Source: Strigamia acuminata
Lineage: Eukaryota > Arthropoda > Chilopoda > Geophilomorpha > Linotaeniidae
Length of the DNA: 64,000 nt
NCBI GenBank assembly: GCA_949358305.1
Contig: CASHSZ010000029.1
Span: forward strand, 1-64,000
Direction of reading: 5' to 3'
In this document: positions 1-64,000 of the stretch, piece by piece
Numbering within the stretch: position 1 is the stretch's first letter
Layout of the letters: every line of letters starts with the position of its first letter
The notes under the pieces: model-generated
What the model saw: the letters and a program-made list of their open reading frames with translations, nothing else
Database searches by the model: none
Told to the model about the DNA's origin: nothing
Program-made: the position numbers and the translations under genes

Positions 1-3000
1 AAATTTATTGCTTGGGTGTTGCTAAAACTTACATTGAAGGCTTCTACTAAGGTTTAAACACTATTTCTAAACATTCAGAGACATTGGTCTTGTGGTGTTT
101 GTGCTAAGTCAACTGTGATGAGATCAAAAGTCTATTCTCCCAAATCATCGGTTGGATGTTTCTAAAACTTACATTGGAGCCTTCTACTAAGGTTTAAACA
201 CTATTTCTGAACATTCAGAGACATTGGTCTTGTGGTGTTTGTGCTAAGTCAACTGCGATGTGAAATGAGCTCAAAATTTTTTTTTCAAAATTTAATGCTT
301 GGGTGTTGCTAAAACTTACATTGAAGGCTTCTACTAAGGTTTAAACACTATTTCTGAACATTCAGAGACATTGGTCTTGTGGTGTTTGTGCTAAGTCAAC
401 TGTGATGAGATCAAAAGTCTATTCTCCCAAATCATCGGTTGGATGTTTCTAAAACTTACATTGGAGCTTTCTACTAAGGTTTAAACACTATTTCTGAACA
501 TTCAGAGACATTGGTCTTATGGTGTTTGTGCTAAGTCAACTGTGATGAGATCAAAAGTCTATTCTCCCAAATCATCGGTTGGATGTTTCTAAAACTTACA
601 TTGGAGCCTTCTACTAAGGTTTAAACACTATTTCTGAACATTCAGAGACATTGGTCTTGTGGTGTTTGTGCTAAGTCAACTGTGATGAGATCAAAAGTCT
701 ATTCTCCCAAATCATTGGTTGGATGTTTCTAAAACTTACATTGGAGCCTTCTACTAAGGTTTAAACACTATTTCTGAACATTCAGAGACATTGGTCTTAT
801 GGTGTTTGTGCTAAGTCAACTGTGATGAGATCAAAAGTCTATTCTCCCAAATCATCGGTTGGATGTTTCTAAAACTTACATTGGAGCCTTCTACTAAGGT
901 TTAAACACTATTTCTGAACATTCAGAGACATTGGTCTTGTGGTGTTTGTGCTAAGTCACCTGTGATGAGATCAAAAGTCTATTCTCCCAAATCATTGGTT
1001 GGATGTTTCTAAAACTTACATTGGAGCCTTCTACTAAGGTTTAAACACTATTTCTGAACATTCAGAGACATTGGTCTTGTGGTGTTTGTGCTAAGTCAAC
1101 TGTGATGAGATCAAAAGTCTATTCTCCCAAATCATCGGTTGAATGTTTCTAAAACTTACATTGGAGCCTTCTACTAAGGTTTAAACACTATTTCTGAACA
1201 TTCAGAGACATTGGTCTTGTGGTGTTTGTGCTAAGTCAACTGTGATGAGATCAAAAGTCTATTCTCCCAAATCATCGGTTGGATGTTTCTAAAACTTACA
1301 TTGGAGCCTTCTACTAAGGTTTAAACACTATTTCTGAACATTCAGAGACATTGGTCTTGTGGTGTTTGTGCTAAGTCAACTGTGATGAGATCAAAAGTCT
1401 ATTCTCCCAAATCATTGGTTGGATGTTTCTAAAACTTACATTGGAGCCTTCTACTAAGGTTTAAACACTATTTCTGAACATTCAGAGACATTGGTCTTGT
1501 GGTGTTTGTGCTAAGTCAACTGTGATGAGATCAAAAGTCTATTCTCCCAAATCATCGGTTGAATGTTTCTAAAACTTACATTGGAGCCTTCTACTAAGGT
1601 TTAAACACTATTTCTGAACATTCAGAGACATTGGTCTTGTGGTGTTTGTGCTAAGTCAACTGCGATGTGAAATAAGCTCAAAATTTTTTTTTCAAAATTT
1701 ATTGCTTGGGTGTTGCTAAAACTTACATTGAAGGCTTCTACTAAGGTTTAAACACTATTTCTAAACATTCAGAGACATTGGTCTTGTGGTGTTTGTGCTA
1801 AGTCAACTGTGATGAGATCAAAAGTCTATTCTCCCAAATCATCGGTTGGATGTTTCTAAAACTTACATTGGAGCCTTCTACTAAGGTTTAAACACTATTT
1901 CTGAACATTCAGAGACATTGGACTTGTGGTGTTTGTGCTAAGTCAACTGCGATGTGAAATGAGCTCAAAATTTTTTTTTCAAAATTTATTGCTTGGGTGT
2001 TGCTAAAACTTATATTGAAGGCTTCTACTAAGGTTTAAACACTATTTCTGAACATTCAGAGACATTGGTCTTGTGGTGTTTGTGCTAAGTCAACTGCGAT
2101 GTGAAATGAGCTCAAAATTTTTTTTCAAAATTTAATGCTTGGGTGTTGCTAAAACTTATATTGAAGGCTTCTACTAAGGTTTAAACACTATTTCTGAACA
2201 TTCAGAGACATTGGACTTGTGGTGTTTGTGCTAAGTAACTGTGATGAGATCAAAAGTCTATTCTCCCAAATCATTGCTTGGATGTTGCTAAAACTTACAT
2301 TGAAGGCTTCTACTAAGGTTTAAACACTATTTCTGAACATTCAGAGACATTGGTCTTGTGGTGTTTGTGCTAAGTCAACTGCGATGTGAAATAAGCTCAA
2401 AATTTTTTTTTCAAAATTTATTGCTTGGGTGTTGCTAAAACTTACATTGAAGGCTTCTACTAAGGTTTAAACACTATTTCTGAACATTCAGAGACATTGG
2501 TCTTGTGGTGTTTGTGCTAAGTCAACTGTGATGAGATCAAAAGTCTATTCTCCCAAATCATCGGTTGGATGTTTCTAAAACTTACATTGGAGCTTTCTAC
2601 TAAGGTTTAAACACTATTTCTGAACATTCAGAGACATTGGTCTTGTGGTGTTTGTGCTAAGTCAACTGTGATGAGATCAAAAGTCTATTCTCCCAAATCA
2701 TCGGTTGGATGTTTCTAAAACTTACATTGGAGCCTTCTACTAAGGTTTAAACACTATTTCTGAACATTCAGAGACATTGGACTTGTGGTGTTTGTGCTAA
2801 GTCAACTGCGATGTGAAATGAGCTCAAAATTTTTTTTTCAAAATTTATTGCTTGGGTGTTGCTAAAACTTATATTGAAGGCTTCTACTAAGGTTTAAACA
2901 CTATTTCTGAACATTCAGAGACATTGGTCTTGTGGTGTTTGTGCTAAGTCAACTGCGATGTGAAATGAGCTCAAAATTTTTTTTTCAAAATTTAATGCTT

Positions 3001-6000
3001 GGGTGTTGCTAAAACTTATATTGAAGGCTTCTACTAAGGTTTAAACACTATTTCTGAACATTCAGAGACATTGGACTTGTGGTGTTTGTGCTAAGTAACT
3101 GTGATGAGATCAAAAGTCTATTCTCCCAAATCATTGCTTGGATGTTGCTAAAACTTACATTGAAGGCTTCTACTAAGGTTTAAACACTATTTCTGAACAT
3201 TCAGAGACATTGGTCTTGTGGTGTTTGTGCTAAGTCAACTGCGATGTGAAATAAGCTCAAAATTTTTTTTTCAAAATTTATTGCTTGGGTGTTGCTAAAA
3301 CTTACATTGAAGGCTTCTACTAAGGTTTAAACACTATTTCTAAACATTCAGAGACATTGGTCTTGTGGTGTTTGTGCTAAGTCAACTGTGATGAGATCAA
3401 AAGTCTATTCTCCCAAATCATCGGTTGGATGTTTCTAAAACTTACATTGGAGCCTTCTACTAAGGTTTAAACACTATTTCTGAACATTTAGAGACATTGG
3501 TCTTGTGGTGTTTGTGCTAAGTCAACTGTGATGAGATCAAAAGTCTATTCTCCCAAATCATCGGTTGGATGTTTCTAAAACTTACATTGGAGCCTTCTAC
3601 TAAGGTTTAAACACTATTTCTGAACATTCAGAGACATTGGACTTGTGGTGTTTGTGCTAAGTCAACTGCGATGTGAAATGAGCTCAAAATTTTTTTTTCA
3701 AAATTTATTGCTTGGGTGTTGCTAAAACTTATATTGAAGGCTTCTACTAAGGTTTAAACACTATTTCTGAACATTCAGAGACATTGGTCTTGTGGTGTTT
3801 GTGCTAAGTCAACTGCGATGTGAAATGAGCTCAAAATTTTTTTTTCAAAATTTAATGCTTGGGTGTTGCTAAAACTTATATTGAAGGCTTCTACTAAGGT
3901 TTAAACACTATTTCTGAACATTCAGAGACATTGGACTTGTGGTGTTTGTGCTAAGTAACTGTGATGAGATCAAAAGTCTATTCTCCCAAATCATTGCTTG
4001 GATGTTGCTAAAACTTACATTGAAGGCTTCTACTAAGGTTTAAACACTATTTCTGAACATTCAGAGACATTGGTCTTGTGGTGTTTGTGCTAAGTCAACT
4101 GCGATGTGAAATAAGCTCAAAATTTTTTTTTCAAAATTTATTGCTTGGGTGTTGCTAAAACTTACATTGAAGGCTTCTACTAAGGTTTAAACACTATTTC
4201 TAAACATTCAGAGACATTGGTCTTGTGGTGTTTGTGCTAAGTCAACTGTGATGAGATCAAAAGTCTATTCTCCCAAATCATCGGTTGGATGTTTCTAAAA
4301 CTTACATTGGAGCCTTCTACTAAGGTTTAAACACTATTTCTGAACATTTAGAGACATTGGTCTTGTGGTGTTTGTGCTAAGTCAACTGTGATGAGATCAA
4401 AAGTCTATTCTCCCAAATCATCGGTTGAATGTTTTTAAAACTTACATTGGAGCCTTCTACTAAGGTTTAAACACTATTTCTGAACATTCAGAGACATTGG
4501 TCTTGTGGTGTTTGTGCTAAGTCAACTGTGATGAGATCAAAAGTCTATTCTCCCAAATCATCGGTTGGATGTTTCTAAAACTTACATTGGAGCCTTCTAC
4601 TAAGGTTTAAACACTATTTCTGAACATTTAGAGACATTGGTCTTGTGGTGTTTGTGCTAAGTCAACTGTGATGAGATCAAAAGTCTATTCTCCCAAATCA
4701 TCGGTTGGATGTTTCTAAAACTTACATTGGAGCCTTCTACTAAGGTTTAAACACTATTTCTGAACATTCAGAGACATTGGACTTGTGGTGTTTGTGCTAA
4801 GTCAACTGCGATGTGAAATGAGCTCAAAATTTTTTTTTCAAAATTTATTGCTTGGGTGTTGCTAAAACTTATATTGAAGGCTTCTACTAAGGTTTAAACA
4901 CTATTTCTGAACATTCAGAGACATTGGTCTTGTGGTGTTTGTGCTAAGTCAACTGCGATGTGAAATGAGCTCAAAATTTTTTTTTCAAAATTTAATGCTT
5001 GGGTGTTGCTAAAACTTATATTGAAGGCTTCTACTAAGGTTTAAACACTATTTCTGAACATTCAGAGACATTGGACTTGTGGTGTTTGTGCTAAGTAACT
5101 GTGATGAGATCAAAAGTCTATTCTCCCAAATCATTGCTTGGATGTTGCTAAAACTTACATTGAAGGCTTCTACTAAGGTTTAAACACTATTTCTGAACAT
5201 TCAGAGACATTGGTCTTGTGGTGTTTGTGCTAAGTCAACTGCGATGTGAAATAAGCTCAAAATTTTTTTTTCAAAATTTATTGCTTGGGTGTTGCTAAAA
5301 CTTACATTGAAGGCTTCTACTAAGGTTTAAACACTATTTCTAAACATTCAGAGACATTGGTCTTGTGGTGTTTGTGCTAAGTCAACTGTGATGAGATCAA
5401 AAGTCTATTCTCCCAAATCATCGGTTGGATGTTTCTAAAACTTACATTGGAGCCTTCTACTAAGGTTTAAACACTATTTCTGAACATTTAGAGACATTGG
5501 TCTTGTGGTGTTTGTGCTAAGTCAACTGTGATGAGATCAAAAGTCTATTCTCCCAAATCATCGGTTGAATGTTTTTAAAACTTACATTGGAGCCTTCTAC
5601 TAAGGTTTAAACACTATTTCTGAACATTCAGAGACATTGGTCTTGTGGTGTTTGTGCTAAGTCAACTGTGATGAGATCAAAAGTCTATTCTCCCAAATCA
5701 TCGGTTGGATGTTTCTAAAACTTACATTGGAGCCTTCTACTAAGGTTTAAACACTATTTCTGAACATTCAGAGACATTGGTCTTGTGGTGTTTGTGCTAA
5801 GTCAACTGTGATGAGATCAAAAGTCTATTCTCCCAAATCATCGGTTGGATGTTTCTAAAACTTACATTGGAGCCTTCTACTAAGGTTTAAACACTATTTC
5901 TGAACATTTAGAGACATTGGTCTTGTGGTGTTTGTGCTAAGTCAACTGCGATGTGAAATAAGCTCAAAATTTTTTTTTCAAAATTTATTGCTTGGGTGTT

Positions 6001-8620
6001 GCTAAAACTTACATTGAAGGCTTCTACTAAGGTTTAAACACTATTTCTAAACATTCAGAGACATTGGTCTTGTGGTGTTTGTGCTAAGTCAACTGTGATG
6101 AGATCAAAAGTCTATTCTCCCAAATCATCGGTTGGATGTTTCTAAAACTTACATTGGAGCCTTCTACTAAGGTTTAAACACTATTTCTGAACATTCAGAG
6201 ACATTGGTCTTGTGGTGTTTGTGCTAAGTCAACTGCGATGTGAAATGAGCTCAAAATTTTTTTTTCAAAATTTAATGCTTGGGTGTTGCTAAAACTTACA
6301 TTGAAGGCTTCTACTAAGGTTTAAACACTATTTCTGAACATTCAGAGACATTGGTCTTGTGGTGTTTGTGCTAAGTCAACTGTGATGAGATCAAAAGTCT
6401 ATTCTCCCAAATCATCGGTTGGATGTTTCTAAAACTTACATTGGAGCTTTCTACTAAGGTTTAAACACTATTTCTGAACATTCAGAGACATTGGTCTTAT
6501 GGTGTTTGTGCTAAGTCAACTGTGATGAGATCAAAAGTCTATTCTCCCAAATCATCGGTTGGATGTTTCTAAAACTTACATTGGAGCCTTCTACTAAGGT
6601 TTAAACACTATTTCTGAACATTCAGAGACATTGGTCTTGTGGTGTTTGTGCTAAGTCAACTGTGATGAGATCAAAAGTCTATTCTCCCAAATCATTGGTT
6701 GGATGTTTCTAAAACTTACATTGGAGCCTTCTACTAAGGTTTAAACACTATTTCTGAACATTCAGAGACATTGGTCTTATGGTGTTTGTGCTAAGTCAAC
6801 TGTGATGAGATCAAAAGTCTATTCTCCCAAATCATCGGTTGGATGTTTCTAAAACTTACATTGGAGCCTTCTACTAAGGTTTAAACACTATTTCTGAACA
6901 TTCAGAGACATTGGTCTTGTGGTGTTTGTGCTAAGTCACCTGTGATGAGATCAAAAGTCTATTCTCCCAAATCATTGGTTGGATGTTTCTAAAACTTACA
7001 TTGGAGCCTTCTACTAAGGTTTAAACACTATTTCTGAACATTCAGAGACATTGGTCTTGTGGTGTTTGTGCTAAGTCAACTGTGATGAGATCAAAAGTCT
7101 ATTCTCCCAAATCATCGGTTGAATGTTTCTAAAACTTACATTGGAGCCTTCTACTAAGGTTTAAACACTATTTCTGAACATTCAGAGACATTGGTCTTGT
7201 GGTGTTTGTGCTAAGTCAACTGTGATGAGATCAAAAGTCTATTCTCCCAAATCATCGGTTGGATGTTTCTAAAACTTACATTGGAGCCTTCTACTAAGGT
7301 TTAAACACTATTTCTGAACATTCAGAGACATTGGTCTTGTGGTGTTTGTGCTAAGTCAACTGTGATGAGATCAAAAGTCTATTCTCCCAAATCATTGGTT
7401 GGATGTTTCTAAAACTTACATTGGAGCCTTCTACTAAGGTTTAAACACTATTTCTGAACATTCAGAGACATTGGTCTTGTGGTGTTTGTGCTAAGTCAAC
7501 TGTGATGAGATCAAAAGTCTATTCTCCCAAATCATCGGTTGAATGTTTCTAAAACTTACATTGGAGCCTTCTACTAAGGTTTAAACACTATTTCTGAACA
7601 TTCAGAGACATTGGTCTTGTGGTGTTTGTGCTAAGTCAACTGCGATGTGAAATAAGCTCAAAATTTTTTTTTCAAAATTTATTGCTTGGGTGTTGCTAAA
7701 ACTTACATTGAAGGCTTCTACTAAGGTTTAAACACTATTTCTAAACATTCAGAGACATTGGTCTTGTGGTGTTTGTGCTAAGTCAACTGTGATGAGATCA
7801 AAAGTCTATTCTCCCAAATCATCGGTTGGATGTTTCTAAAACTTACATTGGAGCCTTCTACTAAGGTTTAAACACTATTTCTGAACATTCAGAGACATTG
7901 GACTTGTGGTGTTTGTGCTAAGTCAACTGCGATGTGAAATGAGCTCAAAATTTTTTTTTCAAAATTTATTGCTTGGGTGTTGCTAAAACTTATATTGAAG
8001 GCTTCTACTAAGGTTTAAACACTATTTCTGAACATTCAGAGACATTGGTCTTGTGGTGTTTGTGCTAAGTCAACTGCGATGTGAAATGAGCTCAAAATTT
8101 TTTTTTCAAAATTTAATGCTTGGGTGTTGCTAAAACTTATATTGAAGGCTTCTACTAAGGTTTAAACACTATTTCTGAACATTCAGAGACATTGGACTTG
8201 TGGTGTTTGTGCTAAGTAACTGTGATGAGATCAAAAGTCTATTCTCCCAAATCATTGCTTGGATGTTGCTAAAACTTACATTGAAGGCTTCTACTAAGGT
8301 TTAAACACTATTTCTGAACATTCAGAGACATTGGTCTTGTGGTGTTTGTGCTAAGTCAACTGCGATGTGAAATAAGCTCAAAATTTTTTTTTCAAAATTT
8401 ATTGCTTGGGTGTTGCTAAAACTTACATTGAAGGCTTCTACTAAGGTTTAAACACTATTTCTGAACATTCAGAGACATTGGTCTTGTGGTGTTTGTGCTA
8501 AGTCAACTGTGATGAGATCAAAAGTCTATTCTCCCAAATCATCGGTTGGATGTTTCTAAAACTTACATTGGAGCTTTCTACTAAGGTTTAAACACTATTT
8601 CTGAACATTCAGAGACATTG
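1..8620 (+). repeat. Higher-order satellite duplication, offset 5,980 bp
   Basis: Diagnostic variants in 1-2640 recur in the same order 5,980 bp downstream (about 5980-8620). Examples are GTCTTAT at 511 and 6491, CTAAGTCACC at 951 and 6931, and GACTTGTGG at 1921 and 7901. One base of poly-T length differs near 2110/8090, and the copies diverge after about 2640/8620 (GTCTTGTGG against GTCTTATGG). The long block, rather than the single unit, was therefore the unit of amplification here. Confidence 0.85.
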
Positions 8621-9356
8621 GTCTTATGGTGTTTGTGCTAAGTCAACTGTGATGAGATCAAAAGTCTATTCTCCCAAATCATCGGTTGGATGTTTCTAAA
8701 ACTTACATTGGAGCCTTCTACTAAGGTTTAAACACTATTTCTGAACATTCAGAGACATTGGTCTTGTGGTGTTTGTGCTAAGTCAACTGTGATGAGATCA
8801 AAAGTCTATTCTCCCAAATCATTGGTTGGATGTTTCTAAAACTTACATTGGAGCCTTCTACTAAGGTTTAAACACTATTTCTGAACATTCAGAGACATTG
8901 GTCTTGTGGTGTTTGTGCTAAGTCAACTGTGATGAGATCAAAAGTCTATTCTCCCAAATCATCGGTTGAATGTTTCTAAAACTTACATTGGAGCCTTCTA
9001 CTAAGGTTTAAACACTATTTCTGAACATTCAGAGACATTGGTCTTGTGGTGTTTGTGCTAAGTCAACTGTGATGAGATCAAAAGTCTATTCTCCCAAATC
9101 ATCGGTTGGATGTTTCTAAAACTTACATTGGAGCCTTCTACTAAGGTTTAAACACTATTTCTGAACATTCAGAGACATTGGTCTTGTGGTGTTTGTGCTA
9201 AGTCAACTGTGATGAGATCAAAAGTCTATTCTCCCAAATCATTGGTTGGATGTTTCTAAAACTTACATTGGAGCCTTCTACTAAGGTTTAAACACTATTT
9301 CTGAACATTCAGAGACATTGGTCTTGTGGTGTTTGTGCTAAGTCAACTGTGATGAG

Positions 9357-12300
9357 ATCAAAAATCTATTCTCCCAAATCATCGGTTGAATGTTTCTAAA
9401 ACTTACATTGGAGCCTTCTACTAAGGTTTAAACACTATTTCTGAACATTCAGAGACATTGGTCTTGTGGTGTTTGTGCTAAGTCAACTGCGATGTGAAAT
9501 AAGCTCAAAATTTTTTTTTCAAAATTTATTGCTTGGGTGTTGCTAAAACTTACATTGAAGGCTTCTACTAAGGTTTAAACACTATTTCTAAACATTCAGA
9601 GACATTGGTCTTGTGGTGTTTGTGCTAAGTCAACTGTGATGAGATCAAAAGTCTATTCTCCCAAATCATCGGTTGGATGTTTCTAAAACTTACATTGGAG
9701 CCTTCTACTAAGGTTTAAACACTATTTCTGAACATTCAGAGACATTGGACTTGTGGTGTTTGTGCTAAGTCAACTGCGATGTGAAATGAGCTCAAAATTT
9801 TTTTTTCAAAATTTATTGCTTGGGTGTTGCTAAAACTTATATTGAAGGCTTCTACTAAGGTTTAAACACTATTTCTGAACATTCAGAGACATTGGTCTTG
9901 TGGTGTTTGTGCTAAGTCAACTGCGATGTGAAATGAGCTCAAAATTTTTTTTTCAAAATTTAATGCTTGGGTGTTGCTAAAACTTACATTGAAGGCTTCT
10001 ACTAAGGTTTAAACACTATTTCTGAACATTCAGAGACATTGGTCTTGTGGTGTTTGTGCTAAGTCAACTGTGATGAGATCAAAAGTCTATTCTCCCAAAT
10101 CATCGGTTGGATGTTTCTAAAACTTACATTGGAGCCTTCTACTAAGGTTTAAACACTATTTCTGAACATTTAGAGACATTGGTCTTGTGGTGTTTGTGCT
10201 AAGTCAACTGCGATGTGAAATAAGCTCAAAATTTTTTTTTCAAAATTTATTGCTTGGGTGTTGCTAAAACTTACATTGAAGGCTTCTACTAAGGTTTAAA
10301 CACTATTTCTAAACATTCAGAGACATTGGTCTTGTGGTGTTTGTGCTAAGTCAACTGCGATGTGAAATGAGCTCAAAATTTTTTTTTCAAAATTTATTGC
10401 TTGGGTGTTGCTAAAACTTACATTGAAGGCTTCTACTAAGGTTTAAACACTATTTCTAAACATTCAGAGACATTGGTCTTGTGGTGTTTGTGCTAAGTCA
10501 ACTGCGATGTGAAATGAGCTCAAAATTTTTTTTTCAAAATTTATTGCTTGGGTGTTGCTAAAACTTACATTGAAGGCTTCTACTAAGGTTTAAACACTAT
10601 TTCTAAACATTCAGAGACATTGGTCTTGTGGTGTTTGTGCTAAGTCAACTGTGATGAGATCAAAAGTCTATTCTCCCAAATCATCGGTTGGATGTTTCTA
10701 AAACTTACATTGGAGCCTTCTACTAAGGTTTAAACACTATTTCTGAACATTCAGAGACATTGGTCTTGTGGTGTTTGTGCTAAGTCAACTGTGATGAGAT
10801 CAAAAGTCTATTCTCCCAAATCATCGGTTGGATGTTTCTAAAACTTACATTGGAGCCTTCTACTAAGGTTTAAACACTATTTCTGAACATTTAGAGACAT
10901 TGGTCTTGTGGTGTTTGTGCTAAGTCAACTGCGATGTGAAATAAGCTCAAAATTTTTTTTTCAAAATTTATTGCTTGGGTGTTGCTAAAACTTACATTGA
11001 AGGCTTCTACTAAGGTTTAAACACTATTTCTAAACATTCAGAGACATTGGTCTTGTGGTGTTTGTGCTAAGTCAACTGTGATGAGATCAAAAGTCTATTC
11101 TCCCAAATCATCGGTTGGATGTTTCTAAAACTTACATTGGAGCCTTCTACTAAGGTTTAAACACTATTTCTGAACATTCAGAGACATTGGTCTTATGGTG
11201 TTTGTGCTAAGTCAACTGTGATGAGATCAAAAGTCTATTCTCCCAAATCATTGGTTGGATGTTTCTAAAACTTACATTGGAGCCTTCTACTAAGGTTTAA
11301 ACACTATTTCTGAACATTCAGAGACATTGGTCTTGTGGTGTTTGTGCTAAGTCAACTGTGATGAGATCAAAAGTCTATTCTCCCAAATCATCGGTTGGAT
11401 GTTTCTAAAACTTACATTGGAGCCTTCTACTAAGGTTTAAACACTATTTCTGAACATTTAGAGACATTGGTCTTGTGGTGTTTGTGCTAAGTCAACTGCA
11501 ATGTGAAATAAGCTCAAAATTTTTTTTTCAAAATTTATTGCTTGGGTGTTGCTAAAACTTACATTGAAGGCTTCTACTAAGGTTTAAACACTATTTCTGA
11601 ACATTCAGAGACATTGGTCTTGTGGTGTTTGTGCTAAGTCAACTGCGATGTGAAATGAGCTCAAAATTTTTTTTTCAAAATTTATTGCTTGGGTGTTGCT
11701 AAAACTTACATTGAAGGCTTCTACTAAGGTTTAAACACTATTTCTGAACATTTAGAGACATTGGTCTTGTGGTGTTTGTGCTAAGTCAACTGTGATGAGA
11801 TCAAAAGTCTATTCTCCCAAATCATCGGTTGAATGTTTTTAAAACTTACATTGGAGCCTTCTACTAAGGTTTAAACACTATTTCTGAACATTCAGAGACA
11901 TTGGTCTTGTGGTGTTTGTGCTAAGTCAACTGTGATGAGATCAAAAGTCTATTCTCCCAAATCATCGGTTGGATGTTTCTAAAACTTACATTGGAGCCTT
12001 CTACTAAGGTTTAAACACTATTTCTGAACATTTAGAGACATTGGTCTTGTGGTGTTTGTGCTAAGTCAACTGCGATGTGAAATAAGCTCAAAATTTTTTT
12101 TTCAAAATTTATTGCTTGGGTGTTGCTAAAACTTACATTGAAGGCTTCTACTAAGGTTTAAACACTATTTCTAAACATTCAGAGACATTGGTTTTGTGGT
12201 GTTTGTGCTAAGTCAACTGTGATGAGATCAAAAGTCTATTCTCCCAAATCATCGGTTGGATGTTTCTAAAACTTACATTGGAGCCTTCTACTAAGGTTTA

Positions 12301-15300
12301 AACACTATTTCTGAACATTTAGAGACATTGGTCTTGTGGTGTTTGTGCTAAGTCAACTGCGATGTGAAATAAGCTCAAAATTTTTTTTTCAAAATTTATT
12401 GCTTGGGTGTTGCTAAAACTTACATTGAAGGCTTCTACTAAGGTTTAAACACTATTTCTAAACATTCAGAGACATTGGTCTTGTGGTGTTTGTGCTAAGT
12501 CAACTGTGATGAGATCAAAAGTCTATTCTTCCAAATCATCGGTTGGATGTTTCTAAAACTTACATTGGAGCCTTCTACTAAGGTTTAAACACTATTTCTG
12601 AACATTCAGAGACATTGGTCTTGTGGTGTTTGTGCTAAGTCAACTGTGATGAGATCAAAAGTCTATTCTCCCAAATCATCGGTTGGATGTTTCTAAAACT
12701 TACATTGGAGCCTTCTACTAAGGTTTAAACACTATTTCTGAACATTTAGAGACATTGATCTTGTGGTGTTTGTGCTAAGTCAACTGCGATGTGAAATAAG
12801 CTCAAAATTTTTTTTTCAAAATTTATTGCTTGGGTGTTGCTAAAACTTACATTGAAGGCTTCTACTAAGGTTTAAACACTATTTCTAAACATTCAGAGAC
12901 ATTGGTCTTGTGGTGTTTGTGCTAAGTCAACTGTGATGAGATCAAAAGTCTATTCTCCCAAATCATCGGTTGGATGTTTCTAAAACTTACATTGGAGCCT
13001 TCTACTAAGGTTTAAACACTATTTCTGAACATTTAGAGACATTGGTCTTGTGGTGTTTGTGCTAAGTCAACTGTGATGAGATCAAAAGTCTATTCTCCCA
13101 AATCATCGGTTGAATGTTTCTAAAACTTACATTGGAGCCTTCTACTAAGGTTTAAACACTTTTTCTGAACATTCAGAGACATTGGTCTTGTGGTGTTTGT
13201 GCTAAGTCAACTGTGATGAGATCAAAAGTCTATTCTCCCAAATCATCGGTTGGATGTTTCTAAAACTTACATTGGAGCCTTCTACTAAGGTTTAAACACT
13301 ATTTCTGAACATTCAGAGACATTGGTCTTGTGGTGTTTGTGCTAAGTCAACTGTGATGAGATCAAAAGTCTATTCTCCCAAATCATCGGTTGGATGTTTC
13401 TAAAACTTACATTGGAGCTTTCTACTAAGGTTTAAACACTATTTCTGAACATTCAGAGACATTGGTCTTATGGTGTTTGTGCTAAGTCAACTGTGATGAG
13501 ATCAAAAGTCTATTCTCCCAAATCATCGGTTGGATGTTTCTAAAACTTACATTGGAGCCTTCTACTAAGGTTTAAACACTATTTCTGAACATTCAGAGAC
13601 ATTGGTCTTGTGGTGTTTGTGCTAAGTCAACTGTGATGAGATCAAAAGTCTATTCTCCCAAATCATTGGTTGGATGTTTCTAAAACTTACATTGGAGCCT
13701 TCTACTAAGGTTTAAACACTATTTCTGAACATTCAGAGACATTGGTCTTGTGGTGTTTGTGCTAAGTCAACTGTGATGAGATCAAAAATCTATTCTCCCA
13801 AATCATCGGTTGAATGTTTCTAAAACTTACATTGGAGCCTTCTACTAAGGTTTAAACACTATTTCTGAACATTCAGAGACATTGGTCTTGTGGTGTTTGT
13901 GCTAAGTCAACTGCGATGTGAAATAAGCTCAAAATTTTTTTTTCAAAATTTATTGCTTGGGTGTTGCTAAAACTTACATTGAAGGCTTCTACTAAGGTTT
14001 AAACACTATTTCTAAACATTCAGAGACATTGGTCTTGTGGTGTTTGTGCTAAGTCAACTGTGATGAGATCAAAAGTCTATTCTCCCAAATCATCGGTTGG
14101 ATGTTTCTAAAACTTACATTGGAGCCTTCTACTAAGGTTTAAACACTATTTCTGAACATTCAGAGACATTGGACTTGTGGTGTTTGTGCTAAGTCAACTG
14201 CGATGTGAAATGAGCTCAAAATTTTTTTTTCAAAATTTATTGCTTGGGTGTTGCTAAAACTTATATTGAAGGCTTCTACTAAGGTTTAAACACTATTTCT
14301 GAACATTCAGAGACATTGGTCTTGTGGTGTTTGTGCTAAGTCAACTGCGATGTGAAATGAGCTCAAAATTTTTTTTTCAAAATTTAATGCTTGGGTGTTG
14401 CTAAAACTTACATTGAAGGCTTCTACTAAGGTTTAAACACTATTTCTGAACATTCAGAGACATTGGTCTTGTGGTGTTTGTGCTAAGTCAACTGTGATGA
14501 GATCAAAAGTCTATTCTCCCAAATCATCGGTTGGATGTTTCTAAAACTTACATTGGAGCCTTCTACTAAGGTTTAAACACTATTTCTGAACATTTAGAGA
14601 CATTGGTCTTGTGGTGTTTGTGCTAAGTCAACTGCGATGTGAAATAAACTCAAAATTTTTTTTTCAAAATTTATTGCTTGGGTGTTGCTAAAACTTACAT
14701 TGAAGGCTTCTACTAAGGTTTAAACACTATTTCTAAACATTCAGAGACATTGGTCTTGTGGTGTTTGTGCTAAGTCAACTGCGATGTGAAATGAGCTCAA
14801 AATTTTTTTTTCAAAATTTATTGCTTGGGTGTTGCTAAAACTTACATTGAAGGCTTCTACTAAGGTTTAAACACTATTTCTAAACATTCAGAGACATTGG
14901 TCTTGTGGTGTTTGTGCTAAGTCAACTGCGATGTGAAATGAGCTCAAAATTTTTTTTTCAAAATTTATTGCTTGGGTGTTGCTAAAACTTACATTGAAGG
15001 CTTCTACTAAGGTTTAAACACTATTTCTAAACATTCAGAGACATTGGTCTTGTGGTGTTTGTGCTAAGTCAACTGTGATGAGATCAAAAGTCTATTCTCC
15101 CAAATCATCGGTTGGATGTTTCTAAAACTTACATTGGAGCCTTCTACTAAGGTTTAAACACTATTTCTGAACATTCAGAGACATTGGTCTTGTGGTGTTT
15201 GTGCTAAGTCAACTGTGATGAGATCAAAAGTCTATTCTCCCAAATCATCGGTTGGATGTTTCTAAAACTTACATTGGAGCCTTCTACTAAGGTTTAAACA

Positions 15301-17620
15301 CTATTTCTGAACATTTAGAGACATTGGTCTTGTGGTGTTTGTGCTAAGTCAACTGCGATGTGAAATAAGCTCAAAATTTTTTTTTCAAAATTTATTGCTT
15401 GGGTGTTGCTAAAACTTACATTGAAGGCTTCTACTAAGGTTTAAACACTATTTCTAAACATTCAGAGACATTGGTCTTGTGGTGTTTGTGCTAAGTCAAC
15501 TGTGATGAGATCAAAAGTCTATTCTCCCAAATCATCGGTTGGATGTTTCTAAAACTTACATTGGAGCCTTCTACTAAGGTTTAAACACTATTTCTGAACA
15601 TTCAGAGACATTGGTCTTATGGTGTTTGTGCTAAGTCAACTGTGATGAGATCAAAAGTCTATTCTCCCAAATCATTGGTTGGATGTTTCTAAAACTTACA
15701 TTGGAGCCTTCTACTAAGGTTTAAACACTATTTCTGAACATTCAGAGACATTGGTCTTGTGGTGTTTGTGCTAAGTCAACTGTGATGAGATCAAAAGTCT
15801 ATTCTCCCAAATCATCGGTTGGATGTTTCTAAAACTTACATTGGAGCCTTCTACTAAGGTTTAAACATTATTTCTGAACATTTAGAGACATTGGTCTTGT
15901 GGTGTTTGTGCTAAGTCAACTGCAATGTGAAATAAGCTCAAAATTTTTTTTTCAAAATTTATTGCTTGGGTGTTGCTAAAACTTACATTGAAGGCTTCTA
16001 CTAAGGTTTAAACACTATTTCTGAACATTCAGAGACATTGGTCTTGTGGTGTTTGTGCTAAGTCAACTGCGATGTGAAATGAGCTCAAAATTTTTTTTTC
16101 AAAATTTATTGCTTGGGTGTTGCTAAAACTTACATTGAAGGCTTCTACTAAGGTTTAAACACTATTTCTAAACATTCAGAGACATTGGTCTTGTGGTGTT
16201 TGTGCTAAGTCAACTGTGATGAGATCAAAAGTCTATTCTCCCAAATCATCGGTTGGATGTTTCTAAAACTTACATTGGAGCCTTCTACTAAGGTTTAAAC
16301 ACTATTTCTGAACATTTAGAGACATTGGTCTTGTGGTGTTTGTGCTAAGTCAACTGTGATGAGATCAAAAGTCTATTCTCCCAAATCATCGGTTGAATGT
16401 TTTTAAAACTTACATTGGAGCCTTCTACTAAGGTTTAAACACTATTTCTGAACATTCAGAGACATTGGTCTTGTGGTGTTTGTGCTAAGTCAACTGTGAT
16501 GAGATCAAAAGTCTATTCTCCCAAATCATCGGTTGGATGTTTCTAAAACTTACATTGGAGCCTTCTACTAAGGTTTAAACACTATTTCTGAACATTTAGA
16601 GACATTGGTCTTGTGGTGTTTGTGCTAAGTCAACTGCGATGTGAAATAAGCTCAAAATTTTTTTTTCAAAATTTATTGCTTGGGTGTTGCTAAAACTTAC
16701 ATTGAAGGCTTCTACTAAGGTTTAAACACTATTTCTAAACATTCAGAGACATTGGTTTTGTGGTGTTTGTGCTAAGTCAACTGTGATGAGATCAAAAGTC
16801 TATTCTCCCAAATCATCGGTTGGATGTTTCTAAAACTTACATTGGAGCCTTCTACTAAGGTTTAAACACTATTTCTGAACATTTAGAGACATTGGTCTTG
16901 TGGTGTTTGTGCTAAGTCAACTGCGATGTGAAATAAGCTCAAAATTTTTTTTTCAAAATTTATTGCTTGGGTGTTGCTAAAACTTACATTGAAGGCTTCT
17001 ACTAAGGTTTAAACACTATTTCTAAACATTCAGAGACATTGGTCTTGTGGTGTTTGTGCTAAGTCAACTGTGATGAGATCAAAAGTCTATTCTTCCAAAT
17101 CATCGGTTGGATGTTTCTAAAACTTACATTGGAGCCTTCTACTAAGGTTTAAACACTATTTCTGAACATTTAGAGACATTGGTCTTGTGGTGTTTGTGCT
17201 AAGTCAACTGTGATGAGATCAAAAGTCTATTCTCCCAAATCATCGGTTGAATGTTTTTAAAACTTACATTGGAGCCTTCTACTAAGGTTTAAACACTATT
17301 TCTGAACATTCAGAGACATTGGTCTTGTGGTGTTTGTGCTAAGTCAACTGTGATGAGATCAAAAGTCTATTCTCCCAAATCATCGGTTGGATGTTTCTAA
17401 AACTTACATTGGAGCCTTCTACTAAGGTTTAAACACTATTTCTGAACATTTAGAGACATTGATCTTGTGGTGTTTGTGCTAAGTCAACTGCGATGTGAAA
17501 TAAGCTCAAAATTTTTTTTTCAAAATTTATTGCTTGGGTGTTGCTAAAACTTACATTGAAGGCTTCTACTAAGGTTTAAACACTATTTCTAAACATTCAG
17601 AGACATTGGTCTTGTGGTGT
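9357..17620 (+). repeat. Higher-order satellite duplication, offset 4,424-4,704 bp
   Basis: The rare variant ATCAAAAATC at 9357 recurs at 13781, and TGCAATGTG at 11497 recurs at 15921, both at offset 4,424. After about 11740 the offset becomes 4,564 (GAATGTTTTT at 11831 and 16395; GTTTTGTGG at 12191 and 16755). By the rare GATCTTGTGG variant (12757 and 17461) it is 4,704. The steps of 140 bp are whole-unit insertions, as expected from unequal exchange in register. Confidence 0.8.
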
Positions 17621-20600
17621 TTGTGCTAAGTCAACTGTGATGAGATCAAAAGTCTATTCTCCCAAATCATCGGTTGGATGTTTCTAAAACTTACATTGGA
17701 GCCTTCTACTAAGGTTTAAACACTATTTCTGAACATTTAGAGACATTGGTCTTGTGGTGTTTGTGCTAAGTCAACTGCGATGTGAAATAAGCTCAAAATT
17801 TTTTTTTCAAAATTTATCGCTTGGGTGTTGCTAAAACTTACATTGAAGGCTTCTACTAAGGTTTAAACACTATTTCTAAACATTCAGAGACATTGGTCTT
17901 GTGGTGTTTGTGCTAAGTCAACTGTGATGAGATCAAAAGTCTATTCTCCCAAATCATCGGTTGGATGTTTCTAAAACTTACATTGGAGCCTTCTACTAAG
18001 GTTTAAACACTATTTCTGAACATTTAGAGACATTGGTCTTGTGGTGTTTGTGCTAAGTCAACTGTGATGAGATCAAAAGTCTATTCTCCCAAATCATCGG
18101 TTGAATGTTTCTAAAACTTACATTAGAGCCTTCTACTAAGGTTTAAACACTATTTCTGAACATTCAGAGACATTGGTCTTGTGGTGTTTGTGCTAAGTCA
18201 ACTGTGATGAGATCAAAAGTCTATTCTCCCAAATCATCGGTTGGATGTTTCTAAAACTTACATTGGAGCCTTCTACTAAGGTTTAAACACTATTTCTGAA
18301 CATTCAGAGACATTGGTCTTGTGGTGTTTGTGCTAAGTCAACTGTGATGAGATCAAAAGTCTATTCTCCCAAATCATCGGTTGGATGTTTCTAAAACTTA
18401 CATTGGAGCTTTCTACTAAGGTTTAAACACTATTTCTGAACATTCAGAGACATTGGTCTTATGGTGTTTGTGCTAAGTCAACTGTGATGAGATCAAAAGT
18501 CTATTCTCCCAAATCATCGGTTGGATGTTTCTAAAACTTACATTGGAGCCTTCTACTAAGGTTTAAACACTATTTCTGAACATTCAGAGACATTGGTCTT
18601 GTGGTGTTTGTGCTAAGTCACCTGTGATGAGATCAAAAGTCTATTCTCCCAAATCATTGGTTGGATGTTTCTAAAACTTACATTGGAGCCTTCTACTAAG
18701 GTTTAAACACTATTTCTGAACATTCAGAGACATTGGTCTTGTGGTGTTTGTGCTAAGTCAACTGTGATGAGATCAAAAGTCTATTCTCCCAAATCATTGG
18801 TTGAATGTTTCTAAAACTTACATTGGAGCCTTCTACTAAGGTTTAAACACTATTTCTGAACATTCAGAGACATTGGTCTTGTGGTGTTTGTGCTAAGTCA
18901 ACTGTGATGAGATCAAAAGTCTATTCTCCCAAATCATCGGTTGGATGTTTCTAAAACTTACATTGGAGCCTTCTACTAAGGTTTAAACACTATTTCTGAA
19001 CATTCAGAGACATTGGTCTTGTGGTGTTTGTGCTAAGTCAACTGTGATGAGATCAAAAGTCTATTCTCCCAAATCATTGGTTGGATGTTTCTAAAACTTA
19101 CATTGGAGCCTTCTACTAAGGTTTAAACACTATTTCTGAACATTCAGAGACATTGGTCTTGTGGTGTTTGTGCTAAGTCAACTGTGATGAGATCAAAAGT
19201 CTATTCTCCCAAATCATCGGTTGAATGTTTCTAAAACTTACATTGGAGCCTTCTACTAAGGTTTAAACACTATTTCTGAACATTCAGAGACATTGGTCTT
19301 GTGGTGTTTGTGCTAAGTCAACTGCGATGTGAAATAAGCTCAAAATTTTTTTTTCAAAATTTATTGCTTGGGTGTTGCTAAAACTTACATTGAAGGCTTC
19401 TACTAAGGTTTAAACACTATTTCTAAACATTCAGAGACATTGGTCTTGTGGTGTTTGTGCTAAGTCAACTGTGATGAGATCAAAAGTCTATTCTCCCAAA
19501 TCATCGGTTGGATGTTTCTAAAACTTACATTGGAGCCTTCTACTAAGGTTTAAACACTATTTCTAAACATTCAGAGACATTGGTCTTGTGGTGTTTGTGC
19601 TAAGTCAACTGCGATGTGAAATGAGCTCAAAATTTTTTTTTCAAAATTTATTGCTTGGGTGTTGCTAAAACTTATATTGAAGGCTTCTACTAAGGTTTAA
19701 ACACTATTTCTGAACATTCAGAGACATTGGTCTTGTGGTGTTTGTGCTAAGTCAACTGCGATGTGAAATGAGCTCAAAATTTTTTTTTCAAAATTTAATG
19801 CTTGGGTGTTGCTAAAACTTACATTGAAGGCTTCTACTAAGGTTTAAACACTATTTCTGAACATTCAGAGACATTGGTCTTGTGGTGTTTGTGCTAAGTC
19901 AACTGTGATGAGATCAAAAGTCTATTCTCCCAAATCATCGGTTGGATGTTTCTAAAACTTACATTGGAGCCTTCTACTAAGGTTTAAACACTATTTCTGA
20001 ACATTTAGAGACATTGGTCTTGTGGTGTTTGTGCTAAGTCAACTGCGATGTGAAATAAGCTCAAAATTTTTTTTTCAAAATTTATTGCTTGGGTGTTGCT
20101 AAAACTTACATTGAAGGCTTCTACTAAGGTTTAAACACTATTTCTAAACATTCAGAGACATTGGTCTTGTGGTGTTTGTGCTAAGTCAACTGTGATGAGA
20201 TCAAAAGTCTATTCTCCCAAATCATCGGTTGGATGTTTCTAAAACTTACATTGGAGCCTTCTACTAAGGTTTAAACACTATTTCTGAACATTCAGAGACA
20301 TTGGACTTGTGGTGTTTGTGCTAAGTCAACTGCGATGTGAAATGAGCTCAAAATTTTTTTTTCAAAATTTATTGCTTGGGTGTTGCTAAAACTTATATTG
20401 AAGGCTTCTACTAAGGTTTAAACACTATTTCTGAACATTCAGAGACATTGGTCTTGTGGTGTTTGTGCTAAGTCAACTGCGATGTGAAATGAGCTCAAAA
20501 TTTTTTTTTCAAAATTTAATGCTTGGGTGTTGCTAAAACTTACATTGAAGGCTTCTACTAAGGTTTAAACACTATTTCTGAACATTCAGAGACATTGGTC

Positions 20601-22888
20601 TTGTGGTGTTTGTGCTAAGTCAACTGTGATGAGATCAAAAGTCTATTCTCCCAAATCATCGGTTGGATGTTTCTAAAACTTACATTGGAGCCTTCTACTA
20701 AGGTTTAAACACTATTTCTGAACATTTAGAGACATTGGTCTTGTGGTGTTTGTGCTAAGTCAACTGCGATGTGAAATAAGCTCAAAATTTTTTTTTCAAA
20801 ATTTATTGCTTGGGTGTTGCTAAAACTTACATTGAAGGCTTCTACTAAGGTTTAAACACTATTTCTAAACATTCAGAGACATTGGTCTTGTGGTGTTTGT
20901 GCTAAGTCAACTGCGATGTGAAATGAGCTCAAAATTTTTTTTTCAAAATTTATTGCTTGGGTGTTGCTAAAACTTACATTGAAGGCTTCTACTAAGGTTT
21001 AAACACTATTTCTAAACATTCAGAGACATTGGTCTTGTGGTGTTTGTGCTAAGTCAACTGCGATGTGAAATGAGCTCAAAATTTTTTTTTCAAAATTTAT
21101 TGCTTGGGTGTTGCTAAAACTTACATTGAAGGCTTCTACTAAGGTTTAAACACTATTTCTAAACATTCAGAGACATTGGTCTTGTGGTGTTTGTGCTAAG
21201 TCAACTGTGATGAGATCAAAAGTCTATTCTCCCAAATCATCGGTTGGATGTTTCTAAAACTTACATTGGAGCCTTCTACTAAGGTTTAAACACTATTTCT
21301 GAACATTTAGAGACGTTGGTCTTGTGGTGTTTGTGCTAAGTCAACTGTGATGAGATCAAAAGTCTATTCTCCCAAATCATCGGTTGAATGTTTCTAAAAC
21401 TTACATTGGAGCCTTCTACTAAGGTTTAAACACTATTTCTGAACATTCAGAGACATTGGTCTTGTGGTGTTTGTGCTAAGTCAACTGTGATGAGATCAAA
21501 AGTCTATTCTCCCAAATCATCGGTTGGATGTTTCTAAAACTTACATTGGAGCCTTCTACTAAGGTTTAAACACTATTTCTGAACATTTAGAGACATTGGT
21601 CTTGTGGTGTTTGTGCTAAGTCAACTGCGATGTGAAATAAGCTCAAAATTTTTTTTTCAAAATTTATTGCTTGGGTGTTGCTAAAACTTACATTGAAGGC
21701 TTCTACTAAGGTTTAAACACTATTTCTAAACATTCAGAGACATTGGTCTTGTGGTGTTTGTGCTAAGTCAACTGTGATGAGATCAAAAGTCTATTCTCCC
21801 AAATCATCGGTTGGATGTTTCTAAAACTTACATTGGAGCCTTCTACTAAGGTTTAAACACTATTTCTGAACATTCAGAGACATTGGTCTTATGGTGTTTG
21901 TGCTAAGTCAACTGTGATGAGATCAAAAGTCTATTCTCCCAAATCATTGGTTGGATGTTTCTAAAACTTACATTGGAGCCTTCTACTAAGGTTTAAACAC
22001 TATTTCTGAACATTCAGAGACATTGGTCTTGTGGTGTTTGTGCTAAGTCAACTGTGATGAGATCAAAAGTCTATTCTCCCAAATCATCGGTTGGATGTTT
22101 CTAAAACTTACATTGGAGCCTTCTACTAAGGTTTAAACACTATTTCTGAACATTTAGAGACATTGGTCTTGTGGTGTTTGTGCTAAGTCAACTGCAATGT
22201 GAAATAAGCTCAAAATTTTTTTTTCAAAATTTATTGCTTGGGTGTTGCTAAAACTTACATTGAAGGCTTCTACTAAGGTTTAAACACTATTTCTGAACAT
22301 TCAGAGACATTGGTCTTGTGGTGTTTGTGCTAAGTCAACTGCGATGTGAAATGAGCTCAAAATTTTTTTTTCAAAATTTATTGCTTGGGTGTTGCTAAAA
22401 CTTACATTGAAGGCTTCTACTAAGGTTTAAACACTATTTCTAAACATTCAGAGACATTGGTCTTGTGGTGTTTGTGCTAAGTCAACTGTGATGAGATCAA
22501 AAGTCTATTCTCCCAAATCATCGGTTGAATGTTTTTAAAACTTACATTGGAGCCTTCTACTAAGGTTTAAACACTATTTCTGAACATTCAGAGACATTGG
22601 TCTTGTGGTGTTTGTGCTAAGTCAACTGTGATGAGATCAAAAGTCTATTCTCCCAAATCATCGGTTGGATGTTTCTAAAACTTACATTGGAGCCTTCTAC
22701 TAAGGTTTAAACACTATTTCTGAACATTTAGAGACATTGGTCTTGTGGTGTTTGTGCTAAGTCAACTGCGATGTGAAATAAGCTCAAAATTTTTTTTTCA
22801 AAATTTATTGCTTGGGTGTTGCTAAAACTTACATTGAAGGCTTCTACTAAGGTTTAAACACTATTTCTAAACATTCAGAACCATTGGT

Positions 22889-22892
22889 CTTG
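22889..22892 (+). repeat. Target-site duplication of element 1, left copy
   Basis: CTTG directly abuts the TGTTGCA start of the 5' LTR and is repeated at the right end. The two copies restore an uninterrupted satellite sequence (GGT-CTTG-TGG). Confidence 0.88.
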
Positions 22893-24016
22893 TGTTGCAA
22901 GACAGCGTAGAGATTGTTGTGCTATTTTATTGTCAATATTTTTACCATTTACTTTGAGTTGATTAAAATCTTTAAGTGTTTTAATTTCCTTTGCCTAATT
23001 GGTATTTTTTCACTTTTCAGATTTTTATTGCTTATTAAAGTGTTTTGACTTGATTTTTATTCATACTTTTCAATATTTAGTAGTGTTTATGCTTTGTATT
23101 GATTTCAAATATCTTATTCCGTGCATTTATTGACTTATTCACTTGTTTTTTGAGAGTTTGTATTGATTTCGAACTGTTTTGGTGCAAATTTCGTTTCCTA
23201 GCATACATTTGCGATGCTAGTGAAGTCATATTTTCTGTTTCCCGTAAAGTTACGGTTCCGTCTTCTAACCTTTTGTTTGGTACTTTTCTAATCATTTGGA
23301 ATTTTATTAAACATTCGTTTCTACTAATTAAAACATGCTCTTTCTATCTAGATGCATCAAAACTGCTTTGGAAGTTCCGTTTGATTGGTTTGAACGTTCG
23401 TTTCCGTCTGCCATAAAAGCGCAGCCGGGAATGTTCGTTTGGCCGATAAATTCGTATTTATTCAATCTGTGTATTTTATTCCGATGTTTTGTGAAGAGAA
23501 TTGATAATTATTCTTATAATTTAATCGATACTTTATTGATTATTTACATTTTAGTGTTTTTACATTCATTTTACGTGTAGTTTTGCCGCCGATGTTATGT
23601 TCGCCGGACGCCATGTTTGATCCAACACCTTTGTTATGTTCGTCGGTCGCCATGTTTGTCCCAAGCGACGATTACACAATGTAACCGTTATTTTTGTATT
23701 TTATATCACATAATTTGCATTTACTATTACATTGCATTATTATTCAGTATGTATTCTTTGATAATTTTGTGCTTTTGTACCGATCGAATTTCAAATGTGA
23801 TCGTTATGTAATTTTCCTGGCCTGTGATTGGCTATCGTCAATCCTTTCTTTCCGAGATCGGTTTATTGCAAATATCTCATTGTTTAACGTGTTTTTGGAC
23901 ATTGTTGTGATTAGCTTTTTTGTTCACCGCATTCTTGTGGTCATTTCAATGTAATTCAATGTATTTTTAGTGCATTTTTAAGCAAATGCCAACTTTGCCG
24001 TAATCTTGTTTCCTCC

Positions 24017-24030
24017 GTTACCATGGTAAC
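24017..24030. promoter_or_regulatory. Palindromic X-box-like site in LTR 1
   Basis: GTTACCATGGTAAC is a perfect 14-bp palindrome resembling the RFX-family X-box consensus. It is copied in the 3' LTR at 31875-31888. Element 2 has the related GTTTCCGTGGCAAC at the matching place (55036-55049). The flanking CCTCC is shared too. Promoter function is inferred. Confidence 0.45.
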
Positions 24031-24158
24031 GAATTCTTTCGTGTATCTGTATTTCGCCGCTATCGGCCTGGCGCGTGCCATATTCGGTACTGCGCATGTG
24101 CGGTTCTCTAAGAACCAATCTAATTGCTGTAATTTCTTCAGTTATTAACCAACCTTTG

Positions 24159-24164
24159 AATAAA
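24159..24164 (+). promoter_or_regulatory. Polyadenylation signal in LTR 1
   Basis: AATAAA followed by a GT-rich stretch (TGTGTTGTGTTTT). The 3' LTR copy at 32017-32022 would serve the element transcript. Confidence 0.6.
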
Positions 24165-24213
24165 TGTGTTGTGTTTTATTAGCTCTTGTTTTAGTTTTAT
24201 TTTCAAACACATT

Positions 24214-24230
24214 CAATGTGTAGTGAGTAG
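24214..24230 (+). promoter_or_regulatory. 17-bp LTR motif shared by all three elements
   Basis: CAATGTGTAGTGAGTAG lies 55 nt after the AATAAA and 225 nt before the LTR end. Element 3 has CAATGTGCAGTGAGTAG and element 2 CAATGTGTCCTGAGTAG at equivalent places. The LTRs are otherwise largely dissimilar, at least between element 3 and the others, so the conservation suggests function. The role is unknown; GTGAGT resembles a splice donor in elements 1 and 3 but not in 2. Confidence 0.55.
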
Positions 24231-24470
24231 TTTAAAAATTCTCAGGCCAACTTATGTTTCCGCCACCTATTGGATACTTGGTGCAGGTGTTCTCCACATT
24301 GTTCCAGCGGTACAACAATGCCATTTGTTGCGGATTTATTGCTCTCCAGTGCGATTTTCGTACTAGCCACGCCATACGACCTTGGGCGAGCTCAAGTGTC
24401 TTGAATTTGGATACGCATCGCCATTCCTTTCTATCTGTCTTGTTGACCTGCAACACAGATACGAAGCTTT

Positions 24471-24493
24471 TGGTAGCCGTGACCAGGATTCCG
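24471..24493 (+). other. Primer-binding site, tRNA-His-like (element 1)
   Basis: TGGTAGCCGTGACCAGGATT begins 15 nt after the LTR end. It resembles the complement of the tRNA-His 3' end (TGGTGCCGTGACCAGGA as recalled from insect genes), with one extra A after TGGT and then 16 contiguous matches. Element 2 has a related sequence at exactly the same 15-nt offset. Confidence 0.7.
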
Positions 24494-24691
24494 TCTGCAA
24501 TTCGTGAGTTTTTCCAGTGCATCATCAATACGTTTGAAAAAGTGTTTGGTGCGACGGAGGAACAATACGTTCGTGTTTCGTCACCCATGTCAAGAGTCAA
24601 CGTTCAACGTGACAGAAGTTACGACGGAGACTGCTTTGGCGGCGAAAACGAACAAAAGTGTGCATGCAGTTGGAGTTCAAGGTCACAACAC

Positions 24692-24760
24692 TGGATAACA
24701 CAACGCGTCGTGTTGGAAAGCGGATTCGCCCCTGGAATAATTGCATTTTACAGTGTTTTG
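24692..24760 (+). other. Leader block conserved between elements 1 and 2
   Basis: 58 of 69 aligned bases match 55682-55750 without a gap, and the same frame is open in both, reading WITQR-VLES-FAP-IIA. Of the ten changed codons, six are non-synonymous, so protein-level constraint is not evident. An RNA packaging or dimerisation signal is an alternative. Confidence 0.5.
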
Positions 24761-25023
24761 CCTTATGAAATTGAAATTTTGGAGATTTTGGTTATTAAGG
24801 GGAACTGTATCAAGTGTCTTTATGGGATTTTGGTAGTTGCATTTGTTGGTTTTTGGGAAAATTTCGATAAAGTGTCTATTTTACAACTTTTGAAGTGTTT
24901 TTTCATTACATGCTTAGTTTTCCACTATAACCGCCATAAGCGGGGGAGATTAGATTTATTTCGAGTAGAACTGACTAGTTTCAAGTTGAATAAACTGTCA
25001 GTAGAGTCAAAATTTAATGTTAG

Positions 25024-25124
25024 GAGTTATTGGCGTGTTTTGTTGCAAAACGAACCGTCAATTGTTTTCAAAAGAGTTTATTGGCGTGCTTTGTTGCAAA
25101 ACGAACCGTCAATTATTTTCAAAC
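25024..25124 (+). repeat. Two-copy tandem repeat, about 51 bp, in leader 1
   Basis: Two adjacent copies of a segment containing TTGTTGCAAAACGAACCGTC then AATTRTTTTCAAA, differing at a few bases. Element 2 shows no matching duplication. Confidence 0.8.
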
Positions 25125-25238
25125 TGTGCAGGGTATTGTGTCACGTTTTATTTACGTACACAAAAACCGCTCAAATTTTTGGTCATCCTCGATTGGCCAA
25201 ACATTTGATATTCTAAAATTCTCACGTGTCACCAAGGA

Positions 25239-25376
25239 CCGTGAAAATTGAGTGCTTTTTGGGGGATAAAATAAAAACGTTTATTCTCTTTAAAGTTAAA
25301 ACAAAAACCGTGAAAATTGAGAAATTTTTGGGGGATAAAATTACAAGGTTTATTCTCTTAAAAATTAAAACAAAGT
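25239..25376 (+). repeat. Two-copy tandem repeat, 69 bp, in leader 1
   Basis: CCGTGAAAATTGAG at 25239 recurs at 25308, each followed by TTTTTGGGGGATAAAAT and TTTATTCTCTT. The copies have diverged moderately, so the duplication is older than the insertion. Confidence 0.8.
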
Positions 25377-25413
25377 TGAATTGTCATGCCCGTTTTTATC
25401 TGTTCTTTCCAAA

Positions 25414-25421
25414 TTTCACAG
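25414..25421 (+). other. Splice-acceptor-like site before Gag (element 1)
   Basis: TTTCACAG preceded by a pyrimidine-rich stretch and followed by CCG. Element 2 has ATTTTACAG followed by CCG at 56331-56339, also just upstream of its Gag ATG. A spliced Gag-Pol mRNA is possible; no transcript evidence is available. Confidence 0.4.
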
Positions 25422-25451
25422 CCGAATTTTTTGTGAGAGAGGACAGAGAAA

Positions 25452-28400
25452 ATGGCGGAACCTACAATGAGAGATCTTCTAACTGAGGATCAAATAGAAG
25501 TGCAACAACAACGTTGGGAATCGCAAGTCACTGCAATGAATCATTTGTTGTCTATATCGGAGAAGACAGCAGATCCAGGTGAACTGGAAGCGCTGGTGCA
25601 AACTGCGAACCCAAAAGAAACGAGAATAGTCGGTGCGCTGAATGATCTACAGGAATATTCGCACCACGGCTATTATCTAGAATGCATTGACAAGCTTGAG
25701 ACTATGCAAGCAAGAGTGGATCTTCTTCGCACGAGATACGAAATTTCAAAGCGATCACTTCCAACTTTGGGAGGAAGATTAAATACGTCGACAAGCTCAA
25801 ACCAGAATACAACCTTGAACGCGACAGCAACGTTTAGAAAAAATTCGAAGCTGCCCAAACTGGATTCCGTAAAATTCGACGGAGATATTTTGAAGTACAG
25901 AACATTCAAAAGCAACTTCGAGACCTCCGTACACAAGGATCCAGACCTGAGTAACATTGAAAAACTCCAGTATTTACAAACTATGTGTACTGGAGAAGCG
26001 GCAATTCTCATCTCAACTTTTCCCCTGATCGAGGAATCCTATGACCTTGCAAGAGAAGAACTCGAAAGACATTTTGGTGATGAGGATGCACAACAAACTG
26101 CGTTAATAAAATCAATTCGAGAATTAAAAGTGGTTTCGAGTATTTATCCAACAAAATCGATAAAAACAAACTTGACCAAGATTTCTGCGACTATTAGACT
26201 TTTAGAGCAACTTAAAATTCCTATTCAGACTTCCGGAGCTTTCTTATTGCCCGACATAATTAGCAAGTTTCCAACTTCAATGGCATTAAGATTTTACCAG
26301 GTTCACGGAATACAAAATAAGAACATTGTTACGTTGCTCAATTTCTTTGTGAATGAAGTTGCGATGGCCGAACGAACTGAAAGCGTTTCTGAAAAATCGA
26401 AAAAAGACAAGAATGAAAAATCTGAAGTGGAGAAACCGAAAGTGAAAGGTTCAATGACCACGTGCGCAGCTACTCAAGACGCCAAGCAGTCTACTAGTGC
26501 CAAAACAAAGAGTGAACCGAAATCTGAAAGCAAGAATACGCCTTTCAAGACAAACAAGTGCATTTTTTGTGAAGATGAACATTTAAACGGCGCTTGTAAA
26601 AAGGATTTCGAAATTAACGCGAAAATCGAAATAGTAAAGAAAAACAGACTGTGTTTTAACTGTTTCAGAACTGGGCATAGAGTGGGAGACTGCAAGGTCA
26701 AATTTTCTTGTAAACATTGTGGTGGGCGACACCACTCCACAATATGCAAAAAATCCGAGGTGAAGAATTCAACGAGCGCTGCGGAGAAGCCGAAGGAGCC
26801 ACAAGTAACAACACATGTTTCATGCGCAATCTCGACGACTCTACAACTAATGATATTCACCGCGGACCTCAAAACAAAATCAGGAGGAACTCACAGCATT
26901 CGAGGGATGATTGATCCGGGAAGCCATCGATCGTTCATCACAAAAGAATTTGTTGAAAGACTGAAACTGAAAAAGTGCGGCAGTGTTTCTGCCACCACAC
27001 AACGTTTTAATGACTCGTCTCCAGCAGCCACGGACTATGATGTGTTTAATGTCACACTGCAGAGTAAAAATGACACTCAAGATTTGAAACTTTCAATGCT
27101 TTCTGTGGAAAATTTGCCACGAGTGCAGGGCATTCTTAACTCATCAATAATAGACAAGGTGAAGAAGTTAAACCTTGAACTTGCTGAAGACCTACCAGCT
27201 AAGACTTCTCAAATCGATGTGCTTTTAGGAGTCGACGTGTGGTGGAAGGTCGTTAAGGACGGCAAGAAAAAAGTAAACGCAGATCTTGGATTAATAAATA
27301 CAATTTTTGGATGGGTCTTGTCCGGAGCGGCGGGGAACACCAATTTATTCGAAGATGATGAAGAATTGACAACATGTTGCAATACATGCGACTTAGACAT
27401 CCAAGAAAAATTGGACAAGCTGTGGAACTTGGAAGCAATCGGAATAAACGCGGGAGAAAAAGAATCCGACTTTATTCGCGATCGATTCGAATCAACTACG
27501 AAACGTCTAGACGATGGACGTTATGAAGTCATGCTTCCATTCAATGGACAGGAAGTCGACTTGGAATCCAATTGGGAGTTGGCCATGAACCAACTGGCTA
27601 ACACACTCAAAAGAATAGATGCTAACGAGGATTACAAAAAACGTTACGACGAGTCCATGTGGCAGTATATTCACGAAAATCACGCGGAGGAAGTCCCAAA
27701 AGAAGAGCGTTTTCTGAAGAAAGGAACATACAATATACCTCACCATCCTGTAATCAAGGAGGATCGAGACACGACGAAATTTCGAGTAGTGTTCAACGCG
27801 TCTTCATCCAAGAAGGAGAAACTTTCCCTCAATGACTGTTTATTTCCGGGACCCTCCCTTAATCCAGACTTAATACTCGTTATTGTGAGATTCCGTCTCT
27901 ATTGTATTCCAATAATAGCAGACATTAAGCAAGCGTTTCTCCAGGTTATGATCAACCCAACTCAAACAAACTTTTTACGTTTTTTGTGGGTCGCTCGTGA
28001 CTATTTCAAAGAGCCATACTCATGGCAAAATTTGTGGAATAATCTAATGGTTCTGCGAATGATTGTCGTGCCATTTGGCGTCATTTCTTCTCCATTCCTC
28101 TTGTGTGCGACGATTAGGAAACAAGCGAAACAATTTGAAGAAACTCATGCAAAAGAAGTCGACGCACTCGATGATGGAATCTTCATGGATGATTTGACGT
28201 CAGGAGGGGATTTTACAGCCGACACAACATCACATTGCGAGAAACTGAAAATGATATTAGACGACGGAAAGCTTCCCCTCGTGAAGTGGGCGACCTCAAG
28301 CAAGGACGTCTTCAACAATTTGAAAAAAGAAGGTTTTCATATGCGAGGAGAGGAGTTTTCGGACTTAGGAATTATAAAAATGCTTGGAATATTGTGGAAC

Positions 28401-30692
28401 ACGGCAGAAGATGTCATGATGTTTAACATTCCGACAATTGAAAAAATTCCGAATACAAAGCGAGAAGTTGTTTCATTAATGGCTTCCATATTCGATCCAA
28501 TGGGACTCATTGCTCCTGTTGTGCTTCAAATGAAACTGCTAGTTCAAGCAATCTGGATTAGAACAAAAAACTGGGATGAAAAGATTCTTGACTCAGAGAA
28601 AAAAGAAGTCGAAGAATGGAGTCAAGACATACAAAAATTGAAAGAATTGAAAGTACAACGTTGGCTGCAGACTTATTCCGGTCAAGACATCACTTTAGAA
28701 GTTTTCTGTGACGCAAGCACAAAGGCATTTGGCTGTTCAATTTTTGTCGTCAATCTGGAGGGCAAAAGAACTTTATTGTTGAGTAAATGTCGTATTGCGC
28801 CGACGAAAAAAGTGACTCTTCCTCGACTTGAATTAACTGCAGCAGTGGTTGGAGTTAGGATGACCAAGTACCTGTTAGAAAACTTTCTTCCCGGGTACCC
28901 AATCACTGAAGTGCGATACTACTCGGACTCCACCATAACTTTAGCATGGATAAATAGTGACAAAAACGTGTGGAAGCCATACGTCTCGAACCGTGTGCAA
29001 GAAATTACTTCTTCAACCAAACCCAAACAATGGTCTCATGTACCAACGGAATTTAACCCAGCAGATTTATTAACTCGACCACATAACTCAAAAACATTGA
29101 TGCAAAATAAACTTTGGTGGTTTGGAGTTGATGTCTCAAAACTAGAAAAAACAGAAATTATACAAGAGATTCTTCCAGAAGAGGAACGAAAAATCGTTGT
29201 GATGACAATTCAAGTGACAGAAAGCTTTATTGGTCGATTCTTCAAACGATTCCGAAATTACAACCGACTTTTGAGAGTTTTCTCATACATTTTGCGATGG
29301 AAAAACAAACTTTTGCGCGGTGAGCCTCTCTCGCCACTCGAGTTAGAGGACAACCAATTGAAGATCCTGCAGTTTTCTCAGAAATTACATTTTTCTGAGG
29401 AGATTGATGATGTGAAAAACAAAAGAAAACTGTCTAAACACTCCACCCTACGCAATTTCGAGCTCTTCATTGACGAGGACGGATTACTTCGACTTCGTAG
29501 CCGCTTGAAAAAATCTTTATTGACATTTGATGAAGTGTATCCAATTATTTTGCATTATGATAGTTGGATAACAAGACTGTTAATTAAAAAAGTGCATTTG
29601 GAGTTGCTTCACGGTGACATAAGCGAAACTTTGTATCACCTACGCGAACAATTTTGGATTATAAGAGGACGAAGAACTATACAAACAGTTATTCGAGAAT
29701 GTGAGATTTGCCGACGAGGAAAACTTGCACGCAACAACCCTTCAACGGGTGACCTTCCTGCTGAACGTGTGACACCAGCGGCGCCATTTCAAAACACCGG
29801 AGTTGACCACTTGGGTCCCATTTATGTCGGCAGCAACAAGAAAGAAAAGAAAAAAGTATATATCTTGCTTTTTACGTGTATGGTGACCCGTTCCATACAT
29901 TTAGAAGTATCAGAGGACCTTTCTGTGCCAAAGTTTTTGCTTGCAATGAGAAGATTTGGGGCACGCTATGGATACCCCGGGAAGATTTTCTCTGACAACA
30001 GTAAGACGTTTGAGCGCGGAAGCCTCGAATTACAATCGTGGGGAAAACTCATCGGTCATAAAGATGTGAAAACATTCCTATCTGAAAAAAGGGTGCTATG
30101 GACATTCATCCCACCGCTGTCTCCATGGATGGGCGGAGCGTGGGAACGTCTAGTCCGCTCAGTAAAAGATAAACTTCGAAAGACATTGTTGCGCAGCACC
30201 GTAGACTTAGAAACTCTCCAAACTTTGGCTCTGGAAATTAGTTCAGTGCTAAATTCACGACCTTTATCTTATGTCCCCGACAGTGTTGATGGTGGTAGAA
30301 TTTTGGCACCTGAAAACTTCTTAACAGGAGGTATGCCTAAATACCTAATAAACAAACAATTGAGTGCAATTAAAAAATCCGATTTGAGAAAACTGGACAT
30401 TAAACGACGTCAATTTATTTGGGAGTTCTGGAAAATTTGGAAAAAGAGTTACCTCATGCAATTGAGGAATTTTTATGAATCAAAAGGTGATAAGTTCTTC
30501 AAAAACCCTAAAGTAGACCAAATAGTGCTTCTAGAAAAAATGGGTACTAACCCATATTTTTGGCCACTTGCCAGGATAAAAGAAATTTTTCCCGGTGAGG
30601 ATGGTCAAATCCGTGTGATAAAAGTTGTGCTACCCGATGGACGTGAGTTAAAAAGGTCAGTCAAGCATGTGAGAGCCCTAGAACTTGAGTGA
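25452..30692 (+). CDS. gag-pol: BEL/Pao Gag-Pol polyprotein, element 1
   Basis: A 1,746-aa uninterrupted polyprotein that would build the particle, copy the RNA and integrate the cDNA. Order: DUF1759-type Gag core about 135-300; three CCHC knuckles (C370/C373/H377/C382, C401/C404/H409/C414, C420/C423/H427/C432); DUF1758-type aspartic protease with D488 in DPGSHRS and a VLLGVD strand near 590; reverse transcriptase about 650-1000 with D824 and FMDD (D913, D914); RNase H with D1087, E1127 and D1159; integrase zinc finger H1382/H1387/C1417/C1420; DDE core D1452, D1515, E1565 (spacing 62 and 49); DUF5641-like tail from about 1645. The start AAAATGGCG has a favourable context. Gag and Pol share one frame, so no frameshift is needed. 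FMDD instead of the usual YMDD is a mild deviation. The protein is closely related to element 2 throughout. Confidence 0.96.
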   Translation: MAEPTMRDLLTEDQIEVQQQRWESQVTAMNHLLSISEKTADPGELEALVQTANPKETRIVGALNDLQEYSHHGYYLECIDKLETMQARVDLLRTRYEISKRSLPTLGGRLNTSTSSNQNTTLNATATFRKNSKLPKLDSVKFDGDILKYRTFKSNFETSVHKDPDLSNIEKLQYLQTMCTGEAAILISTFPLIEESYDLAREELERHFGDEDAQQTALIKSIRELKVVSSIYPTKSIKTNLTKISATIRLLEQLKIPIQTSGAFLLPDIISKFPTSMALRFYQVHGIQNKNIVTLLNFFVNEVAMAERTESVSEKSKKDKNEKSEVEKPKVKGSMTTCAATQDAKQSTSAKTKSEPKSESKNTPFKTNKCIFCEDEHLNGACKKDFEINAKIEIVKKNRLCFNCFRTGHRVGDCKVKFSCKHCGGRHHSTICKKSEVKNSTSAAEKPKEPQVTTHVSCAISTTLQLMIFTADLKTKSGGTHSIRGMIDPGSHRSFITKEFVERLKLKKCGSVSATTQRFNDSSPAATDYDVFNVTLQSKNDTQDLKLSMLSVENLPRVQGILNSSIIDKVKKLNLELAEDLPAKTSQIDVLLGVDVWWKVVKDGKKKVNADLGLINTIFGWVLSGAAGNTNLFEDDEELTTCCNTCDLDIQEKLDKLWNLEAIGINAGEKESDFIRDRFESTTKRLDDGRYEVMLPFNGQEVDLESNWELAMNQLANTLKRIDANEDYKKRYDESMWQYIHENHAEEVPKEERFLKKGTYNIPHHPVIKEDRDTTKFRVVFNASSSKKEKLSLNDCLFPGPSLNPDLILVIVRFRLYCIPIIADIKQAFLQVMINPTQTNFLRFLWVARDYFKEPYSWQNLWNNLMVLRMIVVPFGVISSPFLLCATIRKQAKQFEETHAKEVDALDDGIFMDDLTSGGDFTADTTSHCEKLKMILDDGKLPLVKWATSSKDVFNNLKKEGFHMRGEEFSDLGIIKMLGILWNTAEDVMMFNIPTIEKIPNTKREVVSLMASIFDPMGLIAPVVLQMKLLVQAIWIRTKNWDEKILDSEKKEVEEWSQDIQKLKELKVQRWLQTYSGQDITLEVFCDASTKAFGCSIFVVNLEGKRTLLLSKCRIAPTKKVTLPRLELTAAVVGVRMTKYLLENFLPGYPITEVRYYSDSTITLAWINSDKNVWKPYVSNRVQEITSSTKPKQWSHVPTEFNPADLLTRPHNSKTLMQNKLWWFGVDVSKLEKTEIIQEILPEEERKIVVMTIQVTESFIGRFFKRFRNYNRLLRVFSYILRWKNKLLRGEPLSPLELEDNQLKILQFSQKLHFSEEIDDVKNKRKLSKHSTLRNFELFIDEDGLLRLRSRLKKSLLTFDEVYPIILHYDSWITRLLIKKVHLELLHGDISETLYHLREQFWIIRGRRTIQTVIRECEICRRGKLARNNPSTGDLPAERVTPAAPFQNTGVDHLGPIYVGSNKKEKKKVYILLFTCMVTRSIHLEVSEDLSVPKFLLAMRRFGARYGYPGKIFSDNSKTFERGSLELQSWGKLIGHKDVKTFLSEKRVLWTFIPPLSPWMGGAWERLVRSVKDKLRKTLLRSTVDLETLQTLALEISSVLNSRPLSYVPDSVDGGRILAPENFLTGGMPKYLINKQLSAIKKSDLRKLDIKRRQFIWEFWKIWKKSYLMQLRNFYESKGDKFFKNPKVDQIVLLEKMGTNPYFWPLARIKEIFPGEDGQIRVIKVVLPDGRELKRSVKHVRALELE

Positions 30693-30725
30693 TTTTTTTT
30701 TGTGATTTTTTGCGTGGTTCTCCAT

Positions 30726-30750
30726 CTCTGTCCTCTCGCCGGCAATTCGC
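30726..30750 (+). promoter_or_regulatory. Pre-3'-LTR tract, element 1 (pyrimidine-rich plus CGCCGGCAATTCGC)
   Basis: The place where a purine-rich plus-strand primer is expected holds CTCTGTCCTCTC followed by CGCCGGCAATTCGC directly against the 3' LTR. The second motif is conserved in element 2 (CGCTGGCAATTCGT) and element 3 (CGCCGGCAATCTA). TCTCTGTCCTCTC (30725-30737) is the exact complement of GAGAGGACAGAGA just upstream of the Gag ATG (25437-25449). Confidence 0.6.
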
Positions 30751-32313
30751 TGTTGCAAGACAGCGTAGAGATTGTTGTGCTATTTTATTGTCAATATTTT
30801 TACCATTTACTTTGAGTTGATTAAAATCTTTAAGTGTTTTAATTTCCTTTGCCTAATTGGTATTTTTTCACTTTTCAGATTTTTATTGCTTATTAAAGTG
30901 TTTTGACTTGATTTTTATTCATACTTTTCAATATTTAGTAGTGTTTATGCTTTGTATTGATTTCAAATATCTTATTCCGTGCATTTATTGACTTATTCAC
31001 TTGTTTTTTGAGAGTTTGTATTGATTTCGAACTGTTTTGGTGCAAATTTCGTTTCCTAGCATACATTTGCGATGCTAGTGAAGTCATATTTTCTGTTTCC
31101 CGTAAAGTTACGGTTCCGTCTTCTAACCTTTTGTTTGGTACTTTTCTAATCATTTGGAATTTTATTAAACATTCGTTTCTACTAATTAAAACATGCTCTT
31201 TCTATCTAGATGCATCAAAACTGCTTTGGAAGTTCCGTTTGATTGGTTTGAACGTTCGTTTCCGTCTGCCATAAAAGCGCAGCCGGGAATGTTCGTTTGG
31301 CCGATAAATTCGTATTTATTCAATCTGTGTATTTTATTCCGATGTTTTGTGAAGAGAATTGATAATTATTCTTATAATTTAATCGATACTTTATTGATTA
31401 TTTACATTTTAGTGTTTTTACATTCATTTTACGTGTAGTTTTGCCGCCGATGTTATGTTCGCCGGACGCCATGTTTGATCCAACACCTTTGTTATGTTCG
31501 TCGGTCGCCATGTTTGTCCCAAGCGACGATTACACAATGTAACCGTTATTTTTGTATTTTATATCACATAATTTGCATTTACTATTACATTGCATTATTA
31601 TTCAGTATGTATTCTTTGATAATTTTGTGCTTTTGTACCGATCGAATTTCAAATGTGATCGTTATGTAATTTTCCTGGCCTGTGATTGGCTATCGTCAAT
31701 CCTTTCTTTCCGAGATCGGTTTATTGCAAATATCTCATTGTTTAACGTGTTTTTGGACATTGTTGTGATTAGCTTTTTTGTTCACCGCATTCTTGTGGTC
31801 ATTTCAATGTAATTCAATGTATTTTTAGTGCATTTTTAAGCAAATGCCAACTTTGCCGTAATCTTGTTTCCTCCGTTACCATGGTAACGAATTCTTTCGT
31901 GTATCTGTATTTCGCCGCTATCGGCCTGGCGCGTGCCATATTCGGTACTGCGCATGTGCGGTTCTCTAAGAACCAATCTAATTGCTGTAATTTCTTCAGT
32001 TATTAACCAACCTTTGAATAAATGTGTTGTGTTTTATTAGCTCTTGTTTTAGTTTTATTTTCAAACACATTCAATGTGTAGTGAGTAGTTTAAAAATTCT
32101 CAGGCCAACTTATGTTTCCGCCACCTATTGGATACTTGGTGCAGGTGTTCTCCACATTGTTCCAGCGGTACAACAATGCCATTTGTTGCGGATTTATTGC
32201 TCTCCAGTGCGATTTTCGTACTAGCCACGCCATACGACCTTGGGCGAGCTCAAGTGTCTTGAATTTGGATACGCATCGCCATTCCTTTCTATCTGTCTTG
32301 TTGACCTGCAACA
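30751..32313 (+). repeat. Element 1, 3' LTR
   Basis: A 1,563-bp copy of the 5' LTR at offset 7,858, with no difference seen by eye. AATAAA at 32017-32022 should end the element transcript. The shared 17-bp motif is at 32072-32088. Confidence 0.95.
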
Positions 32314-32317
32314 CTTG
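32314..32317 (+). repeat. Target-site duplication of element 1, right copy
   Basis: CTTG follows the CAACA end of the 3' LTR, after which the satellite resumes with TGGTGTTTG. Confidence 0.88.
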
Positions 32318-35158
32318 TGGTGTTTGTGCTAAGTCAACTGTGATGAGATCAAAAGTCTATTCTCCCAAATCATCGGTTGAATGTTTTTAAAACTTACATT
32401 GGAGCCTTCTACTAAGGTTTAAACACTATTTCTGAACATTCAGAGACATTGGTCTTGTGGTGTTTGTGCTAAGTCAACTGTGATGAGATCAAAAGTCTAT
32501 TCTCCCAAATCATCGGTTGGATGTTTCTAAAACTTACATTGGAGCCTTCTACTAAGGTTTAAACACTATTTCTGAACATTTAGAGACATTGGTCTTGTGG
32601 TGTTTGTGCTAAGTCAACTGCGATGTGAAATAAGCTCAAAATTTTTTTTTCAAAATTTATTGCTTGGGTGTTGCTAAAACTTACATTGAAGGCTTCTACT
32701 AAGGTTTAAACACTATTTCTAAACATTCAGAGACATTGGTCTTGTGGTGTTTGTGCTAAGTCAACTGTGATGAGATCAAAAGTCTATTCTCCCAAATCAT
32801 CGGTTGGATGTTTCTAAAACTTACATTGGAGCCTTCTACTAAGGTTTAAACACTATTTTTGAACATTTAGAGACATTGGTCTTGTGGTGTTTGTGCTAAG
32901 TCAACTGTGATGAGATCAAAAGTCTATTCTCCCAAATCATCGGTTGGATGTTTCTAAAACTTACATTGGAGCCTTCTACTAAGGTTTAAACACTATTTCT
33001 GAACATTTAGAGACATTGGTCTTGTGGTGTTTGTGCTAAGTCAACTGCGATGTGAAATAAGCTCAAAATTTTTTTTTCAAAATTTATTGCTTGGGTGTTG
33101 CTAAAACTTACATTGAAGGCTTCTACTAAGGTTTAAACACTATTTCTAAACATTCAGAGACATTGGTCTTGTGGTGTTTGTGCTAAGTCAACTGTGATGA
33201 GATCAAAAGTCTATTCTCCCAAATCATCGGTTGGATGTTTCTAAAACTTACATTGGAGCCTTCTACTAAGGTTTAAACACTATTTCTGAACATTTAGAGA
33301 CATTGGTCTTGTGGTGTTTGTGCTAAGTCAACTGCGATGTGAAATAAGCTCAAAATTTTTTTTTCAAAATTTATTGCTTGGGTGTTGCTAAAACTTACAT
33401 TGAAGGCTTCTACTAAGGTTTAAACACTATTTCTAAACATTCAGAGACATTGGTCTTGTGGTGTTTGTGCTAAGTCAACTGTGATGAGATCAAAAGTCTA
33501 TTCTCCCAAATCATCGGTTGGATGTTTCTAAAACTTACATTGGAGCCTTCTACTAAGGTTTAAACACTATTTCTGAACATTCAGAGACATTGGACTTGTG
33601 GTGTTTGTGCTAAGTCAACTGCGATGTGAAATGAGCTCAAAATTTTTTTTTCAAAATTTAATGCTTGGGTGTTGCTAAAACTTACATTGAAGGCTTCTAC
33701 TAAGGTTTAAACACTATTTCTAAACATTCAGAGACATTGGTCTTGTGGTGTTTGTGCTAAGTCAACTGTGATGAGATCAAAAGTCTATTCTCCCAAATCA
33801 TCGGTTGAATGTTTTTAAAACTTACATTGGAGCCTTCTACTAAGGTTTAAACACTATTTCTGAACATTCAGAGACATTGGTCTTGTGGTGTTTGTGCTAA
33901 GTCAACTGTGATGAGATCAAAAGTCTATTCTCCCAAATCATCGGTTGGATGTTTCTAAAACTTACATTGGAGCCTTCTACTAAGGTTTAAACACTATTTC
34001 TGAACATTTAGAGACATTGGTCTTGTGGTGTTTGTGCTAAGTCAACTGCGATGTGAAATAAGCTCAAAATTTTTTTTTCAAAATTTATTGCTTGGGTGTT
34101 GCTAAAACTTACATTGAAGGCTTCTACTAAGGTTTAAACACTATTTCTAAACATTCAGAGACATTGGTCTTGTGGTGTTTGTGCTAAGTCAACTGTGATG
34201 AGATCAAAAGTCTATTCTCCCAAATCATCGGTTGGATGTTTCTAAAACTTACATTGGAGCCTTCTACTAAGGTTTAAACACTATTTCTGAACATTTAGAG
34301 ACATTGGTCTTGTGGTGTTTGTGCTAAGTCAACTGCGATGTGAAATAAGCTCAAAATTTTTTTTTCAAAATTTATTGCTTGGGTGTTGCTAAAACTTACA
34401 TTGAAGGCTTCTACTAAGGTTTAAACACTATTTCTAAACATTCAGAGACATTGGTCTTGTGGTGTTTGTGCTAAGTCAACTGTGATGAGATCAAAAGTCT
34501 ATTCTCCCAAATCATTGGTTGGATGTTTCTAAAACTTACATTGGAGCCTTCTACTAAGGTTTAAACACTATTTCTGAACATTTAGAGACATTGGTCTTGT
34601 GGTGTTTGTGCTAAGTCAACTGCGATGTGAAATAAGCTCAAAATTTTTTTTTCAAAATTTATTGCTTGGGTGTTGCTAAAACTTACATTGAAGGCTTCTA
34701 CTAAGGTTTAAACACTATTTCTAAACATTCAGAGACATTGGTCTTGTGGTGTTTGTGCTAAGTCAACTGTGATGAGATCAAAAGTCTATTCTCCCAAATC
34801 ATCGGTTGGATGTTTCTAAAACTTACATTGGAGCCTTCTACTAAGGTTTAAACACTATTTCTGAACATTTAGAGACATTGGTCTTGTGGTGTTTGTGCTA
34901 AGTCAACTGTGATGAGATCAAAAGTCTATTCTCCCAAATCATCGGTTGGATGTTTCTAAAACTTACATTGGAGCCTTCTACTAAGGTTTAAACACTATTT
35001 CTGAACATTTAGAGACATTGGTCTTGTGGTGTTTGTGCTAAGTCAACTGCGATGTGAAATAAGCTCAAAATTTTTTTTTCAAAATTTATTGCTTGGGTGT
35101 TGCTAAAACTTACATTGAAGGCTTCTACTAAGGTTTAAACACTATTTCTAAACATTCA

Positions 35159-35162
35159 GAGA
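35159..35162 (+). repeat. Target-site duplication of element 3, left copy
   Basis: GAGA precedes the LTR and is repeated at 41738-41741. Together they restore CATTCA-GAGA-CATTGG of the satellite. Confidence 0.88.
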
Positions 35163-35352
35163 TGTTTCTGGCAAGGTCGCAGGCGACAACCAGGCCAGAA
35201 GGAGGGGCGGCAATACTTGACTGCTGCTTGGCTAAAATTGATACACAGAAGTTGGCCAAAGACTTGAAGAAATGCAAACACTGGACTTGAACTTGCTGCT
35301 TCACATGATGATCTGCCACTGGTGAGTTCAAGGAGGAGGAAGGAGGATTTTT

Positions 35353-35369
35353 CTACTCACTGCACATTG
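35353..35369 (-). promoter_or_regulatory. 17-bp shared LTR motif, element 3
   Basis: In sense CAATGTGCAGTGAGTAG, 16 of 17 identical to element 1. It lies about 58 nt beyond the AATAAA and 190 nt before the LTR end. The other copy is at 40571-40587. Confidence 0.55.
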
Positions 35370-35421
35370 CTTTCTGGTTGTATAGAGAAATGAGACTTGG
35401 AGAGAAATAAAAAGCAACCAT

Positions 35422-35427
35422 TTTATT
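35422..35427 (-). promoter_or_regulatory. Polyadenylation signal, element 3
   Basis: AATAAA in sense within the 3' LTR, followed by T-rich and GT-containing DNA; likely the transcript end signal. The 5' LTR copy is at 40640-40645. Confidence 0.55.
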
Positions 35428-36505
35428 CTCTAAATTCTTAACAACACTACTACAATTGAATCACGAGGATTTTACAAAGAAGTCACACTTTAACAATAAT
35501 AAGAAACAACAAGTGTAACTATCTCCACATTGTATAAGGGCACTTGCACTTAAAGTTACAGAGGTCTCTAAGTGCTTGTAAAGAGAAATAAGTACTGCTG
35601 GCACAACAAAACTACCGTAGAAGTTAATAGTTGAAAACACATAAGCCTAACAGCAAGTATTTGACATTAAATGCAAAAGTATACATTAACAACAGTCTCT
35701 AAACACAATGCTCATTGAGAACTAAATTATTCACTCTAAAACACACTGAACAACTCATAAAATAGAGAAAAGAATAAGTAAAGACATTTTAGACCAATGA
35801 GCTGGCAACTTTACAGTAAGTGCAGAAGTTAAGTTATAAATCAACACAGATAAATCTTAAACTTAACACTTTTACATTGCATAATAATTAAGTGATTAAT
35901 TATTAATCAGAACCCACAAAAACTCTTTGGGATTAAACATTTTCTCCTCTCTTTACAGATACAAGTAGACCACTCCCACAGTAATGGCCGACAATGTAAA
36001 CAGAGATCACTTGCAGGAAGATAAAAAGGCTTGAAATTAGCTCACCAGACAGGCTACACACAATCTAAGTTAACATAACGCTTAATTGGTTAGTAATATA
36101 CAGAAAACAAACAGAAATTGATTGAAACAGCTTAAAACTGATAATAACATACATTTCTCATTCTAGTACCCTTTTGCTGTCTGAGAGCATCATTACACCT
36201 TGTCACTACATTGACAGTAGTGGACTGGAAACAGGAAAACACTTGAAAACATCAAAACATGCATAACACAGGTAAACAAGATAGAAAATAAATTCTAAGT
36301 GGAAAAATAACTAATGTAAAACTCTTTTCTTCCCAGATTTATCCGGTCAGATCAACCAGTACTGAGAAATTCACTCAAACTAACTCAAAGAAGACTTATA
36401 TTCAGATAAGTGCCTAATTAAATTCCCAATCTAAGATAAATATTAAAAACCCTTTTTAATAATTCCAGATGACTAATTTTTAAGACGTTTAGCAACTTTC
36501 CTTTA

Positions 36506-36519
36506 TGTTGCTAGCAACA
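36506..36519. repeat. 14-bp palindrome at the LTR terminus of element 3
   Basis: TGTTGCTAGCAACA is its own reverse complement and forms the U3 terminus. The same palindrome ends the other LTR at 41724-41737. Confidence 0.8.
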
Positions 36520-36541
36520 TAGATTGCCGGCGAAAAGAAAG
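36520..36541 (-). promoter_or_regulatory. Pre-3'-LTR tract, element 3
   Basis: In sense CTTTCTTTT then CGCCGGCAATCTA directly against the 3' LTR: the same pyrimidine tract plus CGCCGGCAAT layout as in elements 1 and 2. Only 35 nt separate the TK stop codon from the LTR. Confidence 0.55.
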
Positions 36542-36554
36542 TGCGAACAACCCA

Positions 36555-39500
36555 TCATTTAGTTTGATTACTTCTGGTCTTTGATGATAATATTTGGGAG
36601 ACCTCTTTCACCTTTTTGTATTTCACTCTGGATGGCAAGATTCTTTGACGGATCAAATATGGTATCCACGGAGGTATTCTTCGGTTGACAATCATACAAC
36701 TAAGTCGAATAATTCCGTTGATGATTTTCCTTTTTGTCTCTACTGACTCCATGGGCTTTGAGAAACATACTCGACAGGTTGGTTTGTATTTGTCGATCCC
36801 TCCTATCACCTTGACTCTGGTTTCGTGCGAAATTCGTCTTGAAAATTCAGCTTTATCTCCGCAAAAATAACATTTTGCTTGTAGTTTCACAACAGACTCG
36901 GCTAGTGGAACTAACTTGGATATCTGATCAAATGGCTTCCTCTTGAAATCGACGTCTAATGCGGCGACTATTACCTTTTTCTTTTGCTCAGCCATTTCAT
37001 TTGAAAAAGTAAAAATGTCGGGAAAAAACTGTCCTTCATCAATTCCGATTGTCTTCATTAATTTCGTTTTTTTCACAGCATTGGTTAGGCTACTGGTCGC
37101 GATTGCTTCTCGTCGATGACCATCGTGGGTCACGACTTCGGATTTACTGTAACGTTCGTCATTGGAGTGCTTAATGAGCAAGGACGACGTCTTCTCTTCT
37201 TTTTCTAAGATCTTCAATAACTTGGTCGTTTTCCCGGCATACATTGGACCAAGGATAAGGTGAATTCCTCTTTGATTGTTCGATAAGACATTTTTCTTTT
37301 TCCAGAAATTGAAAATCAATTCTCCGGTCCATCTCAAGATTGCACACAATTTGGGTAAACTGGGCACTTGGTTTGCTTTCTTTCTCAGTGACTCCGACTG
37401 ATTTCGCCCTCGTAATTCCGGCTTCATGTCCGAGCTTGAAGTTCTGTTGGCCAATCCTCCATCCTTGAACGACTTTTTCGTTTTTTGGAGGGTGGTATCC
37501 AGTTCCTCTTTTTCCAGACCACTGGAGAGGCTCGCGGCAAAACAAGAAAGTGTGACGTCTGTCTGTTTATTCACACCGGGTTCGCCATTCATGTCGGACG
37601 GTGATTTCGGAATTAACTGGACTATTTTGTTTTCGTCATTTTCAGGTTGATTTGAGATCACTTCTTCTTTGGACTCGACCGCCATGCAAGAAATGTTGCA
37701 CGCTGCCATGTTTTCTTCAAGCGGGTTGTTTGGTCTCAGTCGACCGTTTAGAATCCACCCAAAAATTGTCTGCATTAATCCCAACTCGTCGTTGATTTTT
37801 CGGCTTCCACCTTGACAAATCTTCCACCATGCGTTGCTTCCTAATAAGACGTCAATGTCTTCCGATTCTGACGGATGTATCTCAGCCATCTCAAGTCCGA
37901 GTGATTGGACTTGCTTTATGGCTTCTGCTCCAATTATCCCTTTGACTTTCGGGAGCGTGTCGGTTTCTAATGCAAGGATTGATGTCTTTTCCGTTCCGTG
38001 TCTTGATTGTAGTTCGAATCTAAAGACATCATGTGTCGTCGGAACTGGCTTTTTGTTGAGCAGACACTGTGTCATCGTGTGTAGTGTCTCGATCTTTTGC
38101 ATCCGGAATTTATTTACTAGTCTCTTCGTGACGTAGGAGCGATGACTTCCTGGATCTAGTAATCCGCGGACGGGGTACATGTCTCCATTTTTCTTCACAA
38201 AAAGAGCAGTGAAGACCATCAGTTGAATCTCCACCGACTCGGTAAGCGATACATTAGTAGACACGTTTTCTTCTTTTGGTGTAATCGCTTTTTCTTTGTT
38301 GTTTTTGTTGCAGATCGATGTGTGATGTCTTCCACCACACAAGCGACAACAAAACTTCACGGTACATTCTTTGGCTGTGTGGTTATATCTCAAGCAGTTG
38401 AAACAAAGTCGTTTCTTCTTCACTATTTCGATCCTCGCTGGTACATCGAGATCCGCATCACAATTTGCGTGTGCGTGATCACCATCACAATAAGCGCAGG
38501 CGGGTTTGCGGTTTGGATTTGACTTGGAATTCATACTCAATTTTCCATTCTCGGAAGTCACGAATGAGGACATGGTTCCAGTTGGTCTTTCTCTTGTTTC
38601 CTTTGAAGTTTTCTCAAATTTTTCTGACTTCTTCAGATGAGCGCGCTTAAGGAGAACGCTTTCTTCCGACAATTCAGCCAGTTGTATCTCGGTTGCTACG
38701 AAGTCCAGAAAAACGTTAACATCATCAACTTTTCCTTGATGCTTTCGGTAAAAACGTTGGGAGATCTCCGGTGGAAATTTTCTAAGTAGTTCTGGAATAA
38801 GGTACGTTCCAGTAGTGTCAACTGACACAGACAGTTGCGCCATGGTCCGGACAGCAGATGCCAATGACGTGAATAGAGCTTTGAGTGGCTCGATTGGGTA
38901 GAGATCGAAAACGGGTTTCGACTCCCTAATCATCTTTGAAATAGCATTTCTCTGCGTGTTTTCAGAACCGAATAGACTCTCCAATGTGTTTTTCGCTAAT
39001 GGGTAGGCGTCATCAGTTATTGGGTACGACTTGATTGCGGATTCTGCAGCCCCAGTGCAGCATGACCTCAGATATATAAGCTTTTCCACGTTCGAAAGCT
39101 CCGTGTTCTGATCAACTGCTGATTCGAATAAATTCGCAAAACCTCTATATTCAGTTGCATCGCCACTAAATTTGGCAATGTCGGTTTTCGGCAATCTCGT
39201 GTTTCTCCTAGATGAAGCGGACGTCTGGTTTAAACTGGAATTCTGTCCCGGATGGGAACCAAATTGCCCTGCCATTTTTCCAGACACTTTTGCTCTTTGC
39301 TTCAATAAATTTACTCTGGTTCTAATGTCTTCAATTCGTTGAAGCCCCGCTAAATAGTCCTCTCTTTTTGACTCGTCTTTAAGAGCTTTCAATTCGTCTG
39401 CGAGATCACTCAATTGCTGGTCAACCGTTATTTGCATGGCTTCCAGCTCTCCTCCGTCTAGAATGTTGACTGAAGATCCCAGCAGATCCTCGGCTCCTTG

Positions 39501-39560
39501 AGCCTTTGCTTTCCAAATGACCTCCTTTTCCTCGAGATCAGCAGCGGATAATGTAGCCAT
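36555..39560 (-). CDS. gag-pro-TK: Gag-protease-thymidine kinase fusion polyprotein
   Basis: A 1,001-aa frame from the ATG at 39560 (context ATTATGGCT); an upstream GTG at 39569 is in frame but unlikely to be used. DUF1759-type Gag core about 125-290. Three CCHC knuckles: C355/C358/H362/C367, C386/C389/H394/C399, C405/C408/H412/C417. DUF1758-type protease with D469 in LDPGSHRS, and IFGW near 600. Similarity to BEL proteins stops near 627, just before RT would begin. A low-complexity linker runs to about 764. A TK1-type thymidine kinase follows at about 765-935: P-loop GPMYAGKT (771-778), IDEGQ with likely catalytic E842, DFKRKPF (871-877), zinc cysteines C897/C900/C929/C932, and the VIGG-DKY lasso region. 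The family transfers phosphate from ATP to thymidine, giving dTMP. A basic tail of about 66 aa follows, unrecognised, with no KEN motif. No introns are visible in the TK part. Protease cleavage sites were not identified. Confidence 0.93.
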   Translation of the reverse strand: MATLSAADLEEKEVIWKAKAQGAEDLLGSSVNILDGGELEAMQITVDQQLSDLADELKALKDESKREDYLAGLQRIEDIRTRVNLLKQRAKVSGKMAGQFGSHPGQNSSLNQTSASSRRNTRLPKTDIAKFSGDATEYRGFANLFESAVDQNTELSNVEKLIYLRSCCTGAAESAIKSYPITDDAYPLAKNTLESLFGSENTQRNAISKMIRESKPVFDLYPIEPLKALFTSLASAVRTMAQLSVSVDTTGTYLIPELLRKFPPEISQRFYRKHQGKVDDVNVFLDFVATEIQLAELSEESVLLKRAHLKKSEKFEKTSKETRERPTGTMSSFVTSENGKLSMNSKSNPNRKPACAYCDGDHAHANCDADLDVPARIEIVKKKRLCFNCLRYNHTAKECTVKFCCRLCGGRHHTSICNKNNKEKAITPKEENVSTNVSLTESVEIQLMVFTALFVKKNGDMYPVRGLLDPGSHRSYVTKRLVNKFRMQKIETLHTMTQCLLNKKPVPTTHDVFRFELQSRHGTEKTSILALETDTLPKVKGIIGAEAIKQVQSLGLEMAEIHPSESEDIDVLLGSNAWWKICQGGSRKINDELGLMQTIFGWILNGRLRPNNPLEENMAACNISCMAVESKEEVISNQPENDENKIVQLIPKSPSDMNGEPGVNKQTDVTLSCFAASLSSGLEKEELDTTLQKTKKSFKDGGLANRTSSSDMKPELRGRNQSESLRKKANQVPSLPKLCAILRWTGELIFNFWKKKNVLSNNQRGIHLILGPMYAGKTTKLLKILEKEEKTSSLLIKHSNDERYSKSEVVTHDGHRREAIATSSLTNAVKKTKLMKTIGIDEGQFFPDIFTFSNEMAEQKKKVIVAALDVDFKRKPFDQISKLVPLAESVVKLQAKCYFCGDKAEFSRRISHETRVKVIGGIDKYKPTCRVCFSKPMESVETKRKIINGIIRLSCMIVNRRIPPWIPYLIRQRILPSRVKYKKVKEVSQILSSKTRSNQTK
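36756..37268 (-). other. TK1-like: Captured TK1-type thymidine kinase domain
   Basis: In-frame 3' part of the fusion. Every hallmark of the cellular and large-DNA-virus TK1 family that I can recognise is present: the P-loop, a DER-Y segment after the first strands, THDGH, IGIDEGQFFPDI, VAALD, KPF, LVPLAESVVKL, paired CxxC zinc ligands and the substrate lasso. The core is about 170 aa, close to the family's catalytic core, and nothing essential seems lost. It differs from the dNK and herpesvirus-type kinases, which use another fold and motifs. Capture from a host mRNA is the simplest origin; a DNA-virus TK is possible. Confidence 0.92.
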
Positions 39561-40380
39561 AATCCTCACCGAGAAATGAAGAATTCAAAGATCAGTTCAG
39601 GATTCAAACTCAACTTAACTGACTAAATTGGTTAACAAGAAATTGTCTAATTCTTTTACACTCTAGGATTTACTGAACACACAAAAACGGGATGGATATC
39701 CACAAGCTGTTAACAGGATTGAAACACACGGGATGTTACTAGGATTGGCAAATTAACCCCCAAAATTCAATAATTAAAGGTAATTGACAATTCTCTTATT
39801 TTCACAATTGAGTTTCTGACTAGATACTCGTTTTAAATTGGGATACCAACACTAAAGCTTAGTATTATTCACTAATTCACTGGATATTCTCTAAATTCCA
39901 CAAACTGGAATCGAGAATTTATTCAAACTGTTAAGACTTAAACTTCTTCTCCCCCCAACTACACCAGTTTCTAATCAAAAACTCTTTTGAAATGATTACA
40001 GCAGCAAATTCGGATATTATTCTATTTAAATAATAATTCTTAATAATTATTTCTTCAAATCTTCTTGTAGGATGTACATTGCGTTGTGTTTGGAATTGAT
40101 TGTCGTGCAGGATCGCTCGTACTCTCGAAGCCTTGCTTGATCCAAGTTGAAAAACATCTTGACCATCTTGACAATTTGAGAATCCAACTTGAAAAACCCA
40201 CTTTTTTGCCTGTGAAAGGCGGACGAGAGCATACACTTCACTGTAGTGGCACAGCTTCAATGGCACTTTACACATAAAAGCTTTGCACAGCTTGAGAACA
40301 AAACCCACTGATGAATTTTGCAGCACACATGAAGGTCCACTGAGATAACTGGAAGAAATCCTTGGTTCACGGCACCAAAT
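39561..40380 (-). other. Element 3 untranslated leader
   Basis: About 820 bp between the 5' LTR and the fusion ATG. It holds the primer-binding site at its start and otherwise AT-rich DNA with only incidental open frames; the longest extends into the LTR and resembles nothing I recognise. Apart from a short ACACAACGC, I see no clear counterpart of the leader block shared by elements 1 and 2, and no acceptor-like site next to the ATG. Confidence 0.75.
40362..40377 (-). other. Primer-binding site, tRNA-His-like (element 3)
   Basis: In sense TGGTGCCGTGAACCAAGG starts 3 nt after the 5' LTR. The first 11 bases match the complement of the tRNA-His 3' end exactly; one extra A follows. This is the closest to standard position and sequence among the three elements. 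Confidence 0.75.
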
Positions 40381-41737
40381 TGTTTCTGGCAAGGTCGCAG
40401 GCGACAACCAGGCCAGAAGGAGGGGCGGCAATACTTGACTGCTGCTTGGCTAAAATTGATACACAGAAGTTGGCCAAAGACTTGAAGAAATGCAAACACT
40501 GGACTTGAACTTGCTGCTTCACATGATGATCTGCCACTGGTGAGTTCAAGGAGGAGGAAGGAGGATTTTTCTACTCACTGCACATTGCTTTCTGGTTGTA
40601 TAGAGAAATGAGACTTGGAGAGAAATAAAAAGCAACCATTTTATTCTCTAAATTCTTAACAACACTACTACAATTGAATCACGAGGATTTTACAAAGAAG
40701 TCACACTTTAACAATAATAAGAAACAACAAGTGTAACTATCTCCACATTGTATAAGGGCACTTGCACTTAAAGTTACAGAGGTCTCTAAGTGCTTGTAAA
40801 GAGAAATAAGTACTGCTGGCACAACAAAACTACCGTAGAAGTTAATAGTTGAAAACACATAAGCCTAACAGCAAGTATTTGACATTAAATGCAAAAGTAT
40901 ACATTAACAACAGTCTCTAAACACAATGCTCATTGAGAACTAAATTATTCACTCTAAAACACACTGAACAACTCATAAAATAGAGAAAAGAATAAGTAAA
41001 GACATTTTAGACCAATGAGCTGGCAACTTTACAGTAAGTGCAGAAGTTAAGTTATAAATCAACACAGATAAATCTTAAACTTAACACTTTTACATTGCAT
41101 AATAATTAAGTGATTAATTATTAATCAGAACCCACAAAAACTCTTTGGGATTAAACATTTTCTCCTCTCTTTACAGATACAAGTAGACCACTCCCACAGT
41201 AATGGCCGACAATGTAAACAGAGATCACTTGCAGGAAGATAAAAAGGCTTGAAATTAGCTCACCAGACAGGCTACACACAATCTAAGTTAACATAACGCT
41301 TAATTGGTTAGTAATATACAGAAAACAAACAGAAATTGATTGAAACAGCTTAAAACTGATAATAACATACATTTCTCATTCTAGTACCCTTTTGCTGTCT
41401 GAGAGCATCATTACACCTTGTCACTACATTGACAGTAGTGGACTGGAAACAGGAAAACACTTGAAAACATCAAAACATGCATAACACAGGTAAACAAGAT
41501 AGAAAATAAATTCTAAGTGGAAAAATAACTAATGTAAAACTCTTTTCTTCCCAGATTTATCCGGTCAGATCAACCAGTACTGAGAAATTCACTCAAACTA
41601 ACTCAAAGAAGACTTATATTCAGATAAGTGCCTAATTAAATTCCCAATCTAAGATAAATATTAAAAACCCTTTTTAATAATTCCAGATGACTAATTTTTA
41701 AGACGTTTAGCAACTTTCCTTTATGTTGCTAGCAACA
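40381..41737 (-). repeat. Element 3, 5' LTR (right on the + strand)
   Basis: 1,357-bp LTR that should drive the Gag-protease-TK transcript. No difference from the other copy was noticed (offset 5,218). It carries the terminal palindrome at 41724-41737 and the 17-bp motif at 40571-40587. I cannot identify a TATA box with confidence. Confidence 0.95.
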
Positions 41738-41741
41738 GAGA
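41738..41741 (+). repeat. Target-site duplication of element 3, right copy
   Basis: GAGA directly after the AACA end of the LTR, followed by CATTGGTCTTG of the satellite. Confidence 0.88.
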
Positions 41742-42406
41742 CATTGGTCTTGTGGTGTTTGTGCTAAGTCAACTGTGATGAGATCAAAAGTCTATTCTCC
41801 CAAATCATCGGTTGGATGTTTCTAAAACTTACATTGGAGCCTTCTACTAAGGTTTAAACACTATTTCTGAACATTCAGAGACATTGGACTTGTGGTGTTT
41901 GTGCTAAGTCAACTGCGATGTGAAATGAGCTCAAAATTTTTTTTTCAAAATTTAATGCTTGGGTGTTGCTAAAACTTACATTGAAGGCTTCTACTAAGGT
42001 TTAAACACTATTTCTGAACATTCAGAGACATTGGTCTTGTGGTGTTTGTGCTAAGTCAACTGCGATGTGAAATGAGCTCAAAATTTTTTTTTCAAAATTT
42101 AATGCTTGGGTGTTGCTAAAACTTACATTGAAGGCTTCTACTAAGGTTTAAACACTATTTCTGAACATTCAGAGACATTGGTCTTGTGGTGTTTGTGCTA
42201 AGTCAACTGTGATGAGATCAAAAGTCTATTCTCCCAAATCATCGGTTGGATGTTTCTAAAACTTACATTGGAGCTTTCTACTAAGGTTTAAACACTATTT
42301 CTGAACATTCAGAGACATTGGTCTTATGGTGTTTGTGCTAAGTCAACTGTGATGAGATCAAAAGTCTATTCTCCCAAATCATTGGTTGGATGTTTCTAAA
42401 ACTTAT

Positions 42407-45400
42407 ATTGGAGCCTTCTACTAAGGTTTAAACACTATTTCTGAACATTCAGAGACATTGGTCTTGTGGTGTTTGTGCTAAGTCAACTGTGATGAGATCA
42501 AAAGTCTATTCTCCCAAATCATCGGTTGAATGTTTCTAAAACTTACATTGGAGCCTTCTACTAAGGTTCAAACACTATTTCTGAACATTCAGAGACATTG
42601 GTCTTGTGGTGTTTGTGCTAAGTCAACTGCGATGTGAAATAAGCTCAAAATTTTTTTTGTCAAAATTTATTGCTTGGGTGTTGCTAAAACTTACATTGAA
42701 GGCTTCTACTAAGGTTTAAACACTATTTCTAAACATTCAGAGACATTGGTCTTGTGGTGTTTGTGCTAAGTCAACTGTGATGAGATCAAAAGTCTATTCT
42801 CCCAAATCATCGGTTGGATGTTTCTAAAACTTACATTGGAGCCTTCTACTAAGGTTTAAACACTATTTCTGAACATTCAGAGACATTGGTCTTGTGGTGT
42901 TTGTGCTAAGTCAACTGTGATGAGATCAAAAGTCTATTCTCCCAAATCATTGGTTGGATGTTTCTAAAACTTACATTGGAGCCTTCTACTAAGGTTTAAA
43001 CACTATTTCTGAACATTCAGAGACATTGGTCTTGTGGTGTTTGTGCTAAGTCAACTGTGATGAGATCAAAAGTCTATTCTCCCAAATCATCGGTTGAATG
43101 TTTCTAAAACTTACATTGGAGCCTTCTACTAAGGTTCAAACACTATTTCTGAACATTCAGAGACATTGGTCTTGTGGTGTTTGTGCTAAGTCAACTGCGA
43201 TGTGAAATAAGCTCAAAATTTTTTTTGTCAAAATTTATTGCTTGGGTGTTGCTAAAACTTACATTGAAGGCTTCTACTAAGGTTTAAACACTATTTCTAA
43301 ACATTCAGAGACATTGGTCTTGTGGTGTTTGTGCTAAGTCAACTGTGATGAGATCAAAAGTCTATTCTCCCAAATCATCGGTTGGATGTTTCTAAAACTT
43401 ACATTGGAGCCTTCTACTAAGGTTTAAACACTATTTCTGAACATTCAGAGACATTGGACTTGTGGTGTTTGTGCTAAGTCAACTGCGATGTGAAATGAGC
43501 TCAAAATTTTTTTTTCAAAATTTATTGCTTGGGTGTTGCTAAAACTTATATTGAAGGCTTCTACTAAGGTTTAAACACTATTTCTGAACATTCAGAGACA
43601 TTGGTCTTGTGGTGTTTGTGCTAAGTCAACTGCGATGTGAAATGAGCTCAAAATTTTTTTTTCAAAATTTAATGCTTGGGTGTTGCTAAAACTTACATTG
43701 AAGGCTTCTACTAAGGTTTAAACACTATTTCTGAACATTCAGAGACATTGGTCTTGTGGTGTTTGTGCTAAGTCAACTGTGATGAGATCAAAAGTCTATT
43801 CTCCCAAATCATCGGTTGGATGTTTCTAAAACTTACATTGGAGCTTTCTACTAAGGTTTAAACACTATTTCTGAACATTCAGAAAACATTGGTCTTATGG
43901 TGTTTGTGCTAAGTCAACTGTGATGAGATCAAAAGTCTATTCTCCCAAATCATCGGTTGAATGTTTCTAAAACTTACATTGGAGCCTTCTACTAAGGTTC
44001 AAACACTATTTCTGAACATTCAGAGACATTGGTCTTGTGGTGTTTGTGCTAAGTCAACTGCGATGTGAAATAAGCTCAAAATTTTTTTTGTCAAAATTTA
44101 TTGCTTGGGTGTTGCTAAAACTTACATTGAAGGCTTCTACTAAGGTTTAAACACTATTTCTAAACATTCAGAGACATTGGTCTTGTGGTGTTTGTGCTAA
44201 GTCAACTGTGATGAGATCAAAAGTCTATTCTCCCAAATCATCGGTTGGATGTTTCTAAAACTTACATTGGAGCCTTCTACTAAGGTTTAAACACTATTTC
44301 TGAACATTCAGAGACATTGGACTTGTGGTGTTTGTGCTAAGTCAACTGCGATGTGAAATGAGCTCAAAATTTTTTTTTCAAAATTTATTGCTTGGGTGTT
44401 GCTAAAACTTATATTGAAGGCTTCTACTAAGGTTTAAACACTATTTCTGAACATTCAGAGACATTGGTCTTGTGGTGTTTGTGCTAAGTCAACTGTGATG
44501 AGATCAAAAGTCTATTCTCCCAAATCATCGGTTGGATGTTTCTAAAACTTACATTGGAGCTTTCTACTAAGGTTTAAACACTATTTCTGAACATTCAGAA
44601 AACATTGGTCTTATGGTGTTTGTGCTAAGTCAACTGTGATGAGATCAAAAGTCTATTCTCCCAAATCATCGGTTGGATGTTTCTAAAACTTACATTGGAG
44701 CCTTCTACTAAGGTTTAAACACTATTTCTGAACATTCAGAGACATTGGTCTTGTGGTGTTTGTGCTAAGTCAACTGTGATGAGATCAAAAGTCTATTCTC
44801 CCAAATCATTGGTTGGATGTTTCTAAAACTTACATTGGAGCCTTCTACTAAGGTTTAAACACTATTTCTGAACATTCAGAGACATTGGTCTTGTGGTGTT
44901 TGTGCTAAGTCAACTGTGATGAGATCAAAAGTCTATTCTCCCAAATCATCGGTTGGATGTTTCTAAAACTTACATTGGAGCTTTCTACTAAGGTTTAAAC
45001 ACTATTTCTGAACATTCAGAGACATTGGTCTTATGGTGTTTGTGCTAAGTCAACTGTGATGAGATCAAAAGTCTATTCTCCCAAATCATCGGTTGGATGT
45101 TTCTAAAACTTACATTGGAGCCTTCTACTAAGGTTTAAACACTATTTCTGAACATTCAGAGACATTGGTCTTGTGGTGTTTGTGCTAAGTCAACTGTGAT
45201 GAGATCAAAAGTCTATTCTCCCAAATCATTGGTTGGATGTTTCTAAAACTTACATTGGAGCCTTCTACTAAGGTTTAAACACTATTTCTGAACATTCAGA
45301 GACATTGGTCTTGTGGTGTTTGTGCTAAGTCAACTGTGATGAGATCAAAAGTCTATTCTCCCAAATCATCGGTTGAATGTTTCTAAAACTTACATTGGAG

Positions 45401-48400
45401 CCTTCTACTAAGGTTTAAACACTATTTCTGAACATTCAGAGACATTGGTCTTGTGGTGTTTGTGCTAAGTCAACTGCGATGTGAAATAAGCTCAAAATTT
45501 TTTTTTCAAAATTTATTGCTTGGGTGTTGCTAAAACTTATATTGAAGGCTTCTACTAAGGTTTAAACACTATTTCTGAACATTCAGAGACATTGGTCTTG
45601 TGGTGTTTGTGCTAAGTCAACTGCGATGTGAAATGAGCTCAAAATTTTTTTTTCAAAATTTAATGCTTGGGTGTTGCTAAAACTTACATTGAAGGCTTCT
45701 ACTAAGGTTTAAACACTATTTCTGAACATTCAGAGACATTGGTCTTGTGGTGTTTGTGCTAAGTCAACTGTGATGAGATCAAAAGTCTATTCTCCCAAAT
45801 CATCGGTTGGATGTTTCTAAAACTTACATTGGAGCTTTCTACTAAGGTTTAAACACTATTTCTGAACATTCAGAAAACATTGGTCTTATGGTGTTTGTGC
45901 TAAGTCAACTGTGATGAGATCAAAAGTCTATTCTCCCAAATCATCGGTTGGATGTTTCTAAAACTTACATTGGAGCCTTCTACTAAGGTTTAAACACTAT
46001 TTCTGAACATTCAGAGACATTGGTCTTGTGGTGTTTGTGCTAAGTCAACTGTGATGAGATCAAAAGTCTATTCTCCCAAATCATTGGTTGGATGTTTCTA
46101 AAACTTACATTGGAGCCTTCTACTAAGGTTTAAACACTATTTCTGAACATTCAGAGACATTGGTCTTGTGGTGTTTGTGCTAAGTCAACTGTGATGAGAT
46201 CAAAAGTCTATTCTCCCAAATCATCGGTTGAATGTTTCTAAAACTTACATTGGAGCCTTCTACTAAGGTTTAAACACTATTTCTGAACATTCAGAGACAT
46301 TGGTCTTGTGGTGTTTGTGCTAAGTCAACTGTGATGAGATCAAAAGTCTATTCTCCCAAATCATCGGTTGGATGTTTCTAAAACTTACATTGGAGCCTTC
46401 TACTAAGGTTTAAACACTATTTCTGAACATTTAGAGACATTGGTCTTGTGGTGTTTGTGCTAAGTCAACTGCGATGTGAAATAAGCTCAAAATTTTTTTT
46501 TCAAAATTTATTGCTTGGGTGTTGCTAAAACTTACATTGAAGGCTTCTACTAAGGTTTAAACACTATTTCTGAACATTCAGAGACATTGGTCTTGTGGTG
46601 TTTGTGCTAAGTCAACTGCGATGTGAAATGAGCTCAAAATTTTTTTTTCAAAATTTAATGCTTGGGTGTTGCTAAAACTTATATTGAAGGCTTCTACTAA
46701 GGTTTAAACACTATTTCTGAACATTCAGAGACATTGGACTTGTGGTGTTTGTGCTAAGTCAACTGTGATGAGATCAAAAGTCTATTCTCCCAAATCATCG
46801 GTTGGATGTTTCTAAAACTTACATTGGAGCCTTCTACTAAGGTTTAAACACTATTTCTGAACATTCAGAGACATTGGTCTTATGGTGTTTGTGCTAAGTC
46901 AACTGTGATGAGATCAAAAGTCTATTCTCCCAAATCAACGGTTGGATGTTTCTAAAACTTACATTGGAGCCTTCTACTAAGGTTTAAACACTATTTCTGA
47001 ACATTCAGAGACATTGGTCTTGTGGTGTTTGTGCTAAGTCAACTGTGATGAGATCAAAAGTCTATTCTCCCAAATCATTGGTTGGATGTTTCTAAAACTT
47101 ACATTGGAGCCTTCTACTAAGGTTTAAACACTATTTCTGAACATTCAGAGACATTGGTCTTGTGGTGTTTGTGCTAAGTCAACTGTGATGAGATCAAAAG
47201 TCTATTCTCCCAAATCATCGGTTGAATGTTTCTAAAACTTACATTGGAGCCTTCTACTAAGGTTCAAACACTATTTCTGAACATTCAGAGACATTGGTCT
47301 TGTGGTGTTTGTGCTAAGTCAACTGCGATGTGAAATAAGCTCAAAATTTTTTTTGTCAAAATTTATTGCTTGGGTGTTGCTAAAACTTACATTGAAGGCT
47401 TCTACTAAGGTTTAAACACTATTTCTAAACATTCAGAGACATTGGTCTTGTGGTGTTTGTGCTAAGTCAACTGTGATGAGATCAAAAGTCTATTCTCCCA
47501 AATCATCGGTTGGATGTTTCTAAAACTTACATTGGAGCCTTCTACTAAGGTTTAAACACTATTTCTGAACATTCAGAGACATTGGTCTTGTGGTGTTTGT
47601 GCTAAGTCAACTGTGATGAGATCAAAAGTCTATTCTCCCAAATCATTGGTTGGATGTTTCTAAAACTTACATTGGAGCCTTCTACTAAGGTTTAAACACT
47701 ATTTCTGAACATTCAGAGACATTGGTCTTGTGGTGTTTGTGCTAAGTCAACTGTGATGAGATCAAAAGTCTATTCTCCCAAATCATCGGTTGAATGTTTC
47801 TAAAACTTACATTGGAGCCTTCTACTAAGGTTCAAACACTATTTCTGAACATTCAGAGACATTGGTCTTGTGGTGTTTGTGCTAAGTCAACTGCGATGTG
47901 AAATAAGCTCAAAATTTTTTTTGTCAAAATTTATTGCTTGGGTGTTGCTAAAACTTACATTGAAGGCTTCTACTAAGGTTTAAACACTATTTCTAAACAT
48001 TCAGAGACATTGGTCTTGTGGTGTTTGTGCTAAGTCAACTGTGATGAGATCAAAAGTCTATTCTCCCAAATCATCGGTTGGATGTTTCTAAAACTTACAT
48101 TGGAGCCTTCTACTAAGGTTTAAACACTATTTCTGAACATTCAGAGACATTGGACTTGTGGTGTTTGTGCTAAGTCAACTGCGATGTGAAATGAGCTCAA
48201 AATTTTTTTTTCAAAATTTATTGCTTGGGTGTTGCTAAAACTTATATTGAAGGCTTCTACTAAGGTTTAAACACTATTTCTGAACATTCAGAGACATTGG
48301 TCTTGTGGTGTTTGTGCTAAGTCAACTGCGATGTGAAATGAGCTCAAAATTTTTTTTTCAAAATTTAATGCTTGGGTGTTGCTAAAACTTACATTGAAGG

Positions 48401-51400
48401 CTTCTACTAAGGTTTAAACACTATTTCTGAACATTCAGAGACATTGGTCTTGTGGTGTTTGTGCTAAGTCAACTGTGATGAGATCAAAAGTCTATTCTCC
48501 CAAATCATCGGTTGGATGTTTCTAAAACTTACATTGGAGCTTTCTACTAAGGTTTAAACACTATTTCTGAACATTCAGAAAACATTGGTCTTATGGTGTT
48601 TGTGCTAAGTCAACTGTGATGAGATCAAAAGTCTATTCTCCCAAATCATCGGTTGAATGTTTCTAAAACTTACATTGGAGCCTTCTACTAAGGTTCAAAC
48701 ACTATTTCTGAACATTCAGAGACATTGGTCTTGTGGTGTTTGTGCTAAGTCAACTGCGATGTGAAATAAGCTCAAAATTTTTTTTGTCAAAATTTATTGC
48801 TTGGGTGTTGCTAAAACTTACATTGAAGGCTTCTACTAAGGTTTAAACACTATTTCTAAACATTCAGAGACATTGGTCTTGTGGTGTTTGTGCTAAGTCA
48901 ACTGTGATGAGATCAAAAGTCTATTCTCCCAAATCATCGGTTGGATGTTTCTAAAACTTACATTGGAGCCTTCTACTAAGGTTTAAACACTATTTCTGAA
49001 CATTCAGAGACATTGGACTTGTGGTGTTTGTGCTAAGTCAACTGCGATGTGAAATGAGCTCAAAATTTTTTTTTCAAAATTTATTGCTTGGGTGTTGCTA
49101 AAACTTATATTGAAGGCTTCTACTAAGGTTTAAACACTATTTCTGAACATTCAGAGACATTGGTCTTGTGGTGTTTGTGCTAAGTCAACTGTGATGAGAT
49201 CAAAAGTCTATTCTCCCAAATCATCGGTTGGATGTTTCTAAAACTTACATTGGAGCTTTCTACTAAGGTTTAAACACTATTTCTGAACATTCAGAAAACA
49301 TTGGTCTTATGGTGTTTGTGCTAAGTCAACTGTGATGAGATCAAAAGTCTATTCTCCCAAATCATCGGTTGGATGTTTCTAAAACTTACATTGGAGCCTT
49401 CTACTAAGGTTTAAACACTATTTCTGAACATTCAGAGACATTGGTCTTGTGGTGTTTGTGCTAAGTCAACTGTGATGAGATCAAAAGTCTATTCTCCCAA
49501 ATCATTGGTTGGATGTTTCTAAAACTTACATTGGAGCCTTCTACTAAGGTTTAAACACTATTTCTGAACATTCAGAGACATTGGTCTTGTGGTGTTTGTG
49601 CTAAGTCAACTGTGATGAGATCAAAAGTCTATTCTCCCAAATCATCGGTTGGATGTTTCTAAAACTTACATTGGAGCTTTCTACTAAGGTTTAAACACTA
49701 TTTCTGAACATTCAGAGACATTGGTCTTATGGTGTTTGTGCTAAGTCAACTGTGATGAGATCAAAAGTCTATTCTCCCAAATCATCGGTTGGATGTTTCT
49801 AAAACTTACATTGGAGCCTTCTACTAAGGTTTAAACACTATTTCTGAACATTCAGAGACATTGGTCTTGTGGTGTTTGTGCTAAGTCAACTGTGATGAGA
49901 TCAAAAGTCTATTCTCCCAAATCATTGGTTGGATGTTTCTAAAACTTACATTGGAGCCTTCTACTAAGGTTTAAACACTATTTCTGAACATTCAGAGACA
50001 TTGGTCTTGTGGTGTTTGTGCTAAGTCAACTGTGATGAGATCAAAAGTCTATTCTCCCAAATCATCGGTTGAATGTTTCTAAAACTTACATTGGAGCCTT
50101 CTACTAAGGTTTAAACACTATTTCTGAACATTCAGAGACATTGGTCTTGTGGTGTTTGTGCTAAGTCAACTGCGATGTGAAATAAGCTCAAAATTTTTTT
50201 TTCAAAATTTATTGCTTGGGTGTTGCTAAAACTTATATTGAAGGCTTCTACTAAGGTTTAAACACTATTTCTGAACATTCAGAGACATTGGTCTTGTGGT
50301 GTTTGTGCTAAGTCAACTGCGATGTGAAATGAGCTCAAAATTTTTTTTTCAAAATTTAATGCTTGGGTGTTGCTAAAACTTACATTGAAGGCTTCTACTA
50401 AGGTTTAAACACTATTTCTGAACATTCAGAGACATTGGTCTTGTGGTGTTTGTGCTAAGTCAACTGTGATGAGATCAAAAGTCTATTCTCCCAAATCATC
50501 GGTTGGATGTTTCTAAAACTTACATTGGAGCTTTCTACTAAGGTTTAAACACTATTTCTGAACATTCAGAAAACATTGGTCTTATGGTGTTTGTGCTAAG
50601 TCAACTGTGATGAGATCAAAAGTCTATTCTCCCAAATCATCGGTTGGATGTTTCTAAAACTTACATTGGAGCCTTCTACTAAGGTTTAAACACTATTTCT
50701 GAACATTCAGAGACATTGGTCTTGTGGTGTTTGTGCTAAGTCAACTGTGATGAGATCAAAAGTCTATTCTCCCAAATCATTGGTTGGATGTTTCTAAAAC
50801 TTACATTGGAGCCTTCTACTAAGGTTTAAACACTATTTCTGAACATTCAGAGACATTGGTCTTGTGGTGTTTGTGCTAAGTCAACTGTGATGAGATCAAA
50901 AGTCTATTCTCCCAAATCATCGGTTGAATGTTTCTAAAACTTACATTGGAGCCTTCTACTAAGGTTTAAACACTATTTCTGAACATTCAGAGACATTGGT
51001 CTTGTGGTGTTTGTGCTAAGTCAACTGTGATGAGATCAAAAGTCTATTCTCCCAAATCATCGGTTGGATGTTTCTAAAACTTACATTGGAGCCTTCTACT
51101 AAGGTTTAAACACTATTTCTGAACATTTAGAGACATTGGTCTTGTGGTGTTTGTGCTAAGTCAACTGCGATGTGAAATAAGCTCAAAATTTTTTTTTCAA
51201 AATTTATTGCTTGGGTGTTGCTAAAACTTACATTGAAGGCTTCTACTAAGGTTTAAACACTATTTCTGAACATTCAGAGACATTGGTCTTGTGGTGTTTG
51301 TGCTAAGTCAACTGCGATGTGAAATGAGCTCAAAATTTTTTTTTCAAAATTTAATGCTTGGGTGTTGCTAAAACTTATATTGAAGGCTTCTACTAAGGTT

Positions 51401-51798
51401 TAAACACTATTTCTGAACATTCAGAGACATTGGACTTGTGGTGTTTGTGCTAAGTCAACTGTGATGAGATCAAAAGTCTATTCTCCCAAATCATCGGTTG
51501 GATGTTTCTAAAACTTACATTGGAGCCTTCTACTAAGGTTTAAACACTATTTCTGAACATTCAGAGACATTGGTCTTATGGTGTTTGTGCTAAGTCAACT
51601 GTGATGAGATCAAAAGTCTATTCTCCCAAATCAACGGTTGGATGTTTCTAAAACTTACATTGGAGCCTTCTACTAAGGTTTAAACACTATTTCTGAACAT
51701 TCAGAGACATTGGTCTTGTGGTGTTTGTGCTAAGTCAACTGTGATGAGATCAAAAGTCTATTCTCCCAAATCATTGGTTGGATGTTTCTAAAACTTAC
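42407..51798 (+). repeat. Tandem duplication of a 4,696-bp higher-order repeat
   Basis: Copy A is about 42407-47102 and copy B about 47103-51798. Rare variants recur at exactly 4,696 bp: AGAAAACATT at 43881/48577, 44597/49293 and 45872/50568, and CTAAGGTTCA at 42561/47257. TCAACGG (46935/51631) keeps the same offset. Each copy holds about 33 satellite units. The constant offset without indels implies a recent duplication. Confidence 0.85.
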
Positions 51799-52585
51799 AT
51801 TGGAGCCTTCTACTAAGGTTTAAACACTATTTCTGAACATTCAGAGACATTGGTCTTGTGGTGTTTGTGCTAAGTCAACTGTGATGAGATCAAAAGTCTA
51901 TTCTCCCAAATCATCGGTTGGATGTTTCTAAAACTTACATTGGAGCCTTCTACTAAGGTTTAAACACTATTTCTGAACATTTAGAGACATTGGTCTTGTG
52001 GTGTTTGTGCTAAGTCAACTGCGATGTGAAATAAGCTCAAAATTTTTTTTTCAAAATTTATTGCTTGGGTGTTGCTAAAACTTACATTGAAGGCTTCTAC
52101 TAAGGTTTAAACACTATTTCTAAACATTCAGAGACATTGGTCTTGTGGTGTTTGTGCTAAGTCAACTGTGATGAGATCAAAAGTCTATTCTCCCAAATCA
52201 TCGGTTGGATGTTTCTAAAACTTACATTGGAGCCTTCTACTAAGGTTTAAACACTATTTCTGAACATTTAGAGACATTGGTCTTGTGGTGTTTGTGCTAA
52301 GTCAACTGTGATGAGATCAAAAGTCTATTCTCCCAAATCATCGGTTGAATGTTTCTAAAACTTACATTGGAGCCTTCTACTAAGGTTTAAACACTATTTC
52401 TGAACATTCAGAGACATTGGTCTTGTGGTGTTTGTGCTAAGTCAACTGTGATGAGATCAAAAGTCTATTCTCCCAAATCATCGGTTGGATGTTTCTAAAA
52501 CTTACATTGGAGCCTTCTACTAAGGTTTAAACACTATTTCTGAACATTTAGAGACATTGGTCTTGTGGTGTTTGTGCTAAGTCAA

Positions 52586-53440
52586 CTGCGATGTGAAATA
52601 AGCTCAAAATTTTTTTTTCAAAATTTATTGCTTGGGTGTTGCTAAAACTTACATTGAAGGCTTCTACTAAGGTTTAAACACTATTTCTGAACATTCAGAG
52701 ACATTGGTCTTGTGGTGTTTGTGCTAAGTCAACTGTGATGAGATCAAAAGTCTATTCTCCCAAATCATCGGTTGGATGTTTCTAAAACTTACATTGGAGC
52801 CTTCTACTAAGGTTTAAACACTATTTCTGAACATTCAGAGACATTGGACTTGTGGTGTTTGTGCTAAGTCAACTGCGATGTGAAATGAGCTCAAAATTTT
52901 TTTTTCAAAATTTAATGCTTGGGTGTTGCTAAAACTTACATTGAAGGCTTCTACTAAGGTTTAAACACTATTTCTGAACATTCAGAGACATTGGTCTTGT
53001 GGTGTTTGTGCTAAGTCAACTGCGATGTGAAATGAGCTCAAAATTTTTTTTTCAAAATTTAATGCTTGGGTGTTGCTAAAACTTACATTGAAGGCTTCTA
53101 CTAAGGTTTAAACACTATTTCTGAACATTCAGAGACATTGGTCTTGTGGTGTTTGTGCTAAGTCAACTGTGATGAGATCAAAAGTCTATTCTCCCAAATC
53201 ATCGGTTGGATGTTTCTAAAACTTACATTGGAGCTTTCTACTAAGGTTTAAACACTATTTCTGAACATTCAGAGACATTGGTCTTATGGTGTTTGTGCTA
53301 AGTCAACTGTGATGAGATCAAAAGTCTATTCTCCCAAATCATTGGTTGGATGTTTCTAAAACTTATATTGGAGCCTTCTACTAAGGTTTAAACACTATTT
53401 CTGAACATTCAGAGACATTGGTCTTGTGGTGTTTGTGCTA
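52586..53440 (+). repeat. Paralogous empty site of element 3
   Basis: 41738-42480, right of element 3, matches 52698-53440 at offset 10,960, including the rare ACTTATATTGGAGCC. The left flank of element 3 matches the sequence before 52698 except CTAAAC/CTGAAC. GAGA occurs once, at 52698-52701, as expected for an unoccupied copy of the target. Confidence 0.7.
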
Positions 53441-53966
53441 AGTCAACTGTGATGAGATCAAAAGTCTATTCTCCCAAATCATTGGTTGGATGTTTCTAAA
53501 ACTTACATTGGAGCCTTCTACTAAGGTTTAAACACTATTTCTGAACATTCAGAGACATTGGTCTTGTGGTGTTTGTGCTAAGTCAACTGTGATGAGATCA
53601 AAAGTCTATTCTCCCAAATCATCGGTTGAATGTTTCTAAAACTTACATTGGAGCCTTCTACTAAGGTTTAAACACTATTTCTGAACATTCAGAGACATTG
53701 GTCTTGTGGTGTTTGTGCTAAGTCAACTGTGATGAGATCAAAAGTCTATTCTCCCAAATCATCGGTTGGATGTTTCTAAAACTTACATTGGAGCCTTCTA
53801 CTAAGGTTTAAACACTATTTCTGAACATTCAGAGACATTGGTCTTGTGGTGTTTGTGCTAAGTCAACTGTGATGAGATCAAAAGTCTATTCTCCCAAATC
53901 ATTGGTTGGATGTTTCTAAAACTTACATTGGAGCCTTCTACTAAGGTTTAAACACTATTTCTGAAC

Positions 53967-53970
53967 ATTC
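53967..53970 (+). repeat. Target-site duplication of element 2, left copy
   Basis: ATTC directly before the TGTTGCA of the 5' LTR; repeated at 63136-63139. Confidence 0.88.
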
Positions 53971-55442
53971 TGTTGCAAACAACGTGGAATAATTTAGAAA
54001 CTACTTTTATTGCCAATTTGTGTCTGAATAAATGTTTCCAAAGTGTGTTTTATTTTGCATAACATTTCAGTTTTTATTTACAGGATTTTTGCATTATTAA
54101 AATGTTTTTAGTGCTTTCAGATACTGATGTTTGATGAAATGTGATATTCCATTGTTTATTGCATTTATTTCTAGTGTTTATTGCGTGATTTTGTGTTACT
54201 TTATTCATTTTCTATCAATTTGTGTGATTTCGGGTGAAATTTGGTGCATTTGTCGTTAAACAGTTCACTAGTGTTATTGACGTGACGTCATATTTCAAGT
54301 TCTAGTTCGGTTTTTGTTCAAACTTCTAACCTTCCGTTTGGACGGAATTTTGATGGTTAGAATTGTTTTTGACATTGTTTTAGACTAATTTGGGGGTGAT
54401 CTGTTGATTCGTGCACTCTAATTTCGTCCCGGAACAGCCGTTTTTCTGCTACGAGCGATCGTGACGGACCCCGCATGTGCGTTGCCGTCCAAGATCGTTT
54501 CGTTCGGTTTGCGGTTGATTTCAAGTGTTCTTTCATTAAAAAGTGTCTTGTTTTGCGGGAAATTACATTCCCTGAACTTATTTACTTATTTCAAAGTGTT
54601 TACATAAGTTATTTCTTGTGTTGAAATTCAAACCTTGTGTTTTGCCGCCAATGTAGAGTTTACCGGACGCCATGTTGGATTTTGCCGATGATTTGTAAAT
54701 CTTTCATGTCGCTTTGTTTTTATATCTCAATTGGTGTTAGTACTATTTAGTTTTAATGTATTTCAATGCAAAATCTTTACTTATTTGGTTTTGTGTGTGA
54801 CTTTGAATTCAAACTTGATGATTATGTCATTTTGCTTGTCTTTGATTGGTTAGGCCCAATTGTCTGCCTAGCGATCACTGTTTTCGCTGTTTTCTCAGTG
54901 TTTTGATTAACGAATTTTGTTGTTACGATAGACTTTATTATTCCTGAGTTTTTTGTGCTCATTTTGAGCTATTACACATTATTTTTAATACATTTCTCGT
55001 AATTTGTTGTCTTTGCTTGAAATTGCATTTCCTCCGTTTCCGTGGCAACGGAGTATTTTCTTTATTGTACTTTGACGACAATTGGCTTGTTGCGTGCCTT
55101 TTGATTGATAATGTGTAATTATTCAGTTGCCATTTTATATTTGATTAAAATAGTCGTGTTAATGTTAACTCTTGTATTTTCTGCTTTTGACCCATTTCCA
55201 ATGTGTCCTGAGTAGAGAACCATTTTTCCCAGACTGGCCAATGGATCAGCAAGCACTTGGATACCATGCAAAAGTGTTTCCAACAGTTAAACCTTCATGT
55301 AACAGGAGATTTTGAGGCGAATCAAGTGCATTTCCACACGGTACACGTACGAATTTCACTATACGATCGTTTGAGTTTGTTGGCGGGAGTTTCGAATCGC
55401 CACATCTCAGTTCTTCTCTGTTCCTGTTGACTGACCGCAACA
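53971..55442 (+). repeat. Element 2, 5' LTR
   Basis: 1,472 bp starting TGTTGCAAAC and ending GACCGCAACA. Recognisable common blocks with LTR 1 are ACCGGACGCCATGTTGGAT (YY1-like), CCCCGCATGTGCG, the X-box-like GTTTCCGTGGCAAC (55036-55049), ATTAAA (55144-55149) at the polyadenylation position, and CAATGTGTCCTGAGTAG (55199-55215). A further AATAAA lies near the LTR start (54027-54032). Confidence 0.95.
55199..55215 (+). promoter_or_regulatory. 17-bp shared LTR motif, element 2
   Basis: CAATGTGTCCTGAGTAG lies 55 nt after ATTAAA and 227 nt before the LTR end, almost the same layout as element 1 (55 and 225). It lacks the GTGAGT of the other two. The 3' copy is at 62892-62908. Confidence 0.5.
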
Positions 55443-56352
55443 TCGAATAAGAATTTTTGGTGCACGTGACCATGGATTTCGTCTGCTTCTTGTGGGTTTT
55501 TTCCGGTTCATCATTTGATACGTTCAACCGTGCGTCTGGTGCGATTGACGGAAATTACGTCTGTGAGTCGTCGTCTGCTAGAATGGTCGTCGTTCAACGT
55601 GGCAACAGCCACAACGGGGATTTATTTGGCGTCGATCACGAACATTTCTGTGCAAGCAACGAGATTCTTCGGTCGACATCTTGGATCACACAACGCGCTG
55701 TGCTGGAAAGCCGATTTGCCCCTGAAATAATTGCTTATTCTTGTGTTTTGCATTCAGTGCTTGTATTTCTAAGATTTTGGTTGCATGAGGGTATTGTATT
55801 GGGTATTTCAAAGCTGTTTTTGCTTTTTCCTAAGCTAGTTTTGAGGGAAAATTCACTGAAAGTGTATTTTATTGTGAATTTTTCAAGTGCTTTCTTGATT
55901 TTTGTGCATGCATCTCCATATAACTGGCTTAACCAGGGGAGATTTAGATTTTTTGGAGTTAGAAACTGTTCAGTCTCTCATTGCAAGAGCTGTCAGTTAT
56001 TCTCGTGAATCTGATAGTGATTTTCTGGCTAGATTCGTTCCGTACGAACAGCAGAAATAATTCAAACTTGTGTAGGACTTTTTGAGTCACGTTTTTAATA
56101 CGTGATCAAGGTCGCTCGTTTGTTTTAGCATCCTTGATTGCTAAAACACTCGATATTCTTGTGTATTTTCAAGGTTTTTTGTCGTTTGGGCAAGAAAACT
56201 TTGAAAAATTCTGTTCTTTTAAAGTGAATGATTGTGAATTTTATTCTTTTCAAGTATAAAGTTTAAGTTATATTCTTTTTAAGTTTAAAGCGAAGTGTTT
56301 TGTTGTTCAAAATATTATCTTCTGTTTCATATTTTACAGCCGTGAATTTGAG
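55443..56352 (+). other. Element 2 untranslated leader
   Basis: 0.9 kb between LTR and Gag. It contains the primer-binding site, an open frame from an ATG at 55472 to 56008 whose middle matches the element 1 leader (55682-55750), and an acceptor-like ATTTTACAG at 56331-56339, 13 nt before the Gag ATG. The rest is AT-rich and unremarkable. The open frame has no recognisable domain. Confidence 0.7.
55458..55481 (+). other. Primer-binding site, tRNA-His-like (element 2)
   Basis: TGGTGCACGTGACCATGGAT at 15 nt from the LTR end. It resembles the tRNA-His complement with single-base insertions (A after TGGTGC, T after CGTGACCA). Its position equals that in element 1. Confidence 0.6.
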
Positions 56353-59300
56353 ATGGAGAGAGATAGAGAAACAGAAACTTCCGAACGCGATTTACTCACT
56401 GTGGAGCAAATTGAAATACTAGAGACCAGGTGGGAAGCACAACTTTCATCTCTCAACGACTTGCTGTCTTTGTCGGAGAAGACGAGCGATCCAGGAGAGT
56501 TAGAAGCGCTTCTGCTTACTGCAAATCTGAAAGAGACACGCGTTGTAAATGGCCTGAACGAGCTTCAAGTCTACTGTGAGCACGCGTTTTACCTTGAGAG
56601 TGTCGAGAAACTGGAATCATCACAAACGAGAGTGGAACTTCTCCGAAGAAGGTGGGAGGTTTCAAAGCGGTCTCTTCCAACCCTTGGAGGAAGACTCAAC
56701 ATGTCTACAGTTTCCGGTGCAAATACATCCTTGAATACTTCGACTTCTTTCCGCAAGAATTCCAAGTTGCCCAAACTTGAATCTGTAAAGTTTGACGGGG
56801 AGATAATCAAATACAAGACGTTTAAGAGCAACTTTGAAACTTCTGTTCATAATGACCCAGATCTGAGCAGTGTTGAAAAGTTGCAATACCTTCAAACTAT
56901 GTGTACAGGTGAGGCTGCGGCTTTGATTTCCACCTTTCCTTTGATCGAGGAATCCTATGACTTGGCACGGGAAGAACTTGATCGTAACTATGGCGATGAG
57001 GATGCGCAACAGACGGCTCTCATCCAATCCATTCGAGACTTGAAGACTGTTTCAAGCATATACCCGACAAAGGTGTTGAAAGCAAATTTGACGAAAATTT
57101 CTTCAACAATACGACTTCTTGAGCAACTGAAGATTCCTGTACGGACATCTGGTGCATTTCTGATGCCGGACATTCTTAGCAAGTTTCCTGCTCCAATGAC
57201 TTTGCGTTTTTACCAAGTCCATGGACTGTCTTGCAAGAACATTTTGACTTTGCTTGACTTTTTTCAAAAGGAAGTAGCTATGGCAGAACGCACTGAAGCT
57301 GTTTCTCCATCTGAAAAAGCAAAGAAGGAAAAGTCTGAAGTTGAAAAGGCTAAAGTTAAAGGATCCATGACGACTTGCACCGCGACGCAAGACTCAAAAT
57401 CGTCTTCAAGCTCCAAAGTGAAGACAGAGTCGAGACAAGAGAACAAGTCTGCGAATTCCAAGGCACTCAAGTGCATTTTTTGTCAAGAAGACCATTTGAG
57501 CGGTTCTTGCAAAAAGGAGTTCGAAATCAATGCAAAGATTGAATTGATAAAGAAAAACAGACTTTGCTTTAATTGTTTTCGAACAGGTCATCGCGTTGGT
57601 GACTGCAAAGTGAAGTTTTCCTGCAAGCATTGTGGCGGAAGACATCATTCAACCATTTGTAAGAAGTCTGAGGTGAACAATTCTCCAAGTCCGACAGAGA
57701 AACCCAAGGAGTCGCAAAAGACCACACACGTCTCGTGCGCGATATCCACTTCTCTTCAACTTATGATTTTTGTTGCTGACCTCAAAACCAAATCTGGAGG
57801 TTCACACCACATCAGAGGCATGATTGACCCGGGTAGCCATCGGTCATTCATTACAACTGAACTGGTGAACCGACTAAAACTGAAGAAGTGCGGCAGTATT
57901 TCTGCGACCACACAACGGTTCAACGATTCTATGCCTGCTGCCACTGATTACGACGTATACAACGTTACTCTTCAAAGCAAGAATGACGCACAAAACTTCA
58001 AATTATCAATGCTTTCAGTGGAAAATTTGCCGAAAGTGCAGGGCATTTTGAATGCATCGGTAATAGAAAAGGTGAAGAAGCTTAATCTTGAACTTGCCGA
58101 AGATCTGCCAGCCAAGACATCTCAAATAGACATTCTTTTGGGAGTTGATGCTTGGTGGAAAGTCATTAAAGATGGCAAAAAGAAAATCAACGACGATCTT
58201 GGACTCATAAATACGTTATTTGGATGGGTGCTTATCGGAGCAGCCGGAAATACGGATTTATTCGAAGATGAAGCTGATTTGACTTCATGTTGTAATACTT
58301 GCAACATTGAAATCCATGAACAATTAGACAAACTTTGGAACTTAGAGGCAATTGGGATTAATGCTGGTGAAAAAGAATCCGATTTCACAAGAGATCGATT
58401 TGAAGCCACGACAAAACGTCTCGATGACGGAAGATACGAGGTGATGCTGCCTTTTAATGGACAAGAAACTGACTTGGACTCAAACTGGGAGCTCGCACTT
58501 AACCAATTAGCCAACACATTGAAGAGAATCGACTCAAATGACGATTATAAGAAGCGATATGACGACTCAATGTGGCAGTACATTGAAGAAAACCACGCTG
58601 AGGAAGTTCCAACTGAAGACCGGTTCCTAAAGAAAGGAATATATAACATTCCACATCATCCAGTGATCAAAGAGGACCGGGAAACAACGAAATTCAGAGT
58701 CGTATTCAATGCGTCGTCTGCGAAAAAAGGAAAACGCTCATTAAATGACTGCCTTTTTCCTGGACCATCTTTGAATCCAGATTTGATATTGGTGATGGTC
58801 AGATTCAGATTGTATTGCATTCCAATCATTGCTGACATTAAACAAGCATTCCTCCAAGTAATGATAAACCCCACACATAGGAACTTTCTGCGTTTTTTGT
58901 GGGTCTCGAGGCAATATTTCAAGAACCCCTATTCGTGGAGAAATTTGTGGAATAATATTATGATTTTGAGGATGATAGTCGTACCATTTGGAGTTATTTC
59001 CTCTCCTTTTCTCCTGTGCGCAACAATTCGGAAACAAGCTGATCAATACAAGGAGACACATCCGAAAGAAGTTGATGCACTGGACGCCGGGATATACATG
59101 GATGATTTAACTTCTGGAGGTGATCACACGACAGACACAACAAAGCATTGTGAAGAATTAAAAATGATTTTGGATGACGGGAAACTCCCACTTGTTAAAT
59201 GGGCGACAGCCAATGAAAAGGTTTTCAATGACATCAAAGAAAAGGGATTTCACATGAGAAGTGACGAATTCTGTGAACAGGGAGTGATAAAAATGCTTGG

Positions 59301-61605
59301 AATCTTATGGGACACGCAAGAAGACGTCCTCATGTTCAGGATTCCACAAATGGACATTATTCCGAACACAAGACGTGAAGTTCTCTCTTTGGTAGCCTCT
59401 ATTTTCGACCCGATGGGACTCATTTCTCCAGTCGTTTTGAAAATGAGACTCCTTCTTCAAGACATTTGTTTACGTACAAAGAACTGGGACGGAAGAATTT
59501 CGGACTCAGAAAAGCAAGAGATTGACGAATGGAGTCGAGACATCCAGAAATTAAAAGACTATCAGGTACCTCGATGGTTAGAAACCTATTCTAATGAAGA
59601 GTTGAGTATTGAAGTTTTCTGTGATGCCAGCACTAAAGCCTTTGGATGTGCAATTTTCATCGTCAACAACAAAGGAAAAAGAACTTTGCTACTCAGCAAA
59701 TGTAGACTAGCCCCTGCAAAAAAGATTACCTTGCCTAGACTTGAATTAACTGCTGCGGTCGTTGGTGTACGGATGTGTCAGTATTTGACAAATAACTTTC
59801 TGCCAGGTTATCCAATCAAAACCATTCGATATTTTTCTGATTCCACCATAACTTTGGCTTGGATCAACTCGAAGAAAAATGAGTGGAAGCCTTATGTTTC
59901 TAACCGCGTTCAGGAAATTGTTTCATCGTCTGACGCAAGCCAATGGTCACATATTCCGACAGAGTTCAATCCTGCAGATCTACTTACACGACCACACGAT
60001 GCAAAAACATTAATGACAAATAAACTTTGGTGGAACGGCGTGGACGTTTCTAAAATCGAAAAAGTCGAGGTCGTGCAAGAAAAACTACCCGAAGAAGAAA
60101 AAAGAATTGTGGTTATGAATGTTCAAGTCAAAGAGACATTTATAAGCAAATTTTTCAAAAGATATCGCAACTTCAACCGTCTAGTTAGAGTATTTTCGTA
60201 TATTTTGCGCTGGAAATCTCATCGTTTTCGCGGCGAAGATCTCGCGCAACGCGAAATGGAATCCAGTCAAATTAGGATTCTTCAATTTTCACAAGAAATC
60301 TACTTTCGAGAAGAGATCGAAGCTGTGAGAAACAAGACTGAAGTTGAGAGATACTCCCCTTTGAAAAATTTTGAATATTTCTTAGATGAGGATGGACTTT
60401 TACGTTTGCGCAGCAGACTGAGATTGTCTTTGCTTTCGTTTGACGAAAAATACCCGATTCTTTTGCATAACGAAAGTTGGGTAACTAGATTAATTATTCG
60501 CAAGACTCATCTTGATCTCATGCATGGAGATTTGAGTGAAACACTTTACCGAATTCGTGAGAAATTTTGGGTTCTCCGAGGACGCAGGACCATTCAGACT
60601 GTGATAAGAGAATGTTCCGTTTGCAGAAGGACTAAACTTGCAAGAAATAATCCGTCTACTGGAGAATTACCGAAAGAAAGAGTAACCCCAGCAGCTCCTT
60701 TTCAACACACCGGAATCGATCATTTAGGACCTATTTTTGTGGGAAAGGACAAAAAACGATTGAAGAAAACATACATTTTATTATTCACTTGTATGGTTAC
60801 ACGAAGTTTACATCTCGAAGTGTCCGAAGATTTATCCACTGAGAAATTCTTATTGGCATTCAGAAGATTTTGTGCTCGTTACGGTTGTCCAGCAAAAGTC
60901 TTCTCGGACAACAGTAAAACCTTTGAAAAAGGAAGTACACAAATTCAGTCATGGGGAAAACTGATTGGCCGTTCGGACATAAAAACATTTCTGTCTGAGA
61001 AAAGGATTGTATGGACATTTATCCCTCCACTTTCACCGTGGATGGGAGGAGCTTGGGAGAGACTAGTCCGTTCAGTAAAGGATAAATTGCGGAAAACTTT
61101 ATTGAGACACACTGTGGATTTAGAAAATTTACAAACCTTGGTTCTTGAGATCAGCTCCGTGTTGAATTCACGACCTTTGTCGTATGTACACGAAAATATA
61201 GACGGCGGCAGAATCCTTTCACCTGAAAACTTTTTAACGGGAGGTATGCCGAAATACATGATCAACAAGACCTTGAATGCAATCAAGAAAAGTGACCTTC
61301 GAAAACTCGACAAGAAAAGAAGACAGTTCATTTGGGATTTTTGGAGTATATGGAAACACAGTTACTTGATGCAGTTAAGAAACTTTTATGAGACTAAAGG
61401 AGATAAATCTTTTCAAAACCCCAAAATTGATCAGATTGTTCTTCTTGAAAAGATGGGAACCAACCCTTACTTTTGGCCTCTTGCCAGAATAAAACAAGTT
61501 TTTCCTGGTGATGATGGACTAATTCGCATCGTCAGTGTTGTGCTTCCCGATGGAAGAGAGTTGCGTCGTTCTGTAAGGCATATTAGAGCCCTTGAACTTG
61601 ATTGA
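56353..61605 (+). CDS. gag-pol: BEL/Pao Gag-Pol polyprotein, element 2
   Basis: A 1,750-aa single-frame polyprotein closely related to element 1, about four residues longer before the knuckles and otherwise nearly collinear. Gag core about 140-310. CCHC knuckles C374/C377/H381/C386, C405/C408/H413/C418 and C424/C427/H431/C436. Protease D492 in IDPGSHRS. RT with D828 and YMDD (D917, D918). RNase H D1091, E1131, D1163. Integrase zinc finger H1386/H1391/C1421/C1424 and DDE residues D1456, D1519, E1569. It ends in a DUF5641-like tail. All catalytic residues are present, so it could supply RT and integrase to itself and to elements lacking them. The ATG has a purine at -3 and G at +4 and lies in a purine-rich stretch. 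Confidence 0.96.
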   Translation: MERDRETETSERDLLTVEQIEILETRWEAQLSSLNDLLSLSEKTSDPGELEALLLTANLKETRVVNGLNELQVYCEHAFYLESVEKLESSQTRVELLRRRWEVSKRSLPTLGGRLNMSTVSGANTSLNTSTSFRKNSKLPKLESVKFDGEIIKYKTFKSNFETSVHNDPDLSSVEKLQYLQTMCTGEAAALISTFPLIEESYDLAREELDRNYGDEDAQQTALIQSIRDLKTVSSIYPTKVLKANLTKISSTIRLLEQLKIPVRTSGAFLMPDILSKFPAPMTLRFYQVHGLSCKNILTLLDFFQKEVAMAERTEAVSPSEKAKKEKSEVEKAKVKGSMTTCTATQDSKSSSSSKVKTESRQENKSANSKALKCIFCQEDHLSGSCKKEFEINAKIELIKKNRLCFNCFRTGHRVGDCKVKFSCKHCGGRHHSTICKKSEVNNSPSPTEKPKESQKTTHVSCAISTSLQLMIFVADLKTKSGGSHHIRGMIDPGSHRSFITTELVNRLKLKKCGSISATTQRFNDSMPAATDYDVYNVTLQSKNDAQNFKLSMLSVENLPKVQGILNASVIEKVKKLNLELAEDLPAKTSQIDILLGVDAWWKVIKDGKKKINDDLGLINTLFGWVLIGAAGNTDLFEDEADLTSCCNTCNIEIHEQLDKLWNLEAIGINAGEKESDFTRDRFEATTKRLDDGRYEVMLPFNGQETDLDSNWELALNQLANTLKRIDSNDDYKKRYDDSMWQYIEENHAEEVPTEDRFLKKGIYNIPHHPVIKEDRETTKFRVVFNASSAKKGKRSLNDCLFPGPSLNPDLILVMVRFRLYCIPIIADIKQAFLQVMINPTHRNFLRFLWVSRQYFKNPYSWRNLWNNIMILRMIVVPFGVISSPFLLCATIRKQADQYKETHPKEVDALDAGIYMDDLTSGGDHTTDTTKHCEELKMILDDGKLPLVKWATANEKVFNDIKEKGFHMRSDEFCEQGVIKMLGILWDTQEDVLMFRIPQMDIIPNTRREVLSLVASIFDPMGLISPVVLKMRLLLQDICLRTKNWDGRISDSEKQEIDEWSRDIQKLKDYQVPRWLETYSNEELSIEVFCDASTKAFGCAIFIVNNKGKRTLLLSKCRLAPAKKITLPRLELTAAVVGVRMCQYLTNNFLPGYPIKTIRYFSDSTITLAWINSKKNEWKPYVSNRVQEIVSSSDASQWSHIPTEFNPADLLTRPHDAKTLMTNKLWWNGVDVSKIEKVEVVQEKLPEEEKRIVVMNVQVKETFISKFFKRYRNFNRLVRVFSYILRWKSHRFRGEDLAQREMESSQIRILQFSQEIYFREEIEAVRNKTEVERYSPLKNFEYFLDEDGLLRLRSRLRLSLLSFDEKYPILLHNESWVTRLIIRKTHLDLMHGDLSETLYRIREKFWVLRGRRTIQTVIRECSVCRRTKLARNNPSTGELPKERVTPAAPFQHTGIDHLGPIFVGKDKKRLKKTYILLFTCMVTRSLHLEVSEDLSTEKFLLAFRRFCARYGCPAKVFSDNSKTFEKGSTQIQSWGKLIGRSDIKTFLSEKRIVWTFIPPLSPWMGGAWERLVRSVKDKLRKTLLRHTVDLENLQTLVLEISSVLNSRPLSYVHENIDGGRILSPENFLTGGMPKYMINKTLNAIKKSDLRKLDKKRRQFIWDFWSIWKHSYLMQLRNFYETKGDKSFQNPKIDQIVLLEKMGTNPYFWPLARIKQVFPGDDGLIRIVSVVLPDGRELRRSVRHIRALELD

Positions 61606-61618
61606 TGTGTGTTTTGCA

Positions 61619-61663
61619 GACTTCTCTCATCTCTCTTCTCTCTCTTTCTCGCTGGCAATTCGT
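61619..61663 (+). promoter_or_regulatory. Pre-3'-LTR tract, element 2
   Basis: A long CT-rich stretch (61619-61649) followed by CGCTGGCAATTCGT directly against the 3' LTR. As in elements 1 and 3, no purine-rich plus-strand primer is visible in the sense strand. Confidence 0.6.
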
Positions 61664-63135
61664 TGTTGCAAACAACGTGGAATAATTTAGAAACTACTTT
61701 TATTGCCAATTTGTGTCTGAATAAATGTTTCCAAAGTGTGTTTTATTTTGCATAACATTTCAGTTTTTATTTACAGGATTTTTGCATTATTAAAATGTTT
61801 TTAGTGCTTTCAGATACTGATGTTTGATGAAATGTGATATTCCATTGTTTATTGCATTTATTTCTAGTGTTTATTGCGTGATTTTGTGTTACTTTATTCA
61901 TTTTCTATCAATTTGTGTGATTTCGGGTGAAATTTGGTGCATTTGTCGTTAAACAGTTCACTAGTGTTATTGACGTGACGTCATATTTCAAGTTCTAGTT
62001 CGGTTTTTGTTCAAACTTCTAACCTTCCGTTTGGACGGAATTTTGATGGTTAGAATTGTTTTTGACATTGTTTTAGACTAATTTGGGGGTGATCTGTTGA
62101 TTCGTGCACTCTAATTTCGTCCCGGAACAGCCGTTTTTCTGCTACGAGCGATCGTGACGGACCCCGCATGTGCGTTGCCGTCCAAGATCGTTTCGTTCGG
62201 TTTGCGGTTGATTTCAAGTGTTCTTTCATTAAAAAGTGTCTTGTTTTGCGGGAAATTACATTCCCTGAACTTATTTACTTATTTCAAAGTGTTTACATAA
62301 GTTATTTCTTGTGTTGAAATTCAAACCTTGTGTTTTGCCGCCAATGTAGAGTTTACCGGACGCCATGTTGGATTTTGCCGATGATTTGTAAATCTTTCAT
62401 GTCGCTTTGTTTTTATATCTCAATTGGTGTTAGTACTATTTAGTTTTAATGTATTTCAATGCAAAATCTTTACTTATTTGGTTTTGTGTGTGACTTTGAA
62501 TTCAAACTTGATGATTATGTCATTTTGCTTGTCTTTGATTGGTTAGGCCCAATTGTCTGCCTAGCGATCACTGTTTTCGCTGTTTTCTCAGTGTTTTGAT
62601 TAACGAATTTTGTTGTTACGATAGACTTTATTATTCCTGAGTTTTTTGTGCTCATTTTGAGCTATTACACATTATTTTTAATACATTTCTCGTAATTTGT
62701 TGTCTTTGCTTGAAATTGCATTTCCTCCGTTTCCGTGGCAACGGAGTATTTTCTTTATTGTACTTTGACGACAATTGGCTTGTTGCGTGCCTTTTGATTG
62801 ATAATGTGTAATTATTCAGTTGCCATTTTATATTTGATTAAAATAGTCGTGTTAATGTTAACTCTTGTATTTTCTGCTTTTGACCCATTTCCAATGTGTC
62901 CTGAGTAGAGAACCATTTTTCCCAGACTGGCCAATGGATCAGCAAGCACTTGGATACCATGCAAAAGTGTTTCCAACAGTTAAACCTTCATGTAACAGGA
63001 GATTTTGAGGCGAATCAAGTGCATTTCCACACGGTACACGTACGAATTTCACTATACGATCGTTTGAGTTTGTTGGCGGGAGTTTCGAATCGCCACATCT
63101 CAGTTCTTCTCTGTTCCTGTTGACTGACCGCAACA
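61664..63135 (+). repeat. Element 2, 3' LTR
   Basis: 1,472-bp copy of the 5' LTR at offset 7,693, with no difference noticed. ATTAAA at 62837-62842 is the likely transcript end signal. Confidence 0.95.
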
Positions 63136-63139
63136 ATTC
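63136..63139 (+). repeat. Target-site duplication of element 2, right copy
   Basis: ATTC after the CAACA end of the LTR; the satellite continues AGAGACATTGG. Confidence 0.88.
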
Positions 63140-64000
63140 AGAGACATTGGTCTTGTGGTGTTTGTGCTAAGTCAACTGTGATGAGATCAAAAGTCTATTC
63201 TCCCAAATCATCGGTTGAATGTTTCTAAAACTTACATTGGAGCCTTCTACTAAGGTTCAAACACTATTTCTGAACATTCAGAGACATTGGTCTTGTGGTG
63301 TTTGTGCTAAGTCAACTGCGATGTGAAATAAGCTCAAAATTTTTTTTTCAAAATTTATTGCTTGGGTGTTGCTAAAACTTACATTGAAGGCTTCTACTAA
63401 GGTTTAAACACTATTTCTAAACATTCAGAGACATTGGTCTTGTGGTGTTTGTGCTAAGTCAACTGTGATGAGATCAAAAGTCTATTCTCCCAAATCATCG
63501 GTTGGATGTTTCTAAAACTTACATTGGAGCCTTCTACTAAGGTTTAAACACTATTTCTGAACATTCAGAGACATTGGACTTGTGGTGTTTGTGCTAAGTC
63601 AACTGCGATGTGAAATGAGCTCAAAATTTTTTTTTCAAAATTTATTGCTTGGGTGTTGCTAAAACTTATATTGAAGGCTTCTACTAAGGTTTAAACACTA
63701 TTTCTGAACATTCAGAGACATTGGTCTTGTGGTGTTTGTGCTAAGTCAACTGCGATGTGAAATGAGCTCAAAATTTTTTTTTCAAAATTTAATGCTTGGG
63801 TGTTGCTAAAACTTACATTGAAGGCTTCTACTAAGGTTTAAACACTATTTCTGAACATTCAGAGACATTGGTCTTGTGGTGTTTGTGCTAAGTCAACTGT
63901 GATGAGATCAAAAGTCTATTCTCCCAAATCATCGGTTGGATGTTTCTAAAACTTACATTGGAGCCTTCTACTAAGGTTTAAACACTATTTCTGAACATTC
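63136..64000 (+). repeat. Satellite array, right edge of window
   Basis: About six further 140/147-bp units in the same orientation, running off the window edge. Nothing else is present. Confidence 0.97.

What the first reader, a model, noticed from the sequence alone, without database searches (positions are those of the whole stretch)
36555..39560. LTR retrotransposon that replaced its polymerase with a thymidine kinase
One uninterrupted frame joins BEL-type Gag (three CCHC knuckles) and aspartic protease to a complete-looking TK1-type thymidine kinase, with RT, RNase H and integrase gone. Retroviral dUTPases are a precedent for nucleotide-metabolism enzymes in retroelements; I do not know of a TK in an LTR retrotransposon. 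Fused to Gag, the kinase would be carried into the particle, so it could raise local dTMP and then dTTP for reverse transcription, above all in cells outside S phase, where cellular TK1 is low. Intact active-site residues in a recent copy argue that the domain is under selection.
Basis: partly seen in the sequence, partly recalled or inferred. Interest (0 to 1): 0.96.

Follow-up and report, generated by a model that had tools for sequence, protein, structure and literature searches.

The report
Centipede jumping gene carrying thymidine kinase
A family of centipede retrotransposons lacks its own DNA-copying enzymes and carries instead a well-preserved cellular enzyme that makes a DNA building block, probably to help its RNA be copied by enzymes borrowed from related elements.

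Summary
A 6,575-bp LTR element (35163-41737, minus strand; identical 1,357-bp LTRs; 4-bp duplication) has one frame joining BEL-type Gag, a protease-like part, a linker and a complete TK1-type thymidine kinase (Pfam E 1e-53). RT, RNase H and integrase are absent. It is not a lone artefact: a capped search scored 100 BEL-type TK rows, 84 of them in frames of at least 995 codons (hand count). Span and chromosome lengths fit the HiFi assembly of the centipede Strigamia acuminata. Two deep lineages (55% Gag, 54% TK identity) carry the same fusion, and their kinases form one clade. The kinase is under purifying selection inside the elements (dN/dS 0.14-0.20 in four pairs, P 8e-6 or less); the adjacent linker is less constrained (0.47-1.16). 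Autonomous BELs in the same window share its terminal signals. Most likely this is a non-autonomous BEL family, moved in trans, that keeps a working TK, probably to raise dTTP. Enzyme activity, packaging and trans-mobilisation are inferred, not shown. My five paper searches and one protein search found no TK in an LTR retrotransposon; Repbase was not searched.

The parts
40381..41737 (-). 5' LTR, 1,357 bp
   Evidence: identical to the 3' LTR
35163..36519 (-). 3' LTR, 1,357 bp
   Evidence: identical to the 5' LTR; flanked by TCTC on both outer sides
40360..40377 (-). primer-binding-site-like stretch TGGTGCCGTGAACCAAGG
   Evidence: directly after the 5' LTR; similar stretch in families B, C, D and in both autonomous BELs; the tRNA was not identified
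39561..40380 (-). leader between 5' LTR and ATG
   Evidence: 40 genome matches to 39600-40380, 37 of them directly before Gag-TK frames
36555..39560 (-). Gag-protease-linker-TK-tail open frame, ATG to stop
38280..39560 (-). Gag with DUF1759 and three CCHC knuckles (38460-38498, 38364-38405, 38310-38348)
37650..38279 (-). aspartic-protease-like part, DPG motif at 38142-38162
   Evidence: homology to the protease part of C and of autonomous BELs; not called by Pfam in this copy
37281..37649 (-). linker of weak constraint
   Evidence: dN/dS 0.57 (A-B), 0.71 (A-A2)
36735..37280 (-). TK1-type thymidine kinase (Pfam match 36762-37265); P-loop 37224-37250, IDEGQFF 37023-37043, zinc-type CxxC pairs 36858-36872 and 36762-36776
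36558..36734 (-). C-terminal tail, partly kept in family C (59% over 34 codons)
36520..36533 (-). signal TCGCCGGCAAT+CTA before the 3' LTR
   Evidence: like that of two autonomous BEL families
22893..32314 (+). neighbouring autonomous BEL (frame 25452-30692), candidate type of helper
   Evidence: LTRs; Pao peptidase, integrase and DUF5641 domains
53971..63135 (+). second neighbouring autonomous BEL (frame 56353-61605), candidate type of helper
   Evidence: LTRs; domains incl. weak RVT_1

Best explanation
A family of non-autonomous BEL/Pao LTR retrotransposons of a centipede, in which a TK1-type thymidine kinase stands in place of RT-RNase H-integrase at the end of the Gag-protease polyprotein. 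SHOWN from sequence: the fusion, its copy number, recent insertion with target duplications, absence of pol, an intact kinase active site, and purifying selection on the kinase within the element lineages. INFERRED: its RNA is reverse transcribed and integrated by enzymes of autonomous BELs of the same genome; Gag carries the kinase into the particle with the element's own RNA, so the benefit falls on its own copies; the kinase makes dTMP which host kinases turn into dTTP, where host salvage is limiting.
For: Fusion and LTRs. 138 of 238 candidates scored; 100 BEL-type rows, 84 in frames of at least 995 codons by hand count. Duplications in A, B, C. TK dN/dS: A-B 0.17, A-A2 0.20, B-A2 0.19, C-G 0.14; P 8e-6, 4e-7, 1e-7, 2e-21; TK against linker P 0.06, 0.03, 0.002, 0.0004. 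BEL kinases one clade 98/95. P-loop and DEGQFF in 16 of 16 frames held; zinc cysteines invariant in the aligned rows. TK1 fold. Pre-3'LTR signal shared with autonomous BELs, pattern 280 times in the genome, 0 for the reversed control. At least 96 copies of B1-type RT (96 of 1,041 candidates scored).
Against: No activity, transcript or particle evidence. No autonomous element with a close Gag was found: the B1 Gag is only 34-37% identical, so trans-mobilisation rests on short shared signals, which could be inherited without present use. No canonical polypurine tract is evident before the 3' LTR. The linker is also constrained in C-G (0.47, P 0.002), so the contrast is one of degree. The C-D pair has 2 replacement and 0 silent changes in TK, too few to tell. 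A, B and A2 pairs are not independent, and TK and Gag of A, B and A2 have different histories. The sequenced TK tree had long branches meeting and no myriapod host TK.
Confidence: 0.55

Rival explanations
1. The kinase is kept for a non-metabolic job: TK1 enzymes form tetramers (recalled), and a nucleotide-binding oligomer at the end of Gag could aid assembly, packaging or targeting in place of pol.
For: Every Gag made from this frame carries the domain; it sits where pol sits in autonomous BELs.
Against: P-loop, catalytic DEGQFF and zinc cysteines are all kept in the families examined, more than a scaffold role needs.
Confidence: 0.15
2. The kinase acts outside the element's own cycle, for example as a host-used or host-harming enzyme, or it alters nucleoside specificity; the element merely spreads it.
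For: The A, B and A2 frames have Ser at the place of human Thr163, C, D and G have Thr; T163S in human TK1 shifts specificity (title). Other TK genes of this genome are amplified too.
Against: Selection acts on a domain fused to Gag in dozens of heterochromatic copies, which fits element use better than host use.
Confidence: 0.15
3. The TK is a passenger captured by chance and carried neutrally.
For: Retroelements do pick up host sequence; the linker evolves much faster than the kinase.
Against: Purifying selection in four pairs and open frames in 84 of 100 BEL-type rows.
Confidence: 0.04
4. Assembly artefact.
For: The window scaffold is unplaced and satellite-rich; raw reads were not inspected.
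Against: The same junction in many copies on several chromosomes and scaffolds, and 98-fold HiFi with QV 59.6 if the species is as inferred.
Confidence: 0.01

Closest known systems
BEL/Pao LTR retrotransposons (Belpaoviridae)
   Same: LTRs, DUF1759 Gag with three knuckles, protease-like part, 4-5 bp duplications, primer-site-like stretch; ICTV profile read whole (PMC8742986)
   Different: no RT, RNase H or integrase; a TK in their place; no clear polypurine tract; LTRs of 1.36 kb against 0.2-1.2 kb in the profile
Non-autonomous Gag-only LTR elements (TR-GAG of plants)
   Same: LTRs and Gag without pol (papers seen only as a search listing)
   Different: carries a captured enzyme; animal BEL type
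Retroelements with dUTPase (retroviruses; bdelloid rotifer LTR elements)
   Same: nucleotide-metabolism enzyme in a retroelement polyprotein, in rotifers between PR and RT (PMC5408684, passages)
   Different: TK, not dUTPase; pol lost
Acute transforming retroviruses with Gag-oncogene fusions (recalled)
   Same: host gene fused to Gag, pol lost, helper needed
   Different: the captured gene is metabolic and kept over long divergence in many germline copies
Cellular and viral TK1-type kinases (human TK1, vaccinia TK)
   Same: same fold and active-site motifs
   Different: fused to Gag; in the tree the element's kinases group with other TKs of this genome (97/93), not with the one poxvirus row sampled

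Membership tests
BEL/Pao LTR retrotransposon | BEL-type Gag (DUF1759) with CCHC knuckles | tested here: met
   knuckles read directly
BEL/Pao LTR retrotransposon | LTR pair with short target duplication | tested here: met
BEL/Pao LTR retrotransposon | pol with PR, RT, RNase H, integrase | tested here: not met
   only a protease-like part; no RT, RNase H or integrase. It is therefore filed as a non-autonomous derivative of BEL/Pao, not as an autonomous member
BEL/Pao LTR retrotransposon | primer-binding site for tRNA-Arg or tRNA-Gly | tested here: inconclusive
   site-like stretch present; tRNA not identified
TK1-type thymidine kinase | sequence family and fold | tested here: met
TK1-type thymidine kinase | P-loop, catalytic Glu motif, four zinc cysteines | tested here: met
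   the role of each residue is recalled
TK1-type thymidine kinase | phosphorylates thymidine | not testable with these tools
   needs an assay
Non-autonomous Gag-bearing LTR element (TR-GAG-like) | LTRs and Gag, no pol | tested here: met
Non-autonomous Gag-bearing LTR element (TR-GAG-like) | mobilised in trans by an autonomous partner | tested here: inconclusive
   recent insertions with duplications and signals shared with autonomous BELs; no direct evidence, no close-Gag partner found

The most novel reading that the evidence does not exclude
A retroelement lineage that trades metabolism for polymerase: the TK elements supply thymidine nucleotide in or around the particle and obtain RT and integrase from autonomous BELs, a lasting division of labour in which each side may raise the other's success, mattering most in germline cells where host TK is low.
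Probability: 0.25. Interest if true: 0.93.

Novelty: new variant of a known kind. Interest (0 to 1): 0.86.

Why it matters
dNTP supply is a known limit on reverse transcription outside S phase (recalled, from retroviruses). Viruses answer it with dUTPases, thymidine kinases or by removing host dNTP-degrading enzymes (recalled). A retrotransposon lineage that lacks a polymerase and keeps a thymidine kinase under selection makes two open questions testable: whether thymidine nucleotide limits retrotransposition in an animal germline, and how a non-autonomous element can gain from coding for an enzyme.

Tried and rejected
Chaetognath host: suggested by the compact mitochondrial stretch; rejected because COX1 is closest to a centipede (84%) and horseshoe crabs and because span and chromosome lengths fit Strigamia acuminata. 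Gag-TK fusions elsewhere: the kinase region searched among proteins of 0.55-1.75 times the query's length in 5.8 billion sequences gave 1 hit of 469 candidates, a Trypanosoma congolense TK of 849 aa; eukaryotic TE frames are often not annotated, so this is weak. An autonomous twin sharing the leader: 40 of 58 candidates scored; 37 lead directly into Gag-TK-type frames (hand match), 2 are cut short (L035, L036), 1 (C8:7129167) lies about 2.1 kb from the next Gag and was not read. Rfam and tRNA scans of the window: nothing. The other amplified TK repeats: two flanking stretches of one copy showed a Copia-like integrase frame by eye and no gene that I could assign to the repeat (no family search run); left open. 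The first dN/dS script had an index error; its numbers are not used. The zinc-cysteine pattern was written with the wrong spacing and returned False for all 16 rows; the cysteines are taken from the alignments.

Full report
WHAT IS THERE. On the minus strand of 35163-41737 lies an LTR element of 6,575 bp: two 1,357-bp LTRs without a difference, flanked by the duplication TCTC, inside a 140/147-bp satellite. Between the LTRs are a leader with a primer-site-like TGGTGCCGTGAACC and one long frame, 36555-39569. It holds BEL-type Gag (DUF1759 E 2e-17), three CCHC knuckles, a protease-like part, a linker, a thymidine kinase (PF00265 E 1e-53, residues 769-936) and a tail. No RT, RNase H or integrase was found. 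The kinase matches human TK1 at E 2.5e-43. An AlphaFold model of the last 315 residues (mean pLDDT 78.4; 149 residues at 90 or more) matches human TK1 chains with TM 0.89-0.95, normalised by target.

WHERE IT IS. The held genome has 237,517,015 bases in 157 contigs; the window is the start of contig C40. COX1 of its mitochondrial contig is nearest to a centipede (Mecistocephalus, 84%) and horseshoe crabs among the best 120 rows listed. Contig lengths 66.99, 37.79, 16.99, 16.15, 12.25, 9.84, 9.63 and 10.34 Mb equal chromosomes 1, 2, 4, 5, 7, 9, X and Y of Strigamia acuminata, and 14.71 fits chromosome 6, given as 14.72 (PMC10556566, passages, which gives 237.5 Mb in 158 scaffolds, 98-fold HiFi, QV 59.6). 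The species name is my inference.

NOT ONE COPY. tblastn of the kinase end gave 138 scored rows of 238 candidates. By hand count 100 are BEL-type and 38 belong to three other TK repeats. Of the 100, 84 lie in frames of at least 995 codons: 13 of 15 A-type, 34 of 34 B-type, 32 of 34 C-type, 5 of 6 D-type, 0 of the other 11 (one of those has 991). Stops marked TAA in the C rows lie where the query runs past the frame's end. A search with Gag-protease scored 69 of 1,312 candidates; all 69 rows are of A/B or C/D type or close to them, so other Gags were not reached. A and C share 55% of Gag and 54% of TK residues and the same architecture. Their kinases form one clade (98/95); the 12 TK rows of this genome form a wider clade (97/93) against 33 outside rows. 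No myriapod host TK was in that tree, and the program warned of long branches meeting.

SELECTION. Nei-Gojobori counts for the kinase: A-B 11 replacement changes in 423 sites against 17 silent in 123, dN/dS 0.17; A-A2 0.20; B-A2 0.19; C-G 0.14 with dS 0.97; P 8e-6, 4e-7, 1e-7, 2e-21. The linker in the same pairs gives 0.57, 0.71, 1.16 and 0.47; the first three do not differ from neutral (P 0.12, 0.27, 0.70) but the fourth does (P 0.002). TK against linker: P 0.06, 0.03, 0.002, 0.0004. Gag and protease are as constrained or more (for instance C-G 0.09 and 0.08). The tail is mixed: 7 replacement and 0 silent changes in A-B, 0.23 in A-A2, 0.34 in C-G. C-D has 2 replacement and 0 silent TK changes, too few to use. 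A, B and A2 are not independent of each other; C-G is a separate lineage. Within each set the members already share the fusion, so this selection most likely acted inside the element. Between A and C silent sites are saturated.

MOSAICS. A and B are 98.5-100% identical in 200-bp steps of LTRs, leader and most of Gag-protease but 86-98% through the linker-TK stretch; A2 has an old Gag (dS 2.6) with a recent linker and TK (dS 0.11, 0.24). Linker-TK modules have thus been exchanged between element lineages, so equal divergence of Gag and TK should not be assumed within this group.

HOW IT MOVES. The window holds two autonomous BELs of other families (25452-30692 and 56353-61605) with Pao peptidase, integrase and DUF5641 domains; RVT_1 was listed for the second only, E 4e-6, under its cut-off. 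The stretch before the 3' LTR reads TCGCCGGCAATCTA in A, TCGGCGGCAATCTC in C, TCGCCGGCAATTCGC in B1, TCGCTGGCAATTCGT in B2, each followed by TGTTGC or TGTTTC. The pattern TCGCCGGCAAT-N2..7-TGTTGC occurs 280 times in the genome and 0 times read backwards; the listed places end in CTA (A/B type) or TTCGC, TTCGT, TTCTC. I did not check that each stands before an LTR, and since these are repeats the 280 are not independent. Duplications are 4 bp in A, C, B1 and B2, 5 bp in B, and only 3 shared bases in D. At least 96 copies of B1-type RT exist (96 of 1,041 candidates scored). The simplest reading is that autonomous BEL enzymes act on the TK elements' RNA; shared descent of the signal without present use is not excluded.

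WHAT THE KINASE DOES. Seen: P-loop and DEGQFF in 16 of 16 frames held, zinc cysteines invariant in the alignments, TK1 fold, constraint. Inferred: activity. A, B and A2 frames have Ser at the place of human Thr163, the C, D and G frames Thr; the solved human T163S mutant is titled as shifting specificity towards a nucleoside analogue, so changed specificity is possible. A role in dTTP supply rests on TK biochemistry and on the precedents of dUTPases in retroelements (PMC5408684, passages) and TKs of DNA viruses (recalled). Co-packaging through Gag would explain why selection sees the enzyme. This is reasoning, not data.

NOVELTY. Five paper searches showed no title or abstract start that reports a TK inside an LTR retrotransposon. 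One search listed all 30 papers that hold both 'thymidine kinase' and 'LTR retrotransposon'; I saw titles and abstract starts only. Repbase and subscription journals were not searched. The Strigamia maritima genome paper has no 'thymidine' in its main text (PMC4244043, passages). Gene capture by retroelements and Gag-only non-autonomous elements are known kinds; this combination appears new.

Noticed in passing
L014, L020, L017 and their copies in G000: Three other TK1-type genes sit in dispersed, many-copy repeats without a recognised transposon gene, 20 and 5 rows belong to them, and two copies of one repeat are 99.98% identical over 9 kb. A 1.2-kb stretch of that repeat had at least 40 places.
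   Followed up: partly
window element compared with L024 and L025: Linker-TK modules have been exchanged between element lineages.
   Followed up: partly
G000:C13 (length of the Y chromosome), C8 6.8-7.5 Mb, C1 64-67 Mb, C5 12-15.6 Mb: TK elements and autonomous BELs cluster in a few zones; 12 of 49 A/B rows lie on C13, which is 4.4% of the genome.
   Followed up: no
L022, 1-597 and 6583-7359: A C-type TK element lies between two pieces of a BEL integrase frame, as if inserted into it.
   Followed up: no
L026, 288-9901; L025: Two TK elements in tandem; in L026 they share the middle LTR.
   Followed up: no
window 1-22894, 32314-35162, 41736-53970, 63136-64000: 140/147-bp (287-bp double) satellite arrays in which three BEL elements of the window are embedded.
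   Followed up: no
window 25452-30692, 56353-61605, 36555-39569: The protease motif is DPG in both autonomous BELs and in the TK element, not the usual DSG or DTG (usual form recalled).
   Followed up: no
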